64,000 nucleotides of DNA from Hungatella sp. GTDB lineage: Bacteria > Bacillota > Clostridia > Lachnospirales > Lachnospiraceae. This document shows, one piece after another, positions 1-64,000 of the stretch. The position numbers were made by a program, and so were the translations under genes. The notes beneath the pieces were generated by a model. It had not been told where the DNA came from and made no database searches. It was given only the letters and a program-made list of their open reading frames with translations. The first letter of the stretch is position 1; each line of letters opens with the position of its first letter. The DNA lies in assembly GCA_009712635.1 (NCBI GenBank), contig WASS01000029.1, positions 1-64,000 on the forward strand, written 5' to 3'.

Positions 1-326
1 GCCGTGATGAGCGGCAGCGACATTGACAGATACGCGGAGACTGCCTGCGGATTGGAAAGGTGGCACATAAGTAGCCTTACCAATCCGTCGAACCGATAGC
101 ATCGAAGGTGACGAGCGATAAGATCTGGTCATAAAACAGCCCATGGTGAGCTGTTTCGCAAAGAAACGGACAGTGATAATGCTACTTCCGCCCAGCCACA
201 GACATCGCAATGGGGGCGGCCCGGTGAGAACCACGGATAGGTGAGATTCCTATGAGGTCTGCTGACCACAGACCATTTAAGCTGTTGCCTAAGCTTCGGG
301 GAGTAGTGTCGAATAGAAGCATTTAA
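1..326 (+). ncRNA. Structured RNA resembling HEARO (IscB-associated omega RNA)
   Basis: No reading frame is convincing here, but the stretch is rich in nested hairpins. GGATTGG pairs with CCAATCC around 50-87 with further inner pairs, AAACAGC pairs with GCTGTTT around 136-155, ATAGG with CCTAT around 236-252, and GGTCTG with CAGACC around 256-275. It ends next to ATGA at 327-330. From memory, HEARO RNAs end just before ATGA or GTGA, and the internal text around 85-125 looks like that family, but I cannot search Rfam. No IscB gene lies downstream; stand-alone copies are known. The 5' end may lie outside the window. Confidence 0.45.
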
Positions 327-361
327 ATGAAGAACAAGCAGATTGTTTTATCTTAGAAACT

Positions 362-391
362 ACGCGGCAGGACAATTCTGCCCTGCCGTGT
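362..391 (+). other. GC-rich stem-loop after the structured RNA
   Basis: ACGCGGCAGG at 362-371 pairs with CCTGCCGTGT at 382-391, a 10-bp stem with one G-T pair and a 10-base loop. There is no proper T-run after it, so it may be a weak terminator or part of a leader for the gene at 430. Confidence 0.45.
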
Positions 392-429
392 CCTTGTAAG
401 ATTAAGCACCAATAAGGAGGGAAAAGTAA

Positions 430-780
430 ATGAATAATCAGCAACTGAGTGAATTCCTGGAAAAGGAATTGATCATTGGAAATGTTAACGGTTGTGATGG
501 GACTCGGTAGACATTCTATTTTGAAAAGTCCTCAGCCAATATTGCAAATTTTATCATGCTACATCAGGAAAATACAGATCATATTATTTTAACTGATTTA
601 GCAGATCGTTTCATTCTGGATACCTTTGGTGAATTCATCAACCGCTGCCCGGATCAGACCTTTTTACAGGAGGTTCTAAAGGAATTGGTGCCTATGCAGA
701 CAGGTGGAAAGGAGCTGATTGGAATTATGGAAGTCAGCGAAGAAGAATTTCGCTTTTATTTGAAGAAGAACAGAGAATAA
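430..780 (+). pseudogene. Conjugative-element small protein, interrupted by in-frame TAG
   Basis: A good ribosome site (AAGGAGGG at 415-422) precedes ATG 430. The frame runs 26 codons, hits TAG at 508-510, then continues in the same frame to 780. Read through the stop, the product is about 116 residues with a continuous conserved feel (FYFEKSSANIANFIML, then DRFILDTFGEFINRCPDQ). I recall this short protein as common in Tn1549-like elements, directly upstream of a recombinase-like gene, as here. Its function is unknown. Most likely a point-mutated pseudogene; initiation at ATG 556 would give only 74 residues. Confidence 0.7.
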
Positions 781-829
781 CAGAAAAGGAGTTATAAATG
801 CTGTAGCTTTATCTGTTTTTATTAATGGA

Positions 830-1255
830 ATGGAGGGTTTTATAACGAAAGAGCAGCTACGTGCATGGTTATACTGCAGGATCGATGCACCAGAAGATGT
901 GCATGGTTCGCTAAAAGGGCAGAAAAAAGAGTTTTCTTATTATGCGGAGCAAATGGGTTTTGCGGTGGAGGGTTCTTCAGAGGATCTATTAAATGATATT
1001 ACGTCTGATAGACCAGGCTGGAAGCGCTTTATGGAAGCTGTCTCGGAGGGAGTTGTGGACGTGTTTCTTGTTTACAGTCTTTCCCGCATTAGCAGGAATA
1101 TCTGCCGGTCGATGGCCTGTCTGGAGCAGCTCCGCCAGAGCGGTGTGGCGGTTTATTCCCCTCTGGAAGGGAAACTGACATTTTCATTTCAGAAAACAAT
1201 GCAGGATGTGATTTCACATTCTGGTTTTCAGCAGAGGTTTGAGGAGGATATGTAA
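830..1255 (+). CDS. Serine-recombinase-like protein lacking the catalytic serine
   Basis: A 141-residue protein resembling the N-terminal catalytic domain of serine recombinases. The opening strand YCRID corresponds to the usual Y-x-R-x-S, so Asp stands where the nucleophilic Ser is expected. The conserved YSLSRISRN segment, equivalent to the resolvase SR-R region, is present near residue 85. There is no DNA-binding domain, and family members in conjugative elements are similarly short. It is therefore probably not an active recombinase; it could be regulatory or a pseudo-enzyme. A fragment with the same N-terminus recurs at 12,879-12,983. Confidence 0.65.
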   Translation: MEGFITKEQLRAWLYCRIDAPEDVHGSLKGQKKEFSYYAEQMGFAVEGSSEDLLNDITSDRPGWKRFMEAVSEGVVDVFLVYSLSRISRNICRSMACLEQLRQSGVAVYSPLEGKLTFSFQKTMQDVISHSGFQQRFEEDM

Positions 1256-1486
1256 TTAAGTGATTAGAAGTATGGCAGTGTAGCAAGCAGTACAAGGTGT
1301 GCAAGGAGTTGCTGGTGCAGTGAGAGGATTTACTAGCGAGGTTCCGTACAATGGAGTTTATGGAGGTGCTTTCTATAATCTTATTCTAATGCGTTTAGCG
1401 ATGGTAAACCTTTAGAGTATGTGGTAAAATATGTTAGTAGAAATTAATTATTTGTGTGAAAATTAAACACATTGGAGGAATAAATA

Positions 1487-4063
1487 GTGATTACGTCAGA
1501 AGAAATCAAACGCAGATTATGGGATGGAGCAACTGAACTACGTGGTTCGATGGACGCAAGTCGTTATAAAGATTATATGCTTGGTCTAATGTTTTATAAA
1601 TTTTTAAGTGATAAGACTTTAGAAACATTCAAATCAACAGCGGGTTTAGGGCAGATTCCTGAGACTGAACTGGTTGATGAGTATACAAAGGCAAGAGCCG
1701 ATTATGGTGTTGAATTGGACAAAATGATTCAAGATGTGTTGGGGTACTACGTGATACCTGAACATCTTTATCAAACATGGCTGAAAGATATAAATACAGG
1801 TGATTTTGAAGTCCAAAAAGTAACAGATGCACTAAATAATTTTGAAAGAACGATTGCAGTAACCGGTGATTCAGATGATTTCAAAGGACTTTTTTCAAGT
1901 TCAACCCTTGATTTAACAGATACTGCACTTGGCAGTAATTTAAATGAGCGTAGTAAAAACATCAAGGCACTAATTCTATTATTTGCTGATTTAAACATGG
2001 TAGCACTCCAAAAGGGTGATGTTTTAGGTGATGCTTATGAGTATCTTATCGGTCAGTTTGCGATGGAGTCAGGTAAAAAGGCTGGGGAATTTTATACGCC
2101 ACGTCAAGTAAGTGAAGTTATGGCACAAATAGCAGCCAAAACTTCTAATATTAAATCAATCTATGACCCTACGGTTGGAAGTGGCTCTTTGCTTCTTACT
2201 GTTAAAAAGCATTTGGGTAAAGACGTGCAAAAGGATTTACAGTACTATGGACAGGAGAAAAACACGGCTACATACAATCTGACTCGTATGAATTTGCTTC
2301 TTCATGGTATTCGCCCGGAAAAGATGACGATAAAAAATGGTGACACCTTGTCTCAAGACTGGCCGGAAGATCCGGAACAACCAAATGAAGGGATATTATT
2401 TGATGCGGTGGTTATGAATCCCCCATATTCAGCAAAGAATTGGAATAAAGCTGGACTTAAAGTAAGTGACCCAAGGTTTGAAGTGGCCGGAGTATTACCG
2501 CCTGACTCCAAGGGCGATTTTGCTTTTCTTTTGCATGGCTTATTCCATTTAGGGCAAAACGGAACAATGGCTATCGTACTTCCTCACGGTGTTCTTTTTC
2601 GTGGCGGTGCGGAGGGTGAAATTCGCCAAAGATTATTAGATAAAAATCAGATTGATACGATTATTGGTTTGCCAAGTAATTTGTTCACAAATACAGGTAT
2701 TCCAGTTGTTGTTATGATTTTAAAGAAAAATCGTGAATTAACGGCACCAGTTCTCTTGATCGATGCATCAAACAGCTTTATTAAGATAGGCAAACAAAAT
2801 GTACTGCAAGAAAAAGATATTGCTAAAATCGTGGACACCTATGTAAGCAGAGGTGAAATTCCAGAATACAGTCATTTAGCAACTCGAGAAGAGATTATTG
2901 ATAATGGCTACAATATGAATATTCCACGTTATATTGAGGCGGTTAATAATGATATCGTGCAAGATGTGGATGCACATTTGCTTGGTGGTATTCCAAAGAA
3001 AAATATTGATGATTTGCAAGTATTACAAGCGAGTGTATCCGATTTATTATCAGCTTCCATGAAAGAACTACGCCCAAATTATGTAGAATTGACAAAGCCA
3101 GTAGCAGAACTTATGAATGAAATATTATCGGACAAGCGTATTCTTAATAAATCAGAACAGCTTAAAACAAAAGTAACCGAATATATCGTCAGATACTGGG
3201 ATATTTTGCGGCATATTGATAAAGATACAAACTTAGCAATACTTATGGAGAATATGCTTCTTGAAATAAAAAATATGTTAGCCGCGTTTGATTATATTGA
3301 TATTTATGACGGTTATCAGATAATTGCTGAAATTTGGAAACAATCACTTACTCATGACACTGAATTAATTGCTGCAAGTGATTTTTATACAGTTGGTCGC
3401 ACTCGTGAACCTAATATGGTAACAAAGGGTAGTGGAAATAACAAACGCGAAGAACAAGACGGCTGGGTCGGTGCTATTGTACCCAATGATTTAATCGCTA
3501 AACGTTTATACAGTGTGGAGCTTGTAGAGATTGAAAATAAAAAATTACGCATTGCTGAGATGGAAGCGGAACTTACAGAACTTATTGAAGCTGCTAAAGT
3601 GGAAGATAGTGATGAATATACTGCTTTGTATGATGTACTTAAAAAGAATGATGATGGAGTAGCACAGGATAGCTTTGAAAATAAAGCTATCAAAGCTGAA
3701 TTAAAGAATAGGGCGAAAGGTACATATGAATATGATTTATTGAAAAAAGCAGAAAAATTAATCACAGACAAATTATCACTAAACAAAGCAGTTAAGGCAG
3801 AAGAAAAGGAACTAAAAGAGAAAATCGAAGAGCGTATTTTGGTTCTTGCTGATGAAGAGATTGATAGCTACGTTTACGAGAAATGGTTTGGAACTACAGT
3901 AGAATTGATGATTGATTTAGTGACGCAGCCATTAAAAGAAGAACTGAACACTTTGGAAATGTTGCATAACCGTTATTCTCAAACGTTATCAGCAATTGAG
4001 CTTGAAATTGAGACATTAGAAAAAGCATTTGAAAGTCTACTGAGTGAATTGGTGGTGGAATGA
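1487..4063 (+). CDS. hsdM: Type I restriction-modification DNA methyltransferase subunit HsdM
   Basis: An 858-residue adenine methyltransferase of a type I system. The GTG start at 1487 is chosen because GGAGG lies at 1474-1478. The N-terminal helical HsdM domain is followed by the SAM motif DPTVGSGS near residue 227 and the catalytic NPPY near residue 310. After about residue 500 there is a long, charged, helix-rich extension, making the protein much longer than the usual 500-550 residues; extended versions are known. It overlaps hsdS by 4 bases (ATGA). With HsdS it methylates the recognition site and protects the host. Confidence 0.93.
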   Translation: MITSEEIKRRLWDGATELRGSMDASRYKDYMLGLMFYKFLSDKTLETFKSTAGLGQIPETELVDEYTKARADYGVELDKMIQDVLGYYVIPEHLYQTWLKDINTGDFEVQKVTDALNNFERTIAVTGDSDDFKGLFSSSTLDLTDTALGSNLNERSKNIKALILLFADLNMVALQKGDVLGDAYEYLIGQFAMESGKKAGEFYTPRQVSEVMAQIAAKTSNIKSIYDPTVGSGSLLLTVKKHLGKDVQKDLQYYGQEKNTATYNLTRMNLLLHGIRPEKMTIKNGDTLSQDWPEDPEQPNEGILFDAVVMNPPYSAKNWNKAGLKVSDPRFEVAGVLPPDSKGDFAFLLHGLFHLGQNGTMAIVLPHGVLFRGGAEGEIRQRLLDKNQIDTIIGLPSNLFTNTGIPVVVMILKKNRELTAPVLLIDASNSFIKIGKQNVLQEKDIAKIVDTYVSRGEIPEYSHLATREEIIDNGYNMNIPRYIEAVNNDIVQDVDAHLLGGIPKKNIDDLQVLQASVSDLLSASMKELRPNYVELTKPVAELMNEILSDKRILNKSEQLKTKVTEYIVRYWDILRHIDKDTNLAILMENMLLEIKNMLAAFDYIDIYDGYQIIAEIWKQSLTHDTELIAASDFYTVGRTREPNMVTKGSGNNKREEQDGWVGAIVPNDLIAKRLYSVELVEIENKKLRIAEMEAELTELIEAAKVEDSDEYTALYDVLKKNDDGVAQDSFENKAIKAELKNRAKGTYEYDLLKKAEKLITDKLSLNKAVKAEEKELKEKIEERILVLADEEIDSYVYEKWFGTTVELMIDLVTQPLKEELNTLEMLHNRYSQTLSAIELEIETLEKAFESLLSELVVE

Positions 4064-5283
4064 TGACAGAAAATAAAAAATTAGTGCCTAAAAGGCGGTT
4101 TAAAGAGTTTAAAAACTCTAATGCTTGGGAACAGCGTAAGGTTAAAGATTTGTTTTCTATAACACGAGGTTATGTGTTAGCAGCAAATAAAACAAGTGAA
4201 ACTAAATCAGAGGAAATGGTATACCCAGTATATTCTTCACAAACAAAAGATAAAGGTTTGATGGGATACTATAACGAGTATCTTTATGAGGATGCTATTA
4301 CATGGACAACCGATGGAGCAAATGCTGGCACTGTTAACTACAGACCCGGCAAGTTCTACTGTACTAACGTTTGTGGCGTTTTGCTTTCCAAAGAGATAGA
4401 TGCAGATAAGATGATGTCCGCGGCACTAAATAATGTCGCTAAAAACCATGTATCATATGTCGGGAATCCGAAATTAATGAATAATGTAATGGCTGATATT
4501 GACATATTTATTCCAAAGGATAAACAGGAAAGAAAGTTAATATCTGAGTATTTCACGAAAATCGACAACCTTATCACCCTTCATCAACGTAAGTTGGAGA
4601 AGATGAAAGCGTTAAAAGCTGCTTACCTTTCGGAGATGTTTCCCGCTGAGGGTGAACGTATGCCAAAACGTAGATTTAAGGCGTTCACTAATGCTTGGGA
4701 ACAGCGTAAGTTGGTGGAACTTTCAAATTTCATTACAAAGGGAGCAACACCAACAACTTATGGTTTTAAGTGGGAAGAAGATGGAATTCCGTTTTTTAGA
4801 AATGATTCTATTAAAGATAATAGATTTATATTTGGAGAATTTTCGTATATATCTGAAGATGCGAATACTGCATTAATTCGTTCAGAAGTACGAAGTGGAG
4901 ATATACTTGTAGCTATTACTGGTGATATTGGAAAGGTAGGAATAGTTCCTGAAAACATTGAAAAAGCTAACATTAATCAGCATATGGCAAAAGTAAGAAT
5001 AAAAAAAGACGCTTATCCATATTTCGTATATCAGTTTTTATCGACCGATAAAATGCAAGAAAAATATAAAAGAATAAAAACCGGTATATCAATGCCTCAA
5101 TTAAGTTTAGAGCAAATAAGAGATATTGATATTACTTTACCTTCTATGGAAGAACAAAAGAAAATAGGTGATTATTTTGAAAATTTTGAAAATCTTATCA
5201 CTCTTCACCAGCGCAACCTCGAAAAGCTACATAAAATTAAAAATGCGTACCTAAATGAAATGTTTGTTGGAGGTGAGCGATAG
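4060..5283 (+). CDS. hsdS: Type I restriction-modification specificity subunit HsdS
   Basis: A 407-residue specificity subunit with two target-recognition domains (about residues 20-190 and 215-395), each introduced by the same AWEQRK motif and each closed by a helical segment beginning LITLHQR. This is the classic two-half HsdS layout, in which each half reads one half of a split DNA target. It overlaps the hsdM stop by 4 bases and precedes hsdR by 2 bases, so the three genes form one operon. The repeated DNA at the head of each half could let the halves recombine. Confidence 0.93.
   Translation: MMTENKKLVPKRRFKEFKNSNAWEQRKVKDLFSITRGYVLAANKTSETKSEEMVYPVYSSQTKDKGLMGYYNEYLYEDAITWTTDGANAGTVNYRPGKFYCTNVCGVLLSKEIDADKMMSAALNNVAKNHVSYVGNPKLMNNVMADIDIFIPKDKQERKLISEYFTKIDNLITLHQRKLEKMKALKAAYLSEMFPAEGERMPKRRFKAFTNAWEQRKLVELSNFITKGATPTTYGFKWEEDGIPFFRNDSIKDNRFIFGEFSYISEDANTALIRSEVRSGDILVAITGDIGKVGIVPENIEKANINQHMAKVRIKKDAYPYFVYQFLSTDKMQEKYKRIKTGISMPQLSLEQIRDIDITLPSMEEQKKIGDYFENFENLITLHQRNLEKLHKIKNAYLNEMFVGGER
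4118..4710 (+). repeat. 23-bp exact direct repeat at the head of each HsdS half
   Basis: Bases 4118-4140 and 4688-4710 are identical over 23 positions and encode NAWEQRK at the start of each recognition domain. A second, diverged pair (about 4570 and 5196) encodes LITLHQR at the end of each domain. These are ready-made sites for domain deletion or exchange. Confidence 0.85.
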
Positions 5284-5285
5284 TT

Positions 5286-8200
5286 ATGAGTAATAACCCC
5301 AAAGATGCCAGCGAAAAAACATTCCAGGAGAATTTTGTATGTGAACTTCAAAAATACAAATGGGAGGCACCTGATTTTTTAGATGGGAACAAGCAAAAAG
5401 TGACGGTTGATACACTGGTTAATTACTGGCGTTCGGAGCTAAACCGTATCAATGCCGATCAACTGGAAGGCGTACCTTTGACTGACAGTGAATTTAAGCA
5501 GGTTCTTGCAAAAGTCAGTCAGATTTCCAATAGCTATGAAGCTGCAAAAATTTTAGCAATTGAAGAATCAAAGGGGAAAATTGACGGCATTTACCGCGAT
5601 GACAATCCAAAGCTGACAAGAAAGCAAATCACGTTGACTATCTTTCAAAAGGCACAAGTGCGTGGTGGGGATTCAAGTTATCGAATCGCCAGAGAAGTAG
5701 TAACGCCAAACAATAACCGTTTTGATATTATACTGCTCATAAATGGACTGCCGCTAATTAACATCGAGCAAAAACGAACCGATAAAACGCTTGATGAGGC
5801 TTTTGGTCAGTTTATTCGCTATTATCGTGATGGTGAATACAGTAACAACTTTATAGCATTTTCACAAATGATGGTAATTGCGACGGAAATAGAAACTCGT
5901 TATTTTGCTACACCAAAGACCTTGAATGACTTTAATCCAAGCTTTGTTTTTCACTGGTCAGATAAAAATAATAAGCCCATTAACAATTGGCAGAATGTCA
6001 TTAAACACTTTTTGATGATACCGATGGCACATCAAATGGTCGGGGATTATCTATTGATTGATGAGGCAAAAGAGGAAGAAAACAAACGCCATATGTTAAT
6101 GCGTCCATATCAAGTATATGCCCTGCAATCAGTAGAGTTGGCAGCATTTGGCGGGGATAATGATAAAAAGGAACCACACGGAGGTTTTGTTTGGCATACC
6201 ACAGGTTCAGGAAAAACAATTACCAGTTTTAAGACTGCTTTATTTTTATCCACTCGGGCAGGATTTGACAAGATTATCTTTTTGGTTGACAGACGTGAGC
6301 TTGATAGCCGCACCAGTGAAAATTTTAAAGCCTATGCAAAATATGAAGCTGTCTCTGTTGACGATACAAAGTACACCTATCAGTTAAAAAAACAATTGAA
6401 ATCACCGAAAAACGGTATCGTTGTTACAACTACCTTTAAACTGAACAATTTAGTAGAGGATTTGGAAAAAAATAATGACACTTGTTTAGCTGGTAAAAAA
6501 ATGGTTTTTATTATCGATGAGGCTCACCGTACGACTATGGGCCAGATGATGGGCAGAATTAAAAACTATTTTAAAAAGAATGGTTTATTTTATGGCTTTA
6601 CAGGTACCCCGTTGTTTGATGAAAATAAAGTCAAGGGAAAAGTGAATGAAAAAAGTGAAGTCATTAATACAACTGAAAAACTATTCGGTCCCCTCTTACA
6701 TCAATATACAATAGATGAAGCAATTGCAGACGGAAACGTTTTGGGTTTTCATGTGGACTTTATCAACACTGGTGAGTTTAAAAGCTACGATGATTTGAGA
6801 GACCAGTTAGTCGATAAAATAGTAGAAGAAAAACCAGATCAGACCAGGAGAGACGTGGAACGATTGGTTCAAGGCTGGTCTGAGACAGAAGTTGAAAAGC
6901 ATGCGAACCTTCGTAAATTACTTATCTATCAAGATGAAACCCATATTCCAAGAGTTGTAGAGGAAATTTTAACTAATTGGGAATCACAGTCACAGGGGCG
7001 TGAATTTAATGCAATTTTAACTGTTGCTTATAAAAATCGTGTAATTGCTTATTATGATGAGTTTAAAAAGCAAATGACTAAAAATGAGCAAAAATTAAAT
7101 ATTGCAATGACTTTTAGCTTTGGAAATGAAAATGATCCTGATAATATTCCGAATGAGATAATAAGAGGAATGTTTGATGACTATGCATCCTTTACTGGTA
7201 TCAAATTCGTCGTCGGCGATAAAAAGCACGGGGAAGATGCTTATTTTGAGGATGTAGTAGAACGTGCGACTCGTGGTGGAAGTAGTCGCAACCAAAAAAA
7301 TATTGATTTAGTGATTGTAGCTGACCAACTTTTGACTGGTTACGATTCAAAACGTTTAAATACATTATACGTTGACCGTACTCTTGAATTACAGGGATTG
7401 ATACAGGCTTATTCACGAACTAACCGCATTTTTGGAAGTACGAAAGAATTTGGGACAATTATTAATTTCCAGTATCCAAAAATCACAGAGGAAATGGTTA
7501 ATAAAGCGTTAAAACTCTATGGTAGTGGAGGAAAAAGTAGCCGGGCAATTGTTGATACTTATCCTACCGCAGTAGAAAAGCTTAATATTAAAATTTCTGA
7601 GATGATTGTAACACTTCTTGACCCAACTAAGTGGGCAGAAATAAAAGACGATGAAGAGAAGAAAGAAGCCTTTATCTTAGCTTTTAAAGATGCAGCAGAA
7701 CAGTTAAATCTTGTAGAACAATATTATGAATTTAAGTGGGATGTGAATTCTTTTGGAATTGCTGAGCATACCTGGCTGAAGTACGTAGGAGCATATAAGA
7801 ATTTGATTCATAAGCCGGGTACTCCACCGACACCTACCAATATGAGACCCCTTGTTGGCAAAACCAAACTAGCAGGAACCCAAGTAATTGATGCAGCACA
7901 TATTTTGAGTTTGATTGGTTCTAAAGTAGATAGTGTAGATGGGATTCAAACAGTAAATGATGAAACACTGCGGATTATTCATGAGCAAATACAAGAACTT
8001 AGTAATATGGGGGAAGATGAACAGGCGGCGCTCTTAAAAGAGTTTGTAGATACCGAACTGGTTCCTGGAAATATATCAAGTAGTTTGAATTTTGATGAAT
8101 CTTTTGAGGAATGGAAGAAGAGTAAACTAGATCATAGTGTTTATGATTTTGCAGAAGAATGGGGATTAGATGCCCAGTTACTTAGGGAATCTGTCGCTTC

Positions 8201-8369
8201 ATATTCTTGTTCTCAGCCAACAGTTGTTCCGTATATTGATGAATTAACGAAAGGCGTTGTTTTTGAAAATGCAGCAAATCAATCAGCTGGAAATAGATTA
8301 AGACATATAATGGCTTTAACTAAGAAATTGACTGTATGGATGGCGGAAACTAAGCAGAAGTATGATTAA
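5286..8369 (+). CDS. hsdR: Type I restriction endonuclease subunit HsdR
   Basis: A 1027-residue ATP-dependent translocase-nuclease. The N-terminal PD-(D/E)XK nuclease is visible as FDIIL followed by IEQKR near residue 160. The SF2 helicase motor shows HTTGSGKT near 303, DEAH near 410 and GFTGTPL near 437, then the second RecA domain with QAYSRTNR near 710. Full length for the family. Its ribosome site (GGAGGTGAG) lies in the last codons of hsdS. It cuts unmethylated DNA after translocation, so the operon is probably functional. Confidence 0.94.
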   Translation: MSNNPKDASEKTFQENFVCELQKYKWEAPDFLDGNKQKVTVDTLVNYWRSELNRINADQLEGVPLTDSEFKQVLAKVSQISNSYEAAKILAIEESKGKIDGIYRDDNPKLTRKQITLTIFQKAQVRGGDSSYRIAREVVTPNNNRFDIILLINGLPLINIEQKRTDKTLDEAFGQFIRYYRDGEYSNNFIAFSQMMVIATEIETRYFATPKTLNDFNPSFVFHWSDKNNKPINNWQNVIKHFLMIPMAHQMVGDYLLIDEAKEEENKRHMLMRPYQVYALQSVELAAFGGDNDKKEPHGGFVWHTTGSGKTITSFKTALFLSTRAGFDKIIFLVDRRELDSRTSENFKAYAKYEAVSVDDTKYTYQLKKQLKSPKNGIVVTTTFKLNNLVEDLEKNNDTCLAGKKMVFIIDEAHRTTMGQMMGRIKNYFKKNGLFYGFTGTPLFDENKVKGKVNEKSEVINTTEKLFGPLLHQYTIDEAIADGNVLGFHVDFINTGEFKSYDDLRDQLVDKIVEEKPDQTRRDVERLVQGWSETEVEKHANLRKLLIYQDETHIPRVVEEILTNWESQSQGREFNAILTVAYKNRVIAYYDEFKKQMTKNEQKLNIAMTFSFGNENDPDNIPNEIIRGMFDDYASFTGIKFVVGDKKHGEDAYFEDVVERATRGGSSRNQKNIDLVIVADQLLTGYDSKRLNTLYVDRTLELQGLIQAYSRTNRIFGSTKEFGTIINFQYPKITEEMVNKALKLYGSGGKSSRAIVDTYPTAVEKLNIKISEMIVTLLDPTKWAEIKDDEEKKEAFILAFKDAAEQLNLVEQYYEFKWDVNSFGIAEHTWLKYVGAYKNLIHKPGTPPTPTNMRPLVGKTKLAGTQVIDAAHILSLIGSKVDSVDGIQTVNDETLRIIHEQIQELSNMGEDEQAALLKEFVDTELVPGNISSSLNFDESFEEWKKSKLDHSVYDFAEEWGLDAQLLRESVASYSCSQPTVVPYIDELTKGVVFENAANQSAGNRLRHIMALTKKLTVWMAETKQKYD

Positions 8370-8601
8370 TTAGTATTAAGATTTCTTTTATATGAAGCTT
8401 TTTATCAGTAAAGTTATTTGTTTATATTATATATTTCGTTAAGGAGGAACTGGCATCCTTTTTTATGAACTCGCGATATCGTCAAAACTGTGCCGAAAAT
8501 TGTCGGAGATAATTTCTAAAATGAAATTAAAGAGCCACCAGAATTTTTACAGAGTTTTTTTTACTGACTAGTAAATTTCATTATAAACGGTAGGTAATAA
8601 G

Positions 8602-9747
8602 ATGGAAAAATGTAACTGCATAGTTGTATTTAATATAGATAAAGACAAGATACTTTTTTGCAAAAGGGTTAAGAATCCATACAAAGGACTGTATAATTTT
8701 GTTGGTGGTAAAATAGAAGCTGCTGAAAATAGTATAAATGCTGCATATCGAGAATTGCAGGAGGAAACTGGGATATTAAGATCTGATATTAGTTTACATA
8801 GGTTGATGGACATTACATATTATTACCAGAATTTTGTATTAGAGCTTTTCGTAGGAAAACTTCAACATGATATCAAATTGATAAAAGAGATCAATCCTAT
8901 ATTATGGTTGCCTTTAACGGAAGATTTTACAGACAAGAGTAGATTTGCTGGTGAGCAGAATATTGCCCACATAGTAAATATGGCATTGAAATATCCATTA
9001 GCCCAAAATGCATCAGAAATCCTTAATAGTAGTTCTTTATGTATTGGTGTTGATGGCTGCAAGGGTGGCTGGATAGCTGCAGTTTACGACCATGGAGATT
9101 TGCGAATAGAAAAATATAATGTAATCGATGCGATTATCAAGCGTTATCCATTATTCGAAGATTTTTTGATTGATATGGTGATTGGTCTGCCAAGCAACGA
9201 AGCGCACATAAGACCTGATACATTTGCAAGAAGCTTGATTCCGGGAAGAACATCAACAATATTTGCTGTGCCAAGCAGACAGGCTGTTTATAAGAATTCA
9301 GAAGCTGAACAGATAGAGGCAAATAAAAAAGTTCTTGGAAAGGGATTATCAAAGCAAACGGTGGCGATTATTTCTAAAATACGAGAACTGGATTCTTTTT
9401 TGAACTCAAAATCGCAGTACAAAAACGTAATAAAAGAAAGTCATCCAGAAGTATGTTTTGCCAGACTGAATGGAAATGTTTTAATGACAAAGAAAACTCA
9501 ATTTGATGGTATGAATGAAAGAATCGATATTCTGAAAAAATACATTCCTGAATTAGATGGAAGTATCATTTTAACAAAAGCAAAAGAATTGAAATGTAAC
9601 GCAGATGATATTGTGGATGCAATATGTCTTGCAGTTACAGCAAATCTGAATTATGAGTGTAAAGGGGAAATGATACCGGCGGAACCAATGATCGACGACA
9701 ATGGACTTATTATGCATATGGTCATACCAGCAGACAAAAATGAGTAG
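8602..9747 (+). CDS. Nudix hydrolase fused to DUF429 domain
   Basis: A 381-residue two-domain protein. Residues 1-135 are a Nudix hydrolase with an intact box: G at the start, then E, then RELQEETG near residues 36-58, so the metal-binding residues are present. From about residue 147 a DUF429 domain begins (GVDGCKGGW), with further typical elements VIGLPS and ESHPEVCFA. Nudix enzymes hydrolyse nucleoside diphosphate derivatives; DUF429 is a predicted nuclease-like domain of uncertain function. It lies in the defence island, downstream of hsdR, and overlaps the broken zinc-ribbon gene by 8 bases. Confidence 0.85.
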   Translation: MEKCNCIVVFNIDKDKILFCKRVKNPYKGLYNFVGGKIEAAENSINAAYRELQEETGILRSDISLHRLMDITYYYQNFVLELFVGKLQHDIKLIKEINPILWLPLTEDFTDKSRFAGEQNIAHIVNMALKYPLAQNASEILNSSSLCIGVDGCKGGWIAAVYDHGDLRIEKYNVIDAIIKRYPLFEDFLIDMVIGLPSNEAHIRPDTFARSLIPGRTSTIFAVPSRQAVYKNSEAEQIEANKKVLGKGLSKQTVAIISKIRELDSFLNSKSQYKNVIKESHPEVCFARLNGNVLMTKKTQFDGMNERIDILKKYIPELDGSIILTKAKELKCNADDIVDAICLAVTANLNYECKGEMIPAEPMIDDNGLIMHMVIPADKNE

Positions 9748-9984
9748 GATTAATTATGATTATATAGCTGGATTGAATTTGAGGCGGTTGCCAGATGGAA
9801 TAGCATTTCTTTAGAAAATAGAAAGTTTATAGAAAACAATGTATTCTGTAGTAACTGTGGTTGTGCCAAAATACAACCAGGATATGGAATTAGATCTTTA
9901 TCACATGGAGATATTCTTATAACAGGAAAGTGTAATAAATGTGACAGCGATATCGCAAGAGTTGTAGAAAGTGAATGGAAATAA
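9740..9984 (+). pseudogene. Small zinc-ribbon-like protein with a frameshift
   Basis: ATG 9740 overlaps the end of the Nudix-DUF429 gene and gives MSRINYDYIAGL; the frame then dies. From about 9772 the next frame continues plausibly (EAVARWNSIS, then CSNCG and CNKC about 25 residues apart) to TAA at 9982-9984. Joining them gives a protein of about 80 residues with two CxxC knuckles. One base lost near 9770-9776 explains the break. Function unknown; the overlap suggests it was translationally coupled to the Nudix-DUF429 gene. Confidence 0.6.
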
Positions 9985-10144
9985 GAAGAAGTAATTGATA
10001 AGAGGATGGTAGATCATAATTTTACGTTCACACAAGATTAGTCATTAAATGCTCAATCCTTCAAAACAGCTACTATAGTGGATTAAAACATTAATGAACG
10101 AACGGTATGGAAAAGCAAAAATGGAGTTTCTACGGAGGAACAGG

Positions 10145-12685
10145 ATGAAAGGTTCAGAAACAAAACTTGTTGCTTATATGCAAGGGTCAAATAAGAGATT
10201 TGTGATTCCTGTATATCAGCGCAATTATGATTGGAAAACTGAAAATTGTAAGCAACTTTATGATGACCTTGTAACTGTAGTGCATAGCCAGCGGAAAAGC
10301 CATTTTTTCGGAAGCATTGTATCCGTTTATAATCCTGATGGTGCCAATGATGAATTTCTGGTTATCGATGGGCAGCAGCGATTGACCACTGTTTCAGTAT
10401 TGATGCTGGCTATGTATAATCTGCTGGAGCATAAAGTTATCGTTCCAGCAAAGGCGACTTTGAGTGAGCGTATTTATGAGGAATACCTTGTAGACAAATG
10501 GCAGGAAGAGGACACTCGAATCAAACTGAAGCCTGTTAAAAATGACCAGAAGGCTTTCGGAAAGCTCTTCGATGATGCCGCCGAATATATTAATGAATCG
10601 AAATTGACCATCAACTATAACTATTTCTACGACCGTATTCAGAAGCAAGAAATTACCGTTGATGAATTGTTTGATGCAATTTGCCGCTTGGAAATCATCA
10701 ATATTACACTTAATCAGGAGGATAACCCTCAGCTTATTTTTGAAAGCCTAAACTCCACAGGTGTGGCTTTGAGCGAAGGTGATAAAATTCGCAACTTCAT
10801 TCTGATGGGGTTGCCAACTAAAGAGCAGAATAATTCCTATGAAAAATACTGGAACCGGATAGAAATTTGCACGGATTACGATGTTAGCTCTTTCATCAGA
10901 GACTACTTGAGTGTAAAACAGCAAGCGATTCCATCACAGAGCAAGGTGTACTTTACCTTTAAAGCGTTTGTGGAAGAAAGCAAATATGCAACGGAAGATC
11001 TGCTTAAAGACTTGTTGACCTATGCGAGATTGTATGAGGTACTTCTGAAGGGCAAGACAACCGATAAACAGCTCAACTCCTGTATTTACAGGCTCAATCG
11101 ATTAGAAACCACGGTTACAAGACCATTCTTCCTTGAAGTACTGCGCCTACAGGCAGATGATAAATTGAGCATCACTGAAGTATCAGAAATCTTTTTGAAA
11201 ACAGAAAATTATCTATTCCGTAGAACTATCTGTGATTTACCGACCAATGCTCTGAACAAAATTTTTCTGATGCTACATAGAGAAATCACTCGCTATGATG
11301 GTACCGAAGATAACTATGTCGCAAAGTTCAAATATACACTGCTATCCAAAAAGGAAAGAGCCAGATTTCCGGACGATACGGAGTTCATTACCGCTTTTGC
11401 GGAACGTCAGGTTTATCTGATGAACAGTAAGAATAAGATTTATATTCTTGAAAAGTTCGAGAATTACGGCACAATTGAAGATAAGGATGTATACCGCCAT
11501 TTTGATGAGGGTGAATATTCCATCGAACATATTATGCCGCAGCATCTTACTCCGGTGTGGGTAAAGGCGCTTGGTGAAGATTATGAACAAATTCACGAGG
11601 AATGGCTTCATAGAATTGCCAATCTCACACTGACCGCCTATAACTCCAAATACAGTAATAGTCCATTTGCCGATAAAAAAGATATGAAAAATGGCTTCAA
11701 GGAAAGCGGCATTCGAATGAATACCTTTATTGCACAGAATGATAAATGGACATTAGCTGAACTGGAAGAACGCAGTGAATACCTGATGAGACGTGCGCTT
11801 GAAATATGGGCATCTCCAATTACGGATTTCAAGCCGGAAGAAAAGCAGCTGGATTCGTACACCTTGGATGATGACATGAATCTCAGTGGCAGAATAATTG
11901 CTCGATTTAGCTATAAGAATACTGAGCAGCCTGTTACCAGCTGGATTGATATGTATGAACGTATAATGAAAATACTTCATGCTGAAGATAAATCTGTATT
12001 GTCAAAATTAGCTTATACCACGGATGATAATATCGATTTGTCACAGTATGTAAGTTCCAAAAAGACAGACCTTCGGGGAGCTATCGAAATCGAAGACGGT
12101 ATTTATTCCGAAAAAAACACCAGTACTTGGATGAAGTTGTCATTGTTAAGGCGTTTCTTCAAACTCTATAACGCAGACCCGTCTGATCTGGTATTTTTCC
12201 TTAGAGATGATACCGAATCCGCTGATGTCGAATTAGCTGGTACCAGATATGAATTACGAAAGAGATACTGGGCATATGCACTTGAGTATATTCAAGCAGC
12301 TCACGGAGATAAAGGTTCGTTTAGCAACGTGAGTCCGTCCAAGGAAAACTGGATTAATGGATTCTTTGGCATAGGTGGATTTAGTATCTGCTGTGTTGCT
12401 AATTATGATTCAGCACGTATAGAGCTGTGCTTAGGAAAAGCCCAAAAAGAAGAAAATAAAGCAACCTTTGACAAGCTGATTACAAAAAAGACTTCTATCG
12501 AAACAGCTCTCGGTGTGACTCTAATCTGGAACCGTGGAAACGATATAAAATCGTCCAAAATATACTATCAGTTGGATAATGTTAGCATTGAAAATGAAAC
12601 GGATTGGCTGCAGATGGCAAAATTCCACGCTGAATGGAGCAAGAAGTTTTATGATGTACTGGTTCCATACTTAGAAGCGATGTAA
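10145..12685 (+). CDS. DUF262/DUF1524/DUF4268 protein, GmrSD-like type IV restriction
   Basis: An 846-residue protein from ATG 10145, chosen because GGAGG lies at 10134-10138; an upstream ATG at 10094 has no ribosome site. The N-terminal DUF262 domain has IPVYQRNYDW and the nucleotide-binding DGQQR motif near residue 75. A DUF1524 HNH-type nuclease domain follows, with EHIMP near residue 460 and the later HRIANLTL and NSKYSN elements. The last 150 residues resemble DUF4268. GmrSD-family enzymes cut modified phage DNA using nucleotide hydrolysis. It sits next to the type I system, consistent with a defence island. Confidence 0.88.
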   Translation: MKGSETKLVAYMQGSNKRFVIPVYQRNYDWKTENCKQLYDDLVTVVHSQRKSHFFGSIVSVYNPDGANDEFLVIDGQQRLTTVSVLMLAMYNLLEHKVIVPAKATLSERIYEEYLVDKWQEEDTRIKLKPVKNDQKAFGKLFDDAAEYINESKLTINYNYFYDRIQKQEITVDELFDAICRLEIINITLNQEDNPQLIFESLNSTGVALSEGDKIRNFILMGLPTKEQNNSYEKYWNRIEICTDYDVSSFIRDYLSVKQQAIPSQSKVYFTFKAFVEESKYATEDLLKDLLTYARLYEVLLKGKTTDKQLNSCIYRLNRLETTVTRPFFLEVLRLQADDKLSITEVSEIFLKTENYLFRRTICDLPTNALNKIFLMLHREITRYDGTEDNYVAKFKYTLLSKKERARFPDDTEFITAFAERQVYLMNSKNKIYILEKFENYGTIEDKDVYRHFDEGEYSIEHIMPQHLTPVWVKALGEDYEQIHEEWLHRIANLTLTAYNSKYSNSPFADKKDMKNGFKESGIRMNTFIAQNDKWTLAELEERSEYLMRRALEIWASPITDFKPEEKQLDSYTLDDDMNLSGRIIARFSYKNTEQPVTSWIDMYERIMKILHAEDKSVLSKLAYTTDDNIDLSQYVSSKKTDLRGAIEIEDGIYSEKNTSTWMKLSLLRRFFKLYNADPSDLVFFLRDDTESADVELAGTRYELRKRYWAYALEYIQAAHGDKGSFSNVSPSKENWINGFFGIGGFSICCVANYDSARIELCLGKAQKEENKATFDKLITKKTSIETALGVTLIWNRGNDIKSSKIYYQLDNVSIENETDWLQMAKFHAEWSKKFYDVLVPYLEAM

Positions 12686-12687
12686 TA

Positions 12688-12816
12688 GCGAAATTCAACC
12701 ACCCAAGCGAAGATATTAAATTAAGTGTAAGCGGCGATCTTTGGCACGTGCCAAAAGACCCCATGGATAAGTCAGAGACATTAATACCTCATACCGTTCT
12801 TAATTGTATAAATTAA
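12688..12816 (+). pseudogene. Unidentified short coding remnant
   Basis: An open frame overlapping the GmrSD-like stop continues for about 43 codons (…DLWHVPKDPMDKSETLIPH…) to TAA at 12814. It has no start of its own and reads like the tail of a protein, but I do not recognise it. It could be chance. Confidence 0.2.
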
Positions 12817-12834
12817 ATAAACAATATATAAATG

Positions 12835-12863
12835 CGTCAGGAGCAAATGTTCCTGACGTTTTT
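12835..12863 (+). terminator. Rho-independent terminator of the restriction genes
   Basis: CGTCAGGA at 12835-12842 pairs with TCCTGACG at 12851-12858 around an 8-base loop, followed by TTTTT. Confidence 0.85.
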
Positions 12864-12878
12864 CCATTTAAATGATGA

Positions 12879-12983
12879 GAGGCTTTTAAACGGGCATGGG
12901 TTTATTGCCGAATTGATGTCTTTGAAGATATCAATGGTGAGAACAGATGGTTTCTTCATCAACGGAAGTTCTTAGGATATTGA
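12879..12983 (+). pseudogene. Fragment of a second recombinase-like gene
   Basis: The frame encodes RAWVYCRID, then FEDING and LHQRKF before TGA at 12981. This matches the N-terminus of the protein at 830-1255 (RAWLYCRID, PEDVHG, KGQKKEF) at spaced positions, including the Asp in place of the catalytic Ser. It lacks a start and most of the domain. Two copies bracket the restriction genes, suggesting that the island sits within or beside duplicated conjugative-element sequence. Confidence 0.55.
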
Positions 12984-13202
12984 GACTAATCAGTATATGA
13001 ATGAATCAGTCTTATGGAAATAAAACAAGATGCGGAACAAGGGGAAATGTATGTTCTGGTGATAAAAAAGGTTGGGTTGAAGGAAATGAGAGTAGAAATC
13101 AGTACTACTAAATATTTTTGTAAAGAGGATAAGTGTCTCATATACTCCCCTAGAAGGTCATATTGCCCTGAAAACCTATAGATTAATTATGGAGGTGTTG
13201 TT

Positions 13203-13355
13203 ATGAAAAGTGCGGAAAATCAAAATCGGGAATCTCTAAAAATAATTATAAATGGGAAGCCTGTCATCTTGCAATTTAGTTCTGCTCCTAATACAGAAGC
13301 ATCAGACTTAATTAAACAAACTTTGATTAAATCATATGTATATAAGGCGGATTGA
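13203..13355 (+). CDS. Small conjugative-element protein, possibly TnpW-like
   Basis: A 50-residue ORF with a good ribosome site (ATGGAGGTG at 13190-13198) before ATG 13203. It contains the segments LKIIINGKPVILQFSS and LIKQTLIKSYV. Its size and pattern recall small accessory proteins of conjugative transposons such as TnpW, but I cannot confirm the family. It stands in a region otherwise full of element debris. Confidence 0.55.
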   Translation: MKSAENQNRESLKIIINGKPVILQFSSAPNTEASDLIKQTLIKSYVYKAD

Positions 13356-13486
13356 ATGGCTTTTACATGTATTATATGAGCGAATCGCTAATTAAGATGG
13401 TAAAATTTGCAATAATCAGGAAGGTCATAACTATATTTCACAAAAGCAAACTTCCCATTTATACTATTTTAAATAAGGAGCGAAAA

Positions 13487-14214
13487 ATGCAAGATAGATA
13501 TACAGGTGATGTAGGCGATTTTGGTAAACTTGGAATGCTACGTAAAATAGCTTATTCTGGTCTAAAAATAGGTGTAAATTGGTATCTTACATACAAGCCA
13601 GAAGAACATTTGAAAGATGATGGAAAACATATTAAATATCTTAATGATAAAGCCTTTAAGGGGTGTGATGATGGGCTAAGAGAAACTCTTGGTATGATTA
13701 TTGGGGGGGGGAACGTAATGTAAGTTCGATTGAAAAGGCTGATTTGCTTATAAATACAACCTATTATTCGGATATTCTTAGGCCAGGTAGTGATCGTTCT
13801 TTTAATAGATTAAATTGGTATAATAATTCCTTAAAAATATTATCAGGTTCTGATATAATCTTCTGTGATTCCGACAATGGATTAATTGTAAAAAGTGATT
13901 CGGAAAAATCCAAGAAGAGTGATAAATACATATTACCAAAAGAGATAACTTCTTATTTTCAGTCAGAAAAGAGTGTTATTTTTTATAATCATAGATGTCG
14001 TGAAAAAGAAGATATATATCTAAAAAGGTTTCATTCCTTAAGGCAACGAGATGAACTTTCTGATGCCGCCTGGAAGGGATTAAAATTTATTCGTGGAACA
14101 ACACGTGATTACTTTTTTATTCTACAAAAAGAACACGTTGATAGAGTTAATATAGCAATAGATTGTGTTATTAAAACTGATTGGAAGAAACATTTTTCTG
14201 TACTAAATATATAG
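13487..14214 (+). pseudogene. Conserved island protein split at a G9 tract
   Basis: ATG 13487 (ribosome site AAGGAGCG at 13475) begins MQDRYTGDVGDFGKLGMLRK and runs to a tract of nine G at 13703-13711. There the frame ends in TAA at 13721. With one more G, or two fewer, it would continue without a stop (…ERNVSSIEKADLLINT…) to 14214, giving one protein of about 242 residues. The family, seen in genomic islands and starting with a Y-x-GD-GDF-K pattern, has no function I can name. Either a pseudogene or a phase-variable gene switched off here. Confidence 0.7.
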
Positions 14215-14224
14215 GAGAGTTATT

Positions 14225-14311
14225 ATGGATGGGAAGGAACATGAAGAGAATATCTATAAAATAAGACCTGAGAATTATAGTCCCCGACAAATGATAAATA
14301 CGGCGAATTAA
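14225..14311 (+). pseudogene. 28-codon 5' gene fragment
   Basis: ATG 14225 has a good upstream GGAGAG and opens MDGKEHEENIYKIRPENY, ending at TAA 14309. The strong start signal and abrupt end suggest the 5' end of a deleted gene, in line with the preceding one. Not recognised. Confidence 0.35.
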
Positions 14312-14314
14312 TTT

Positions 14315-14605
14315 TTAGTTTCTGTACATATGTGTAATAAGAATCCGACCGTTGAAATGGTTGAATGGGGGAATTGACCAAAATATCTTGTCTGTTTGAA
14401 GAATGGCGGTATATATATGAACGTTTAAACCAATAATATCATCTTTTATTTCTCCTGGCAAAGCTTGAAATAAATCGAGTAACAGATGGGAAGGCTTAAA
14501 CCTATTGTTATTTTGAAGTAGTGCTTTTAAAAAAAGTTCACAAGCAAAAGCAGCATTTGTAACAATTGGTACAATCAAAGGGTGTCCATAAACAGAACTC
14601 CTTTT
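14315..14605 (-). pseudogene. HEPN-like domain fragment
   Basis: On the minus strand a frame open from 14605 to 14315 carries PIVTNAAFACELFLKALL and then PSHLLLDLFQALP, a pattern I associate with HEPN-type helical domains (ribonuclease or toxin-related). It lacks an in-frame ATG with a ribosome site, and the catalytic R-x4-H motif is not visible. Probably a truncated, inverted remnant. Confidence 0.4.
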
Positions 14606-14986
14606 TTATGCCCTTTTATAATAGATAAAACAACGAACAAAGGAGAGAACAGAACATGGATAATAAAAAAATTGCAAAAGGCTTTCATAGAACAGGTGAA
14701 TAAGATATTGCTGATGCTTGACTATGTAAAGCTAGATTAGTTATAAAACTTAAAAGATGTATCCTACGCTGGTGAGGTATTGAAATTGTTACATGATATT
14801 TTTGTAGAAAACTATGGAACATCTTCTTACCGCTACTGCCTTCGCTGCAATCCTGCCTTCGGTGATTATTAGGCATACTTAACGGTTTATGACTTGAGGT
14901 ACAGAAGATGAACTTAAAACAGGAAGCCTCTGTGCTGAATGAAACGGCAATCAAAGAACATGAAAATAAGATGGGAGGAATGTAAC
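14606..14986. other. Degraded element sequence without an intact gene
   Basis: An ATG at 14656 with GGAGAG upstream gives only 15 codons. A shifted frame continues KAFIEQVNKILLMLDYVKLD, so a gene start has decayed here. Nothing else convincing is visible. Confidence 0.4.
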
Positions 14987-15448
14987 ATGAAGAAGTATTC
15001 AGAATGGCTTAAGTTTATGAAGGAACAGTATCCACCCGGTACGCGAATCAGGCTTATCGAAATGAATGATCCCTATTCTCCGGTGTCGCCCGGCACTGAA
15101 GGAACAGTCAATTTTATTGATGACCAATGTCAACTCCACATGGATTGGGATAACGGACGCACTCTTGCTATTATCCCTGGTGAGGATCGGTTTTGTGTGA
15201 TTCCAAAGCAGCTTCATACATCGAAGCTATATATGCCACTTACCGTCAGACTCTATGAGAAGAACGAATGGGGTGATACGGAGAATGAACCGGTGGTGCT
15301 TGATAACCGAACTGCACTGGCTCATGAAAATGACATCCTTGCCACTCATTTTAAGGAACGAATGCCGCAGGAAGCGGAGCTCAGTCCAGATGGAACCTGT
15401 ATGAAATCGGATGTTGATGCGATCAACCGCCGCCGCAAGGGCAGGTGA
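14987..15448 (+). CDS. DUF4314-domain protein of conjugative elements
   Basis: The start at 14987 follows GGGAGGAATGTAAC. Residues 1-75 match the DUF4314 pattern: a leading helix, PPGTRIRLIEMND, then GTEGTV and MDWDNGRTL. The second half (LTVRLYEKNEWG…, ILATHFKERMP) resembles another conjugative-element domain that normally is much longer, so the protein of 153 residues is probably a truncated or fused version. Function unknown. The next fragment continues in the same frame after the TGA. Confidence 0.7.
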   Translation: MKKYSEWLKFMKEQYPPGTRIRLIEMNDPYSPVSPGTEGTVNFIDDQCQLHMDWDNGRTLAIIPGEDRFCVIPKQLHTSKLYMPLTVRLYEKNEWGDTENEPVVLDNRTALAHENDILATHFKERMPQEAELSPDGTCMKSDVDAINRRRKGR

Positions 15449-16018
15449 ATAAATGAACAGCATCATCAGTTCGGACGTTACATTGAGGAAGCCAAGAATA
15501 CCAAAGGCCACAGTGGATATGACGATGACAAGGATATCAAAAATAGTGACAAGGGCTATGTCATCATTGGCAGGGAGGATAACATTGTTGGAGAAGAGGA
15601 TGGCGGCAAATTGAAACCGAATAAACCAATCACCAAGGGCGAAGCAGAGAAAATGATTGATAAGACAAAGCCGCTGCCTATTCCAACCTCTGAAATACCC
15701 AAACCAACCCCAGAGCCCACTACGCATGTTCCAGTGGAGCCAGTGCCAATGCCGGTGGAGCCAACGCCTACGCCAGAGAAGCCCACACCTACACCAAAAC
15801 CCGGATGGGATTCGGATGACCACGGTGATTCCGGCGGTGGTTCCTATTCCTATCCAGATACGCAGGTGCGCTTTGAGTTTCCCGTCACCGCTCATACCGA
15901 TAATGAAATCAAAATTATGCCGGTATGGAAATACATGAAGAGCTTTTCCTGGTCATTGACGAAAACTGCAGCGGATGGCTCCGAACAGCCAATGGAGCTT
16001 ATAGGTATCGCACTCTAG
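15449..16018 (+). pseudogene. Proline-rich C-terminal fragment
   Basis: This frame is open from the preceding TGA to 16018, with no ATG start; only a TTG at 15611 could initiate. It encodes an acidic stretch (DDDKDIKNSDKGY), a Pro-Thr-rich linker built on PEP/PTP units at about 15,680-15,800, and a C-terminal beta-like segment. This looks like the end of a surface or conjugation protein joined to the DUF4314 gene by deletion. The many overlapping open frames are due to the repeat-like composition. Confidence 0.45.
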
Positions 16019-16618
16019 GTCTGGAGGGAGGAACGCTCTAAGATCCTTATGCGTCCGAAAGATGTACTGATAAATCAGCTCAGCTTTTAACATTATCATA
16101 TGGGGTTCCGGCATGACTCATACTTTGCGTAATTCCCCACATCTCACAGAAACTTGTAAAATCAATGGATGTGAATTGTTATATTAATAATATCATCCAA
16201 TTCGTCCAAGATATTTAAATTATCGTCTTTTAAATGATTCCCCAATTTAGGGTATTTAACCGTATGGACAGCAAGTAATTGATCTGCTCTTTATTTTTCC
16301 ATACTTACGACCGGCTTATAACGTCATCTTATAATAGTACCACTATTTACAATATCAGCAAGTTAATGTATTTTTTTATAACTTTGCATAGCTACTTGAA
16401 CAGTATTGATATTTATACCATTTCCTTTCTAAAATAGTAAATGATGCGGTTAAAGTCTCATTTAACGCCAGAAAATACATAGAATTTCTTATCTTTCTCA
16501 CTTATTATAATAATTTTATTTTCAGCATATATCTACCAGATATAAAACTTATAATTTAATCTAACAATTTGTATTTAAAAATACAATATATAATATATTT
16601 AAATTACACTAAAATCAC
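16019..16618. other. AT-rich non-coding stretch before the peptide cluster
   Basis: About 600 bases without a convincing gene on either strand; composition drops sharply in GC toward the right. It marks the boundary between element debris and the peptide cluster. Confidence 0.6.
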
Positions 16619-16647
16619 TTGACATTATAGAAATGCTATAATAATAT
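16619..16647 (+). promoter_or_regulatory. Sigma-A-type promoter of the CxC peptide cluster
   Basis: TTGACA at 16619-16624, a 17-base spacer, then TAATAT at 16642-16647. The expected start site near 16654 falls inside the inverted repeat at 16650-16700. Confidence 0.6.
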
Positions 16648-16649
16648 TT

Positions 16650-16700
16650 AGTTAGTAATAAAATACATACAATGTAATTATGTGTACTTTATTACTAACT
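16650..16700. promoter_or_regulatory. 13-bp inverted repeat overlapping the transcription start
   Basis: AGTTAGTAATAAA at 16650-16662 is repeated as its exact reverse complement at 16688-16700; TACATA and TGTGTA inside pair partly. Its position at the predicted start site suggests an operator, or a leader hairpin. No dedicated regulator gene lies immediately beside it. Confidence 0.6.
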
Positions 16701-16826
16701 TGAAGTGTCAATAGTGTAATGATTGATCTTGGGAATGTTTAATATATCAATATAAAATAATATTTTCAAGGTACTGTAACCTGTTTTACTTGGCTATAAA
16801 TCTTATTATACAAGGAGTAAATAATT

Positions 16827-18152
16827 ATGGTAAAAACAAAAAATCTTTCTCTAAACATTGACTACATAATAACTTACGAACTTTGTGATGCTGTCATCAT
16901 ATTTAATGCAGCAAATGCAAGATGGTGCAAAATAGATTTTTCGGAATATGAACAATTTCAGAAATTATTAACAGGGTGTAGAGTTCAGGATGCCGAATTA
17001 GATGAAAACCTAGTGTTGAAATTGCTCGTTAAAGGGATTATTGATTTTACTACTAAGCCAGAAATACGATTTAGTAATGAAGCTCCTTTGGATATGCCAC
17101 ATCAAGTTTATTATGAACCAACTTCATATTGCAACTTGAATTGTGTTTATTGCTATGCAAATGCCATTCTTCCTGAGAATCTGGAATTTGATACTGAGAA
17201 ATCCAAAGAAATACTAGATAAAATAATAGAATTACCAACATTGCGTGGAGTTACCTTTACTGGTGGAGAACCATTATTACGAAAAGACACTTTAGATTTA
17301 GCCCAATATGTATTTGATAATTCTGAAGCAAAACTATCTATACTTACAAACGGTTTGCTCATAAATAAAGATAATGTTAGTCGCTTTAAAATCTTTAATA
17401 ACGTGACTTTGAGTTTAGATGCTCATAATGAACAACTTAATAGCTTAACACGTGGAAAGGGTACTTTCACAAAAGTAGTTGATGCTATAAAGTTATTAAA
17501 AAAAGAAGGAATCAAGGTAAATGTTACAACTGTTGTATCAAAAACGAACATTGATTATGTTATTCAAATAATGGATTACATGAAGGAACTTGGTGTAGAT
17601 GAACATAATATGAGTACACATATTTCGATGGGACGAGGAAGTGATAACTGTATTGAATGTTCAACAAAGGACGTAATACTATACCGTAAAAAATATTTCG
17701 ATCATTTATGTGATAAAAAAGAGCCGAAAGATATTGATCAACTTATACGCCCTAGACTTGTGCAAGGGCAAATAAGAAAATCATGCGGGGCCTCAGCAGG
17801 TGAATCGTTTATTACAGATGATGGAAATGTTTATCCATGTAGGTTATTTGCAAATGATCAATATTTAATTGGAAATGTTTTAGATTCCTCACTATTTAAC
17901 ATTTTACATGGTGAGAATGCTACGCGTTTTATCAAAAATCTCAACTCGCAAAGTTATACATCTTGTCCAAAATGCAAGTATCTGTATGTATGTGCTGGAA
18001 GTTGCCGAAGTGCACATGCTGCTTATACTGGAGACTTGAAAAAATCTGATGATGGATTATGCACTATATTAAAAAATGAAATCGACTGCGGAATTATTAC
18101 TGAATCAGGGTATAACCCGATTACGAAAAGACCGATAGGAGAAATGGTATGA
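16827..18152 (+). CDS. Radical SAM/SPASM peptide-maturation enzyme
   Basis: A 441-residue enzyme expected to modify the downstream Cys-X-Cys peptides. The first 85 residues look like a leader-binding region. The radical SAM cluster motif CNLNCVYC is near residues 102-109, followed by TFTGGEPLL. The C-terminal SPASM region has cysteines in CGASAG, YPCRLF, CPKCKYLYVC, GSC and DGLC, enough for two auxiliary iron-sulfur clusters. Such enzymes form thioether or carbon-carbon crosslinks in peptides; which one here is inference. ATG with AAGGAG upstream; overlaps the next gene by 4 bases. Confidence 0.9.
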   Translation: MVKTKNLSLNIDYIITYELCDAVIIFNAANARWCKIDFSEYEQFQKLLTGCRVQDAELDENLVLKLLVKGIIDFTTKPEIRFSNEAPLDMPHQVYYEPTSYCNLNCVYCYANAILPENLEFDTEKSKEILDKIIELPTLRGVTFTGGEPLLRKDTLDLAQYVFDNSEAKLSILTNGLLINKDNVSRFKIFNNVTLSLDAHNEQLNSLTRGKGTFTKVVDAIKLLKKEGIKVNVTTVVSKTNIDYVIQIMDYMKELGVDEHNMSTHISMGRGSDNCIECSTKDVILYRKKYFDHLCDKKEPKDIDQLIRPRLVQGQIRKSCGASAGESFITDDGNVYPCRLFANDQYLIGNVLDSSLFNILHGENATRFIKNLNSQSYTSCPKCKYLYVCAGSCRSAHAAYTGDLKKSDDGLCTILKNEIDCGIITESGYNPITKRPIGEMV

Positions 18153-18421
18153 ATAAATATATTCTTTGTGAAGATGTAATGAAATATTTAGATGAGGATA
18201 CTAAAGTAGAGTATATAGTTAATGTGCAGAAAGGAACAATTTTTCAGTTGAATGACACAGCAAAACTCATACTGCAGAACATAGAAGATGAGCCGACATT
18301 TGAAAGTATATTTTCTAAGCTTTCTACAACTTTTCCTGATGCAGAAGAACAAACCATAAAAAGTGATCTTCAGGAATTTATAGACCATCTTGTTAAACAA
18401 AATTTTATTTCTGTAAAATAA
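18149..18421 (+). CDS. PqqD-like peptide chaperone (RiPP recognition element)
   Basis: A 90-residue protein with the PqqD-like winged-helix pattern: a beta hairpin ending in GTIFQLNDTAKLILQ, then helices through the C-terminus. PqqD-like proteins bind precursor leaders and hand them to the radical SAM partner. The 4-base overlap with that enzyme supports a shared role. Confidence 0.8.
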   Translation: MNKYILCEDVMKYLDEDTKVEYIVNVQKGTIFQLNDTAKLILQNIEDEPTFESIFSKLSTTFPDAEEQTIKSDLQEFIDHLVKQNFISVK

Positions 18422-18475
18422 GCTATATGCCAAATTGGGCTTTTAAAAATTAAAATTATGGAAAGGAGTGATATC

Positions 18476-18565
18476 ATGTATGTAAAACCTAAACTTATCG
18501 CTACTGAAAATTCCGCAATGCTAGGCAAAGACTGCTTTTGTGTAATAATCGGTATAGGATTCTAA
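18476..18565 (+). CDS. Precursor peptide 1, CxC core
   Basis: A 29-residue peptide from ATG 18476, with AAAGGAGTG upstream. It starts MYVKPKLIATENSAML and ends in the core CFCVIIGIGF. It shares with the next two genes a PK motif near the N-terminus, an A-M pair before the core, a Cys-X-Cys pair and a following I-I-(x)G. Each has its own strong ribosome site, so all are made in quantity. Substrate of the radical SAM enzyme by context. Confidence 0.85.
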   Translation: MYVKPKLIATENSAMLGKDCFCVIIGIGF

Positions 18566-18609
18566 TTTCTCGATTACATTAAATATATTAAAACAGAGGA
18601 GGTGTAAAT

Positions 18610-18693
18610 ATGAAATATACTGCACCAAAGGCCAGTCTTGTTCAGAGCGAAGCTATGTTAAATTGTTGGTGTTTCATCATTGGATGGAACTAA
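18610..18693 (+). CDS. Precursor peptide 2, CxC core
   Basis: A 27-residue peptide from ATG 18610, preceded by AGAGGAGGTG. It begins MKYTAPKASLVQSEAML and ends in CWCFIIGWN. The most diverged of the three in the leader, but the same C-x-C-x-I-I-G arrangement; here aromatic residues occupy the position between and after the cysteines. Confidence 0.85.
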   Translation: MKYTAPKASLVQSEAMLNCWCFIIGWN

Positions 18694-18734
18694 GAAATAC
18701 ATTTTCTACGCTTACTTAGAAAGGAGGTATTTAT

Positions 18735-18821
18735 ATGTATACTGCACCTAAACTTATTGCTGTGAAAAATAATGCGGAAATGTTCTGTATCTGTATTATT
18801 TACGGAGCTGGCAAAAATTAA
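18735..18821 (+). CDS. Precursor peptide 3, CxC core
   Basis: A 28-residue peptide from ATG 18735, preceded by AAAGGAGGT. It begins MYTAPKLIAVKNNAEM and ends in CICIIYGAGKN, so a Tyr replaces the third hydrophobic residue and the tail is longer and basic. Three variants of one core suggest duplication followed by diversification. Confidence 0.85.
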   Translation: MYTAPKLIAVKNNAEMFCICIIYGAGKN

Positions 18822-18857
18822 TAGTTCTATGGTTTCCAATTAACGGCATATTAGCTT

Positions 18858-18899
18858 ACGGAGTTATCACCTGATATGCTCAAGTGGTAACTCCGTTTT
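18858..18899 (+). terminator. Intra-operon hairpin after the precursor genes
   Basis: ACGGAGTTATCAC at 18858-18870 pairs with GTGGTAACTCCGT at 18884-18896 (one G-T pair), followed by TTT. Placed between three precursor genes and the peptidase/exporter, it would keep precursor transcripts more abundant than the downstream genes. Confidence 0.75.
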
Positions 18900-18912
18900 A
18901 AGGAAGATAAGA

Positions 18913-19596
18913 ATGATAATAACAAAAATAATTCAAAAAGCTCTTGAAACTAAGGGTAGTTATAACATCAAGACACAAGGTTTTTCAATGCAACCTACAA
19001 TTAATGAAGGAGAATCCATTGAACTCATAAAGCCTTACCATCTAAAGCCAGGAGATATTATCTTGTTTGAAGTACAAAATACTCTTGTCCTTCATAGAAT
19101 TATAGAGATTTACGATCAGTATATTGTTACAAAAGGAGATAATCACGATTATTCTGATCACTATATTAGCAAAAAAAATATTATAGCTAAAACAGCTAAA
19201 TTCTTTGATGATCCTAAGCCAAGCAATACTTATAATTATAAGTTCAAAGGTATCACTTTCGTTTATTGGAACATAGAAAACATTTCAGATAAACTGGTTT
19301 TTCATCTAAAATTATATGGTATTAACCTTGTTAGAGAACAATTTCCAATAGACAAAATTCATCTTGCAGTCATTCCTGGGGCCGAAAAAAATTGTGATGT
19401 ACTTAAGGATTACATAGATAAATATGGAAGTGATAATATTGCATTACATTTTAATGCTAAAATTAGCAATACTCAAAGAGACGGTTTTTTGCTATTAGAG
19501 TCTTTTAAAGACTATTTTCGAATTGGCACTAGAATCTCTAATTTCATTTTGGATTGTGAAGATAGTATGTTTGTTGTGATGGGTAAGCTAATATAG
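18913..19596 (+). CDS. S24/S26-type peptidase, probable leader protease
   Basis: A 227-residue protein. Residues 1-95 carry the signal-peptidase-like core: GFSMQP with the presumed nucleophile Ser26, LHR near residue 60 and KGDNHDYSD near 75, a pattern closer to the Ser-His SipW branch than to the Ser-Lys type. There is no clear transmembrane segment. The C-terminal 130 residues are an unrecognised domain. Between precursors and exporter it is the best candidate for removing the leader; that is inference. Confidence 0.7.
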   Translation: MIITKIIQKALETKGSYNIKTQGFSMQPTINEGESIELIKPYHLKPGDIILFEVQNTLVLHRIIEIYDQYIVTKGDNHDYSDHYISKKNIIAKTAKFFDDPKPSNTYNYKFKGITFVYWNIENISDKLVFHLKLYGINLVREQFPIDKIHLAVIPGAEKNCDVLKDYIDKYGSDNIALHFNAKISNTQRDGFLLLESFKDYFRIGTRISNFILDCEDSMFVVMGKLI

Positions 19597-19612
19597 ATTG
19601 GAGGAGCTCTCT

Positions 19613-21313
19613 ATGAATACTATATCGAATTGTATAAATAAAAGGAAGTGGTATTACTTCCTTTTATTTATAGTGTTGATTATTAAAGCCAGCCTTGGTG
19701 CAGCATTAGCAATTATCCTACAAAAATTAATAGACTCTTTTAGCAATACTACAAAAGAAAAAATCATATTTAATACTACTTTTGTAGTGGGATATATTAT
19801 TGTTTTCGCATTAGTAAATATATTAAGCAGTTATTTGATTTCGCGGATAACAAAAGGAGTATTAATTGATATTAAGAGTCAAACAGTTAATAATATTCTC
19901 GGGTTATCTATTCCCGAATTCTCCTGTAAAAATACTGCTTCCTATATTTCGTTATTGACGAATCGCTTAGAAGATATTGAAACTGTGTATCTGAGTAGTA
20001 TTGTTGAGTTATTTGACATGGGAATAACACTATTAATATCTTTATTCGTTTTACTATACCTAAGTAGTGTTATTGGGGTGGTTGCTCTCATTTCAACTCT
20101 GTTAGCACTTCTTGTTCCTGCAATATTGTCTAGTGTTGGAAATTCTCTAAGATTAAAGTATTCAAAAGATCAAGAAGAGATGACAAAGTTTACAAAAGAT
20201 ATTTTAAATGGATTTGAACTTGTAAAAGGTTATGGCGTAGAAAAAAGCATATTAGATCAATATAATATAAAAAATAAAAAGATGGAAAATTCCAGATTTA
20301 ATTTAAACTTTATAAAAGGTCTAATAAGCGGAATAAGTATGCTATTTGGCTATATTGTTTTTTTTGCTGTGACGATTACTGGGCTTTTTTTATCATTAAA
20401 TACCTTACTTACTGTAGGTACATTAATCGCTTGCATAAATCTTAGTAATGGTTTAGTTAATCCTATTATGAACGGTATACAGCAAATTTTTTTGTTTAAA
20501 TCAATGTCTGGGATTAGAGAAAAATTTGATATAAAATCAAATAGGTCTAAGCAAGAGACAATTAGAATAAAAGAGCTTCAAGATCGAATTCTTCTAAAAA
20601 ATGTAAACTATTCTTATCCCGGGAAGAATGGGGTCCAAAATATTAATCTTGAATTTTTAAAGGGAAAAAAATATGCAATAGTGGGCAGCAGTGGCTCTGG
20701 AAAAAGTACAATACTCAAAATACTTGCTGGTCATCTATATGATTATGGCGGAGATATTTACATTGACGGTAATCAGCTCAAGCAAATAGACCGCAGAGAC
20801 CTTTCCAGGATATGTTCAACTGTTACCCAAACGCCGTTTTTATTTGATGCAACAATAGAGGACAATATAAGATTTTTTCAAGATATTAGTGATACAGATG
20901 TAAAAGGTTCTATTAATGCTGCTGGATTATCAGAATTTATTAATGGAAGAAAAGATTTTATAAAATTTCAAGTAGGAGAAGATGGTAATAATATATCAGG
21001 GGGCGAAAAACAGAGAATCGCAATTGCGAGGGCTTTTGCTCGAAATAGTGATATTATATTACTTGACGAAGCTACGAGTAACTTAGATAATAGTTTATCT
21101 AGAGCAATTGAAGAAATATTAATTAATTCAGAATCTACAATAATATCTGTTACTCATAAATTAAACGAGGAAATGTTAAAAAAATATAATATGATTATTG
21201 CAATGAATAATGGTTCAGTTATTGAAGTAGGCACTTTTGATACATTGTTATCAAAAAAAGGACTGTTCTATAGTCTTTATTACTTAGATAATATTAATGA
21301 TAAAAGTATTTAG
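19613..21313 (+). CDS. ABC exporter, fused membrane and ATPase domains
   Basis: A 566-residue half-transporter. The ATG at 19613 is preferred because GGAGGAG lies just upstream, inside the longer frame. The first 320 residues hold about six membrane segments. The ATPase has GSSGSGKST near residue 360, ISGGEKQR near 461 and ILLDEAT near 482. No C39 peptidase domain is present, consistent with a separate protease gene. Probable exporter of the CxC peptides. Confidence 0.88.
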   Translation: MNTISNCINKRKWYYFLLFIVLIIKASLGAALAIILQKLIDSFSNTTKEKIIFNTTFVVGYIIVFALVNILSSYLISRITKGVLIDIKSQTVNNILGLSIPEFSCKNTASYISLLTNRLEDIETVYLSSIVELFDMGITLLISLFVLLYLSSVIGVVALISTLLALLVPAILSSVGNSLRLKYSKDQEEMTKFTKDILNGFELVKGYGVEKSILDQYNIKNKKMENSRFNLNFIKGLISGISMLFGYIVFFAVTITGLFLSLNTLLTVGTLIACINLSNGLVNPIMNGIQQIFLFKSMSGIREKFDIKSNRSKQETIRIKELQDRILLKNVNYSYPGKNGVQNINLEFLKGKKYAIVGSSGSGKSTILKILAGHLYDYGGDIYIDGNQLKQIDRRDLSRICSTVTQTPFLFDATIEDNIRFFQDISDTDVKGSINAAGLSEFINGRKDFIKFQVGEDGNNISGGEKQRIAIARAFARNSDIILLDEATSNLDNSLSRAIEEILINSESTIISVTHKLNEEMLKKYNMIIAMNNGSVIEVGTFDTLLSKKGLFYSLYYLDNINDKSI

Positions 21314-21399
21314 CAAATAATTTTTTCTGTTACTAGCAATGTTTTATGTAAAAAATACTTGACTATATTATAATGAGAGAGGAAAGTATCAAGTTTGGA

Positions 21400-21502
21400 A
21401 GCCTAGAAAAACAGAGCATATTCTAGGCTAAACTGCTAAATATATACATGGGACAATTGTGAATCAAAGTGACGCGAAAGAGCTCTCTCGCTCACGAGAG
21501 CT
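21400..21502 (+). promoter_or_regulatory. Two stem-loops in the leader of the second ABC pair
   Basis: AGCCTAGAA (21400-21408) pairs with TTCTAGGCT (21421-21429), and AGCTCTC (21481-21487) with GAGAGCT (21496-21502). The 245-base gap before the ATPase gene suggests a structured, possibly regulatory leader. Confidence 0.5.
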
Positions 21503-21558
21503 AGGAAGTTGAAATATCGAATCCACCTTTTTAAATATTAATAGGAGGTGATTTAATA

Positions 21559-22329
21559 ATGAAAGAAATACTTAAAGTTAAGACATTAAAAAAGTATTAT
21601 GGAAATAAGAAAGGTAATATTGTAAAAGCAATTGATGATATTAGCTTTTCCATTAATAAAGGTGAATTTGTAGGAATTATGGGTTCATCTGGTTCTGGAA
21701 AAACAACTCTGTTGAATATAATTGCAACAATTGATAATCCTGACTCTGGTAATGTTTTTTTTAATAATGTAGATATATTACAATTGTCAGAAAAGGAACT
21801 TGCATTTTTTCGTGGAGAAAAAATTGGTTATGTTTTTCAAGATTATAACTTAATAAATACATTAACTGTTTTTGAAAATATTTCATTATCTCTAATTATG
21901 TTAAATAGATCTGTTTTGGACATAAAGGAACTTATTGAAGAAACAGCTCAAAAATTTGGTATATTTGATTTATTGGACAAATATCCATATGAAATCTCTG
22001 GAGGGCAAAGGCAACGATGTGCATGTGCAAGAGCTATTATTAAGGAACCCACTATTGTGTTAGCTGATGAACCAACAGGAGCACTTGACACAATATCATC
22101 CAAGGAACTAATGGATACATTAGGTGGAATGAATACAAAACTGAATAGTACAATTTTGTTAGTAACTCATGATGCTATTACTGCCAGCTATTGCCAAAAA
22201 GTATTGTTTTTAAAAGACGGTAAAATATTTAATACTATTTTAAAGGGTGATAAAAGTAAAAAGGACTTTTATATCGAAATTTTAGATGTCTTATCAATAT
22301 TGGGGGATGAATTTAATGATATGCGTTAA
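21559..22329 (+). CDS. ABC transporter ATPase, BceA/MacB type
   Basis: A 256-residue ATPase with GSSGSGKT near residue 41, ISGGQRQR near 147 and LADEPTGALD near 165, typical of the lipoprotein/antimicrobial-peptide family. GGAGGTG precedes ATG 21559. It overlaps the permease gene. In this context the pair probably removes or sheds the cluster's own peptide or other cell-wall-active peptides. Confidence 0.9.
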   Translation: MKEILKVKTLKKYYGNKKGNIVKAIDDISFSINKGEFVGIMGSSGSGKTTLLNIIATIDNPDSGNVFFNNVDILQLSEKELAFFRGEKIGYVFQDYNLINTLTVFENISLSLIMLNRSVLDIKELIEETAQKFGIFDLLDKYPYEISGGQRQRCACARAIIKEPTIVLADEPTGALDTISSKELMDTLGGMNTKLNSTILLVTHDAITASYCQKVLFLKDGKIFNTILKGDKSKKDFYIEILDVLSILGDEFNDMR

Positions 22330-23623
22330 GATTTCTCATAGTAACATTAAAAACAAAATAAAAGATTATTTAATATACCTTTTTACACTCACTGCACTTG
22401 CAGTATTAATGCTTTCTGCTTTTATGATAACCCTTCTCCCCTCTATCAATAAAAATGCAGATGGTGAATTTGCCTCAAATTCACTACCGGCTATTGTTAG
22501 TTTAGTCCTTTTTTCATTAATGATATACATGAATAGGTTTATGCTAAAAAAACAAAGCCAAGAGTTGGCTATATATATGTTATCTGGTATACAGAAAAAA
22601 CACATATGTTTTATATATATTTATGAGCATTTGTTGTTTGGTGCAATTGCTCTTGTCTTTGGCACGCTAATCGGTAGTATTGCTATTATATTCTTGGAAA
22701 ATGTATATGAAGCTAATGTGAGCGTACAAGAGTTTTTTTTAGCTATAGTACAATCAGTATTATTTTTCAGCTTTGCTTTTATTTTATCAGTTTTGTTTAC
22801 GGTATTAGCTATCCCCAAAATGACAATTAGAGGGTTAATGCATTTACAGAATTATAATGAAAAATTAAACATTTCTAGAACTCTCATTTGGAAGTACTTT
22901 ATCATCACTATTGTTTCTTTGAGAATTATTGTTCTTCAAGTTTCATTTTTCAACCCTTTTGCTGCATCTACAATAGTTTTATCTATAGGACTATTTCTTT
23001 TCTTCGGATATAGTGCTCTTATATGTTACATACAATACTGCAGAGAGCATCGTAAGAAGTTTTTTACTAAAAATAAAATTGTATATTTAGTCGGTAATTT
23101 TATGTCCAGGATAAAAACTATGATTTATATGTCCACTGTTATTTCATCATGTGTAGTAATGATTATGGTTTCTTTTATTGCTGGTTGGATATTTACTCAT
23201 AGTCAAGGAATATTATTTGGTGATGATGGAAATGACTTTATTATGGGATTTATGCAATTTTACATTGCAATACTATTCACTTTAATACTATTTTCTATCA
23301 TTGCTTTGCAACAAATTATCGATACGAAAGAGCATCACAACAAATTAAATGTTCTTAGACAACTTGGTGCAAATAATAGCGATATTAATAAATTATTATT
23401 ACAACAAGTTATTGTTAATTTTACGATTCCTGTATTATTAGCGTTTGTATTACTAGTTGTTTTAATTTATCCAATCCATATGCAGCTTAAAGAAGTAATT
23501 ACAAATACAACTCTGCTTGCAGGGGCTTCGATTTTTACTTGCATATTTATTTTATTATACGGTATTTATATAGTTGTTACATACATTAGTCTTAAAAATT
23601 TAGATAATAAGATATGGAACTGA
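22316..23623 (+). CDS. FtsX-like ABC permease, BceB type, short
   Basis: About 435 residues from ATG 22316, chosen because GGGGGATGA lies at suitable distance. Several membrane segments are clear: one near the N-terminus, a repeated FtsX-like block with LAIYMLSGIQKKHI, and a C-terminal block with NKLNVLRQLGANNSDINKLL. BceB proteins usually exceed 600 residues with a large external loop; that loop seems absent or reduced. Partner of the preceding ATPase; probable self-protection. Confidence 0.8.
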   Translation: MICVKISHSNIKNKIKDYLIYLFTLTALAVLMLSAFMITLLPSINKNADGEFASNSLPAIVSLVLFSLMIYMNRFMLKKQSQELAIYMLSGIQKKHICFIYIYEHLLFGAIALVFGTLIGSIAIIFLENVYEANVSVQEFFLAIVQSVLFFSFAFILSVLFTVLAIPKMTIRGLMHLQNYNEKLNISRTLIWKYFIITIVSLRIIVLQVSFFNPFAASTIVLSIGLFLFFGYSALICYIQYCREHRKKFFTKNKIVYLVGNFMSRIKTMIYMSTVISSCVVMIMVSFIAGWIFTHSQGILFGDDGNDFIMGFMQFYIAILFTLILFSIIALQQIIDTKEHHNKLNVLRQLGANNSDINKLLLQQVIVNFTIPVLLAFVLLVVLIYPIHMQLKEVITNTTLLAGASIFTCIFILLYGIYIVVTYISLKNLDNKIWN

Positions 23624-23762
23624 ATTTAGCTCTTCCACGGATGAAATAGGATAGTTGGATGCAAAATCTTTCCATATAGCTTTTTGTTCGCTTTGATAGC
23701 CAACGCACAGAGATTTTGTTCAATTCTAATTTCTCGGTGCATATCCATTTTTGAAAGTCGCC

Positions 23763-23806
23763 TTGACAAAAAAATAAGAATGAGATAATATAGTTGATAT
23801 TATCAA
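23763..23806 (+). promoter_or_regulatory. Promoter with MarR-type palindromic operator
   Basis: TTGACA (23763-23768), 17 bases, TAATAT (23786-23791), directly followed by TTGATA-T-TATCAA (23794-23806), a perfect 6-bp inverted repeat over the expected start site. The downstream gene encodes a MarR domain, so autorepression is likely. Confidence 0.75.
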
Positions 23807-23824
23807 TTATTTTGGAGGCGAGGT

Positions 23825-24727
23825 ATGAATAAAGAGGAAATGATAAGAAAAGAGATACGATTAATTGTGAGGGAATTAGGTTTATTAAATCACAATTGCT
23901 TTAATTCAGGCTTGACACTTGCACAAGCACATATATTAAATTATCTAAAGCAAAACGGAAAGACTCCTTTTAATGAATTGTTGATAAACCTGGGTATTGA
24001 TAAGGCTTCATTTAGTAGAATAATTAGTAATCTGGAAGAAAAAAAATATTTAGAATTAAAAAAATCCGAAGATGATAAGAGAATGAAAGATATTTATCTT
24101 TTACCATTAGGTTTGACAACTATTAATGATGGAGATTATAAAGCAAATACATTTATGAATGAAATTTTAGATTTAGGAGATAGCGAGGACATAGACAATA
24201 TTGTTAGGGCATTTAGAGTATTTCGTATTCTTGCATTAAAAAACAATCTTAGAAAGAATGATTCTAGAATTTTAATTGAAAAAATATCAGAAAACCATAT
24301 GGATAATTCAATAAAATTAGCAACTGAAGTATTTACTAATGAGCAGGGTATCCCGGCAGAATCAATTGCAATTGACGCTAATTTAAAACCAATCTGGTGG
24401 TGTGCAAGAGTAGGAGAAGATGTTATTGGGGTTGTTGCAACATGGAAAGAAAAAGATAAATGGAAATGGGGAAGATTTGCTATTGATAAAAGACTGAGAG
24501 GTTTAGGTATTGGTCAAAAAATGGCTATTTATTCATTAAAAGAGATATTTAGACAATATACAGATGAGTTATATATTGAAGCAAGAGAAGTAACTAAAAA
24601 TATGTTAATAAAATTTGGATGCAAAGTTATTGGAGAAACAGAAGATTTTTATGGCGAAGCCATAACACCAATATTATTAAACAAAGAATTGTTTGATGAA
24701 CATTTGAAGAATTATATTAACTCATAA
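23825..24727 (+). CDS. MarR regulator fused to GNAT acetyltransferase
   Basis: A 300-residue fusion. Residues 1-145 are a MarR winged helix (LTLAQAHILNYLKQNG, then a recognition helix DKASFSRIISNLEEKKYL). Residues 155-290 are a GNAT fold with the acetyl-CoA loop region RGLGIGQKMA. GGAGGCGAGG precedes the start. MarR-GNAT fusions are known, but the substrate is not evident. It could regulate the adjacent ABC genes or acetylate a small molecule. Confidence 0.85.
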   Translation: MNKEEMIRKEIRLIVRELGLLNHNCFNSGLTLAQAHILNYLKQNGKTPFNELLINLGIDKASFSRIISNLEEKKYLELKKSEDDKRMKDIYLLPLGLTTINDGDYKANTFMNEILDLGDSEDIDNIVRAFRVFRILALKNNLRKNDSRILIEKISENHMDNSIKLATEVFTNEQGIPAESIAIDANLKPIWWCARVGEDVIGVVATWKEKDKWKWGRFAIDKRLRGLGIGQKMAIYSLKEIFRQYTDELYIEAREVTKNMLIKFGCKVIGETEDFYGEAITPILLNKELFDEHLKNYINS

Positions 24728-25132
24728 AATTATTGGAAATAAGAATAAAAATAAGAAAAGTAAATAAGCGGATTTTGAATAATAGCAAATTTTACAATAG
24801 TTCTTAGTAAGGTAGATAGGAGATAGTTTATATAAAACAGGGGCAGTACTATATCGTTTTTTCATTAAGTATTAGTTAATATATTGCCTACGCCAAGGCA
24901 CAAATGTGTCATTCAGGAATCATGATCACCGCATCGACACATTTTGAGACGGTAGTCTTGATGTCGTAGGTGAACGATTGAATGCACGCAACGCTATGAT
25001 ATTATCTCTTTATCTAATTTGTAAAGTTCCACGTTTAAGGGCAGAAACCAAAAAATCAGGTTCTGCCCTTTAATAGTTACCAACATATCTACATCGGTTT
25101 AATAAGTTTTACGGAACTTAAAATGCTCTCTA
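24728..25132. other. Intergenic stretch with a strong bidirectional terminator
   Basis: No gene is visible. AAGGGCAGAA at 25037-25046 pairs with TTCTGCCCTT at 25061-25070 around a 14-base A-rich loop, serving the converging genes on both sides. Confidence 0.7.
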
Positions 25133-27733
25133 TTATTGATCTGTTCTTGTCCCCTTGTTAAATCCGTGAACTTCACAGTAACAAAGATATTTAAGTTTTT
25201 CTATCTTAAAATATGAGTTTGCCAAAACTTTTGGGATTGCTTTCATATCTTCAATTATACGATTGATTTCTTCTTGCGGAAGATCATCCCAGGGGACTAA
25301 ATTAGGATGAGTTTTATTCTGCTCATCAATCGTTAATCCATAAGTCCATCCCTGCTCTTTTTTTTCAAGAGACCAGCGCTTATGTTCGTAATCAGCTAAA
25401 ATATACAATTCCCTTTCAGAAAATTCTACTACTTCAGGTTTTTCTAAAACGGATATTACATCATAATCTATTTTGCGTAATGAATTAGGTATATGCAATA
25501 CTTTATTTCGCATAGATTTTTTGTATGCATCATCCAGCTCATCCCATGTATGCATACAAGTTAATTCTAAGCTGCATTTTTCTAGATTCAGTTCTCTATA
25601 ACTGTTATGAAGATCTTCGGCAAGCTTTTCTGTTTTTTCACAGTAAAATGTATCCTGCATCAAATGACGCAAAAATTCTTCTTTATCCACATGCAGATTG
25701 AGCTGTTCCTTAGAGGGAAGATGTGATTGTTCCCATTTCTTTGCACTGCTTAATGTACTCATTTCCATGATGGCTTCCATGGATCTGGTTTCATGCTTGT
25801 ACCTGTCAACTTTCAGCATGGCACGTACGATTCCATTATCAATTTGAGCTTCTCCTCTGTCGTTGATAAGATGAGGTGTTTTACGTACCAGCATGGAGCG
25901 TAATAACATTGCTCTGCGGATGATAAATAATTGATCCCAATCTTCATCTGTTTGATTAGGACCAAGAATATTTACATAACCCCTCAGTCGGCTAATAAAG
26001 TCCGGTCCCTTAGTATTCTGGAAATCTTTCATAAACTGTTTATATTCATCACCATCTATTATCTCTTCACCACAAAATTGTTTGAAAGTACTGCTTGTAC
26101 CACCGGCAAATACGAAAATTGCTTTCCCGATCGGATGAATAGAATCTCGTTCTCGAAAGACGCCATCCTGCATAGGTGCCAGGAAATACTTTAGCCAACC
26201 AAGTTTTCCCTGGAAGAAAGAATCGAATTCATCGAAAAAAACAAGCGGAAGTTTTCCCTTCAATGACAGATCTCTTACTCTTTGAAAAGCCGCGATCAAA
26301 TCAGTAACAGAACCAAATTGAGATAAATTAAAATCAATTTTCTCAATCAGGTTTGGAGATATACTTGAAGCGACTTCTGTAATACCAAAGGATTTCCCTG
26401 ATCCTGGAGTACCAAAAACAGCAATGGAAAGAGGGCGATTTACCTTAGTGGTAGAGATATACTCTGTCATCAAATTTTTAATACTGTGATATGCCTCTAT
26501 TTCAGTTCTGTCCACGACTTTCAAATTTCCGAATTCTGCAATAGGTATGAACCGAAGAGCACTTTTTTCACCGTTCTTGACAATATCATATGCGATATCA
26601 GATAAATTTGTTGAACTTTTATCCTTTATAATGTACCAGCAGGACTGACAGTTAGGGTTATTAGAATTACGAATCAGTACATCCTGTATGTGTTCTTTGT
26701 AAATAAAATCATGTTTCTTTTCTGTAAAAATTGAAGGATTAGGAAAAGGATTAACTTCAATATTTTCTCCGTACCCCAATGAAAAATATTTCTGAGCTGC
26801 AACGATTCCTTCGCGAATCCCATACTCAAGACTATTGAATTTGTTTCTGGGATTTGTTTCTGAAACAATTGCTCGTGCAATTCCGGCTACAAAGCAGGAA
26901 GTTAATCCATACATTTTACCGTTATTTTCCTCGATAAATTCTCCTTCAAACTTATTTGTTAGAAAAAATAAACGAGATTGAGAGGTTTCTCCGGTTTTTT
27001 TGTAATAGATGGCCCCTTCCAACCCGAACGGTATGATTAAGTAGTGACAATTTGATAAAAAATTAAGGTTAGGATTATTGTTAATTTGCCATACAAAATC
27101 TAACGCCGTTTTCTCCCAGGAAAGGCCTCGGCTTATGTTGACTCCTTGCGAACGAAAATCGTCTCCGTTAATAATAACTATGGTATTTTCTATATGATTT
27201 TTTAATACATGCTTCCATAGCGGGCTAGAGAAATTTGCGCTATTTGTTTTATATAATATGATCGGTGATCTCTGATTTGATTTTATGGCTAGTGGCCAAA
27301 ATTCTTCATTAGAATTAAAGCCGTTATTTTCATCATCTATTATAACCAGTTCAGAATTTGCATTATCGTTTAGAATAGGAAGCAACGTAGGTGTACCGAA
27401 AGAAGGTCCGGTGTATCCTAAAAATTGCTTTACCCTGTAGGTCTTATTATTTTTTGTTGCGTCCACGGGGAATAGATCCATTTCCATAGATGAACGAAGC
27501 ATATCTTTGTGTAAGCGGTCTTCAGCTTGTAATTGTGGAGCTAGTATCGTGGCAGAGGTTGACATAGATACGAGTTTTGATAACAATAGTGCCCCACCAT
27601 CTTTTAAAGTGCTGTGAACATAAGGATAATGTTGCCAGCTCAGACCTTTGGTACATTTTTCATGAGTGCTCCATTGAAGCTGTTGGATACTGATATCACC
27701 GGCTACACTGATTAATTTATTATTTTTGCTCAT
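25133..27733 (-). CDS. Large AAA+ ATPase with C-terminal RyR domain
   Basis: An 866-residue protein. Residues 1-310 resemble a ribokinase-like fold (opening ISVAGDISI; later INGDD and ISRGLSWEKTALDF). Near 374 lies a CQSC pair. An AAA+ ATPase follows, with Walker A GTPGSGKS near 440 and Walker B LPLVFFDEFDSF near 498. Residues about 775-850 are an RyR domain (DYEHKRW, EKKEQGWTYG, HPNLVPWDDLP). Bacterial RyR domains have been proposed to sense nucleotides in conflict systems. It stands alone, convergent with the MarR-GNAT gene. Probable defence or signalling ATPase; the effector is not obvious. Confidence 0.75.
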   Translation of the reverse strand: MSKNNKLISVAGDISIQQLQWSTHEKCTKGLSWQHYPYVHSTLKDGGALLLSKLVSMSTSATILAPQLQAEDRLHKDMLRSSMEMDLFPVDATKNNKTYRVKQFLGYTGPSFGTPTLLPILNDNANSELVIIDDENNGFNSNEEFWPLAIKSNQRSPIILYKTNSANFSSPLWKHVLKNHIENTIVIINGDDFRSQGVNISRGLSWEKTALDFVWQINNNPNLNFLSNCHYLIIPFGLEGAIYYKKTGETSQSRLFFLTNKFEGEFIEENNGKMYGLTSCFVAGIARAIVSETNPRNKFNSLEYGIREGIVAAQKYFSLGYGENIEVNPFPNPSIFTEKKHDFIYKEHIQDVLIRNSNNPNCQSCWYIIKDKSSTNLSDIAYDIVKNGEKSALRFIPIAEFGNLKVVDRTEIEAYHSIKNLMTEYISTTKVNRPLSIAVFGTPGSGKSFGITEVASSISPNLIEKIDFNLSQFGSVTDLIAAFQRVRDLSLKGKLPLVFFDEFDSFFQGKLGWLKYFLAPMQDGVFRERDSIHPIGKAIFVFAGGTSSTFKQFCGEEIIDGDEYKQFMKDFQNTKGPDFISRLRGYVNILGPNQTDEDWDQLFIIRRAMLLRSMLVRKTPHLINDRGEAQIDNGIVRAMLKVDRYKHETRSMEAIMEMSTLSSAKKWEQSHLPSKEQLNLHVDKEEFLRHLMQDTFYCEKTEKLAEDLHNSYRELNLEKCSLELTCMHTWDELDDAYKKSMRNKVLHIPNSLRKIDYDVISVLEKPEVVEFSERELYILADYEHKRWSLEKKEQGWTYGLTIDEQNKTHPNLVPWDDLPQEEINRIIEDMKAIPKVLANSYFKIEKLKYLCYCEVHGFNKGTRTDQ

Positions 27734-27792
27734 ATTTTTAATCCTTTTACAAGATAATATTTTTCTTAAATGTATGATTTTAAGTTACAGTT

Positions 27793-27820
27793 AGTATATA
27801 ACATAAAGACTGGATTGCAA
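27793..27820 (-). promoter_or_regulatory. Putative promoter of the AAA-RyR gene
   Basis: On the minus strand TTGCAA (27820-27815), 16 bases, TATACT (27798-27793), about 60 bases before the start codon. Confidence 0.4.
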
Positions 27821-27911
27821 AATTGTTTTTACCCAAATTCCTCACATAAATAAATTGAGTGAGAGATTAAAGAATTGATACAAGTTTATCTGACTGGGAG
27901 GAGCAATAAGT

Positions 27912-28076
27912 ATGATGGACAAAGAATGACATATTTATGCGTATTTTGCCCGTTTCATAGATGATAAAGGGGGGTGGAGGAATGTGACTCCGAAATGGGA
28001 ATTTCATGCAGGAAAATCCAAAGGTATCAGGACAGCAAATATTGATGCCTTTGTTTTAAAACTCCATTCATCTTGA
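27912..28076 (+). pseudogene. Short ORF with in-frame TGA
   Basis: GGGAGGAG precedes ATG 27912; the frame meets TGA at codon 6 (27927-27929), then stays open for 48 codons (HIYAYFARFIDDKGGW, then TPKWEFHAGKSKG and RTANIDAF) to TGA at 28074. The amino-acid pattern looks like a real small protein, unidentified. It overlaps the tail of the TetR gene on the other strand by 9 bases. Confidence 0.35.
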
Positions 28077-28643
28077 AAGATGGAAGCCAACCCCGTACAT
28101 AACGTAAGGAATAGCCGACTTTATATATTCCTCTGGTGGCACACTGTTATTGTGTTGCCAATCAACCGAGGCCCCGAAAATTCCCCAGCTCAACATGACT
28201 GCTGCGATTCTTATAGATTCATCGCTGGCAGTCGAGTGCTGCTTTAATAACATTTGGTAAAAAACATTTTCCAGTTCTTTTTGTATAATTGCTTCAATAG
28301 TTGTTTTAAAAGTCTCGAAGCCGCTTCGGCATTGTTTTGATAAAGTCAATTGAAAATTTATGATAGACAGGAAAACATTAATGATCGTTGTTGGGTTCAG
28401 TTCTTTGTACTCAACGATTTCATTATACACGGTGTTCATAAATTCTTCTTTCAGTATTTTATCCAATAAATCATATTTATCGCTGAAGTGATAATAAAAA
28501 GTGGCACGATTTACAGTAGCTTCTGCCGTAATATCATTGATGGTGATATCCTTAAATTCTTTTTTCTTTAAAACGTGAATAAATGCATCCATGATTAATT
28601 TACGTGTACGAATAATGCGCGGATCTATTTTTGTTTCAGCCAT
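28068..28643 (-). CDS. TetR/AcrR family regulator
   Basis: A 191-residue repressor with the N-terminal TetR helix-turn-helix (ITINDITAEATVNRATFYYHF, residues about 29-50, read with the short linkers) and a helical ligand-binding C-terminus. It is divergent from the azoreductase gene across a 258-base gap that holds a palindromic operator, so it probably represses that gene in response to a quinone or similar compound. Confidence 0.88.
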   Translation of the reverse strand: MAETKIDPRIIRTRKLIMDAFIHVLKKKEFKDITINDITAEATVNRATFYYHFSDKYDLLDKILKEEFMNTVYNEIVEYKELNPTTIINVFLSIINFQLTLSKQCRSGFETFKTTIEAIIQKELENVFYQMLLKQHSTASDESIRIAAVMLSWGIFGASVDWQHNNSVPPEEYIKSAIPYVMYGVGFHLSR

Positions 28644-28723
28644 AAGAAAACCCTCATTTCTTTCATTTTTCCATACATCATTAATGTAATGTTGGATATA
28701 CTACAAATTCTTAAGATTGTTGG

Positions 28724-28776
28724 TTGAACAATCTTTGAAATATATTATAATTCAACTATACAACATATGTAGTATA
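28724..28776 (+). promoter_or_regulatory. Azoreductase promoter with TetR-type operator
   Basis: TTGAAC (28724-28729), 16 bases, TATAAT (28746-28751), then a 20-bp near-perfect palindrome at 28757-28776 centred on CATATG (two mismatches). A further TATACTACA half-site lies near 28,697. Confidence 0.65.
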
Positions 28777-28901
28777 AACGAAAGCTGATAAAAAAACAAG
28801 ATATCTGCAGTTGAATGTAACTGATTCGAAAGCGAACAAATAGACTCGGAAAAGAAAGATACTTAATTTATCAGATTTTACAATTATAGGAGGTTATTTT
28901 T

Positions 28902-29534
28902 ATGGCAAATGTATTATTCATCAAAGCTAACGACAGGCCAGCAGAACAGGCGGTCAGCGTCAAAATGTACAATACTTTTTTGAAAACGTACAAGGAGTTA
29001 CATCCGCAGGACACCATCAGGGAACTCGACCTTTTTAGCGAAGAGCTGCCATATTACGGTGATGCAGCCATCTCGGGACTTTACAAAGCAGCACATGGAT
29101 TGGAAGTCAATACCGAAGAACAGCAGGCTGTGGACATTGTGAACCAATATTTGAACGAGTTTCTGGCCATGGATAAAGTCGTTTTCACATTCCCCTTGTG
29201 GAACTTAACGGTGCCTGCCCCGCTCATCACTTATATTTCATATTTATTGCAAGCAGGGAAAACGTTCAGATACACAGCAGAAGGTATGCCAGAAGGACTG
29301 GTTAGCGACAAAAAAGTTGCCCTCCTCACTGCACGCGGCGGAGACTTTTCATCGGAATTTGCGGCCCCGTTGGAGATGAGTTTAAACTACGTCAAGAACA
29401 TACTTGGAGTATTGATGGGTATCAAAAACCCTGGGATTGTCGTAATTGAAGGACACGCAAAATATCCGGACCGCGCTGCGGAAATTATTGAATCCGGATT
29501 GAGCAGAACGGCTGAACTGGCAGCAAACTTTTAA
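28902..29534 (+). CDS. azoR: FMN-dependent NADH:quinone/azo reductase
   Basis: A 210-residue flavoprotein of the AzoR/NAD(P)H quinone reductase family: FIKANDRP at the N-terminus, FTFPLWNLTVPAPLI near residues 88-102, and TARGGDFS near 142 near the flavin. It reduces quinones and azo compounds using FMN in the cytoplasm. GGAGG precedes ATG 28902. Divergent TetR gene implies induction by its substrates. Confidence 0.88.
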   Translation: MANVLFIKANDRPAEQAVSVKMYNTFLKTYKELHPQDTIRELDLFSEELPYYGDAAISGLYKAAHGLEVNTEEQQAVDIVNQYLNEFLAMDKVVFTFPLWNLTVPAPLITYISYLLQAGKTFRYTAEGMPEGLVSDKKVALLTARGGDFSSEFAAPLEMSLNYVKNILGVLMGIKNPGIVVIEGHAKYPDRAAEIIESGLSRTAELAANF

Positions 29535-29607
29535 AAAACTGGCAGGCAACTAGATGAGTGAAAGAGTTAGAGAAAAGTGACATACAGAAGAGATTTGATA
29601 ACGTACC

Positions 29608-29648
29608 ATGCCGCCAAGGTCCCACTCGATCTGGGCGGCATCTTTTTT
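29608..29648 (+). terminator. Terminator of the azoreductase gene
   Basis: ATGCCGCC at 29608-29615 pairs with GGCGGCAT at 29634-29641, then CTTTTTT. The next 95 bases hold a short open frame (ERELKLSGSTVKYLTDLE) that looks like a helix-turn-helix remnant. Confidence 0.85.
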
Positions 29649-29786
29649 ATCCGTTCAAGGCACGTCGAGAGAGAACTGAAGCTGTCCGGAAGCACGGTCA
29701 AGTACTTAACCGACCTCGAACAAAGCAATCGGTAGTCTGTGCAAGGATGATCAAGGGCTTGGGATAGCCTTCCAAGATACTTTATG

Positions 29787-30149
29787 TTATTTTCCATACT
29801 TAAGTGTCCATTTATAAATCTCATAAAAAATGGGTATCAGGTCTCTGCCTTTTTTCGTTAAAGAATATTCTACGTGAGGGGGAATTTCATTATATTGAAT
29901 CCGGTTAACCAGATCATAAGATTCAAGTTCACGTAGTGTAGTGGTCAGCATTGTATTTGTAATTTCCGGTAGCGCTCTCTTTAGTTCTCCAAAACGTATA
30001 CTGTCCTGTTTGCATAACTCAAATAGGACATGGTTTGTCCATTTCCCCTGTAGCATAACCAAAGAGTTGCTTACACGACAATCATTTACTGATGGTTTAA
30101 ATGACTTAAGCGATTCTAAAAATTCCTCATAAGTTATACTGTTATTCAT
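29787..30149 (-). CDS. HxlR-family transcriptional regulator
   Basis: A 120-residue winged-helix protein with the HxlR pattern: LQGKWTNHVLFEL, then RFGELKRALPEITNTMLTTTL and HVEYSLTKKG. The conserved N-terminal Cys is present in NDCRV. Divergent from the flavin reductase gene at 30293, which it probably controls. Confidence 0.9.
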   Translation of the reverse strand: MNNSITYEEFLESLKSFKPSVNDCRVSNSLVMLQGKWTNHVLFELCKQDSIRFGELKRALPEITNTMLTTTLRELESYDLVNRIQYNEIPPHVEYSLTKKGRDLIPIFYEIYKWTLKYGK

Positions 30150-30220
30150 AATGTCTCTGCCTCCTGTGTGGAAATACCTATGGTATCAAGAACTATACTA
30201 TGTCAGAATATTCTGCGTAC

Positions 30221-30248
30221 TTGAACTATATTTTATTTTTAGTATACT
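30221..30248 (+). promoter_or_regulatory. Promoter of the flavin reductase gene
   Basis: TTGAAC (30221-30226), 16 bases, TATACT (30243-30248). Repeated ACTATACTA-like words nearby (30191-30202 and 30241-30252) are candidate HxlR sites. Confidence 0.55.
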
Positions 30249-30292
30249 ATATATACCAAGATAAATCAATATTTTTCAGGAGGATTTGAACC

Positions 30293-30844
30293 ATGGGTAA
30301 GATTGTTGTTTTTAAAGGAAGCCCCAGAAAAAACGGATACAGCACAAAGCTGGTTGAACAGGTGATTTCGGGCGCAAAAGACGCAGGTGCGGAAGTAATA
30401 ACCTACGATCTCAATGATGACGGTATAAAAGGCTGTCAAGGCTGTTTTTATTGCAGGGCAAACGAGGGTTGCGCTACAAAAGACAATCTGCACACCATGT
30501 ATGGAGAAATAGCTTCATGTGACGGTATCGTTGCAAGCTTCCCAATATATTTCGCAGGAATCAACGGTCAGTCAAAGAGATGGATGGATCGGTTGTATCC
30601 TGTGGTAAATTCCGATTACTCACCGCGTTATCCCGGTAAAAAAGTCGTAACTGTGTACGCTCAGGGAAATCCTAATAAGGAAATGTTTAAACATGTGACT
30701 GAGTCAACAGATGCAATGATAAAATTACTCGGTTGGGAGCTTGAAAGTAGTTTGCTTGTTTATGGAAGTGGCGTGCCAGACTATAAAATTTCGCAGGAAT
30801 TATTGGATGAGGCGTATGAAGCGGGAAAACGATTGGTGCAGTAA
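30293..30844 (+). CDS. NADPH-dependent FMN reductase/flavodoxin family
   Basis: A 183-residue flavodoxin-fold oxidoreductase. The FMN phosphate loop GSPRKNGYSTKL follows the first strand; a cysteine group GCQGCFYC near residue 48 is typical of the iron-sulfur-flavoprotein-like branch; SFPIYFAGINGQSKRWMDR follows. AGGAGG precedes the start. Likely a stress or electrophile reductase under the divergent HxlR regulator. Confidence 0.85.
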   Translation: MGKIVVFKGSPRKNGYSTKLVEQVISGAKDAGAEVITYDLNDDGIKGCQGCFYCRANEGCATKDNLHTMYGEIASCDGIVASFPIYFAGINGQSKRWMDRLYPVVNSDYSPRYPGKKVVTVYAQGNPNKEMFKHVTESTDAMIKLLGWELESSLLVYGSGVPDYKISQELLDEAYEAGKRLVQ

Positions 30845-31003
30845 TAGTCTATTATATTGGTATGATATGTATACAAAAAAAGATCGCGTCGAAGAATATG
30901 TTACAGAAGATAAAATCAATCAAATAAAATAGAAATTTATTAATTAAAAGTATTTGAACAAAAACAAATAACAGTGATAGTAAGAGTTTAAGAAAGGAGT
31001 TTT

Positions 31004-31726
31004 ATGAATATGAAAATAGAAATTTGGTCTGACATAGCGTGTCCGTTTTGTTATATCGGCAAGCGCCGCCTGGAAATAGCATTGGAGCAGTTTGAGCATA
31101 AGGATGATGTCAAAATCTCTTTCCGTAGTTTTCAGTTAGACCCTTATGCGAAAAAGAATACTGGTATGGATATTCATCAGGTATCATCTTCCAAGCATGG
31201 TATACCATATGAAAAAGCAAAGCAACGGAACAATCAGCTAGCACAGCAAGCGAAAGAAATTGGACTGGATTATCATTTTGATACATTAATACCCACCAAT
31301 TCCTACGATGCAATCCGCCTTTCATATTATGCAGAAGAGAAAGGTAAAATGAAAGAAATGATGGAACGCCTTATGAAGGCATATCTGGTAGATTCGCTGG
31401 ATGTTGGCGATCATGCCACGCTTGCTGGATTGGCAGGTGAAATAGGGCTTAATGAGAAAGAAGCTTTGGACGCTTTAACAGGCGATCGGTATAGTGAAAA
31501 TATTGCAAGAGATAGGGCAGATGGATTAAAAATCGGGATTCAGGGTGTTCCCTTTTTCATTATAAATGACAAATATACCATCTCTGGAGCACAACCCAGC
31601 GAAATTTTTCTAGAGATACTACAAAAGGTATGGAAAGAAGACTATGACAATGCTAAGACCAAAGAGAATAAATCCGGACCATCGTCCGATGAGTATTGCT
31701 CTGATGGAACATGCAGATTAGATTAA
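31004..31726 (+). CDS. DsbA-family (FrnE-like) thiol oxidoreductase
   Basis: A 240-residue thioredoxin-fold protein with CPFC near residue 14, no signal peptide, VPFFIINDKYTISGAQP carrying the cis-proline, and a C-terminal CSDGTC pair. FrnE-like proteins act in the cytoplasm in oxidative stress or polyketide pathways. AAGGAG precedes. A close paralogue lies at 45,291-46,007; both sit next to HxlR genes, so they probably came from a duplicated redox module. Confidence 0.88.
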   Translation: MNMKIEIWSDIACPFCYIGKRRLEIALEQFEHKDDVKISFRSFQLDPYAKKNTGMDIHQVSSSKHGIPYEKAKQRNNQLAQQAKEIGLDYHFDTLIPTNSYDAIRLSYYAEEKGKMKEMMERLMKAYLVDSLDVGDHATLAGLAGEIGLNEKEALDALTGDRYSENIARDRADGLKIGIQGVPFFIINDKYTISGAQPSEIFLEILQKVWKEDYDNAKTKENKSGPSSDEYCSDGTCRLD

Positions 31727-31771
31727 TGCATAGTATCATATTTTATAATTTAAATATCACACTAATAGCAA

Positions 31772-31822
31772 AACAGGACAAATTATGTATGTTACATAAT
31801 TTGTCCTGTTATCTTATGCTTT
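31772..31822 (+). terminator. Strong 18-bp terminator hairpin
   Basis: An 18-bp perfect stem (31772-31789 with 31793-31810, a 3-base loop), followed at a short distance by a T-run at 31,819 onward. Confidence 0.75.
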
Positions 31823-31884
31823 TTTTCGGGTTGTGATAACAACATATAGTTTTATAGTAATATATAGTAGCATCCCAGAGTGGA

Positions 31885-31983
31885 GTGGAAAAATATACGA
31901 AAGCATATAATGAGGGAGTTCTCGATGCCGTTTTTATTACGAATGGCACCTACCGATCTGATGAAGTTATTCAAGCTCCATGA
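31885..31983 (+). pseudogene. Fragment of ribose-phosphate pyrophosphokinase
   Basis: The frame encodes EKYTKAYNEGVLDAVFITN and then TYRSDEVIQAP before TGA at 31981. This resembles the C-terminal part of Prs proteins from Lachnospiraceae (…KAY..G..D.VFTTN..Y..PE). There is no start, and both ends are missing, so it is a relic marking a past rearrangement upstream of the ABC pair. Confidence 0.5.
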
Positions 31984-32061
31984 GAAGATAAGTAAATTAT
32001 TTGATTATAAATAGGTTGCAACTGATTAAACACGGAAAGTATTAAGGAGTAAGTGGCTGTA

Positions 32062-33885
32062 ATGCACAAAGAAAATGACTTTAGTACTATTAAAGATAAT
32101 TTGTATGCAATAAAACTAGTATGGAAATTTAGTAAGAAAAAAATGTTTTGCACTTTCGTGTATGAGATTATTACATATCTTGAAGAAGTGTTTGTGAGTG
32201 CGTATTTTTTAAAATATGTCATTGAGCTAATTGATAAACATACTGATTTTTTTATAATATTTAGGTATATTTTGATTTCAGGTATGGCATTAATGTTTAT
32301 TTCTTTAAGCAGGAGCTATATTCAAAATGTTGTATATCCGTTAAGTGAAAATAAGATATATCGTGGGATATATAGCACACTTTATAAAAAAGCTTCAAAT
32401 GTGGAACTTGAATGCTATGAGAATGCAGACTTTTATAACAAATATACGATGGCTATTGAAAATACAGCTGATAAAGTGGTAGCTGTTATAAATAATACAG
32501 CTGGTTTAGTTTCTGGTATCATAGCCTCAATTGCTATATTCTATTCCATATATCAGATCGATTCCATAGCAATTTTATTTATTGCATTTCCTATGATAGG
32601 AAATTTTGTGTTTGGAATTATGTTAAGTAGAAATATTATGAAACGATATGAAGATAGTATCGTACACCAAAGAATTATTAAATATATAAATAGAGTGTTT
32701 TATCTTTCTGATTTTGCTAAAGAAATAAGGACGTCCAATGTTTATCAATTATTAAAAGGTAAGTATATGAATGCTGTTGGCAATTTAATTAAAGTTGTAG
32801 ATGCTTATTCAAAAAAGCTAATATTATTCGATGCTCTTAAAAACATTTTTTCATTTCCTTTAATGTTTGATGGGGTACTATTGTATGGAGCTTATAAAGC
32901 TATGATTTTTCATAATATCTCGCTTGCTGAGATGGCTGTATTTACAAGTGTTGTTGTTGCTGCAACAAGCATAATCATGAATTTATCAAATAAATGGTTA
33001 GAATTAATCAAAAATGGTATGTACATCAAGAATCTGAAATATTTTTTTGATTACACAGAAAAAATTCCTGAAGATTATGATGGTATTGTTCCTGATTCAA
33101 AAATTGAGACCATTGAGTTTCGAAATGTAAGTTTTTCCTATGGACAAGGAGATCCTACAATAATAAATTTGTCATTTATTATAAATGGTAAAAGCAAAGT
33201 TGCATTAGTAGGACATAATGGTGCTGGAAAATCGACGATTATAAAATTATTATTCCGTTTTTATGATCCTGACCAAGGAGAGATTTTAGTAAATGAAAAA
33301 AATATAAAGGAATATAACCTAAAAGAATATCGTAAATTATTTGCAAGTGCATTTCAAGATTATCAGATATTTGCTTCTACTATTAAAGAAAATATTTTAA
33401 TGGGAGAAAAATATGAAAATGAAAATAAGAGAGTAGAAGAAGCATTAAAACTTGTTAATGCATGGAAAGATGTAGTGGCTTTGGAGCATGGGACCGATAC
33501 AATGATGACCAAAGAATTCGCAAAAGATGGTGTAGTATTATCTGGTGGACAATGCCAGAAGATTATTGTAGCCAGAGCCTTAGCAAAAGATGCTGCAATA
33601 AGTGTTTTTGATGAACCATCAAGTGCATTGGATCCAATCGCTGAATACAATTTATTTCGCAGTATCATGCAAAAAACAATGAATAAAACTGTGATTTTTA
33701 TTTCACATCGATTATCCTCCGTTTTAGATGCAGATTGTATCATTATGCTTGAAAATGGGCGAATTATTGAACAAGGTACACATGGTGATTTGATGAAGAA
33801 AAAGGGTGTTTATGCAGATATGTATTTAAAACAAGCAAGTAATTATCTTGCAATAAATGATTTGAGGTGGCAATTTGAAAAATAA
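32062..33885 (+). CDS. ABC exporter subunit A (membrane plus ATPase)
   Basis: About 607 residues from ATG 32062 (a GTG at 32053 is too close to AAGGAG). Six membrane segments in the first 320 residues; ATPase with GHNGAGKST near 387, LSGGQCQK near 493, in which Cys replaces the usual Arg/Gln after SGGQ, and VFDEPSSALDP. It overlaps the next gene by 11 bases; the two are about equal length and probably form a heterodimer exporting a peptide. Confidence 0.87.
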   Translation: MHKENDFSTIKDNLYAIKLVWKFSKKKMFCTFVYEIITYLEEVFVSAYFLKYVIELIDKHTDFFIIFRYILISGMALMFISLSRSYIQNVVYPLSENKIYRGIYSTLYKKASNVELECYENADFYNKYTMAIENTADKVVAVINNTAGLVSGIIASIAIFYSIYQIDSIAILFIAFPMIGNFVFGIMLSRNIMKRYEDSIVHQRIIKYINRVFYLSDFAKEIRTSNVYQLLKGKYMNAVGNLIKVVDAYSKKLILFDALKNIFSFPLMFDGVLLYGAYKAMIFHNISLAEMAVFTSVVVAATSIIMNLSNKWLELIKNGMYIKNLKYFFDYTEKIPEDYDGIVPDSKIETIEFRNVSFSYGQGDPTIINLSFIINGKSKVALVGHNGAGKSTIIKLLFRFYDPDQGEILVNEKNIKEYNLKEYRKLFASAFQDYQIFASTIKENILMGEKYENENKRVEEALKLVNAWKDVVALEHGTDTMMTKEFAKDGVVLSGGQCQKIIVARALAKDAAISVFDEPSSALDPIAEYNLFRSIMQKTMNKTVIFISHRLSSVLDADCIIMLENGRIIEQGTHGDLMKKKGVYADMYLKQASNYLAINDLRWQFEK

Positions 33886-35692
33886 ACAATCTTTGAAACA
33901 TATTATTTCAAATAATATATTTTTGTTGAAAATATGTTTTATATCATCTCCCAGTTATATGATTGCAACGATAATTAATAATTTACGTAATAATATTGGG
34001 ATTTTTCTAGGACGAACTATAGTTATTGCTTATGTTTTAGAAGCGGTAGAATATCATTATCCTTTTAAAAATGTTTTGTTTGTTATATTAGGTATGGTTC
34101 TATACAGTTGTCTTAGTATGATTTATGGAGCTTATTATTTTCATAAGAAGTCTGAAGAAGGTCTTCCTAAGGTAAAAGAAAAAATTGAATTAATGCTGTA
34201 TAATAAGGCAAAAGATTTAGACTTAGCATATTATGATAATACAGAATATTATAACGAGTTTATACTTGCGGTTTCTCAAGTTGAAAAACAAATCAGTCAT
34301 ACGATTGAATTGTTGCAGATGATTCTTACTTGTATTTGTGTTATTTTCACAAATGGGGCCTATTTTTTTGTGAAAGATAAAGCCTCAATTATTTTTATGT
34401 TTGTAGCATTTTGTACATCCATGTTTGCGAATAAAATGTACAATAAGATAAATTTTGAGTTTATGTTAAATAAAAATCAAAAAGAAAGAGAACGAGATTA
34501 TATAAATCGAGTATTTTATCTTAATGATTATGCGAAAGAAATTCGCTTAAATAAGAACGTTACTGTCCAGATGCTGGACAAGTTTCAAGATATAAATGAT
34601 GAAATTTATGAAATTAATAAAAAATATGGAAAGAAAAAATTTTTTCTTGGTTTCATGAAAGATTTTTTATGTAATAATTTAGTAAGTGATATCTTGTATT
34701 TAGTATATTTAGTATATAAAGCAGTAATTATTAATTTGTTCAGCTGCAGTCAAGTAGTAGTATTATATAACTCCTCTGGTCGTTTAAAGCGGGCTATGAG
34801 AACGTGTTCTCAAATTATTCCTTATGCAGGAGAGACAAGTTTATATATAAATAAGATTCGTGATTTTTTAGAAATAGAACCTTCAATTAAAGGTAAAAGT
34901 AATATAGTGTTGGAAAAGAAACCAACGAAGATAGAATTGAAAAATATCACATTCTCTTATGTTGGTGCTAAGAATAACGTAATTAATGGAATCAATATGA
35001 CTATTCAGCCAGGTGAAAAAATTGCATTAGTTGGATATAATGGTGCTGGTAAATCAACATTGATCAAATTGCTATTACGATTGTATGATGCTACTACAGG
35101 AGTAATCCTGATTGATGGTAAGGATATTAGAGAATATGGTGTCAGGGAATATCGAAAAAATATAGCAGTTGTATTTCAAGATTATGCTCTTTTTGCTGCT
35201 ACAGTAAGAGAGAATATTATCTTGGATCAAAATAAGGAAGACGTTGATACAAGTGATGCAATATATGAAGCTATCCAGCAAAGTGGACTTCATGATAAAT
35301 TCATAAAGCTGCAAAATGGCTTAGATACAGAGATTACAAAAGAATTTTATAAAGATGGTATCAATTTGTCAGGCGGAGAAAGTCAAAAACTTGCAATTGC
35401 AAGAGCATTTTACAAAAATGCTGGACTTATTATTCTGGATGAACCTTCGAGTGCGCTGGATCCAATTGCAGAATATCAGCTTAATAAAGCAATATTAAGT
35501 GCATCGCATAATAAAACGGTTATTTTTATATCACATCGTTTATCTACAACGAGATTCGCAGATAGAATTTATATGTTAGAATATGGAACTATTATCGAAA
35601 GTGGTACTCATGAAGAGTTACTTACGTTAAAAGGTAAGTATGCTAAAATGTGGAGTGTACAAGCAGGAAGATATTGCGAGAGTCTAGGATAG
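33875..35692 (+). CDS. ABC exporter subunit B (membrane plus ATPase)
   Basis: A 605-residue partner of the preceding protein, starting at TTG 33875 behind GAGGTGG. Six membrane segments, then GYNGAGKST near 388, LSGGESQKLAIARA near 500 and LILDEPSSALD-like Walker B. The shared insertion-free layout and near-identical ATPase ends (EPSSALDPIAEY in both) indicate duplication. No peptidase domain. Confidence 0.88.
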   Translation: MKNKQSLKHIISNNIFLLKICFISSPSYMIATIINNLRNNIGIFLGRTIVIAYVLEAVEYHYPFKNVLFVILGMVLYSCLSMIYGAYYFHKKSEEGLPKVKEKIELMLYNKAKDLDLAYYDNTEYYNEFILAVSQVEKQISHTIELLQMILTCICVIFTNGAYFFVKDKASIIFMFVAFCTSMFANKMYNKINFEFMLNKNQKERERDYINRVFYLNDYAKEIRLNKNVTVQMLDKFQDINDEIYEINKKYGKKKFFLGFMKDFLCNNLVSDILYLVYLVYKAVIINLFSCSQVVVLYNSSGRLKRAMRTCSQIIPYAGETSLYINKIRDFLEIEPSIKGKSNIVLEKKPTKIELKNITFSYVGAKNNVINGINMTIQPGEKIALVGYNGAGKSTLIKLLLRLYDATTGVILIDGKDIREYGVREYRKNIAVVFQDYALFAATVRENIILDQNKEDVDTSDAIYEAIQQSGLHDKFIKLQNGLDTEITKEFYKDGINLSGGESQKLAIARAFYKNAGLIILDEPSSALDPIAEYQLNKAILSASHNKTVIFISHRLSTTRFADRIYMLEYGTIIESGTHEELLTLKGKYAKMWSVQAGRYCESLG

Positions 35693-35733
35693 TTGATGTA
35701 TAAATAGTTTTTAAGAAAGAGGAGTAATTATGA

Positions 35734-35907
35734 ATGACAGAAAATGCTTTGTTAGTATTATTACCGTATTGGACACCATTAATGCCTCCAGTTGGGATTG
35801 CTTCAATAAAAGCAAAAAATAACCAAATCCGCCCAAATCACGTTTTGTTGTTAGCTCATCAAATAAAGATACCTGCATTATTGGATTTTAACCACCTTAA
35901 CTACTAG
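35734..35907 (+). pseudogene. Truncated B12-binding radical SAM gene (N-terminal stub)
   Basis: AGAGGAG precedes ATG 35734. The 57-codon frame starts MTENALLVLLPYWTPLMPPV and GIASIKA, the usual opening of B12-binding radical SAM proteins, then loses the pattern and ends inside a terminator hairpin. The catalytic part is gone. It follows the ABC pair as maturation genes often do, so this is the stump of a former peptide-modification operon. Confidence 0.55.
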
Positions 35908-35916
35908 GTGGTTTTG
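35890..35916 (+). terminator. Terminator after the ABC pair
   Basis: ACCACCT (35891-35897) pairs with AGGTGGT (35906-35912), followed by TTTTGTT. Confidence 0.75.
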
Positions 35917-35992
35917 TTATGTACATAAAAATAGTCTTTAATATATTTATTTTTGCAAGTTTACAAAACGGAATATTCTCCTTTCTAAATAG

Positions 35993-36006
35993 TATAAGCG
36001 CTTATA
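35993..36006. promoter_or_regulatory. LacI-type palindrome before the xylan-enzyme genes
   Basis: TATAAGCGCTTATA is a perfect 14-bp palindrome with the central CG step common to LacI-family operators, 112 bases before the first enzyme gene. No LacI gene is in the window. Confidence 0.5.
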
Positions 36007-36091
36007 AATTTAACATAAGAATAGAAATGAACATACAAAGCACTCAACAAGAGAACCTTTGTTAAAAGTGAAGCAGTAAAACGCCTAATAA

Positions 36092-38212
<2,121 letters not shown>

Positions 38213-38327
38213 GTTTACATGTAAAACCTATGATTTTACCATCTTTAAAAAGTACTGGTTGGACACAATTTCAAAGTTGTCACATATACTACAAAGATAC
38301 GTTAAAAAAAATCAGGAGGAAACGGGT

Positions 38328-40925
38328 ATGTTAAAAAAGAAGATTACTTTTACTGTCTTTCCCATAGCTGCATCTGCTGCGACTCAGGCAACCTATTATG
38401 TTTCACCGACAGGAAGCGACAGCAACCCAGGAACGCTTGCAGCACCCTTTCAGACAATTACAAAGGCGCGGGACGCTGTCCGCATAATCAACAGCAATAT
38501 GACCGGAGATATCTATATTTATCTGAGGGGCGGAAACTACAGTATCACCAGTACCGTTACTTTCGGACCACTGGATTCGGGGACAAATGGATACAGGATC
38601 TATTACCAGGCATACCCGGGTGAAACGCCTGTCTTGAATGGTGCAACAAAAGTTACAGGCTGGACTCAGCATAGCGGCAATATTTATAAGGCTGCGCTCA
38701 ATCGTTCCACCAAATTGAGAAACCTTTATGTGAATGACCAGAGGGCTTCGATGACCAGCAAAACCGTTACAGCCCGCGGAGGGTACGGGACTTATTCCGT
38801 AACTGCAGGACAGGCCAGTTGGGCATGGACAAGCGGCAGTAAGAGTGACGGGGTTCAGTATAATGCATCGGATGTACCGGCAATTGCCAGTAACAAAGAT
38901 GACCTTGAGATCGTAAACGGTACTACCTGGAATGAGAATATAGTTTGTACCAGGGATGTCATTACATCTGGCAGTAACAGAGTGCTTCTTTTACAGCAGC
39001 CTTACGGGGCGATAGCACAGACTCCGGGGTGGGGTGCAGCCTTTAGTGCCTCCGGTACCCATACCATATATAATGCGTTCGAATTCTTGAATTCTCCTGG
39101 ACAATTTTATTTTGACAAGACTGCCAAAACGCTTTATTACTATATCCGTCCAGGAGAGAATATGGCCACTGCCGATGTAGAGGCTCCTGTTGTAGAGAAG
39201 CTGATCGATATCGCAGGAACATCAACGACTAACAGGGTTAAGAATATCACCTTCCAGGGTATTATTTTTGAAAATACGGATTACAGCCTTGTGAATGTTG
39301 CAGGCTCACACGGTAAATCCACATGTCAGGCAGCACAGGCATTTATTGCTTTTTATAACGACAACTGGCACAACACCAAGTATGATCTTGTTGATACATT
39401 GCCGGGAATGATCAACGTAAGCAGCAGCGATTCCATCAATTTTATAAGAAATACAGTGAAGCACAGCGGCAATGATGGAATATCAATGGTAAACGATGTT
39501 ATAAATTCCAGTCTTATCGGCAACTACATCACGGACATCACATCAAGCGGCATCACGGTAGGGCATCCCCAGCATGTTTATATCGGAGACGGTGGAAACC
39601 ATGCAAAATATGCTCCCGGTGTAGAAGGGATTTGCAAGAATAACACCATCAACAATAATTTCTTGTACAACATAAGCACGTCTCACGGATTTGGTGGATG
39701 TGCCGCCATTACGGCTTACTTTGTGGATACCATAAAAATAACCAATAACCAAGTTCAATCAACAGCATACAATGGAATCCATTTAGGCTGGGGCTGGTGT
39801 AATTTCACTGACTCCACTACCTGTAAAAACAACACAGTAAGTAATAACCGGATTATTAATACCTTAACCAGGCTTCATGACAGCGGAGCCATCTATACCA
39901 TCGGACAGATGCCGGGCACGAACATTAACCAGAACTATGTCAGGGGAATTCCTCCTGCAACCTCCGGTCCGACCTATGGTTTGCATAACGATGAAGGAAC
40001 TGCCTATATCAATGAAAACGACAACGTACTGGATATTGATCCGGGGGTAAAGTATACCATCAACTGTGAGGATTTTGGGCAAAAACACGATTTAACCATA
40101 CTGCGGACCTATGCTACCGTAAGTAAAATGGGCGTTAATCCTCCAAACAGTAAAATTGATCCCCCGGTTGTGGTTTCGGATAACGTATGGCCTTTGACAC
40201 AGTACACTACCTGTCTGAATTCGGGAATCCAGGAAGCATACAGGGATATTATCCCGGCGAACCTGCTTTCAACACCGGATTATGTGTTCCCCGCAAGTTG
40301 TGCAGCTGCAGCCGGAACTGGCATGAGTATAAGGAGCAGCGGGAATTCTTCAAATACGGTATGGTTTGCACCGGCGGGAACAACCAGTTTTGTCGAAGGA
40401 GCTACAATGACGAAAGCGGAAGGAACTGCCACATCGATTACTGCCCCAGCCGCTGCCGGTACGTACCGGTTGTGTGCAGTAAATTCACAAGGCATGAAGA
40501 TGGGTGAATCGGCGGCACTGCTCCGGGTAAGCGGATCGTCTTCACAGATTGAAGCGGAGAGTTTCAGCAGCCAATCGGGCATTCAAACGGAAACCTGCAG
40601 CGAAGGAGGACAGAACATTGGGTATATTGAAAATGGGGATTATGCCGTATACAACAATATCAATTTCGGTGCAGGAGCTACAAGCTTCCAGGCCAGAGTA
40701 GCCAGCGGAGCCAGTGGAGGGAATATTGTGATCAGGCTGGACAGTCTTACTGGTCCTTTAGCAGGAACTTGTTCTATCACCGGGACTGGCGGCTGGCAGA
40801 CATGGGCTACCAGAACCTGCAGTGTCAGCGGAGCAAGCGGGATTCATAACGTATACTTGAAATTTACCGGTGGGAGTGGTTACTTGTTCAATATAAACTG
40901 GTTCCAATTTACCGGTGGAAGATAG
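38328..40925 (+). CDS. Parallel beta-helix glycosidase-like enzyme with CBM6
   Basis: An 865-residue protein; ATG 38328 is chosen because CAGGAGGAAACGGGT precedes it, although the frame is open further upstream. A short hydrophobic start (TFTVFPIAASAA) may be a shortened signal peptide. The YYVSPTGSDSNPGT opening, the KARDAVR segment, and LRGG, YQAYPGETPVLNG and RNLYVNDQRA patterns place it with right-handed beta-helix carbohydrate enzymes of the GH141/GH120 type; I cannot decide which. CBM6 from about residue 737. Probably acts on xylan side chains. Confidence 0.78.
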   Translation: MLKKKITFTVFPIAASAATQATYYVSPTGSDSNPGTLAAPFQTITKARDAVRIINSNMTGDIYIYLRGGNYSITSTVTFGPLDSGTNGYRIYYQAYPGETPVLNGATKVTGWTQHSGNIYKAALNRSTKLRNLYVNDQRASMTSKTVTARGGYGTYSVTAGQASWAWTSGSKSDGVQYNASDVPAIASNKDDLEIVNGTTWNENIVCTRDVITSGSNRVLLLQQPYGAIAQTPGWGAAFSASGTHTIYNAFEFLNSPGQFYFDKTAKTLYYYIRPGENMATADVEAPVVEKLIDIAGTSTTNRVKNITFQGIIFENTDYSLVNVAGSHGKSTCQAAQAFIAFYNDNWHNTKYDLVDTLPGMINVSSSDSINFIRNTVKHSGNDGISMVNDVINSSLIGNYITDITSSGITVGHPQHVYIGDGGNHAKYAPGVEGICKNNTINNNFLYNISTSHGFGGCAAITAYFVDTIKITNNQVQSTAYNGIHLGWGWCNFTDSTTCKNNTVSNNRIINTLTRLHDSGAIYTIGQMPGTNINQNYVRGIPPATSGPTYGLHNDEGTAYINENDNVLDIDPGVKYTINCEDFGQKHDLTILRTYATVSKMGVNPPNSKIDPPVVVSDNVWPLTQYTTCLNSGIQEAYRDIIPANLLSTPDYVFPASCAAAAGTGMSIRSSGNSSNTVWFAPAGTTSFVEGATMTKAEGTATSITAPAAAGTYRLCAVNSQGMKMGESAALLRVSGSSSQIEAESFSSQSGIQTETCSEGGQNIGYIENGDYAVYNNINFGAGATSFQARVASGASGGNIVIRLDSLTGPLAGTCSITGTGGWQTWATRTCSVSGASGIHNVYLKFTGGSGYLFNINWFQFTGGR

Positions 40926-40992
40926 TGTACTCTAATCATGTTGCCGTGTATCCCGTTTGGGATACCGGCAATATAAAAGAAAGGGGAAATAA

Positions 40993-41946
<954 letters not shown>

Positions 41947-41968
41947 TATATTAATTGGAGGTAAATAT

Positions 41969-43735
41969 ATGAAAAAAGTATGTAGAGTTGTAGTTTTTTT
42001 GTTGGCTATTTCACTATCTCATTCAACAGAATGTTATGCAGACAATCCAATCGTACAAACGAATTATACTGCGGATCCTGCTCCGATGGTCTATAACGGG
42101 ACCTGCTATTTGTATACCACCCATGACGAGGACACCACCGTCAACAATTTTTATACCATGAATGACTGGAGATGCTATTCATCCACCGACATGCAGAACT
42201 GGACGGATCATGGATCACCGTTGTCTTACAATACATTCAGTTGGGCACAAGGCGATGCATGGGCTGGCCAGGTTATTAACAGGAACGGAAAGTTTTATTT
42301 CTACGGTCCGATGACCCGGAAAAACGCCGGGGGCGCAAGGGTAATCGGTGTAGCAGTATCAGACAGCCCCACCGGGCCGTTCACCGATCCTATCGGGAAA
42401 CCTTTAATCACCAATAACGGGGCGCAGGATATCGACCCAACCGTATTCATTGACGATAACGGACAGGCGTACCTCTACTGGGGGAACGGTAACCTCTATT
42501 ATGTGAAGTTAAATCAGGATATGATTTCATACTCAGGCGGTATTGTCCAGGTATCTCCCAAACCAGCGAATTTCATCGAAGGTCCCTGGTTCTACAAGCG
42601 TAATAATTTATATTACATGGTATACGCAGGTATGACCGGAGGATCCGAAAATATCTCCTATGCCACCAGCAACAGTCCTACCGGACCATGGACCTCCAGG
42701 GGTACTATTATGGGTTCGCAAAACAGCTATACAAACCATCCGGGAGTAACCGACTATAAGGGAAATTCCTACCTCTTTTACCATACCGGTAATTTACCGG
42801 GAGGCGGAAGCTACCATCGTTCTGTTGGCTTAGAGCAATTCAAATACAATGCAGATGGCACAATTCCCAGTATTCCTATTACCAAAAATGGTCCGGGTCA
42901 GCTTGGTAATCTAGACCCATATGTCAAAACTGAAGCTGAAACAATTTGCTGGGAATCCGGTATTGAGACAGAAAAATGCAGTGAAGGCGGAATGGATGTA
43001 TGTTATATCGAAAACGGGGACTGGATAAAAGTAAAAGGTGTAGATTTTGGTTCCGGTGCGGCATCTTTTGATGCAAGAGTCGCTTCGGCAACTAACGGCG
43101 GGAATATTGAACTCCGTCTTGACAGCGAGACAGGGAAACTGGTGGGAACTTGTGCTGTTTCAAATACCGGAGGTTGGCAGAACTGGACAACGAAATCCTG
43201 TAATGTAAGCGGTGCAACAGGAGTACATGACCTATACCTTAAATTTACCGGCGGTAGCGGTTCTCTATTTAACTTCAACTGGTGGAAGTTCACCGGCGCA
43301 GGTGTAACTCCTGGTCAGACATCAGCTTTTTCACAGATAGAAGCGGAAAGCTACAACACCCAGTCTGGAATTCAAACCGAAAGCTGCAGCGAAGGAGGGG
43401 AGAATGTCGGGTATATCGAAAACGGGGATTATGCAGTTTACAACAATATCGATTTCGGCAATGGTGCAGAAAGCTTTAAAGCCAGAGTCGCCAGTTCCAC
43501 CAGCGGAGGTAATATTGAGATCAGGCTTGATAGTCTTACCGGTCCTTTAGCAGGAACTTGTACGGTTGCCGGAACCGGAGGCTGGCAGACTTGGGCTGAT
43601 GCAATATGCAGTGTCAACGGAGTAAGCGGAAAACATGACTTATACCTGAAATTTACGGGAGGAAGCGGATACTTATTCAACCTGAACTGGTTTAAGTTTA
43701 CCGGTGGAAGTGTGGCCGCCGGAGATCTCAATTAA
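41969..43735 (+). CDS. Secreted GH43 arabinofuranosidase/xylosidase with two CBM6
   Basis: A 588-residue enzyme with a signal peptide (VVVFLLAISLSHS). The five-bladed GH43 propeller (residues 28-310) shows the expected acidic triad: ADPAPM (base), QDIDPTVF and FIEGPWF (acid). Two CBM6 modules follow (about 319-447 and 452-582), the second far closer to the CBM6 of neighbouring genes than the first. Likely arabinoxylan arabinofuranohydrolase-type activity. GGAGG precedes the start. Confidence 0.9.
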   Translation: MKKVCRVVVFLLAISLSHSTECYADNPIVQTNYTADPAPMVYNGTCYLYTTHDEDTTVNNFYTMNDWRCYSSTDMQNWTDHGSPLSYNTFSWAQGDAWAGQVINRNGKFYFYGPMTRKNAGGARVIGVAVSDSPTGPFTDPIGKPLITNNGAQDIDPTVFIDDNGQAYLYWGNGNLYYVKLNQDMISYSGGIVQVSPKPANFIEGPWFYKRNNLYYMVYAGMTGGSENISYATSNSPTGPWTSRGTIMGSQNSYTNHPGVTDYKGNSYLFYHTGNLPGGGSYHRSVGLEQFKYNADGTIPSIPITKNGPGQLGNLDPYVKTEAETICWESGIETEKCSEGGMDVCYIENGDWIKVKGVDFGSGAASFDARVASATNGGNIELRLDSETGKLVGTCAVSNTGGWQNWTTKSCNVSGATGVHDLYLKFTGGSGSLFNFNWWKFTGAGVTPGQTSAFSQIEAESYNTQSGIQTESCSEGGENVGYIENGDYAVYNNIDFGNGAESFKARVASSTSGGNIEIRLDSLTGPLAGTCTVAGTGGWQTWADAICSVNGVSGKHDLYLKFTGGSGYLFNLNWFKFTGGSVAAGDLN

Positions 43736-43752
43736 GGAGGTAATCGTGGATT

Positions 43753-45192
43753 ATGAAGTATATTGATTATTTTAAAACGACACCGATAATCGATTCCCTA
43801 TCGTCGTCCTGTTGGGGCGCTGCGGAAGTGGGCCCTCGTGATCAATCCAACGGTTTGGAAGACAGGACCATGTCCAAGTATGCTTACTGGGATGGCGGAA
43901 TCATCAAGGGACCGGATGGCATGTATCATATGTTTGCCAGCCGTTGGAATCAATCTGCTGGTCACAACGGGTGGTTTGGCTCTGTGGCTGTTCATGCGAC
44001 GAGCTCCAATCTGTATGGACCTTATACAGACAAGGGTTTGTGCTGGCCTAACGATCAGGGCGGCAAGGGTCACAACGTGGTTCCGCTCCAACTAAAAGAC
44101 GGGCGGTATGCGATCCTGGTGAGTGAAACCAGGCGGCCGGCAGAGATTTTTGTCTCCAATTCCTTGGATGGGCCATGGTCAAAGCTGGGTAGTGTATCGA
44201 TTACTCCAAATGCTTACTCATCCAAATATACAGCGTCCAATGTTTACATTATGCTTCGCCCAGATGGACGTTATGGGCTGATTGAAAGAGATGGGGTAAT
44301 TGGTATTGCTGATAATGTACTTGGACCTTACACCATTCAGGGAACCAATATTTATGAGAAGATTCCTGGCTGTCCGACAGTCAACATGGAAGATCCGGTT
44401 ATGTGGTATAGTGGTGGTCTTTATCATATTATTGTCAATAAGTGGGACACACGTAAGGCGTATCACATCACTTCCCAGGATGGTATCAGCAACTGGAAAT
44501 TAGAACCTGGATACGCCTATGATCCGACCGCGAATTTTATCCGGTATTCAAATGGTACGGTCAATCATTGGAATAAATTAGAACGTCCCAATGTGTATAT
44601 GGAGAATGGCCATGTGGTTGCAATGACTCTGGCTGCAATCGATGTTGCAAAAGACAAAGACCTGGGTAACGACAGTCATGGCAGTAAGGTTATTGTCATT
44701 CCGTTTGATGGTGCCGCATTAGATTCTGGAGGTGTTCCCCCAATTCCTGACCCAAGATCGGCCTTTACACAGATCGAAGCGGAGAGTTACAGTAACCAAT
44801 CTGGAGTTCAAACCGAAAGCTGTACGGAAGGTGGGGAGAATGTCGGATATATTGAAAACGGGGATTATGCAGTTTACAGCAATTTAGATTTTGGCAGTGG
44901 TGCTAAAAGCTTTCAGGCCAGAGTCGCCAGCGCTGCCAGCGGAGGGAAAATTGAGATCAGGCTGGATAGTCTTAACGGGACTTTGATAGGGACTTGTCCG
45001 GTTGCAGGGACTGGGGGGTGGCAGACCTGGGCGGCTGCAACGTGCAATGTTAGTGGGGTGAGCGGAAAGCATGATTTATATCTGAAATTTACGGGAGGAA
45101 GCGGATACTTATTCAACCTGAACTGGTTCAAATTTGGTACAGGAAGTAATTCAGGAAGCTTGGGTGATTTAAATTCCCATGGGCAAAATTGA
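43753..45192 (+). CDS. GH43-like beta-propeller enzyme with CBM6
   Basis: A 479-residue protein with a five-bladed propeller of the GH43/GH117-like fold (YWDGGIIKGPDG, MFASRW, GKGHNVVPL, MEDPVMWY) and a C-terminal CBM6 from about 336. AAGGAGG lies 15-20 bases before ATG 43753. Unlike the rest of the group, it has no signal peptide; either it is truncated at the 5' end or it works by another export path. Last gene of the group. Confidence 0.8.
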   Translation: MKYIDYFKTTPIIDSLSSSCWGAAEVGPRDQSNGLEDRTMSKYAYWDGGIIKGPDGMYHMFASRWNQSAGHNGWFGSVAVHATSSNLYGPYTDKGLCWPNDQGGKGHNVVPLQLKDGRYAILVSETRRPAEIFVSNSLDGPWSKLGSVSITPNAYSSKYTASNVYIMLRPDGRYGLIERDGVIGIADNVLGPYTIQGTNIYEKIPGCPTVNMEDPVMWYSGGLYHIIVNKWDTRKAYHITSQDGISNWKLEPGYAYDPTANFIRYSNGTVNHWNKLERPNVYMENGHVVAMTLAAIDVAKDKDLGNDSHGSKVIVIPFDGAALDSGGVPPIPDPRSAFTQIEAESYSNQSGVQTESCTEGGENVGYIENGDYAVYSNLDFGSGAKSFQARVASAASGGKIEIRLDSLNGTLIGTCPVAGTGGWQTWAAATCNVSGVSGKHDLYLKFTGGSGYLFNLNWFKFGTGSNSGSLGDLNSHGQN

Positions 45193-45240
45193 AATAAATA
45201 CGAAAGCCTACATTGATTTTCTGAAAGGATTATAATTAAG

Positions 45241-45279
45241 GGATCGTGTGGTTTCTCCTCTCACAAAACCACACGATCC
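45241..45279. terminator. Bidirectional terminator between convergent genes
   Basis: GGATCGTGTGGTTT (45241-45254) pairs exactly with AAACCACACGATCC (45266-45279). Confidence 0.85.
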
Positions 45280-45290
45280 AAAGGGAAAAG

Positions 45291-46007
45291 TCAGTCTAAT
45301 TTACATGTTCCATCGGAACAATGCTTATCAGATGATGAGTCGGCGCTATGCGCTTTAGTCTTAATTTTATCATATTCTTCTTTCCATGCATCTTGTAATA
45401 TATCTAAAAATATTTTACTGGGCTGTGCTCCTGAAATGGTATATTTGTCATTCACAATGAAGAATGGGACACCTTGAATTCCCATCTTCAATCCCTCGGC
45501 TCTATCAGCTGCTATATTCTCGTGATATTTGTCATGTTCTAAAATATCCAAAGCTTCGTTAGCATCAAGACCTATCTCACTCGAAAGTTGAACAAGTGTT
45601 GCGTGGTCACCGATGTTCAGAGAATCCGTAAAGTGAGCTTTCATAATACGCTCCATATATTCATGGATCTTCCCTTTCTCTTTCGCATAATAAGAAAGGC
45701 GTAGTGCATCATATGAATTAGTAGGGATCATTGTATCTAACTGGTAATCTAATCCAACTGCTTTCGCTTTTTGTATAAGTTCATTGTTCAATGCTTTTGC
45801 TTTTTCATATGGAATATTATGCTTAGAAGATAATATTTGATGGATATTCATCCCTGTATCTTTTTTCGCGTATGGATCTAATTGAAAACCTCGAAATACG
45901 ACTTCTACCTCTTCTTTATGTTGAAACTGCTCTAGCGCTATTTCAAAGTGACGTTTGCCAATATAACAAAAAGGACAAACAAAATCTGACCAAATTTCTA
46001 CTTTCAT
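45291..46007 (-). CDS. DsbA-family (FrnE-like) thiol oxidoreductase, second copy
   Basis: A 238-residue paralogue of the 31,004 gene: CPFC near residue 14, QLDPYAKKDTGMNIHQ, VPFFIVNDKYTISGAQPS and a C-terminal CSDGTC. The two differ throughout but are clearly homologous along their length. Downstream of an NAD(P)H-binding gene and an HxlR regulator on the same strand. Confidence 0.88.
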   Translation of the reverse strand: MKVEIWSDFVCPFCYIGKRHFEIALEQFQHKEEVEVVFRGFQLDPYAKKDTGMNIHQILSSKHNIPYEKAKALNNELIQKAKAVGLDYQLDTMIPTNSYDALRLSYYAKEKGKIHEYMERIMKAHFTDSLNIGDHATLVQLSSEIGLDANEALDILEHDKYHENIAADRAEGLKMGIQGVPFFIVNDKYTISGAQPSKIFLDILQDAWKEEYDKIKTKAHSADSSSDKHCSDGTCKLD

Positions 46008-46073
46008 AATTAAACGCTCCTTTAATTTATTATTTCTATTATTTGTAAGTCTTACGTTCAGCAGCTCCTTTGC

Positions 46074-46706
46074 CTAACTGCCTATAATTGGCATTGAATA
46101 TTCATAGGTTTTGTTGCTTAATTGCGCTACCATAAAAGCACCAATATCTTCTCTTGAAATATTAAAATTCATTTTTGTTTCACCGAATCCTACTTTAACG
46201 TTACCGGTAAATGATGTGTCTTTTGGAGCCATAAAGCGAACAATTGTCCAGTTCAGATTAGATGCGGTAATCATATCTGCGATAGATATTAGTTCTTTTT
46301 TAGCCGTTGGAAATAAGATACCGGCCAGGAATCCTGGAACTATGGTACTTAAGGACTTTTTATCTTTTTTAAAATGAACACTAGGAGTAGACCAATCAAT
46401 GAGACGTTTAATACCACATTCATTCATAGCTTTAAGAAGGTTCTTGTGACCTTCAAGAGAATCCATATGTTTATATCTTTTCATAGGGATACCAACGCAC
46501 CAGATGACAGCATCACAATCTGATATAGCATCTTTAATATCGTTATAATTATTAATTTCACCTTGTATAGTAGTTAGATTTTCATGTTTGATTGTCAATT
46601 TCGTTGGATTGCGAAGAAATGCTTTTACTTCATAACCTTTTTCAAGGGCATGTTGTGCGGCGAATTTGCCGATTCCACCTGATGCACCAAATATTATAAC
46701 TTTCAT
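46074..46706 (-). CDS. NAD(P)H-binding atypical short-chain reductase
   Basis: A 210-residue Rossmann protein with GASGGIGKFAAQHA at the N-terminus, followed by AFLRNP and a variable C-terminus lacking the YxxxK catalytic pair, as in NmrA/BlvrB-like proteins. Probably a redox-sensing or reductase protein; 67 bases before the DsbA-like gene on the same strand. Confidence 0.83.
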   Translation of the reverse strand: MKVIIFGASGGIGKFAAQHALEKGYEVKAFLRNPTKLTIKHENLTTIQGEINNYNDIKDAISDCDAVIWCVGIPMKRYKHMDSLEGHKNLLKAMNECGIKRLIDWSTPSVHFKKDKKSLSTIVPGFLAGILFPTAKKELISIADMITASNLNWTIVRFMAPKDTSFTGNVKVGFGETKMNFNISREDIGAFMVAQLSNKTYEYSMPIIGS

Positions 46707-46857
46707 GTAAATGCCTCCTATTCAATTTGTCTTTATACTGGTAATATTACTAGGTATAATAATTATTGGCAAGTACGATAATATTTAATAGATACTATTA
46801 AAAATGATAGTGATAAGGCGCAGTATGGAATGAAAGTAAGAAGATGATAAAGAAAAG

Positions 46858-46874
46858 TTCCCCAAAAAGGGGAA
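46858..46874 (-). terminator. Terminator of the HxlR gene
   Basis: On the minus strand TTCCCC-TTTTT-GGGGAA is followed by CTTTTCTTT. Confidence 0.6.
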
Positions 46875-46920
46875 TATTCAATAAAGGAGTTACATGTGAA
46901 AGTTTTGCCAGTATATTCGA

Positions 46921-47256
46921 CTACTTTAACATTTTTTCGTATTCGGTTGCCCATTTTTCCAGGGATTTCAGCACTGGTAAAAATTTTACACCCAACTCTG
47001 TTAATGAATATTCTACTTTAGGAGGAACCTCTTTATAAATTTCTCTGTGAATAAGCTTGTATTCTTCCAGCATTCGAAGCTCTTTCGTTAGATTTGCCTG
47101 TGTTACCTGAGGCATTTTCCTGCTAAGTTCCCCAAATCTCAAAGTACTCTGGCTTAAAAAAAACACGATAACCATAGTCCACTTTCCACGGACTATCTTT
47201 TGCACACTAGATATTGGACAATTTTCCACATAATCATCTTCAGACATTTTTTCCAT
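46921..47256 (-). CDS. HxlR-family transcriptional regulator
   Basis: A winged-helix regulator of about 111 residues, starting at ATG 47256 just after GAGGTGG. It shows the HxlR signature: NCPISSVQKIVRGKW with the conserved Cys, LRFGELSRKMPQVTQANLT and PKVEYSLTELG. Probably controls the reductase and DsbA-like genes downstream. Confidence 0.88.
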   Translation of the reverse strand: MEKMSEDDYVENCPISSVQKIVRGKWTMVIVFFLSQSTLRFGELSRKMPQVTQANLTKELRMLEEYKLIHREIYKEVPPKVEYSLTELGVKFLPVLKSLEKWATEYEKMLK

Positions 47257-47502
47257 ATGCCACCTCATTACTATCGAATTTAATAGTACCAATCAAATAT
47301 AATGGTACATCTTAATAATTATTATACATTATATGATTCAAAAGTAAAGAGATATTATAGTACTTGATATAATTATTGTAAAAATATAAAATATGTATAT
47401 CGATGTAATTTTATATGGAGCCGCACTATCTGTGTTAGTGATCAAAGCGGGACATTTGTAATTAAGGAAACAAATACAATGGGAAAAGCTGAGAGGACGA
47501 GG

Positions 47503-47919
47503 ATGAATAAATTTGAGCAATTAATAAAATACATACCACTAATTCAAGAAGACAATTTTGGTGAATGGATTATAGATAAGGAAAACGATGGTACACCAGA
47601 GCATCCGTTCCATATGCCATTCGTAAACTATTCGCAGACGGTGAATTCCTTCCATAAGGACTTATACAAATTCTGCGAGGAGCACCCGGAATATGAACAT
47701 ACCCGTTATGGTGAGACACTGGAAGCCAATGGACTGAAATGGAGCACAGAATCAATGGAAGCTGCTGATGTATCAAAATTAGCTGCAAAATGCGTGATAG
47801 CTCTTTTAATAGGAGCTGTAAGAGCAGATCGTTTCTGCGATGGCGCATTTTTAAGCTTTTTTAATAGCGGGTGTATATTGCGTTGGCTTGAGCGTTTGAA
47901 AACAATAGACGAAGTCTAA
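47503..47919 (+). CDS. DUF6508-family protein
   Basis: A 138-residue protein from ATG 47503 behind GAGAGGACGAGG; an earlier ATG at 47479 is possible. It has the pattern FEQLIKYIPLI, PFHMPFVNYS, and a C-terminal VIALLIGAVRADRFCDGAFLSFF-like segment with the RADRFCDG core, which I associate with DUF6508. Function unknown. Confidence 0.7.
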   Translation: MNKFEQLIKYIPLIQEDNFGEWIIDKENDGTPEHPFHMPFVNYSQTVNSFHKDLYKFCEEHPEYEHTRYGETLEANGLKWSTESMEAADVSKLAAKCVIALLIGAVRADRFCDGAFLSFFNSGCILRWLERLKTIDEV

Positions 47920-47976
47920 ACAATATACCTGCATGATTATTGCAGCTTTGTTATTTAATAAACTAAGGAGGGCCCC

Positions 47977-49041
47977 ATGACTAGAATTAGATATGCTATT
48001 ATAGGAAATGGATTCCGGGCAAAGGCTTTTTTAAGAATAGGCCTGGTTCTATCAGCCCAATTTGAAGTAACTTCTGTTTTCTTTCGAAATAAAGAGAAAG
48101 CAGCTGAATTTTCCCAAACCCATTCCGTTCCAACAGCTTTGACCATAAAGGAATGCTTATCTACGAATCCTGATTTTGTGGTGATAGCCATTGGAAGAGA
48201 TGGAAATCCTGAGATGATAAAACGATTAATCCCTTATGGCATTCCAATGTTAGTGGAGACTCCGCCTGCCATGAACTTAAATGACCTTCGTTCCCTGTGG
48301 GAAACTTCTATCAAACAAGATGCCAAGATTCAAATTGCGGAACAGTATTTTTTACAGCCGCTTTATGAGGCGAAATTAAAGGCTTTAAAAAAAGGAATAT
48401 TAGGCGAGGTTCATAACTTATCCATATCCTGTGCTCATGATTATCACGGTGTCAGTTTGATTCGAAAACTGTTAGGAGTTGGATTTGAAAAAGCCCAAAT
48501 AGTTGGTAAAAACTATCAATTTCCTGTGACGGTCACCGACTCCAGAGATGGAATTAAGACAGAGGGAGAGGTGGTCATTGCTGACCGGTCAAGATACACC
48601 ATAGAATTTGAAAGCGGCAGAGTAGCTTTTTATGATTTTGCTTCTAATGTACAATACCGTTCCAAAATCCGAACCCGTCATCTAAATATACAGGGGGTCC
48701 GTGGTGAAATGGATGATGATGTTGTACGCAGCTTGACCAAAGATAACCAGCCGTTAGTTCAAACCTTTCAGATTACTCAGGACATTAACACATTGTCTAC
48801 TTATTCCATTAATCTTGGGGGGGAATGTCTCTATAGTAATCCTTTTGCAGGGGAACGGCTTACGGATGATGAAATTGCCATGTTACGCTGTCTCCTTGGA
48901 ATGAAAGAATATCTATTGACTGGTAACAGCTTTTATTCCTTTGCGGAGGGCTGCCAGGATAACTATTTTTTCTTATTGATGCAGGAAGCTCTAAAGCAGC
49001 CGCATGCAGCCATAAAAACAGAAGTTCAACCATGGAATTAA
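47977..49041 (+). CDS. Gfo/Idh/MocA-family oxidoreductase
   Basis: A 354-residue NAD(P)-dependent dehydrogenase. The N-terminal Rossmann domain starts RYAIIGNGFRAKAFL, then VETPPAMN corresponds to the usual EKP(A/P)A site with Thr in place of Lys, so the catalytic Lys may be missing. The C-terminal beta-sheet domain runs from about 125. Family members act on sugars or cyclitols; substrate unknown. AAGGAGGG precedes the start. Confidence 0.85.
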   Translation: MTRIRYAIIGNGFRAKAFLRIGLVLSAQFEVTSVFFRNKEKAAEFSQTHSVPTALTIKECLSTNPDFVVIAIGRDGNPEMIKRLIPYGIPMLVETPPAMNLNDLRSLWETSIKQDAKIQIAEQYFLQPLYEAKLKALKKGILGEVHNLSISCAHDYHGVSLIRKLLGVGFEKAQIVGKNYQFPVTVTDSRDGIKTEGEVVIADRSRYTIEFESGRVAFYDFASNVQYRSKIRTRHLNIQGVRGEMDDDVVRSLTKDNQPLVQTFQITQDINTLSTYSINLGGECLYSNPFAGERLTDDEIAMLRCLLGMKEYLLTGNSFYSFAEGCQDNYFFLLMQEALKQPHAAIKTEVQPWN

Positions 49042-49087
49042 ATCCATACGGAAAGCGCAATACAATTAATTGTAGATAGTTTATGAC

Positions 49088-49149
49088 ACACTCCCATATT
49101 AGCAGACAAGGATAAAATTAAATCCTGTTTACTGAAATGGGAGTGTTTT
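49088..49149 (+). terminator. Terminator after the Gfo/Idh gene
   Basis: ACACTCCCAT (49088-49097) pairs with ATGGGAGTGT (49137-49146), followed by TTT. Confidence 0.75.
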
Positions 49150-49183
49150 ATTTGTTATAAGACTTTGAAAGGATTCTGGAGGT

Positions 49184-49402
49184 TTGCCTGATTACAAAAG
49201 AGAATTTGGGGACATCCCCGATTTTATCTATCATTGTAATTGGCAGACAGTATACATATCCCAAAGAGAAGAAAAAATGACAAACAGTTTTATTTTTGAT
49301 ATGATGAATCAAATGTATGTCTATTCCCAGGAACATGCAGCACCAGAGGATGCTGCTTTTGAAGCGGAAACAAATGTGGTAAAAGAAGTATTACAGAAAT
49401 AA
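49184..49402 (+). pseudogene. Unidentified C-terminal gene fragment
   Basis: The frame opens without a good start (DYKREFGDIPDFIYHCNW…) and continues through an ATG at 49277 (MTNSFIFDMMNQMYVYSQEH) to TAA at 49400. It precedes a broken hydrolase gene by 17 bases. Either a relic or, from 49277, a 41-residue small protein. I do not recognise it. Confidence 0.3.
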
Positions 49403-49419
49403 TAAGGAGAGTGTTTAAA

Positions 49420-50341
49420 ATGGAAGTAAAGAACTGGAATTATGATGAATTCCCTGATTTTACTGAGGAGATAGAAGATGCTGTGCGGTTAACAACAACA
49501 GGGAATGAAATGGGAGTATCTTATCATCATGATGTAAAATACGCAGAAGTGAATGGCATTGCATTACATCTGCAAATTCTGAATCCATTTACTAGAAATG
49601 AACCCGATAAAGTATATCCCTGTATCGTATATGTGCAGGGGTCTGCGTGGATGGAACAGGATGTATATGGATCTTGTACCTTACTTGGAAAACTGGCGGC
49701 AAAAGGGTATGTGATTGCAGTTGTTCAGTACAGGCATTCGGGTATTGCAGCATTTCCAGCTCAGGTTCAGGATGCAAGGAATGCAATTCGGTATATTCGT
49801 ATACATGCAGGCGATTATCATATCGATCAGGACAATATATTTGTTGGCGGATCCTCCTCGGGTGGTCAGGTGGCTATGTTCTGCGGAATTGTAAAAGAAG
49901 ACGATGAAATGGATGCAACGCTTTATCCAGGGGTATCGGCAGAAGTAAAAGGTATTCTGGATTATTATGGCGCTGTCAGTATGCTGGAGGAAGATGGGTT
50001 CCCATCAACTTTAAATCATCATCTTCCGGACAGCCCTGAGGGAATGGTTATGGGACATAGTAATTTAAGAGAAAGAACGGAGCTTCGGGAAAAAGCAACG
50101 GTAGATTTATATTACACATGAGCTTGATATAGCGCCGGTTATTATATTTCACGGGACAAAGGATCGTACTGTCAACGTATCCCAAAGTGTCAGTCTTTAT
50201 CGGAAATTAAAGGCTTGCGGTAAAAATGTCAGGCTGTTTTTACTGGAAGGGGCAGATCATGGAGGAGCAGAATTCTGGACGGAAGAAGTTTGCAATATAG
50301 TTGATAATTTTATTAAAACTTTTATGCCCGTAAGTAAGTAG
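49420..50341 (+). pseudogene. Alpha/beta hydrolase with a frameshift
   Basis: ATG 49420 follows AAGGAGAG. The protein shows VYVQGSAW, then the nucleophile motif GGSSSGG near residue 148 and runs to TGA at 50119. The +1 frame continues without pause (THELDIAPVIIFHGTKDRTV, then GADHGGAEFW, which carry the catalytic Asp and His) to TAG at 50341. A single indel near 50,115 therefore breaks a carboxylesterase of about 305 residues. Confidence 0.75.
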
Positions 50342-50343
50342 CA

Positions 50344-50436
50344 GTGGATCTTGATGGGAAAGCTGAAAAACTGAATTGCGATACAGTAGTACTTGCGTAT
50401 GGATATAAATCAGATCATATTTTAGGCAGTATGTAA
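50344..50436 (+). pseudogene. Fragment of an FAD-dependent oxidoreductase
   Basis: The frame reads VDLDGKAEKLNCDTVVLAYG and then YKSDHIL before TAA at 50434, resembling the C-terminal FAD-binding piece of NADH:flavin oxidoreductases. No start; a relic only. Confidence 0.45.
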
Positions 50437-50469
50437 TAACAAATAATGAGACATAAAGAATTAAGTATG

Positions 50470-50500
50470 GGACATTTTCAGTAGAAAGTGTCCTTTATTT
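50470..50500 (+). terminator. Terminator before the second peptide cluster
   Basis: GGACA-TTTTC-AGTA-GAAAG-TGTCC (50470-50493) followed by TTTATTTAT. The next 350 bases (50,501-50,854) are AT-rich, with nothing else visible. Confidence 0.7.
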
Positions 50501-50854
50501 ATAGTTGTAGATATCAGCACATTTTTAATAAAGTATTAAGTTCCAGTCAAGAGGTTTTATATACAATATCCATTAAAAAATATGTATATTAGATTTCATA
50601 ATAGCACCTATATCCTTTCTTTTTCCTAATTCCAACTCATATAAAAGAATGCATGGTTAATAAAATTTACAATTAAGAAGTAATACAACATATTAAATTC
50701 AATAAAAATAATCAATTATTTAATGGAGAATAATGTAACGTTTTAGAAAATAATGACTAGTTTTGTAGAATGTATTTACAAAATAAGATTGCAATGATAT
50801 ATCTTGAATATAAATATTAACAGTACCTTTCTTGAATAAAAAATGGAGGAAGCC

Positions 50855-51154
50855 ATGAAGAGAAGAACAATTATTGGCACGGTAATATGTATATTAACTA
50901 TGGTGATTTTTTTGATATTTTATAATAAGTTACCAGATCAAGTTCCAATTCATTTCGACAGCAAGGGAAACGTGAATTCTTACTGGCCTAAACGTGCAGT
51001 TGTGTTTGGATTGCCAGTTATATTTGAATTGCTGAATATTATAGCCAGTTATTCTCTTCGAATAAAAGGAGAAAATCGCGAATGTATGTATTACATAGTA
51101 CCAGCTATATCAATTGTTACAACTGTTGTGATTCTAATTTTGGGGTTAAGGTGA
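50855..51154 (+). CDS. Short DUF1648/SdpI-like membrane protein
   Basis: A 99-residue protein from ATG 50855 (TGGAGGAAG upstream). A membrane segment is followed by LPDQVPIHFDSKGNVNSYWPKR, characteristic of DUF1648 (cited here in shortened form), then two more membrane segments. SdpI-type immunity proteins contain this domain plus more helices; here the C-terminal part is missing. It could be immunity for the adjacent peptide cluster, or merely a truncated neighbour. Confidence 0.65.
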   Translation: MKRRTIIGTVICILTMVIFLIFYNKLPDQVPIHFDSKGNVNSYWPKRAVVFGLPVIFELLNIIASYSLRIKGENRECMYYIVPAISIVTTVVILILGLR

Positions 51155-51287
51155 TTATATTAAAAATAGACAAATGTTTTTAATTTTCATATTTTATAGG
51201 TTTGCTGGGTTGTTTAATTAATTTATGTTCTGGCAGCAGTAATAATATAATTCAAAAGATTATAAAAAGGTATGTGAGGTGTGCAAA

Positions 51288-52115
51288 ATGAAACGCGATT
51301 TGAATAAACCAATTGTAATTCATTGGTGTATGAATAATTGTAATAAACAGGGGCAGATTCCAAAAGGTGTTATTGAAGGCAAAATACGACAGGCGGAACC
51401 CATTAAGATACGGTTTATTAATCCGAGGTCGCAGGAGGATTGGAGAATAATTGAATCCTTTGCAAATGAGAGTAGTGACATTAAAGAGATTCAAGTAGAA
51501 TATGACTTTTTAGAATATGATATTAAGCACTGTATTGATATTGATATAGAAAAAAAACTTATTTATTTAGTAGCATTTAGCGGAACATCTTATCTGGATC
51601 ATGACGCAAGAAACAGACTTTGCAACATGATAAAAAAGCAGGATAACTTTAAAATAATTGTATATATATCACATAAGAATATAGCTGAAAGTGTTTGCTT
51701 TATTCAAAGTGTGTATAATGAGGTAAAACAAGGTGAGTTTATTATAAAACCTGAAAAGAATATAAAAAATGAGTTGACGGATATAAGCGTTCTTCATGAA
51801 GCCATCTCTCAAATTGCTGAATTATACAAATTATTTCCAGACATTAAACTATCTGTTTATGATGAGGAAAAGATTGTAAGGGATATTATTAGGCTGCCTT
51901 ATTATATGTATGGAAATATGTATATCACCGGTGATGGTAATATAAGTATGTATAGCTTTATGCCTGCATACAATTACGGTTTGTCAGATCCACAAGTCAC
52001 TTTGGAAGAGGCATGGAGAAAATTATATCATGAACATGCAACATGTGATCTGGAAAAAATTCTGGAATACCCCAGGTACTGGTTTAAATATTTTAACAGG
52101 AAGGAGATAAAATGA
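51288..52115 (+). CDS. Cysteine-poor radical-SAM/SPASM-like protein
   Basis: About 275 residues from ATG 51288 behind GAGGTG. The N-terminus IHWCMNNCNKQG sits where a radical SAM enzyme would have CxxxCxxC, but only a C-x3-C is present. The C-terminus (NMYITGDGNISMYSFMPAYN, then VTLEEAWRKLY) follows the layout of SPASM tails, with the cluster cysteines replaced. It is therefore probably a radical SAM relative that lost its iron-sulfur cluster, perhaps a binding partner. It starts the operon. Confidence 0.55.
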   Translation: MKRDLNKPIVIHWCMNNCNKQGQIPKGVIEGKIRQAEPIKIRFINPRSQEDWRIIESFANESSDIKEIQVEYDFLEYDIKHCIDIDIEKKLIYLVAFSGTSYLDHDARNRLCNMIKKQDNFKIIVYISHKNIAESVCFIQSVYNEVKQGEFIIKPEKNIKNELTDISVLHEAISQIAELYKLFPDIKLSVYDEEKIVRDIIRLPYYMYGNMYITGDGNISMYSFMPAYNYGLSDPQVTLEEAWRKLYHEHATCDLEKILEYPRYWFKYFNRKEIK

Positions 52116-52327
52116 GATTTAGATTTACTGGTATATTTGATCTGTTTAATCAGAAAAACGAGTATTATCTAATAAATAAAAAACTGGATACTATTATACA
52201 GATAAACGAGTCCATGTATAAAGTACTGAGTAATGCCAAACAGGGGACAGAACTTAACTGCAATGAAATAAATTTGAATACTATGAATATTTTAATTTAC
52301 AACCGAGTATTGGAGGCGATTAATTGA
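52112..52327 (+). CDS. Small protein, possibly PqqD-like
   Basis: A 71-residue protein overlapping both neighbours by 4 bases. The segment NEYYLINKKLDTIIQINESMYKVLS looks like the hairpin-plus-helix of PqqD-like leader-binding domains (split at about residue 14-38), but the fold is incomplete. Its place in a tightly coupled operon favours a leader-binding role. Confidence 0.5.
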   Translation: MRFRFTGIFDLFNQKNEYYLINKKLDTIIQINESMYKVLSNAKQGTELNCNEINLNTMNILIYNRVLEAIN

Positions 52328-53640
52328 AGGTTGTCTTGGTTAATACTGATTTTACATATGAAGCTGATCTTAATGTGAAGGTGCAGCCATTAACGATGTA
52401 TACCATAGCGGGCATAATCAGCCCGTATGTTGATGAGGTCAAAATTATCGAGCCCATGAAATACAGATTACAGAATCTTCAGGATAAGTATTTTTCTGTT
52501 CTTCTATCAGAAGCCCGGGATTCTGACCTGATTGCTTTCACAGTAAATTCTTTTTCCTGGTTTGAAATATCAAATATGTGTAAAAAGATTAAAGAAACTC
52601 TGGGAGATAAAAAAATTGTTGTTGGTGGTATACATGTATCATTTTTCTATAAAGAAATTCTGGAAAACAATCCGCAGATAGATTTTGCTTTGGTAGGGGA
52701 AGCTGAGAAATCATTTCCAAGTCTTATAAAATATTTAAACGGTCAGCTTAGTATCGAACAAGTTCCAAATTTAAAGTATATACACAATAATAAGTTTATT
52801 TCAAACAATAATGCACCACTGGTGGACTTTAGAAGAGAGAAAATTCCCTTACCGAGATATGATCTGTTGGAAAAAAAATTTTTTGACAGATTGACATTTG
52901 AGGCATCCAGAGGTTGTATGGGAAACTGTAAATTCTGCTCGGTTTTACATAAGCGCAGCTGGAGAAACTATGGTGAAGAAGAAGTCCTTACAAGAATGAC
53001 AGAATTTAAGAAGCATTTGGATGAAAAATGTAAGAATAAAGATTTTATTTTTACCGATGATTGTTTTACTACTGATTCTATCTGGGCAAAACAAGTACTA
53101 CAGGGAATGATGGATCTTGGCTTCCAAAGCTACAATATGCTGATTGAGGCCAGAGCAAAAAATTTATGGGATGAGAGTTTGCTTGAAGTCATCAGCAGTT
53201 ATGATAATCTTCATATTCAGATTGGCATAGAGAGCGGATACGATGAGGGACTCTCGCGGATTAATAAAGAGATAAGAGTTTCTGATATTATAAAGACAAT
53301 GTCTTTGCTGGAAAAATATAAAATCTGCAAAAATGTATTCACCTCATTTATCATTGGTTTTCCATGGGAAACTAAAAAAGAGTGCATGAAAACAATTCAA
53401 TTTGCTGCTTTTCTCAACGATCAGTACGGGATTGAAGTAAATGTTGCATGGTGGATGCCATTGCCGTCCAGGCTTTTTTTTAGCTACATCGGTGATAATA
53501 ATATTTTTAATATGGAGAATTTTGCTATGGACTCAAAGATTTTCAATTACTCGCATCCAAACATTAGTGCAGATGATTTATCAAGCATAAATATATGTGA
53601 TTTTTTATATAAAAATATGGGAATAACCTGGAGATTATAA
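52324..53640 (+). CDS. B12-binding-type radical SAM enzyme
   Basis: A 438-residue protein starting at TTG 52324 (GGAGGCG upstream, overlap TTGA). Residues 1-160 resemble a cobalamin-binding domain (IVVGGIHVSF, LVGEAE), and the radical SAM motif RGCMGNCKFC is near residue 197, followed by FTDDCF and QIGIESG. Enzymes of this class methylate unreactive carbons in peptides, as in polytheonamide maturation. The Asp-x-His-x-x-Gly cobalamin ligand is not evident, so B12 use needs proof. Confidence 0.82.
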   Translation: MKVVLVNTDFTYEADLNVKVQPLTMYTIAGIISPYVDEVKIIEPMKYRLQNLQDKYFSVLLSEARDSDLIAFTVNSFSWFEISNMCKKIKETLGDKKIVVGGIHVSFFYKEILENNPQIDFALVGEAEKSFPSLIKYLNGQLSIEQVPNLKYIHNNKFISNNNAPLVDFRREKIPLPRYDLLEKKFFDRLTFEASRGCMGNCKFCSVLHKRSWRNYGEEEVLTRMTEFKKHLDEKCKNKDFIFTDDCFTTDSIWAKQVLQGMMDLGFQSYNMLIEARAKNLWDESLLEVISSYDNLHIQIGIESGYDEGLSRINKEIRVSDIIKTMSLLEKYKICKNVFTSFIIGFPWETKKECMKTIQFAAFLNDQYGIEVNVAWWMPLPSRLFFSYIGDNNIFNMENFAMDSKIFNYSHPNISADDLSSINICDFLYKNMGITWRL

Positions 53641-53700
53641 TGTTCACTGCGAATACTTTAATGAAATATTAAAAATAAATGATATAAAGGAGGGATTTAC

Positions 53701-54762
53701 ATGAAGGTATTAGATCATTTTTTGATAGGACAGCAATTATGTAATTACAACAAAAGTTCCATTCAAAAAGAATATGGGAATTTAAAAGGGCCGCTAAATA
53801 TTATGTGGGATATGACAAACAGATGCAACCTGCATTGTATGCATTGTTACAATGGCAGTGGTGAGGAACCCCGGTATAAGGACTTATCCGATGAGGATAT
53901 GATGGTCATAGGCAGACATATAGTGGAGGCAGGAATCCCAATTGTGTGCTTTTGCGGTGGAGAACCATTGTTAAGGTATTCGCTAATTGTCAGGCTGGCA
54001 AATTTGTTATCTGAAAACGGCATACTGGTTAATATGGTAACAAACGGCCTTCTTTTGACAAAGGAAAGAATTAAAGAGCTTAAAAACAACGGGATTAACG
54101 GTATACAAATCAGCCTGGACTCGTATTCACCAGAAGTTCACGACAAATTCAGAGGGAGAACCGGAGCGTATCAGAAGGCAATGAGTGCTATTGAGAATAT
54201 TCTTCTGTCCGGTATAGTGCCGGAAGTGACGTTTATTCCTACCAAAGTTAATTATATGGATGTTGGCGGAGTAATAGATATATTATACAAAATGGGAATA
54301 AAAAAGTTAAACTCTATGCCTTTTATTCCAATAGGGAGGGGCTATGATAATAAAAAGAAGTTAAAGATGAGCAGCCGGGAGCAATGGGAATTTGATTGGA
54401 TCATACACAGAAAAAGGCTGGAATATATGGATTTCGAATTTAATAACGGAGATCCGTTAGAGCATATTTATCTATTCTCACAAAATCCATACGCAAAAAC
54501 CATTACATATGAAATACGGTGCAATGGCGATATAGTTGTGAGTCCCTATTTACCGTTCCTTTATGGCAACGCGGTGGAATCTTCACTTAATGAGTTATGG
54601 GATGCAGGGTTGAAGGATATTTGGAGAACACCTCTGGTCAGAAATGCCTCTGAAAGGATAATTTCACTTGAAGAAATTGAAAATCAGGATAACATGCCGT
54701 GGAACAATGAGGATTATCAAATGTATGAGGGAGGGGTATACGATGTTCTATACCAGAGTTAA
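53701..54762 (+). CDS. Radical SAM peptide-modifying enzyme, candidate epimerase
   Basis: A 353-residue protein with AAGGAGGG before ATG 53701. TNRCNLHCMHCYN gives the cluster motif near residue 40, then FCGGEPLLR and NGIQISLDS. The C-terminal region (EIRCNGDIVVSPYLPFLYGN, LNELW) is a reduced SPASM-like tail with one Cys, so probably few or no auxiliary clusters. In polytheonamide-like pathways a radical SAM epimerase alternates D- and L-residues; this enzyme is the best candidate for that step, by inference. Confidence 0.8.
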   Translation: MKVLDHFLIGQQLCNYNKSSIQKEYGNLKGPLNIMWDMTNRCNLHCMHCYNGSGEEPRYKDLSDEDMMVIGRHIVEAGIPIVCFCGGEPLLRYSLIVRLANLLSENGILVNMVTNGLLLTKERIKELKNNGINGIQISLDSYSPEVHDKFRGRTGAYQKAMSAIENILLSGIVPEVTFIPTKVNYMDVGGVIDILYKMGIKKLNSMPFIPIGRGYDNKKKLKMSSREQWEFDWIIHRKRLEYMDFEFNNGDPLEHIYLFSQNPYAKTITYEIRCNGDIVVSPYLPFLYGNAVESSLNELWDAGLKDIWRTPLVRNASERIISLEEIENQDNMPWNNEDYQMYEGGVYDVLYQS

Positions 54763-55546
54763 AAAAAGTTATGTTGGGCTTCTTAGAGAAGAAGAAAACG
54801 GTACAAGACTTTTTTATCCTGTATCCTATTCAAAACCTCATTTTATGAACAAGTCCGTATATGAAATATGGAATCTCATTGAAAATAGGACGGAAGAAGA
54901 TATTGTTGAGGTAATGAAAAAAAAATATCCAAAGGTTGGAGAAGACCGGTTAAGAAAAGATGTGAAACATACAATAGCATATTTTATTAATTTAGAGATG
55001 GTAAAGGAGGTAAATGAGTGTATGGAAGAAAAGGTGTGTGATATTTGTATGTTTGAGGAAAAGGACTTTACAAATGCTTCAAAATTTATTATGAGTACTG
55101 GCGGTGTGGCTACAGACAAGAATTTTCTGTTTACATCCAATCATCTGCAGGGTGAAACATTTAAAAGTTATTATAAAGCTATAAATATGCGCACAAATCA
55201 TTTTCACCAAATTGAAGTTTTTCTGAATGTTGTTGACAAAGAAACAGAAGAAAACATCGGAGTTATTGGCATATATGTGTGCCCAAATAATTCGGTAGTA
55301 TATGTCACAACAATTGTTCTCAGTAACAAATCCAATCTGGAAAGTGCATTGAATGGATTGGAAACAATGCTGCGGAATCAGACTGTAAAAGAGATCAAAA
55401 TCAAGTTTGCCGATGATAGCAGTGTGGACGAACAACTGTTTTGTAGTTTGGGCTTTAAAAAGGAAAGTGTTATCTTATTTGAGACAATTAATGGTGGGGA
55501 CTTTTTTATATACGGTAAGGAAATTGAAAGGGAGAGAGTATGTTAA
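54743..55546 (+). CDS. PqqD-like domain fused to GNAT-like domain
   Basis: 267 residues from ATG 54743, chosen because GAGGGAGGGG precedes it. Residues 1-95 look PqqD-like (LFYPVSYSKPHFMNKSVYEI, then IVEVMKKKYP and LINLEMVKEV-like helices). The C-terminal half (GVIGIYVCPNN, then FCSLGFKKESVILFE) resembles a GNAT acetyltransferase. The combination suggests leader-guided acylation or a structural adaptor. Overlaps both neighbours. Confidence 0.65.
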   Translation: MFYTRVKKSYVGLLREEENGTRLFYPVSYSKPHFMNKSVYEIWNLIENRTEEDIVEVMKKKYPKVGEDRLRKDVKHTIAYFINLEMVKEVNECMEEKVCDICMFEEKDFTNASKFIMSTGGVATDKNFLFTSNHLQGETFKSYYKAINMRTNHFHQIEVFLNVVDKETEENIGVIGIYVCPNNSVVYVTTIVLSNKSNLESALNGLETMLRNQTVKEIKIKFADDSSVDEQLFCSLGFKKESVILFETINGGDFFIYGKEIERERVC

Positions 55547-56907
55547 GAGCAGATATTAATAATAACAAAGCTGAGCAATTTGGTAGATGGCTTAATGAAA
55601 GTAATTATGCATTTATTTATAAATCGATGGCAGGCATTTTTAATACTGTTGAACCATGGATTGAAGAGAAACAAATTGAAGTGATGTTGAATGATCTGAG
55701 TGCTGATGACAGCTGTATCGTAGAATTTTTTCTGTTGGGATATGGTAAGGAAAAAAGTGAATTGCTGAGGATTTTAGGCAGAGAAAATTATGAATTTCTA
55801 TTGGAAACGGGTTTCGCAAGTGAAAACGAAAATCTTATTGATCCGCAGGGGTTTTGCATATTACCCATAGAGGATTTGTTTTTAATAGTGAGCCTGCCCA
55901 GTTGCTATAAGAATGCAAAACAGCGTATTTCCGACATTTATATCGGTTCAGATTCTACAAAGCTGATGAAATACATAAAGAAGGGAACGTATGAAAGTAT
56001 ACTCGATTTATGCGCAGGGTCAGGTGTGCAGGGATTAAATGTTGCTGCTTATGCAGATAAGGTGGTGGAAGTTGAATTAAATGATATTGCATATAATGCC
56101 GCTCTCCTGAATGCGAAAATCAATGGGGTAAGTCAGGATAAATATGAAGTCCGAAAAGGTGATTTATATAATGTAGTTACCGAAAAATTTGATTGCATCA
56201 TTAGTAATCCGCCCTTTGTTCCGGTTCCTAAGGATATAACTTTTCCTTTGTGCGGAGACGGCGGAGAAGACGGACTGGATATTGTAAGAACTATTGTCGG
56301 TGGGTTTGAAAAATTCTTGAAACCTTCAGGAAAGGCATATATGGTACTTGAATGTATTGGAAATGAGGAGAAGCCTTATGTGGTGGATTGCATGAAAGAG
56401 GTCTTGAAAACCGGAATAATAAATGTTTCCATGATTAATAGGCAGCAAATCGAGTTTCAGGCGGATGCATCTGCAAAAATAGCTATTTCCATATACAATG
56501 ATCCCCAAAACTATGATATGTACTATAAGGCATGGATGAATATGTTTATAAGAAATAACGCTACGTATATATATCCGGTTGTTGTTGAATATGTCAACAA
56601 TGACAAAGCGCTGGAAGTGAACTACTTGAGAAATTACAGCAAATGGTCGTTGGATTCTGAGTTTGAAGTTACCTCTGGCGTTGAGATTTCTGAATGTAAT
56701 AAGCAATATTTCGCAGCTTATGAAAAGGGGAAAACAAAAGCTGTTTTTGATGAAGAAGTGAAAGACTTACTAGAGAACAGCGGGAACAAGAGTATAAGAA
56801 CCAGAATAAAGGATTGCATGGATACGGGTGCTTATATTAAAAAAATAAAAAGTACATTAAAAGCGGTTAGTGGCTTGGAAGCTCAGGGGATTATAGTCAA
56901 AAAATAA
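55540..56907 (+). CDS. Class I SAM methyltransferase, HemK/PrmC-like
   Basis: 455 residues, overlapping the previous gene by 7 bases. The SAM motif LDLCAGSGVQG is near 157 and the catalytic NPPF near 224; NPPY/F enzymes methylate amide or ring nitrogens (glutamine in PrmC, adenine in DNA). Methylation of asparagine side-chain amides in the Asn-rich precursor would fit this chemistry exactly and parallels PoyE in polytheonamide. The 150-residue N-terminal region could bind the peptide. Confidence 0.82.
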   Translation: MLRADINNNKAEQFGRWLNESNYAFIYKSMAGIFNTVEPWIEEKQIEVMLNDLSADDSCIVEFFLLGYGKEKSELLRILGRENYEFLLETGFASENENLIDPQGFCILPIEDLFLIVSLPSCYKNAKQRISDIYIGSDSTKLMKYIKKGTYESILDLCAGSGVQGLNVAAYADKVVEVELNDIAYNAALLNAKINGVSQDKYEVRKGDLYNVVTEKFDCIISNPPFVPVPKDITFPLCGDGGEDGLDIVRTIVGGFEKFLKPSGKAYMVLECIGNEEKPYVVDCMKEVLKTGIINVSMINRQQIEFQADASAKIAISIYNDPQNYDMYYKAWMNMFIRNNATYIYPVVVEYVNNDKALEVNYLRNYSKWSLDSEFEVTSGVEISECNKQYFAAYEKGKTKAVFDEEVKDLLENSGNKSIRTRIKDCMDTGAYIKKIKSTLKAVSGLEAQGIIVKK

Positions 56908-56966
56908 TATTGATATATTGTTAATTGATACAATATATAAATTATAAGAGAGAGGAGGAAGTACTT

Positions 56967-57131
56967 ATGGATTTAATGATGGATGAATATATGAGCCCTG
57001 AAATTGTAGTGGACGATGGCAGAGTTGAACCGCAGGCACTTGTGCTTGTGAATGTCAATGTACTTGTGAATGTAAATGCAAACGTAAATGCCAATGCAAA
57101 TGCTAATGCAAACGTAAATGCAAACGTTTAA
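56967..57131 (+). CDS. Asn-X alternating RiPP precursor peptide
   Basis: A 54-residue peptide from ATG 56967, preceded by GAGGAGG. The leader (residues 1-25) is acidic: MDLMMDEYMSPEIVVDDGRV followed by EPQAL. From residue 29 on, every odd residue is Asn except Leu33 (12 of 13), and every even residue is Val or Ala, to the very end. Hexanucleotide-like repeats (AATGCA, AACGTA) encode it. The gene lies between maturation enzymes and an exporter. The pattern suits a beta-helical, channel-like product with Asn side chains outside or inside; that is inference. Confidence 0.85.
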   Translation: MDLMMDEYMSPEIVVDDGRVEPQALVLVNVNVLVNVNANVNANANANANVNANV

Positions 57132-57150
57132 ACAGCAGAAAAAGAACAAT

Positions 57151-57179
57151 AGAGGAGCTATGAGGTTTTCGGCTCCTCT
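57151..57179 (+). other. Hairpin after the Asn-rich precursor gene
   Basis: AGAGGAGC (57151-57158) pairs with GCTCCTCT (57172-57179); there is no T-run. It could stabilise the precursor mRNA or partly block transcription into the exporter gene. Confidence 0.55.
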
Positions 57180-57207
57180 CAAAAAATAAGGGGTGTAGAG
57201 GTAAGAC

Positions 57208-64000: not shown

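Follow-up and report, generated by a model that had tools for sequence, protein, structure and literature searches.

Three short C-x-C precursor peptides beside an StsB-like radical SAM enzyme in Hungatella sp.: a probable distant relative of StsA-type sactipeptide clusters

Layout of the locus

The window, the 64,000-nucleotide stretch of Hungatella sp. contig WASS01000029.1 that was analyzed, contains a radical SAM/SPASM (rSAM) gene and a gene for a discrete PqqD-type protein, followed by three precursor genes and then by genes for an S26-like peptidase and an ABC exporter (Table 1), an order that an initial annotation had described with correct coordinates. For the exporter, an ATG start at 19613 is likelier than the TTG at 19598 in the open reading frame list. 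The promoter-like call ahead of the rSAM gene is weak, since 56 sites of this kind occur in the region versus 54.1 in shuffles; the inverted repeat immediately 3′ of it is a possible operator, a function that we infer. A second inverted repeat, in the gap between the precursors and the peptidase gene, is a possible attenuator and was absent from the terminator calls in the region, and no Rfam match at the gathering threshold was obtained in 16000-24900. Downstream, the ABC ATPase possibly belongs to an immunity transporter; whether it and the adjoining FtsX-type permease are part of the cluster is unsure.

Table 1. Features of the precursor locus and its flanks, in window coordinates.
Feature	Position	Strand	Remarks
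Promoter-like site	16619..16647	+	TTGACA-17-TAATAT; matches 10/12
Inverted repeat	16650..16700	.	24-nt arms, 88% complementary, 3-nt gap
Radical SAM/SPASM peptide maturase, StsB-like	16827..18152	+	441 aa; Pfam Radical_SAM, SPASM
Discrete PqqD-type protein (RiPP recognition element), StsC-like	18149..18421	+	90 aa; PF05402, E 1.1e-13
Precursor 1	18476..18565	+	29 aa; leader YVKPKL, core CFCVIIGIGF; MYVKPKLIATENSAMLGKDCFCVIIGIGF
Precursor 2	18610..18693	+	27 aa; leader YTAPKA, core CWCFIIGWN; MKYTAPKASLVQSEAMLNCWCFIIGWN
Precursor 3	18735..18821	+	28 aa; leader YTAPKL, core CICIIYGAGKN; MYTAPKLIAVKNNAEMFCICIIYGAGKN
Inverted repeat, then TTTT	18858..18896	.	17-nt arms, 88% complementary
S26 (signal peptidase I)-like protein	18913..19596	+	TIGR02228
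ABC exporter, membrane and ATPase parts fused	19613..21313	+	PF00664, PF00005
ABC ATPase	21559..22329	+	best TIGR03608, 210.8 bits, under cut-off 254.85
FtsX-type permease	22286..23623	+	PF02687

Precursor peptides and their C-x-C cores

The three tandem genes of 27-29 codons, with a PK-containing leader and short C-x-C cores, were present as claimed, and by eye a purine-rich ribosome-binding site precedes each of them. The residues invariant across the cores are an Ile, a Gly, and two Cys, and the Pro-to-Cys spacing is 15, 13, and 13 in precursors 1, 2, and 3, respectively. Of the 2,353 short segments between stop codons in the window, only these three peptides matched the pattern [WY]..P.{12,14}C.C, whose spacing range was chosen with the answer known; residue shuffles of the segments gave a mean of 0.305 matches, and the observed number is more than chance.

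The initial annotation had also set the short C-x-C cores apart from known peptide classes, which could not be sustained, since NCBIfam already contains NF045558 (StsA) and NF045559 (sacti_RiPP_CxC, “StsA-related sactipeptide RiPP”); a described class thus has the motif, but the three peptides themselves matched no model, and all four tested peptides from related loci scored above the cut-off of one or the other. None of the three peptides matched a precursor model of any other Cys-rich peptide family; the sole match was to SmrB (12.7 bits). When precursors 1, 2, and 3 were aligned locally to StsA-type peptides, 0, 0, and 1 of 500 shuffles, respectively, reached the best score, and 2, 6, and 22 did so when the Cys residues were kept in place. 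With a profile of StsA-type peptides, precursor 3 ranked top of the 2,353 window segments, but at an E of 0.37, and precursors 1 and 2 fell outside the best 12; profile-profile comparison gave an E of 0.00044, with a probability of only 34%.

The putative maturation enzymes and their relatives

Among 89 NCBIfam families, the rSAM enzyme matched StsB (NF045574) best, at 203.8 bits over residues 20-431 (near full length), with the next family at 125.9; this score lies far under the curated cut-off of 625, and the controls from S. cattleyicolor and S. sparsogenes scored 738 and 818 bits. An StsB model of our own, built from 45 StsB-like rows (L118, L135, and L141, with incomplete sequences, were dropped), gave 219.6 bits for the window’s enzyme and at most 171.7 for 24 other rSAM proteins, although the N-terminal 90 residues of the window’s enzyme scored only 7.1 bits. 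Identity to StsB enzymes was 26-29%, and the CxxxCxxC cysteines (102/106/109) and Cys 320, 338, 380, 383, 389, 393, and 412 were invariant across eight StsB-like rows. The structure model was poor (mean pLDDT 55.6); its residues 11-50, at 64-72, form three strands and then a helix and are at best RRE-like as modeled.

The PqqD-type gene adjoins the rSAM gene, as in StsA-type systems, and its product scored 32.7 bits with our own StsC-type model. Binding of StsA by StsC is reported to depend on W-15/V-14 and K-13/P-12 (PMC12710340), and precursor 1 has YVKP at the matching positions. The S26-like protein just exceeded the cut-off of TIGR02228 (52.3 versus 51.85 bits), contains GFSMQPT and LHR motifs, lacks an N-terminal membrane segment (by eye), and is a probable leader peptidase; its S26 part matched a model from eight Sts loci at 59.4 bits. 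The C-terminal parts had also looked alike by eye, an impression abandoned when a model detected no likeness there, and the structure model of this protein was poor (mean pLDDT 34.7).

A GTDB query with the motif YYxxTxxCNLxCxYCYA, derived from the window’s enzyme and S. cattleyicolor StsB, brought in 50 loci, of which 48 were StsB-like (47 from actinomycetes and one from Celeribacter); 46 of the 50 enzymes matched StsB at an E of 1e-150 or better, and StsB was still the best family for two more that are incomplete. The remaining two, from a Firmicutes MAG (L100) and a Spirochaetales MAG (L127), have the motif but no NCBIfam family at E 1e-30 and no WxxP...CxC-type peptide, and were therefore kept out of the counts of 48. 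A W..P-...-C.C peptide stretch was found upstream of the StsB-like gene in 46 of the 48 loci, the other two ending at the locus edge; a two-Cys C-x-C core occurs in 33/48 stretches, and the Pro-to-Cys spacing is 13 in 35 of 43 distinct peptides. S26-like open reading frames were recognized downstream by motif in eight of the 48 loci, and seven of these matched the window’s S26-like protein (phmmer).

No close relative of the rSAM protein was found among the genomes searched. On viral contigs, single-protein and alignment A1 queries recovered no close relative, and queries A3 and A4 only distant rSAM proteins (for A4, among the matches listed, with 600 candidates); in other genomes no relative passed strict thresholds (two of these searches, with alignment A5, spanned 249 and 250 genomes). 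Within the genus a single match was obtained (L009, 30% identity) and at class level five at 27-33%, all starting at residue 77 or later of the window’s enzyme, and the phage search gave one unannotated record at 27%. Plasmid matches came from S. cattleyicolor and Paraclostridium sordellii; in the latter, an agr locus and an S8 peptidase accompany three rSAM genes, so it is of another kind. A literature search found no paper on Clo7bot.

Relation to described sactipeptide systems

The evidence supports the proposed radical SAM RiPP cluster, made up of three precursors, a discrete PqqD-type protein, a peptidase, and an exporter, and its nearest counterparts are the StsA/StsB/StsC systems (S. 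sparsogenes, locus L116). Both have a W/YxxP leader, a C-x-C core, an StsB-type enzyme with the query motif, and a discrete PqqD-type protein, and some Sts loci also contain the S26-like and ABC open reading frames found here. However, the three tested peptides above the StsA cut-off are C-x-C-x-C with Gly/Ser/Ala tails, whereas those of the window have two Cys and hydrophobic tails; Sts loci have one precursor (two in 2/46) before the rSAM gene, whereas the window has three after the PqqD-type gene; and Sts systems are mostly actinomycete. The sacti_RiPP_CxC peptides (NF045559, with domain NF045560) likewise have a two-Cys core, C-x-C-x-x-W-S-G-x-G, and a W..P leader end, partly with A-(x)-M before the core (9/33 rows), comparable to the window’s precursors, but the model has 87 positions and an extra N-terminal domain, and these loci have no S26-like open reading frame by motif, though many end soon past the rSAM gene. 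The subtilosin (AlbA) and SCIFF maturase systems, also SPASM rSAM enzymes acting on Cys, gave lower model scores (89.8 and 80.6 bits); thuricin and ruminococcin C systems act likewise, and Cys spacing and core size in all four differ from the window’s cores. What still sets the window’s cluster apart is its host and its three tandem precursors of 27-29 aa, whose hydrophobic cores lack a Gly/Ser tail.

Because leader motif, Pro-to-Cys spacing, and gene set agree with Sts clusters, we favor with fair confidence, on sequence comparison, the view that this is a variant, in Bacillota, of StsA/CxC sactipeptide clusters, probably a distant, pared-down relative of StsA-type sulfur-bridged peptides that widens the known family and founds no new one. 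It is unlikely that the cluster is instead a separate SPASM RiPP lineage that has YxxP/PqqD recognition in common with Sts clusters and a C-x-C core of independent origin. W/Y/LxxP-type leaders are common to several RiPP classes, according to PMC12710340, and in our tree the window’s enzyme, the Sts clade, and the rest meet at one unsplit fork with long branches (20 of the 48 Sts rows kept, with L100 and L127 in both sets; L003, L006, and L014 left out). Moreover, for a comparable enzyme (L010), which belongs to the class but to a different family within it, StsB is likewise the best NCBIfam family (164.1 bits over residues 86-450 of 487; next 150); this enzyme scores 171.7 bits with our own StsB model, yet lies downstream of a KP-leader peptide without Cys, so that rSAM likeness alone leaves the substrate type unfixed. 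Against a separate origin, leader motif, spacing, C-x-C, the A-(x)-M stretch, the S26-like peptidase, and the discrete PqqD-type protein all agree jointly.

Slightly less probable still is the same system forming thioethers of the ranthipeptide kind, at the beta or gamma carbon; sequence cannot separate these from sactionines, and the PapB ranthipeptide model also matches the enzyme (107.9 bits), although StsB matches far better. SPASM enzymes perform many reactions, and Ile and aromatics recur in the three cores, but other radical chemistry (a C-C or ether link to Trp, Tyr, Phe, or Ile, epimerization, or cyclopropane at Ile, with C-x-C for metal binding or a disulfide) is quite improbable given the invariant core residues and the nearest named enzymes, termed sactipeptide maturases, even with a poly-cyclopropylglycine peptide on record (PMC9062424).

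Under the favored sactipeptide reading, the PqqD-type protein would, by analogy with its family, bind each of the three precursors through its YxxP leader motif, and the StsB-like enzyme would use a 5′-deoxyadenosyl radical to link one or both core Cys by thioether to residues a short way downstream, probably on the alpha carbon. Leader cleavage by the S26-like protein may then follow near the A-M / A-E-M stretch ahead of the core, and the exporter may release the resulting three peptides, short and hydrophobic, whose role as antibacterials or signals is a guess. A bolder proposal, which we consider rather doubtful, is that the products are very small and sactipeptide-like, with two-Cys hydrophobic cores of 9-11 residues in which thioethers close very small or nested rings beside C-x-C, a three-peptide set made by one enzyme in spore-forming-type Bacillota with a ring layout impossible for the Gly/Ser-rich actinomycete members. 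If the kinship is true, the logic of StsA/CxC sactipeptides reaches from actinomycetes to Bacillota, with natural substrates of <30 residues; precursors this short would help to define what the enzyme really requires and to construct small bridged peptides, and the three natural cores of a single enzyme offer a ready-made test of substrate tolerance. Elsewhere in the window, at 51279-58812, lies another RiPP-like cluster, with an alternating-Asn peptide.

Organization and host of the C-x-C cluster

The initial annotation had described a radical SAM cluster with three precursors, whose short C-x-C cores appeared to differ from the sactipeptides and SCIFF/ranthipeptides known to its reader. The gene positions and order were borne out by re-reading of the ORFs; the cluster is real and was read well, yet it is most likely a variant of an already described kind. 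G+C content is 29-31% across 16-24 kb, and higher in most, not all, other 2-kb steps of the window. The host Spo0A scored 325.3 bits (cut-off, 200; exceeded in one of 14 control genomes), which we take to be a mark of spore-forming Bacillota. Three ORFs at 1487-8369 resemble, by eye, a type I restriction-modification set.

Features of the two RiPP-like clusters in the window
Feature	Position	Strand	Remark
Promoter-like site	16619	+	Motif match
51-nt dyad	16650-16700		24-nt inverted repeat (88%), directly 3′ of promoter-like site
Radical SAM/SPASM enzyme	16827-18152	+	
PqqD-type protein	18149-18421	+	4-nt overlap with enzyme gene
Precursor 1	18476-18565	+	
Precursor 2	18610-18693	+	
Precursor 3	18735-18821	+	
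Hairpin	18858-18896		Between precursor 3 and S26-like gene
S26-like protein	18913-19596	+	
Fused ABC exporter	19613-21313	+	
ABC ATPase and FtsX permease	21559-23623	+	Candidate members, 3′ of exporter
MarR/GNAT-type protein	23825-24727		Candidate member, 3′ of FtsX permease
Second cluster, whole	51279-58812		
B12-type radical SAM enzyme	52324-53640		Second cluster
Radical SAM enzyme	53701-54762		Second cluster
PqqD-like protein	54734-55546		Second cluster; longer C-terminal part
HemK/PrmC-like methyltransferase	55540-56907		Second cluster
54-aa ORF	56967-57131		Second cluster; candidate peptide, AGGAGG 5′
ABC exporter	57208-58812		Second cluster

Likeness of the radical SAM enzyme to StsB

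Among 89 NCBIfam families matching the window enzyme at E 1 or better, the top was StsB, the maturase of an actinomycete sactipeptide system with precursor StsA and PqqD-type protein StsC, at 203.8 bits (next family, 125.9), well under the StsB cut-off of 625. By tblastn against plasmids, the enzyme matched (25%) a true StsB (738 bits) of Streptantibioticus cattleyicolor, which is preceded by a 36-aa ORF, MVSSWIKPDITSAEPQMLPPACSCGCGSGGGGGAGS, weakly similar to the StsA model (24 bits; cut-off, 42). Both enzymes contain YYxxTxxCNLxCxYCYA, and the back-translated motif recruited 50 loci from GTDB genomes; in every one it falls within an open reading frame. StsB matched 46 of these at E 1e-150 or better and was the top family in two shortened by the locus edge (L118 and L141; 345 and 222 bits); two others (L100, L127) had no family at E 1e-30 and were removed. 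The remaining 48 StsB-like loci comprise 47 actinomycetes, by title, and one Celeribacter. The latter (L121, Celeribacter persicus, Pseudomonadota) is an Sts-type cluster outside the actinomycetes, with a C-M-C-G-V-W-S-G-S-G peptide stretch 5′ of an StsB gene (746 bits) and a PqqD-like ORF 3′ of it.

A model from 45 of the 48 sequences scored the window enzyme at 219.6 bits; among 24 other radical SAM proteins, that of comparison locus L010 came highest at 171.7, followed by 129.0 and less. Because the L010 enzyme also has StsB as its top NCBIfam family (164.1 bits; next, 150), StsB likeness is a matter of degree and not an exclusive trait. In a quick tree of 43 rows, the 18 Sts rows formed one supported group (SH-aLRT 99), and the window enzyme lay at an unresolved fork beside it, nearest by path to Sts rows, with identity of at most 29%. 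Directly 5′ of its radical SAM gene, L010 carries a 28-aa ORF, MFRIIEKPRVKITTPSPYRLDLKYGADY (2842-2928, minus strand), which has a KP leader but no Cys.

Searches of other genomes (1,906 counted, some drawn more than once) at thresholds of 1e-27 to 1e-60, mostly scoring the best 4-6 candidates per genome, gave no strict-threshold match to the window enzyme. Among the open-access papers listed in literature searches, which do not include the main StsA paper, none was seen to describe an Sts-type cluster from Bacillota.

Precursors and accessory proteins

Identity to precursor 1 is 46% for precursor 2 and 52% for precursor 3, and M, Y, P, K, A, C, C, I, and G are invariant across all three. A W..P-(9-18)-C.C stretch occurs 100-700 nt 5′ of the StsB gene in 46/48 loci, the locus edge being too near to show an upstream peptide in the other two (L104, L139). 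The 48 stretches comprise 15 of C-x-C-x-C type and 33 with C-x-C only; two loci (L106, L134) have two StsA-type stretches 5′ of one StsB gene, so multiple precursors occur in actinomycetes too. All four stretches compared with NCBIfam exceeded a cut-off, three for StsA and one for NF045559 (sacti_RiPP_CxC). A Pro-to-Cys spacing of 13 is shared by 35 of the 43 distinct peptides, and the window precursors have spacings of 15, 13, and 13. The closest likeness noticed to the window core CICIIYGAGKN was CACGLWSGSGQN, inside an L134 peptide.

The pattern [WY]..P.{12,14}C.C, its spacing chosen with the answer known, selected exactly the three precursors among 2,353 short window segments (0.305 expected from residue shuffles). 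An StsA-type peptide profile ranked precursor 3 first (E 0.37), with precursors 1 and 2 absent from the best 12 segments. Pairwise scores of precursors 1, 2, and 3 against StsA-type peptides were equalled by 0, 0, and 1 of 500 full shuffles and by 2, 6, and 22 of 500 with Cys fixed; hhalign gave E 0.00044 and a probability of 34%. Taken together, these comparisons make kinship with StsA-type peptides likely, not proven.

By loose motif, a PqqD-sized ORF lies 3′ of the radical SAM gene in 38/48 loci, and a model of these ORFs scored the cluster's PqqD-type protein at 32.7 bits versus 15.4 for the other PqqD-like protein in the window. Motifs also identified an ABC ATPase-like ORF anywhere in the locus in 12/48, and a downstream S26-like ORF (GxSMxP) in 8/48, all eight of C-x-C-x-C type. 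Five of the other six C-x-C-x-C loci end within 350 nt of the radical SAM gene, and the sixth (L109, 3.4 kb in view) lacks the GxSMxP motif. The window cluster therefore combines a two-Cys core and a type of peptidase that was otherwise found here next to three-Cys cores only. Seven of the eight ORFs matched the window S26-like protein by phmmer (L129 did not), and a model of all eight matched residues 5-105 (59.4 bits), with no likeness in the C-terminal part.

Putative maturation and a second cluster

StsC is reported to belong to an actinomycete sactipeptide system, and its binding of StsA was abolished by changing W-15/V-14 or K-13/P-12 and, unexpectedly, K-18/P-17 (PMC12710340). YVKP of window precursor 1 aligns with WVKP of Streptomyces sparsogenes StsA. 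By analogy, the leader would be bound at YxxP, the StsB-like enzyme would form a thioether at Cys, and the S26-like protein would cut off the leader, the modified peptides then being exported. The discrete-RRE and radical SAM architecture as such is not new, since the RRE-Finder study notes discrete lasso-type RREs that co-occur with radical SAM enzymes (PMC7470986).

The window holds a second RiPP-like cluster. Its candidate peptide, without a match in Pfam or NCBIfam, combines the leader YMSPE with a tail in which Asn alternates with mostly Val/Ala. The logic is, we presume, reminiscent of polytheonamide-type peptides; however, the YxxP leader sets it apart, and this cluster may be more novel than the C-x-C cluster.
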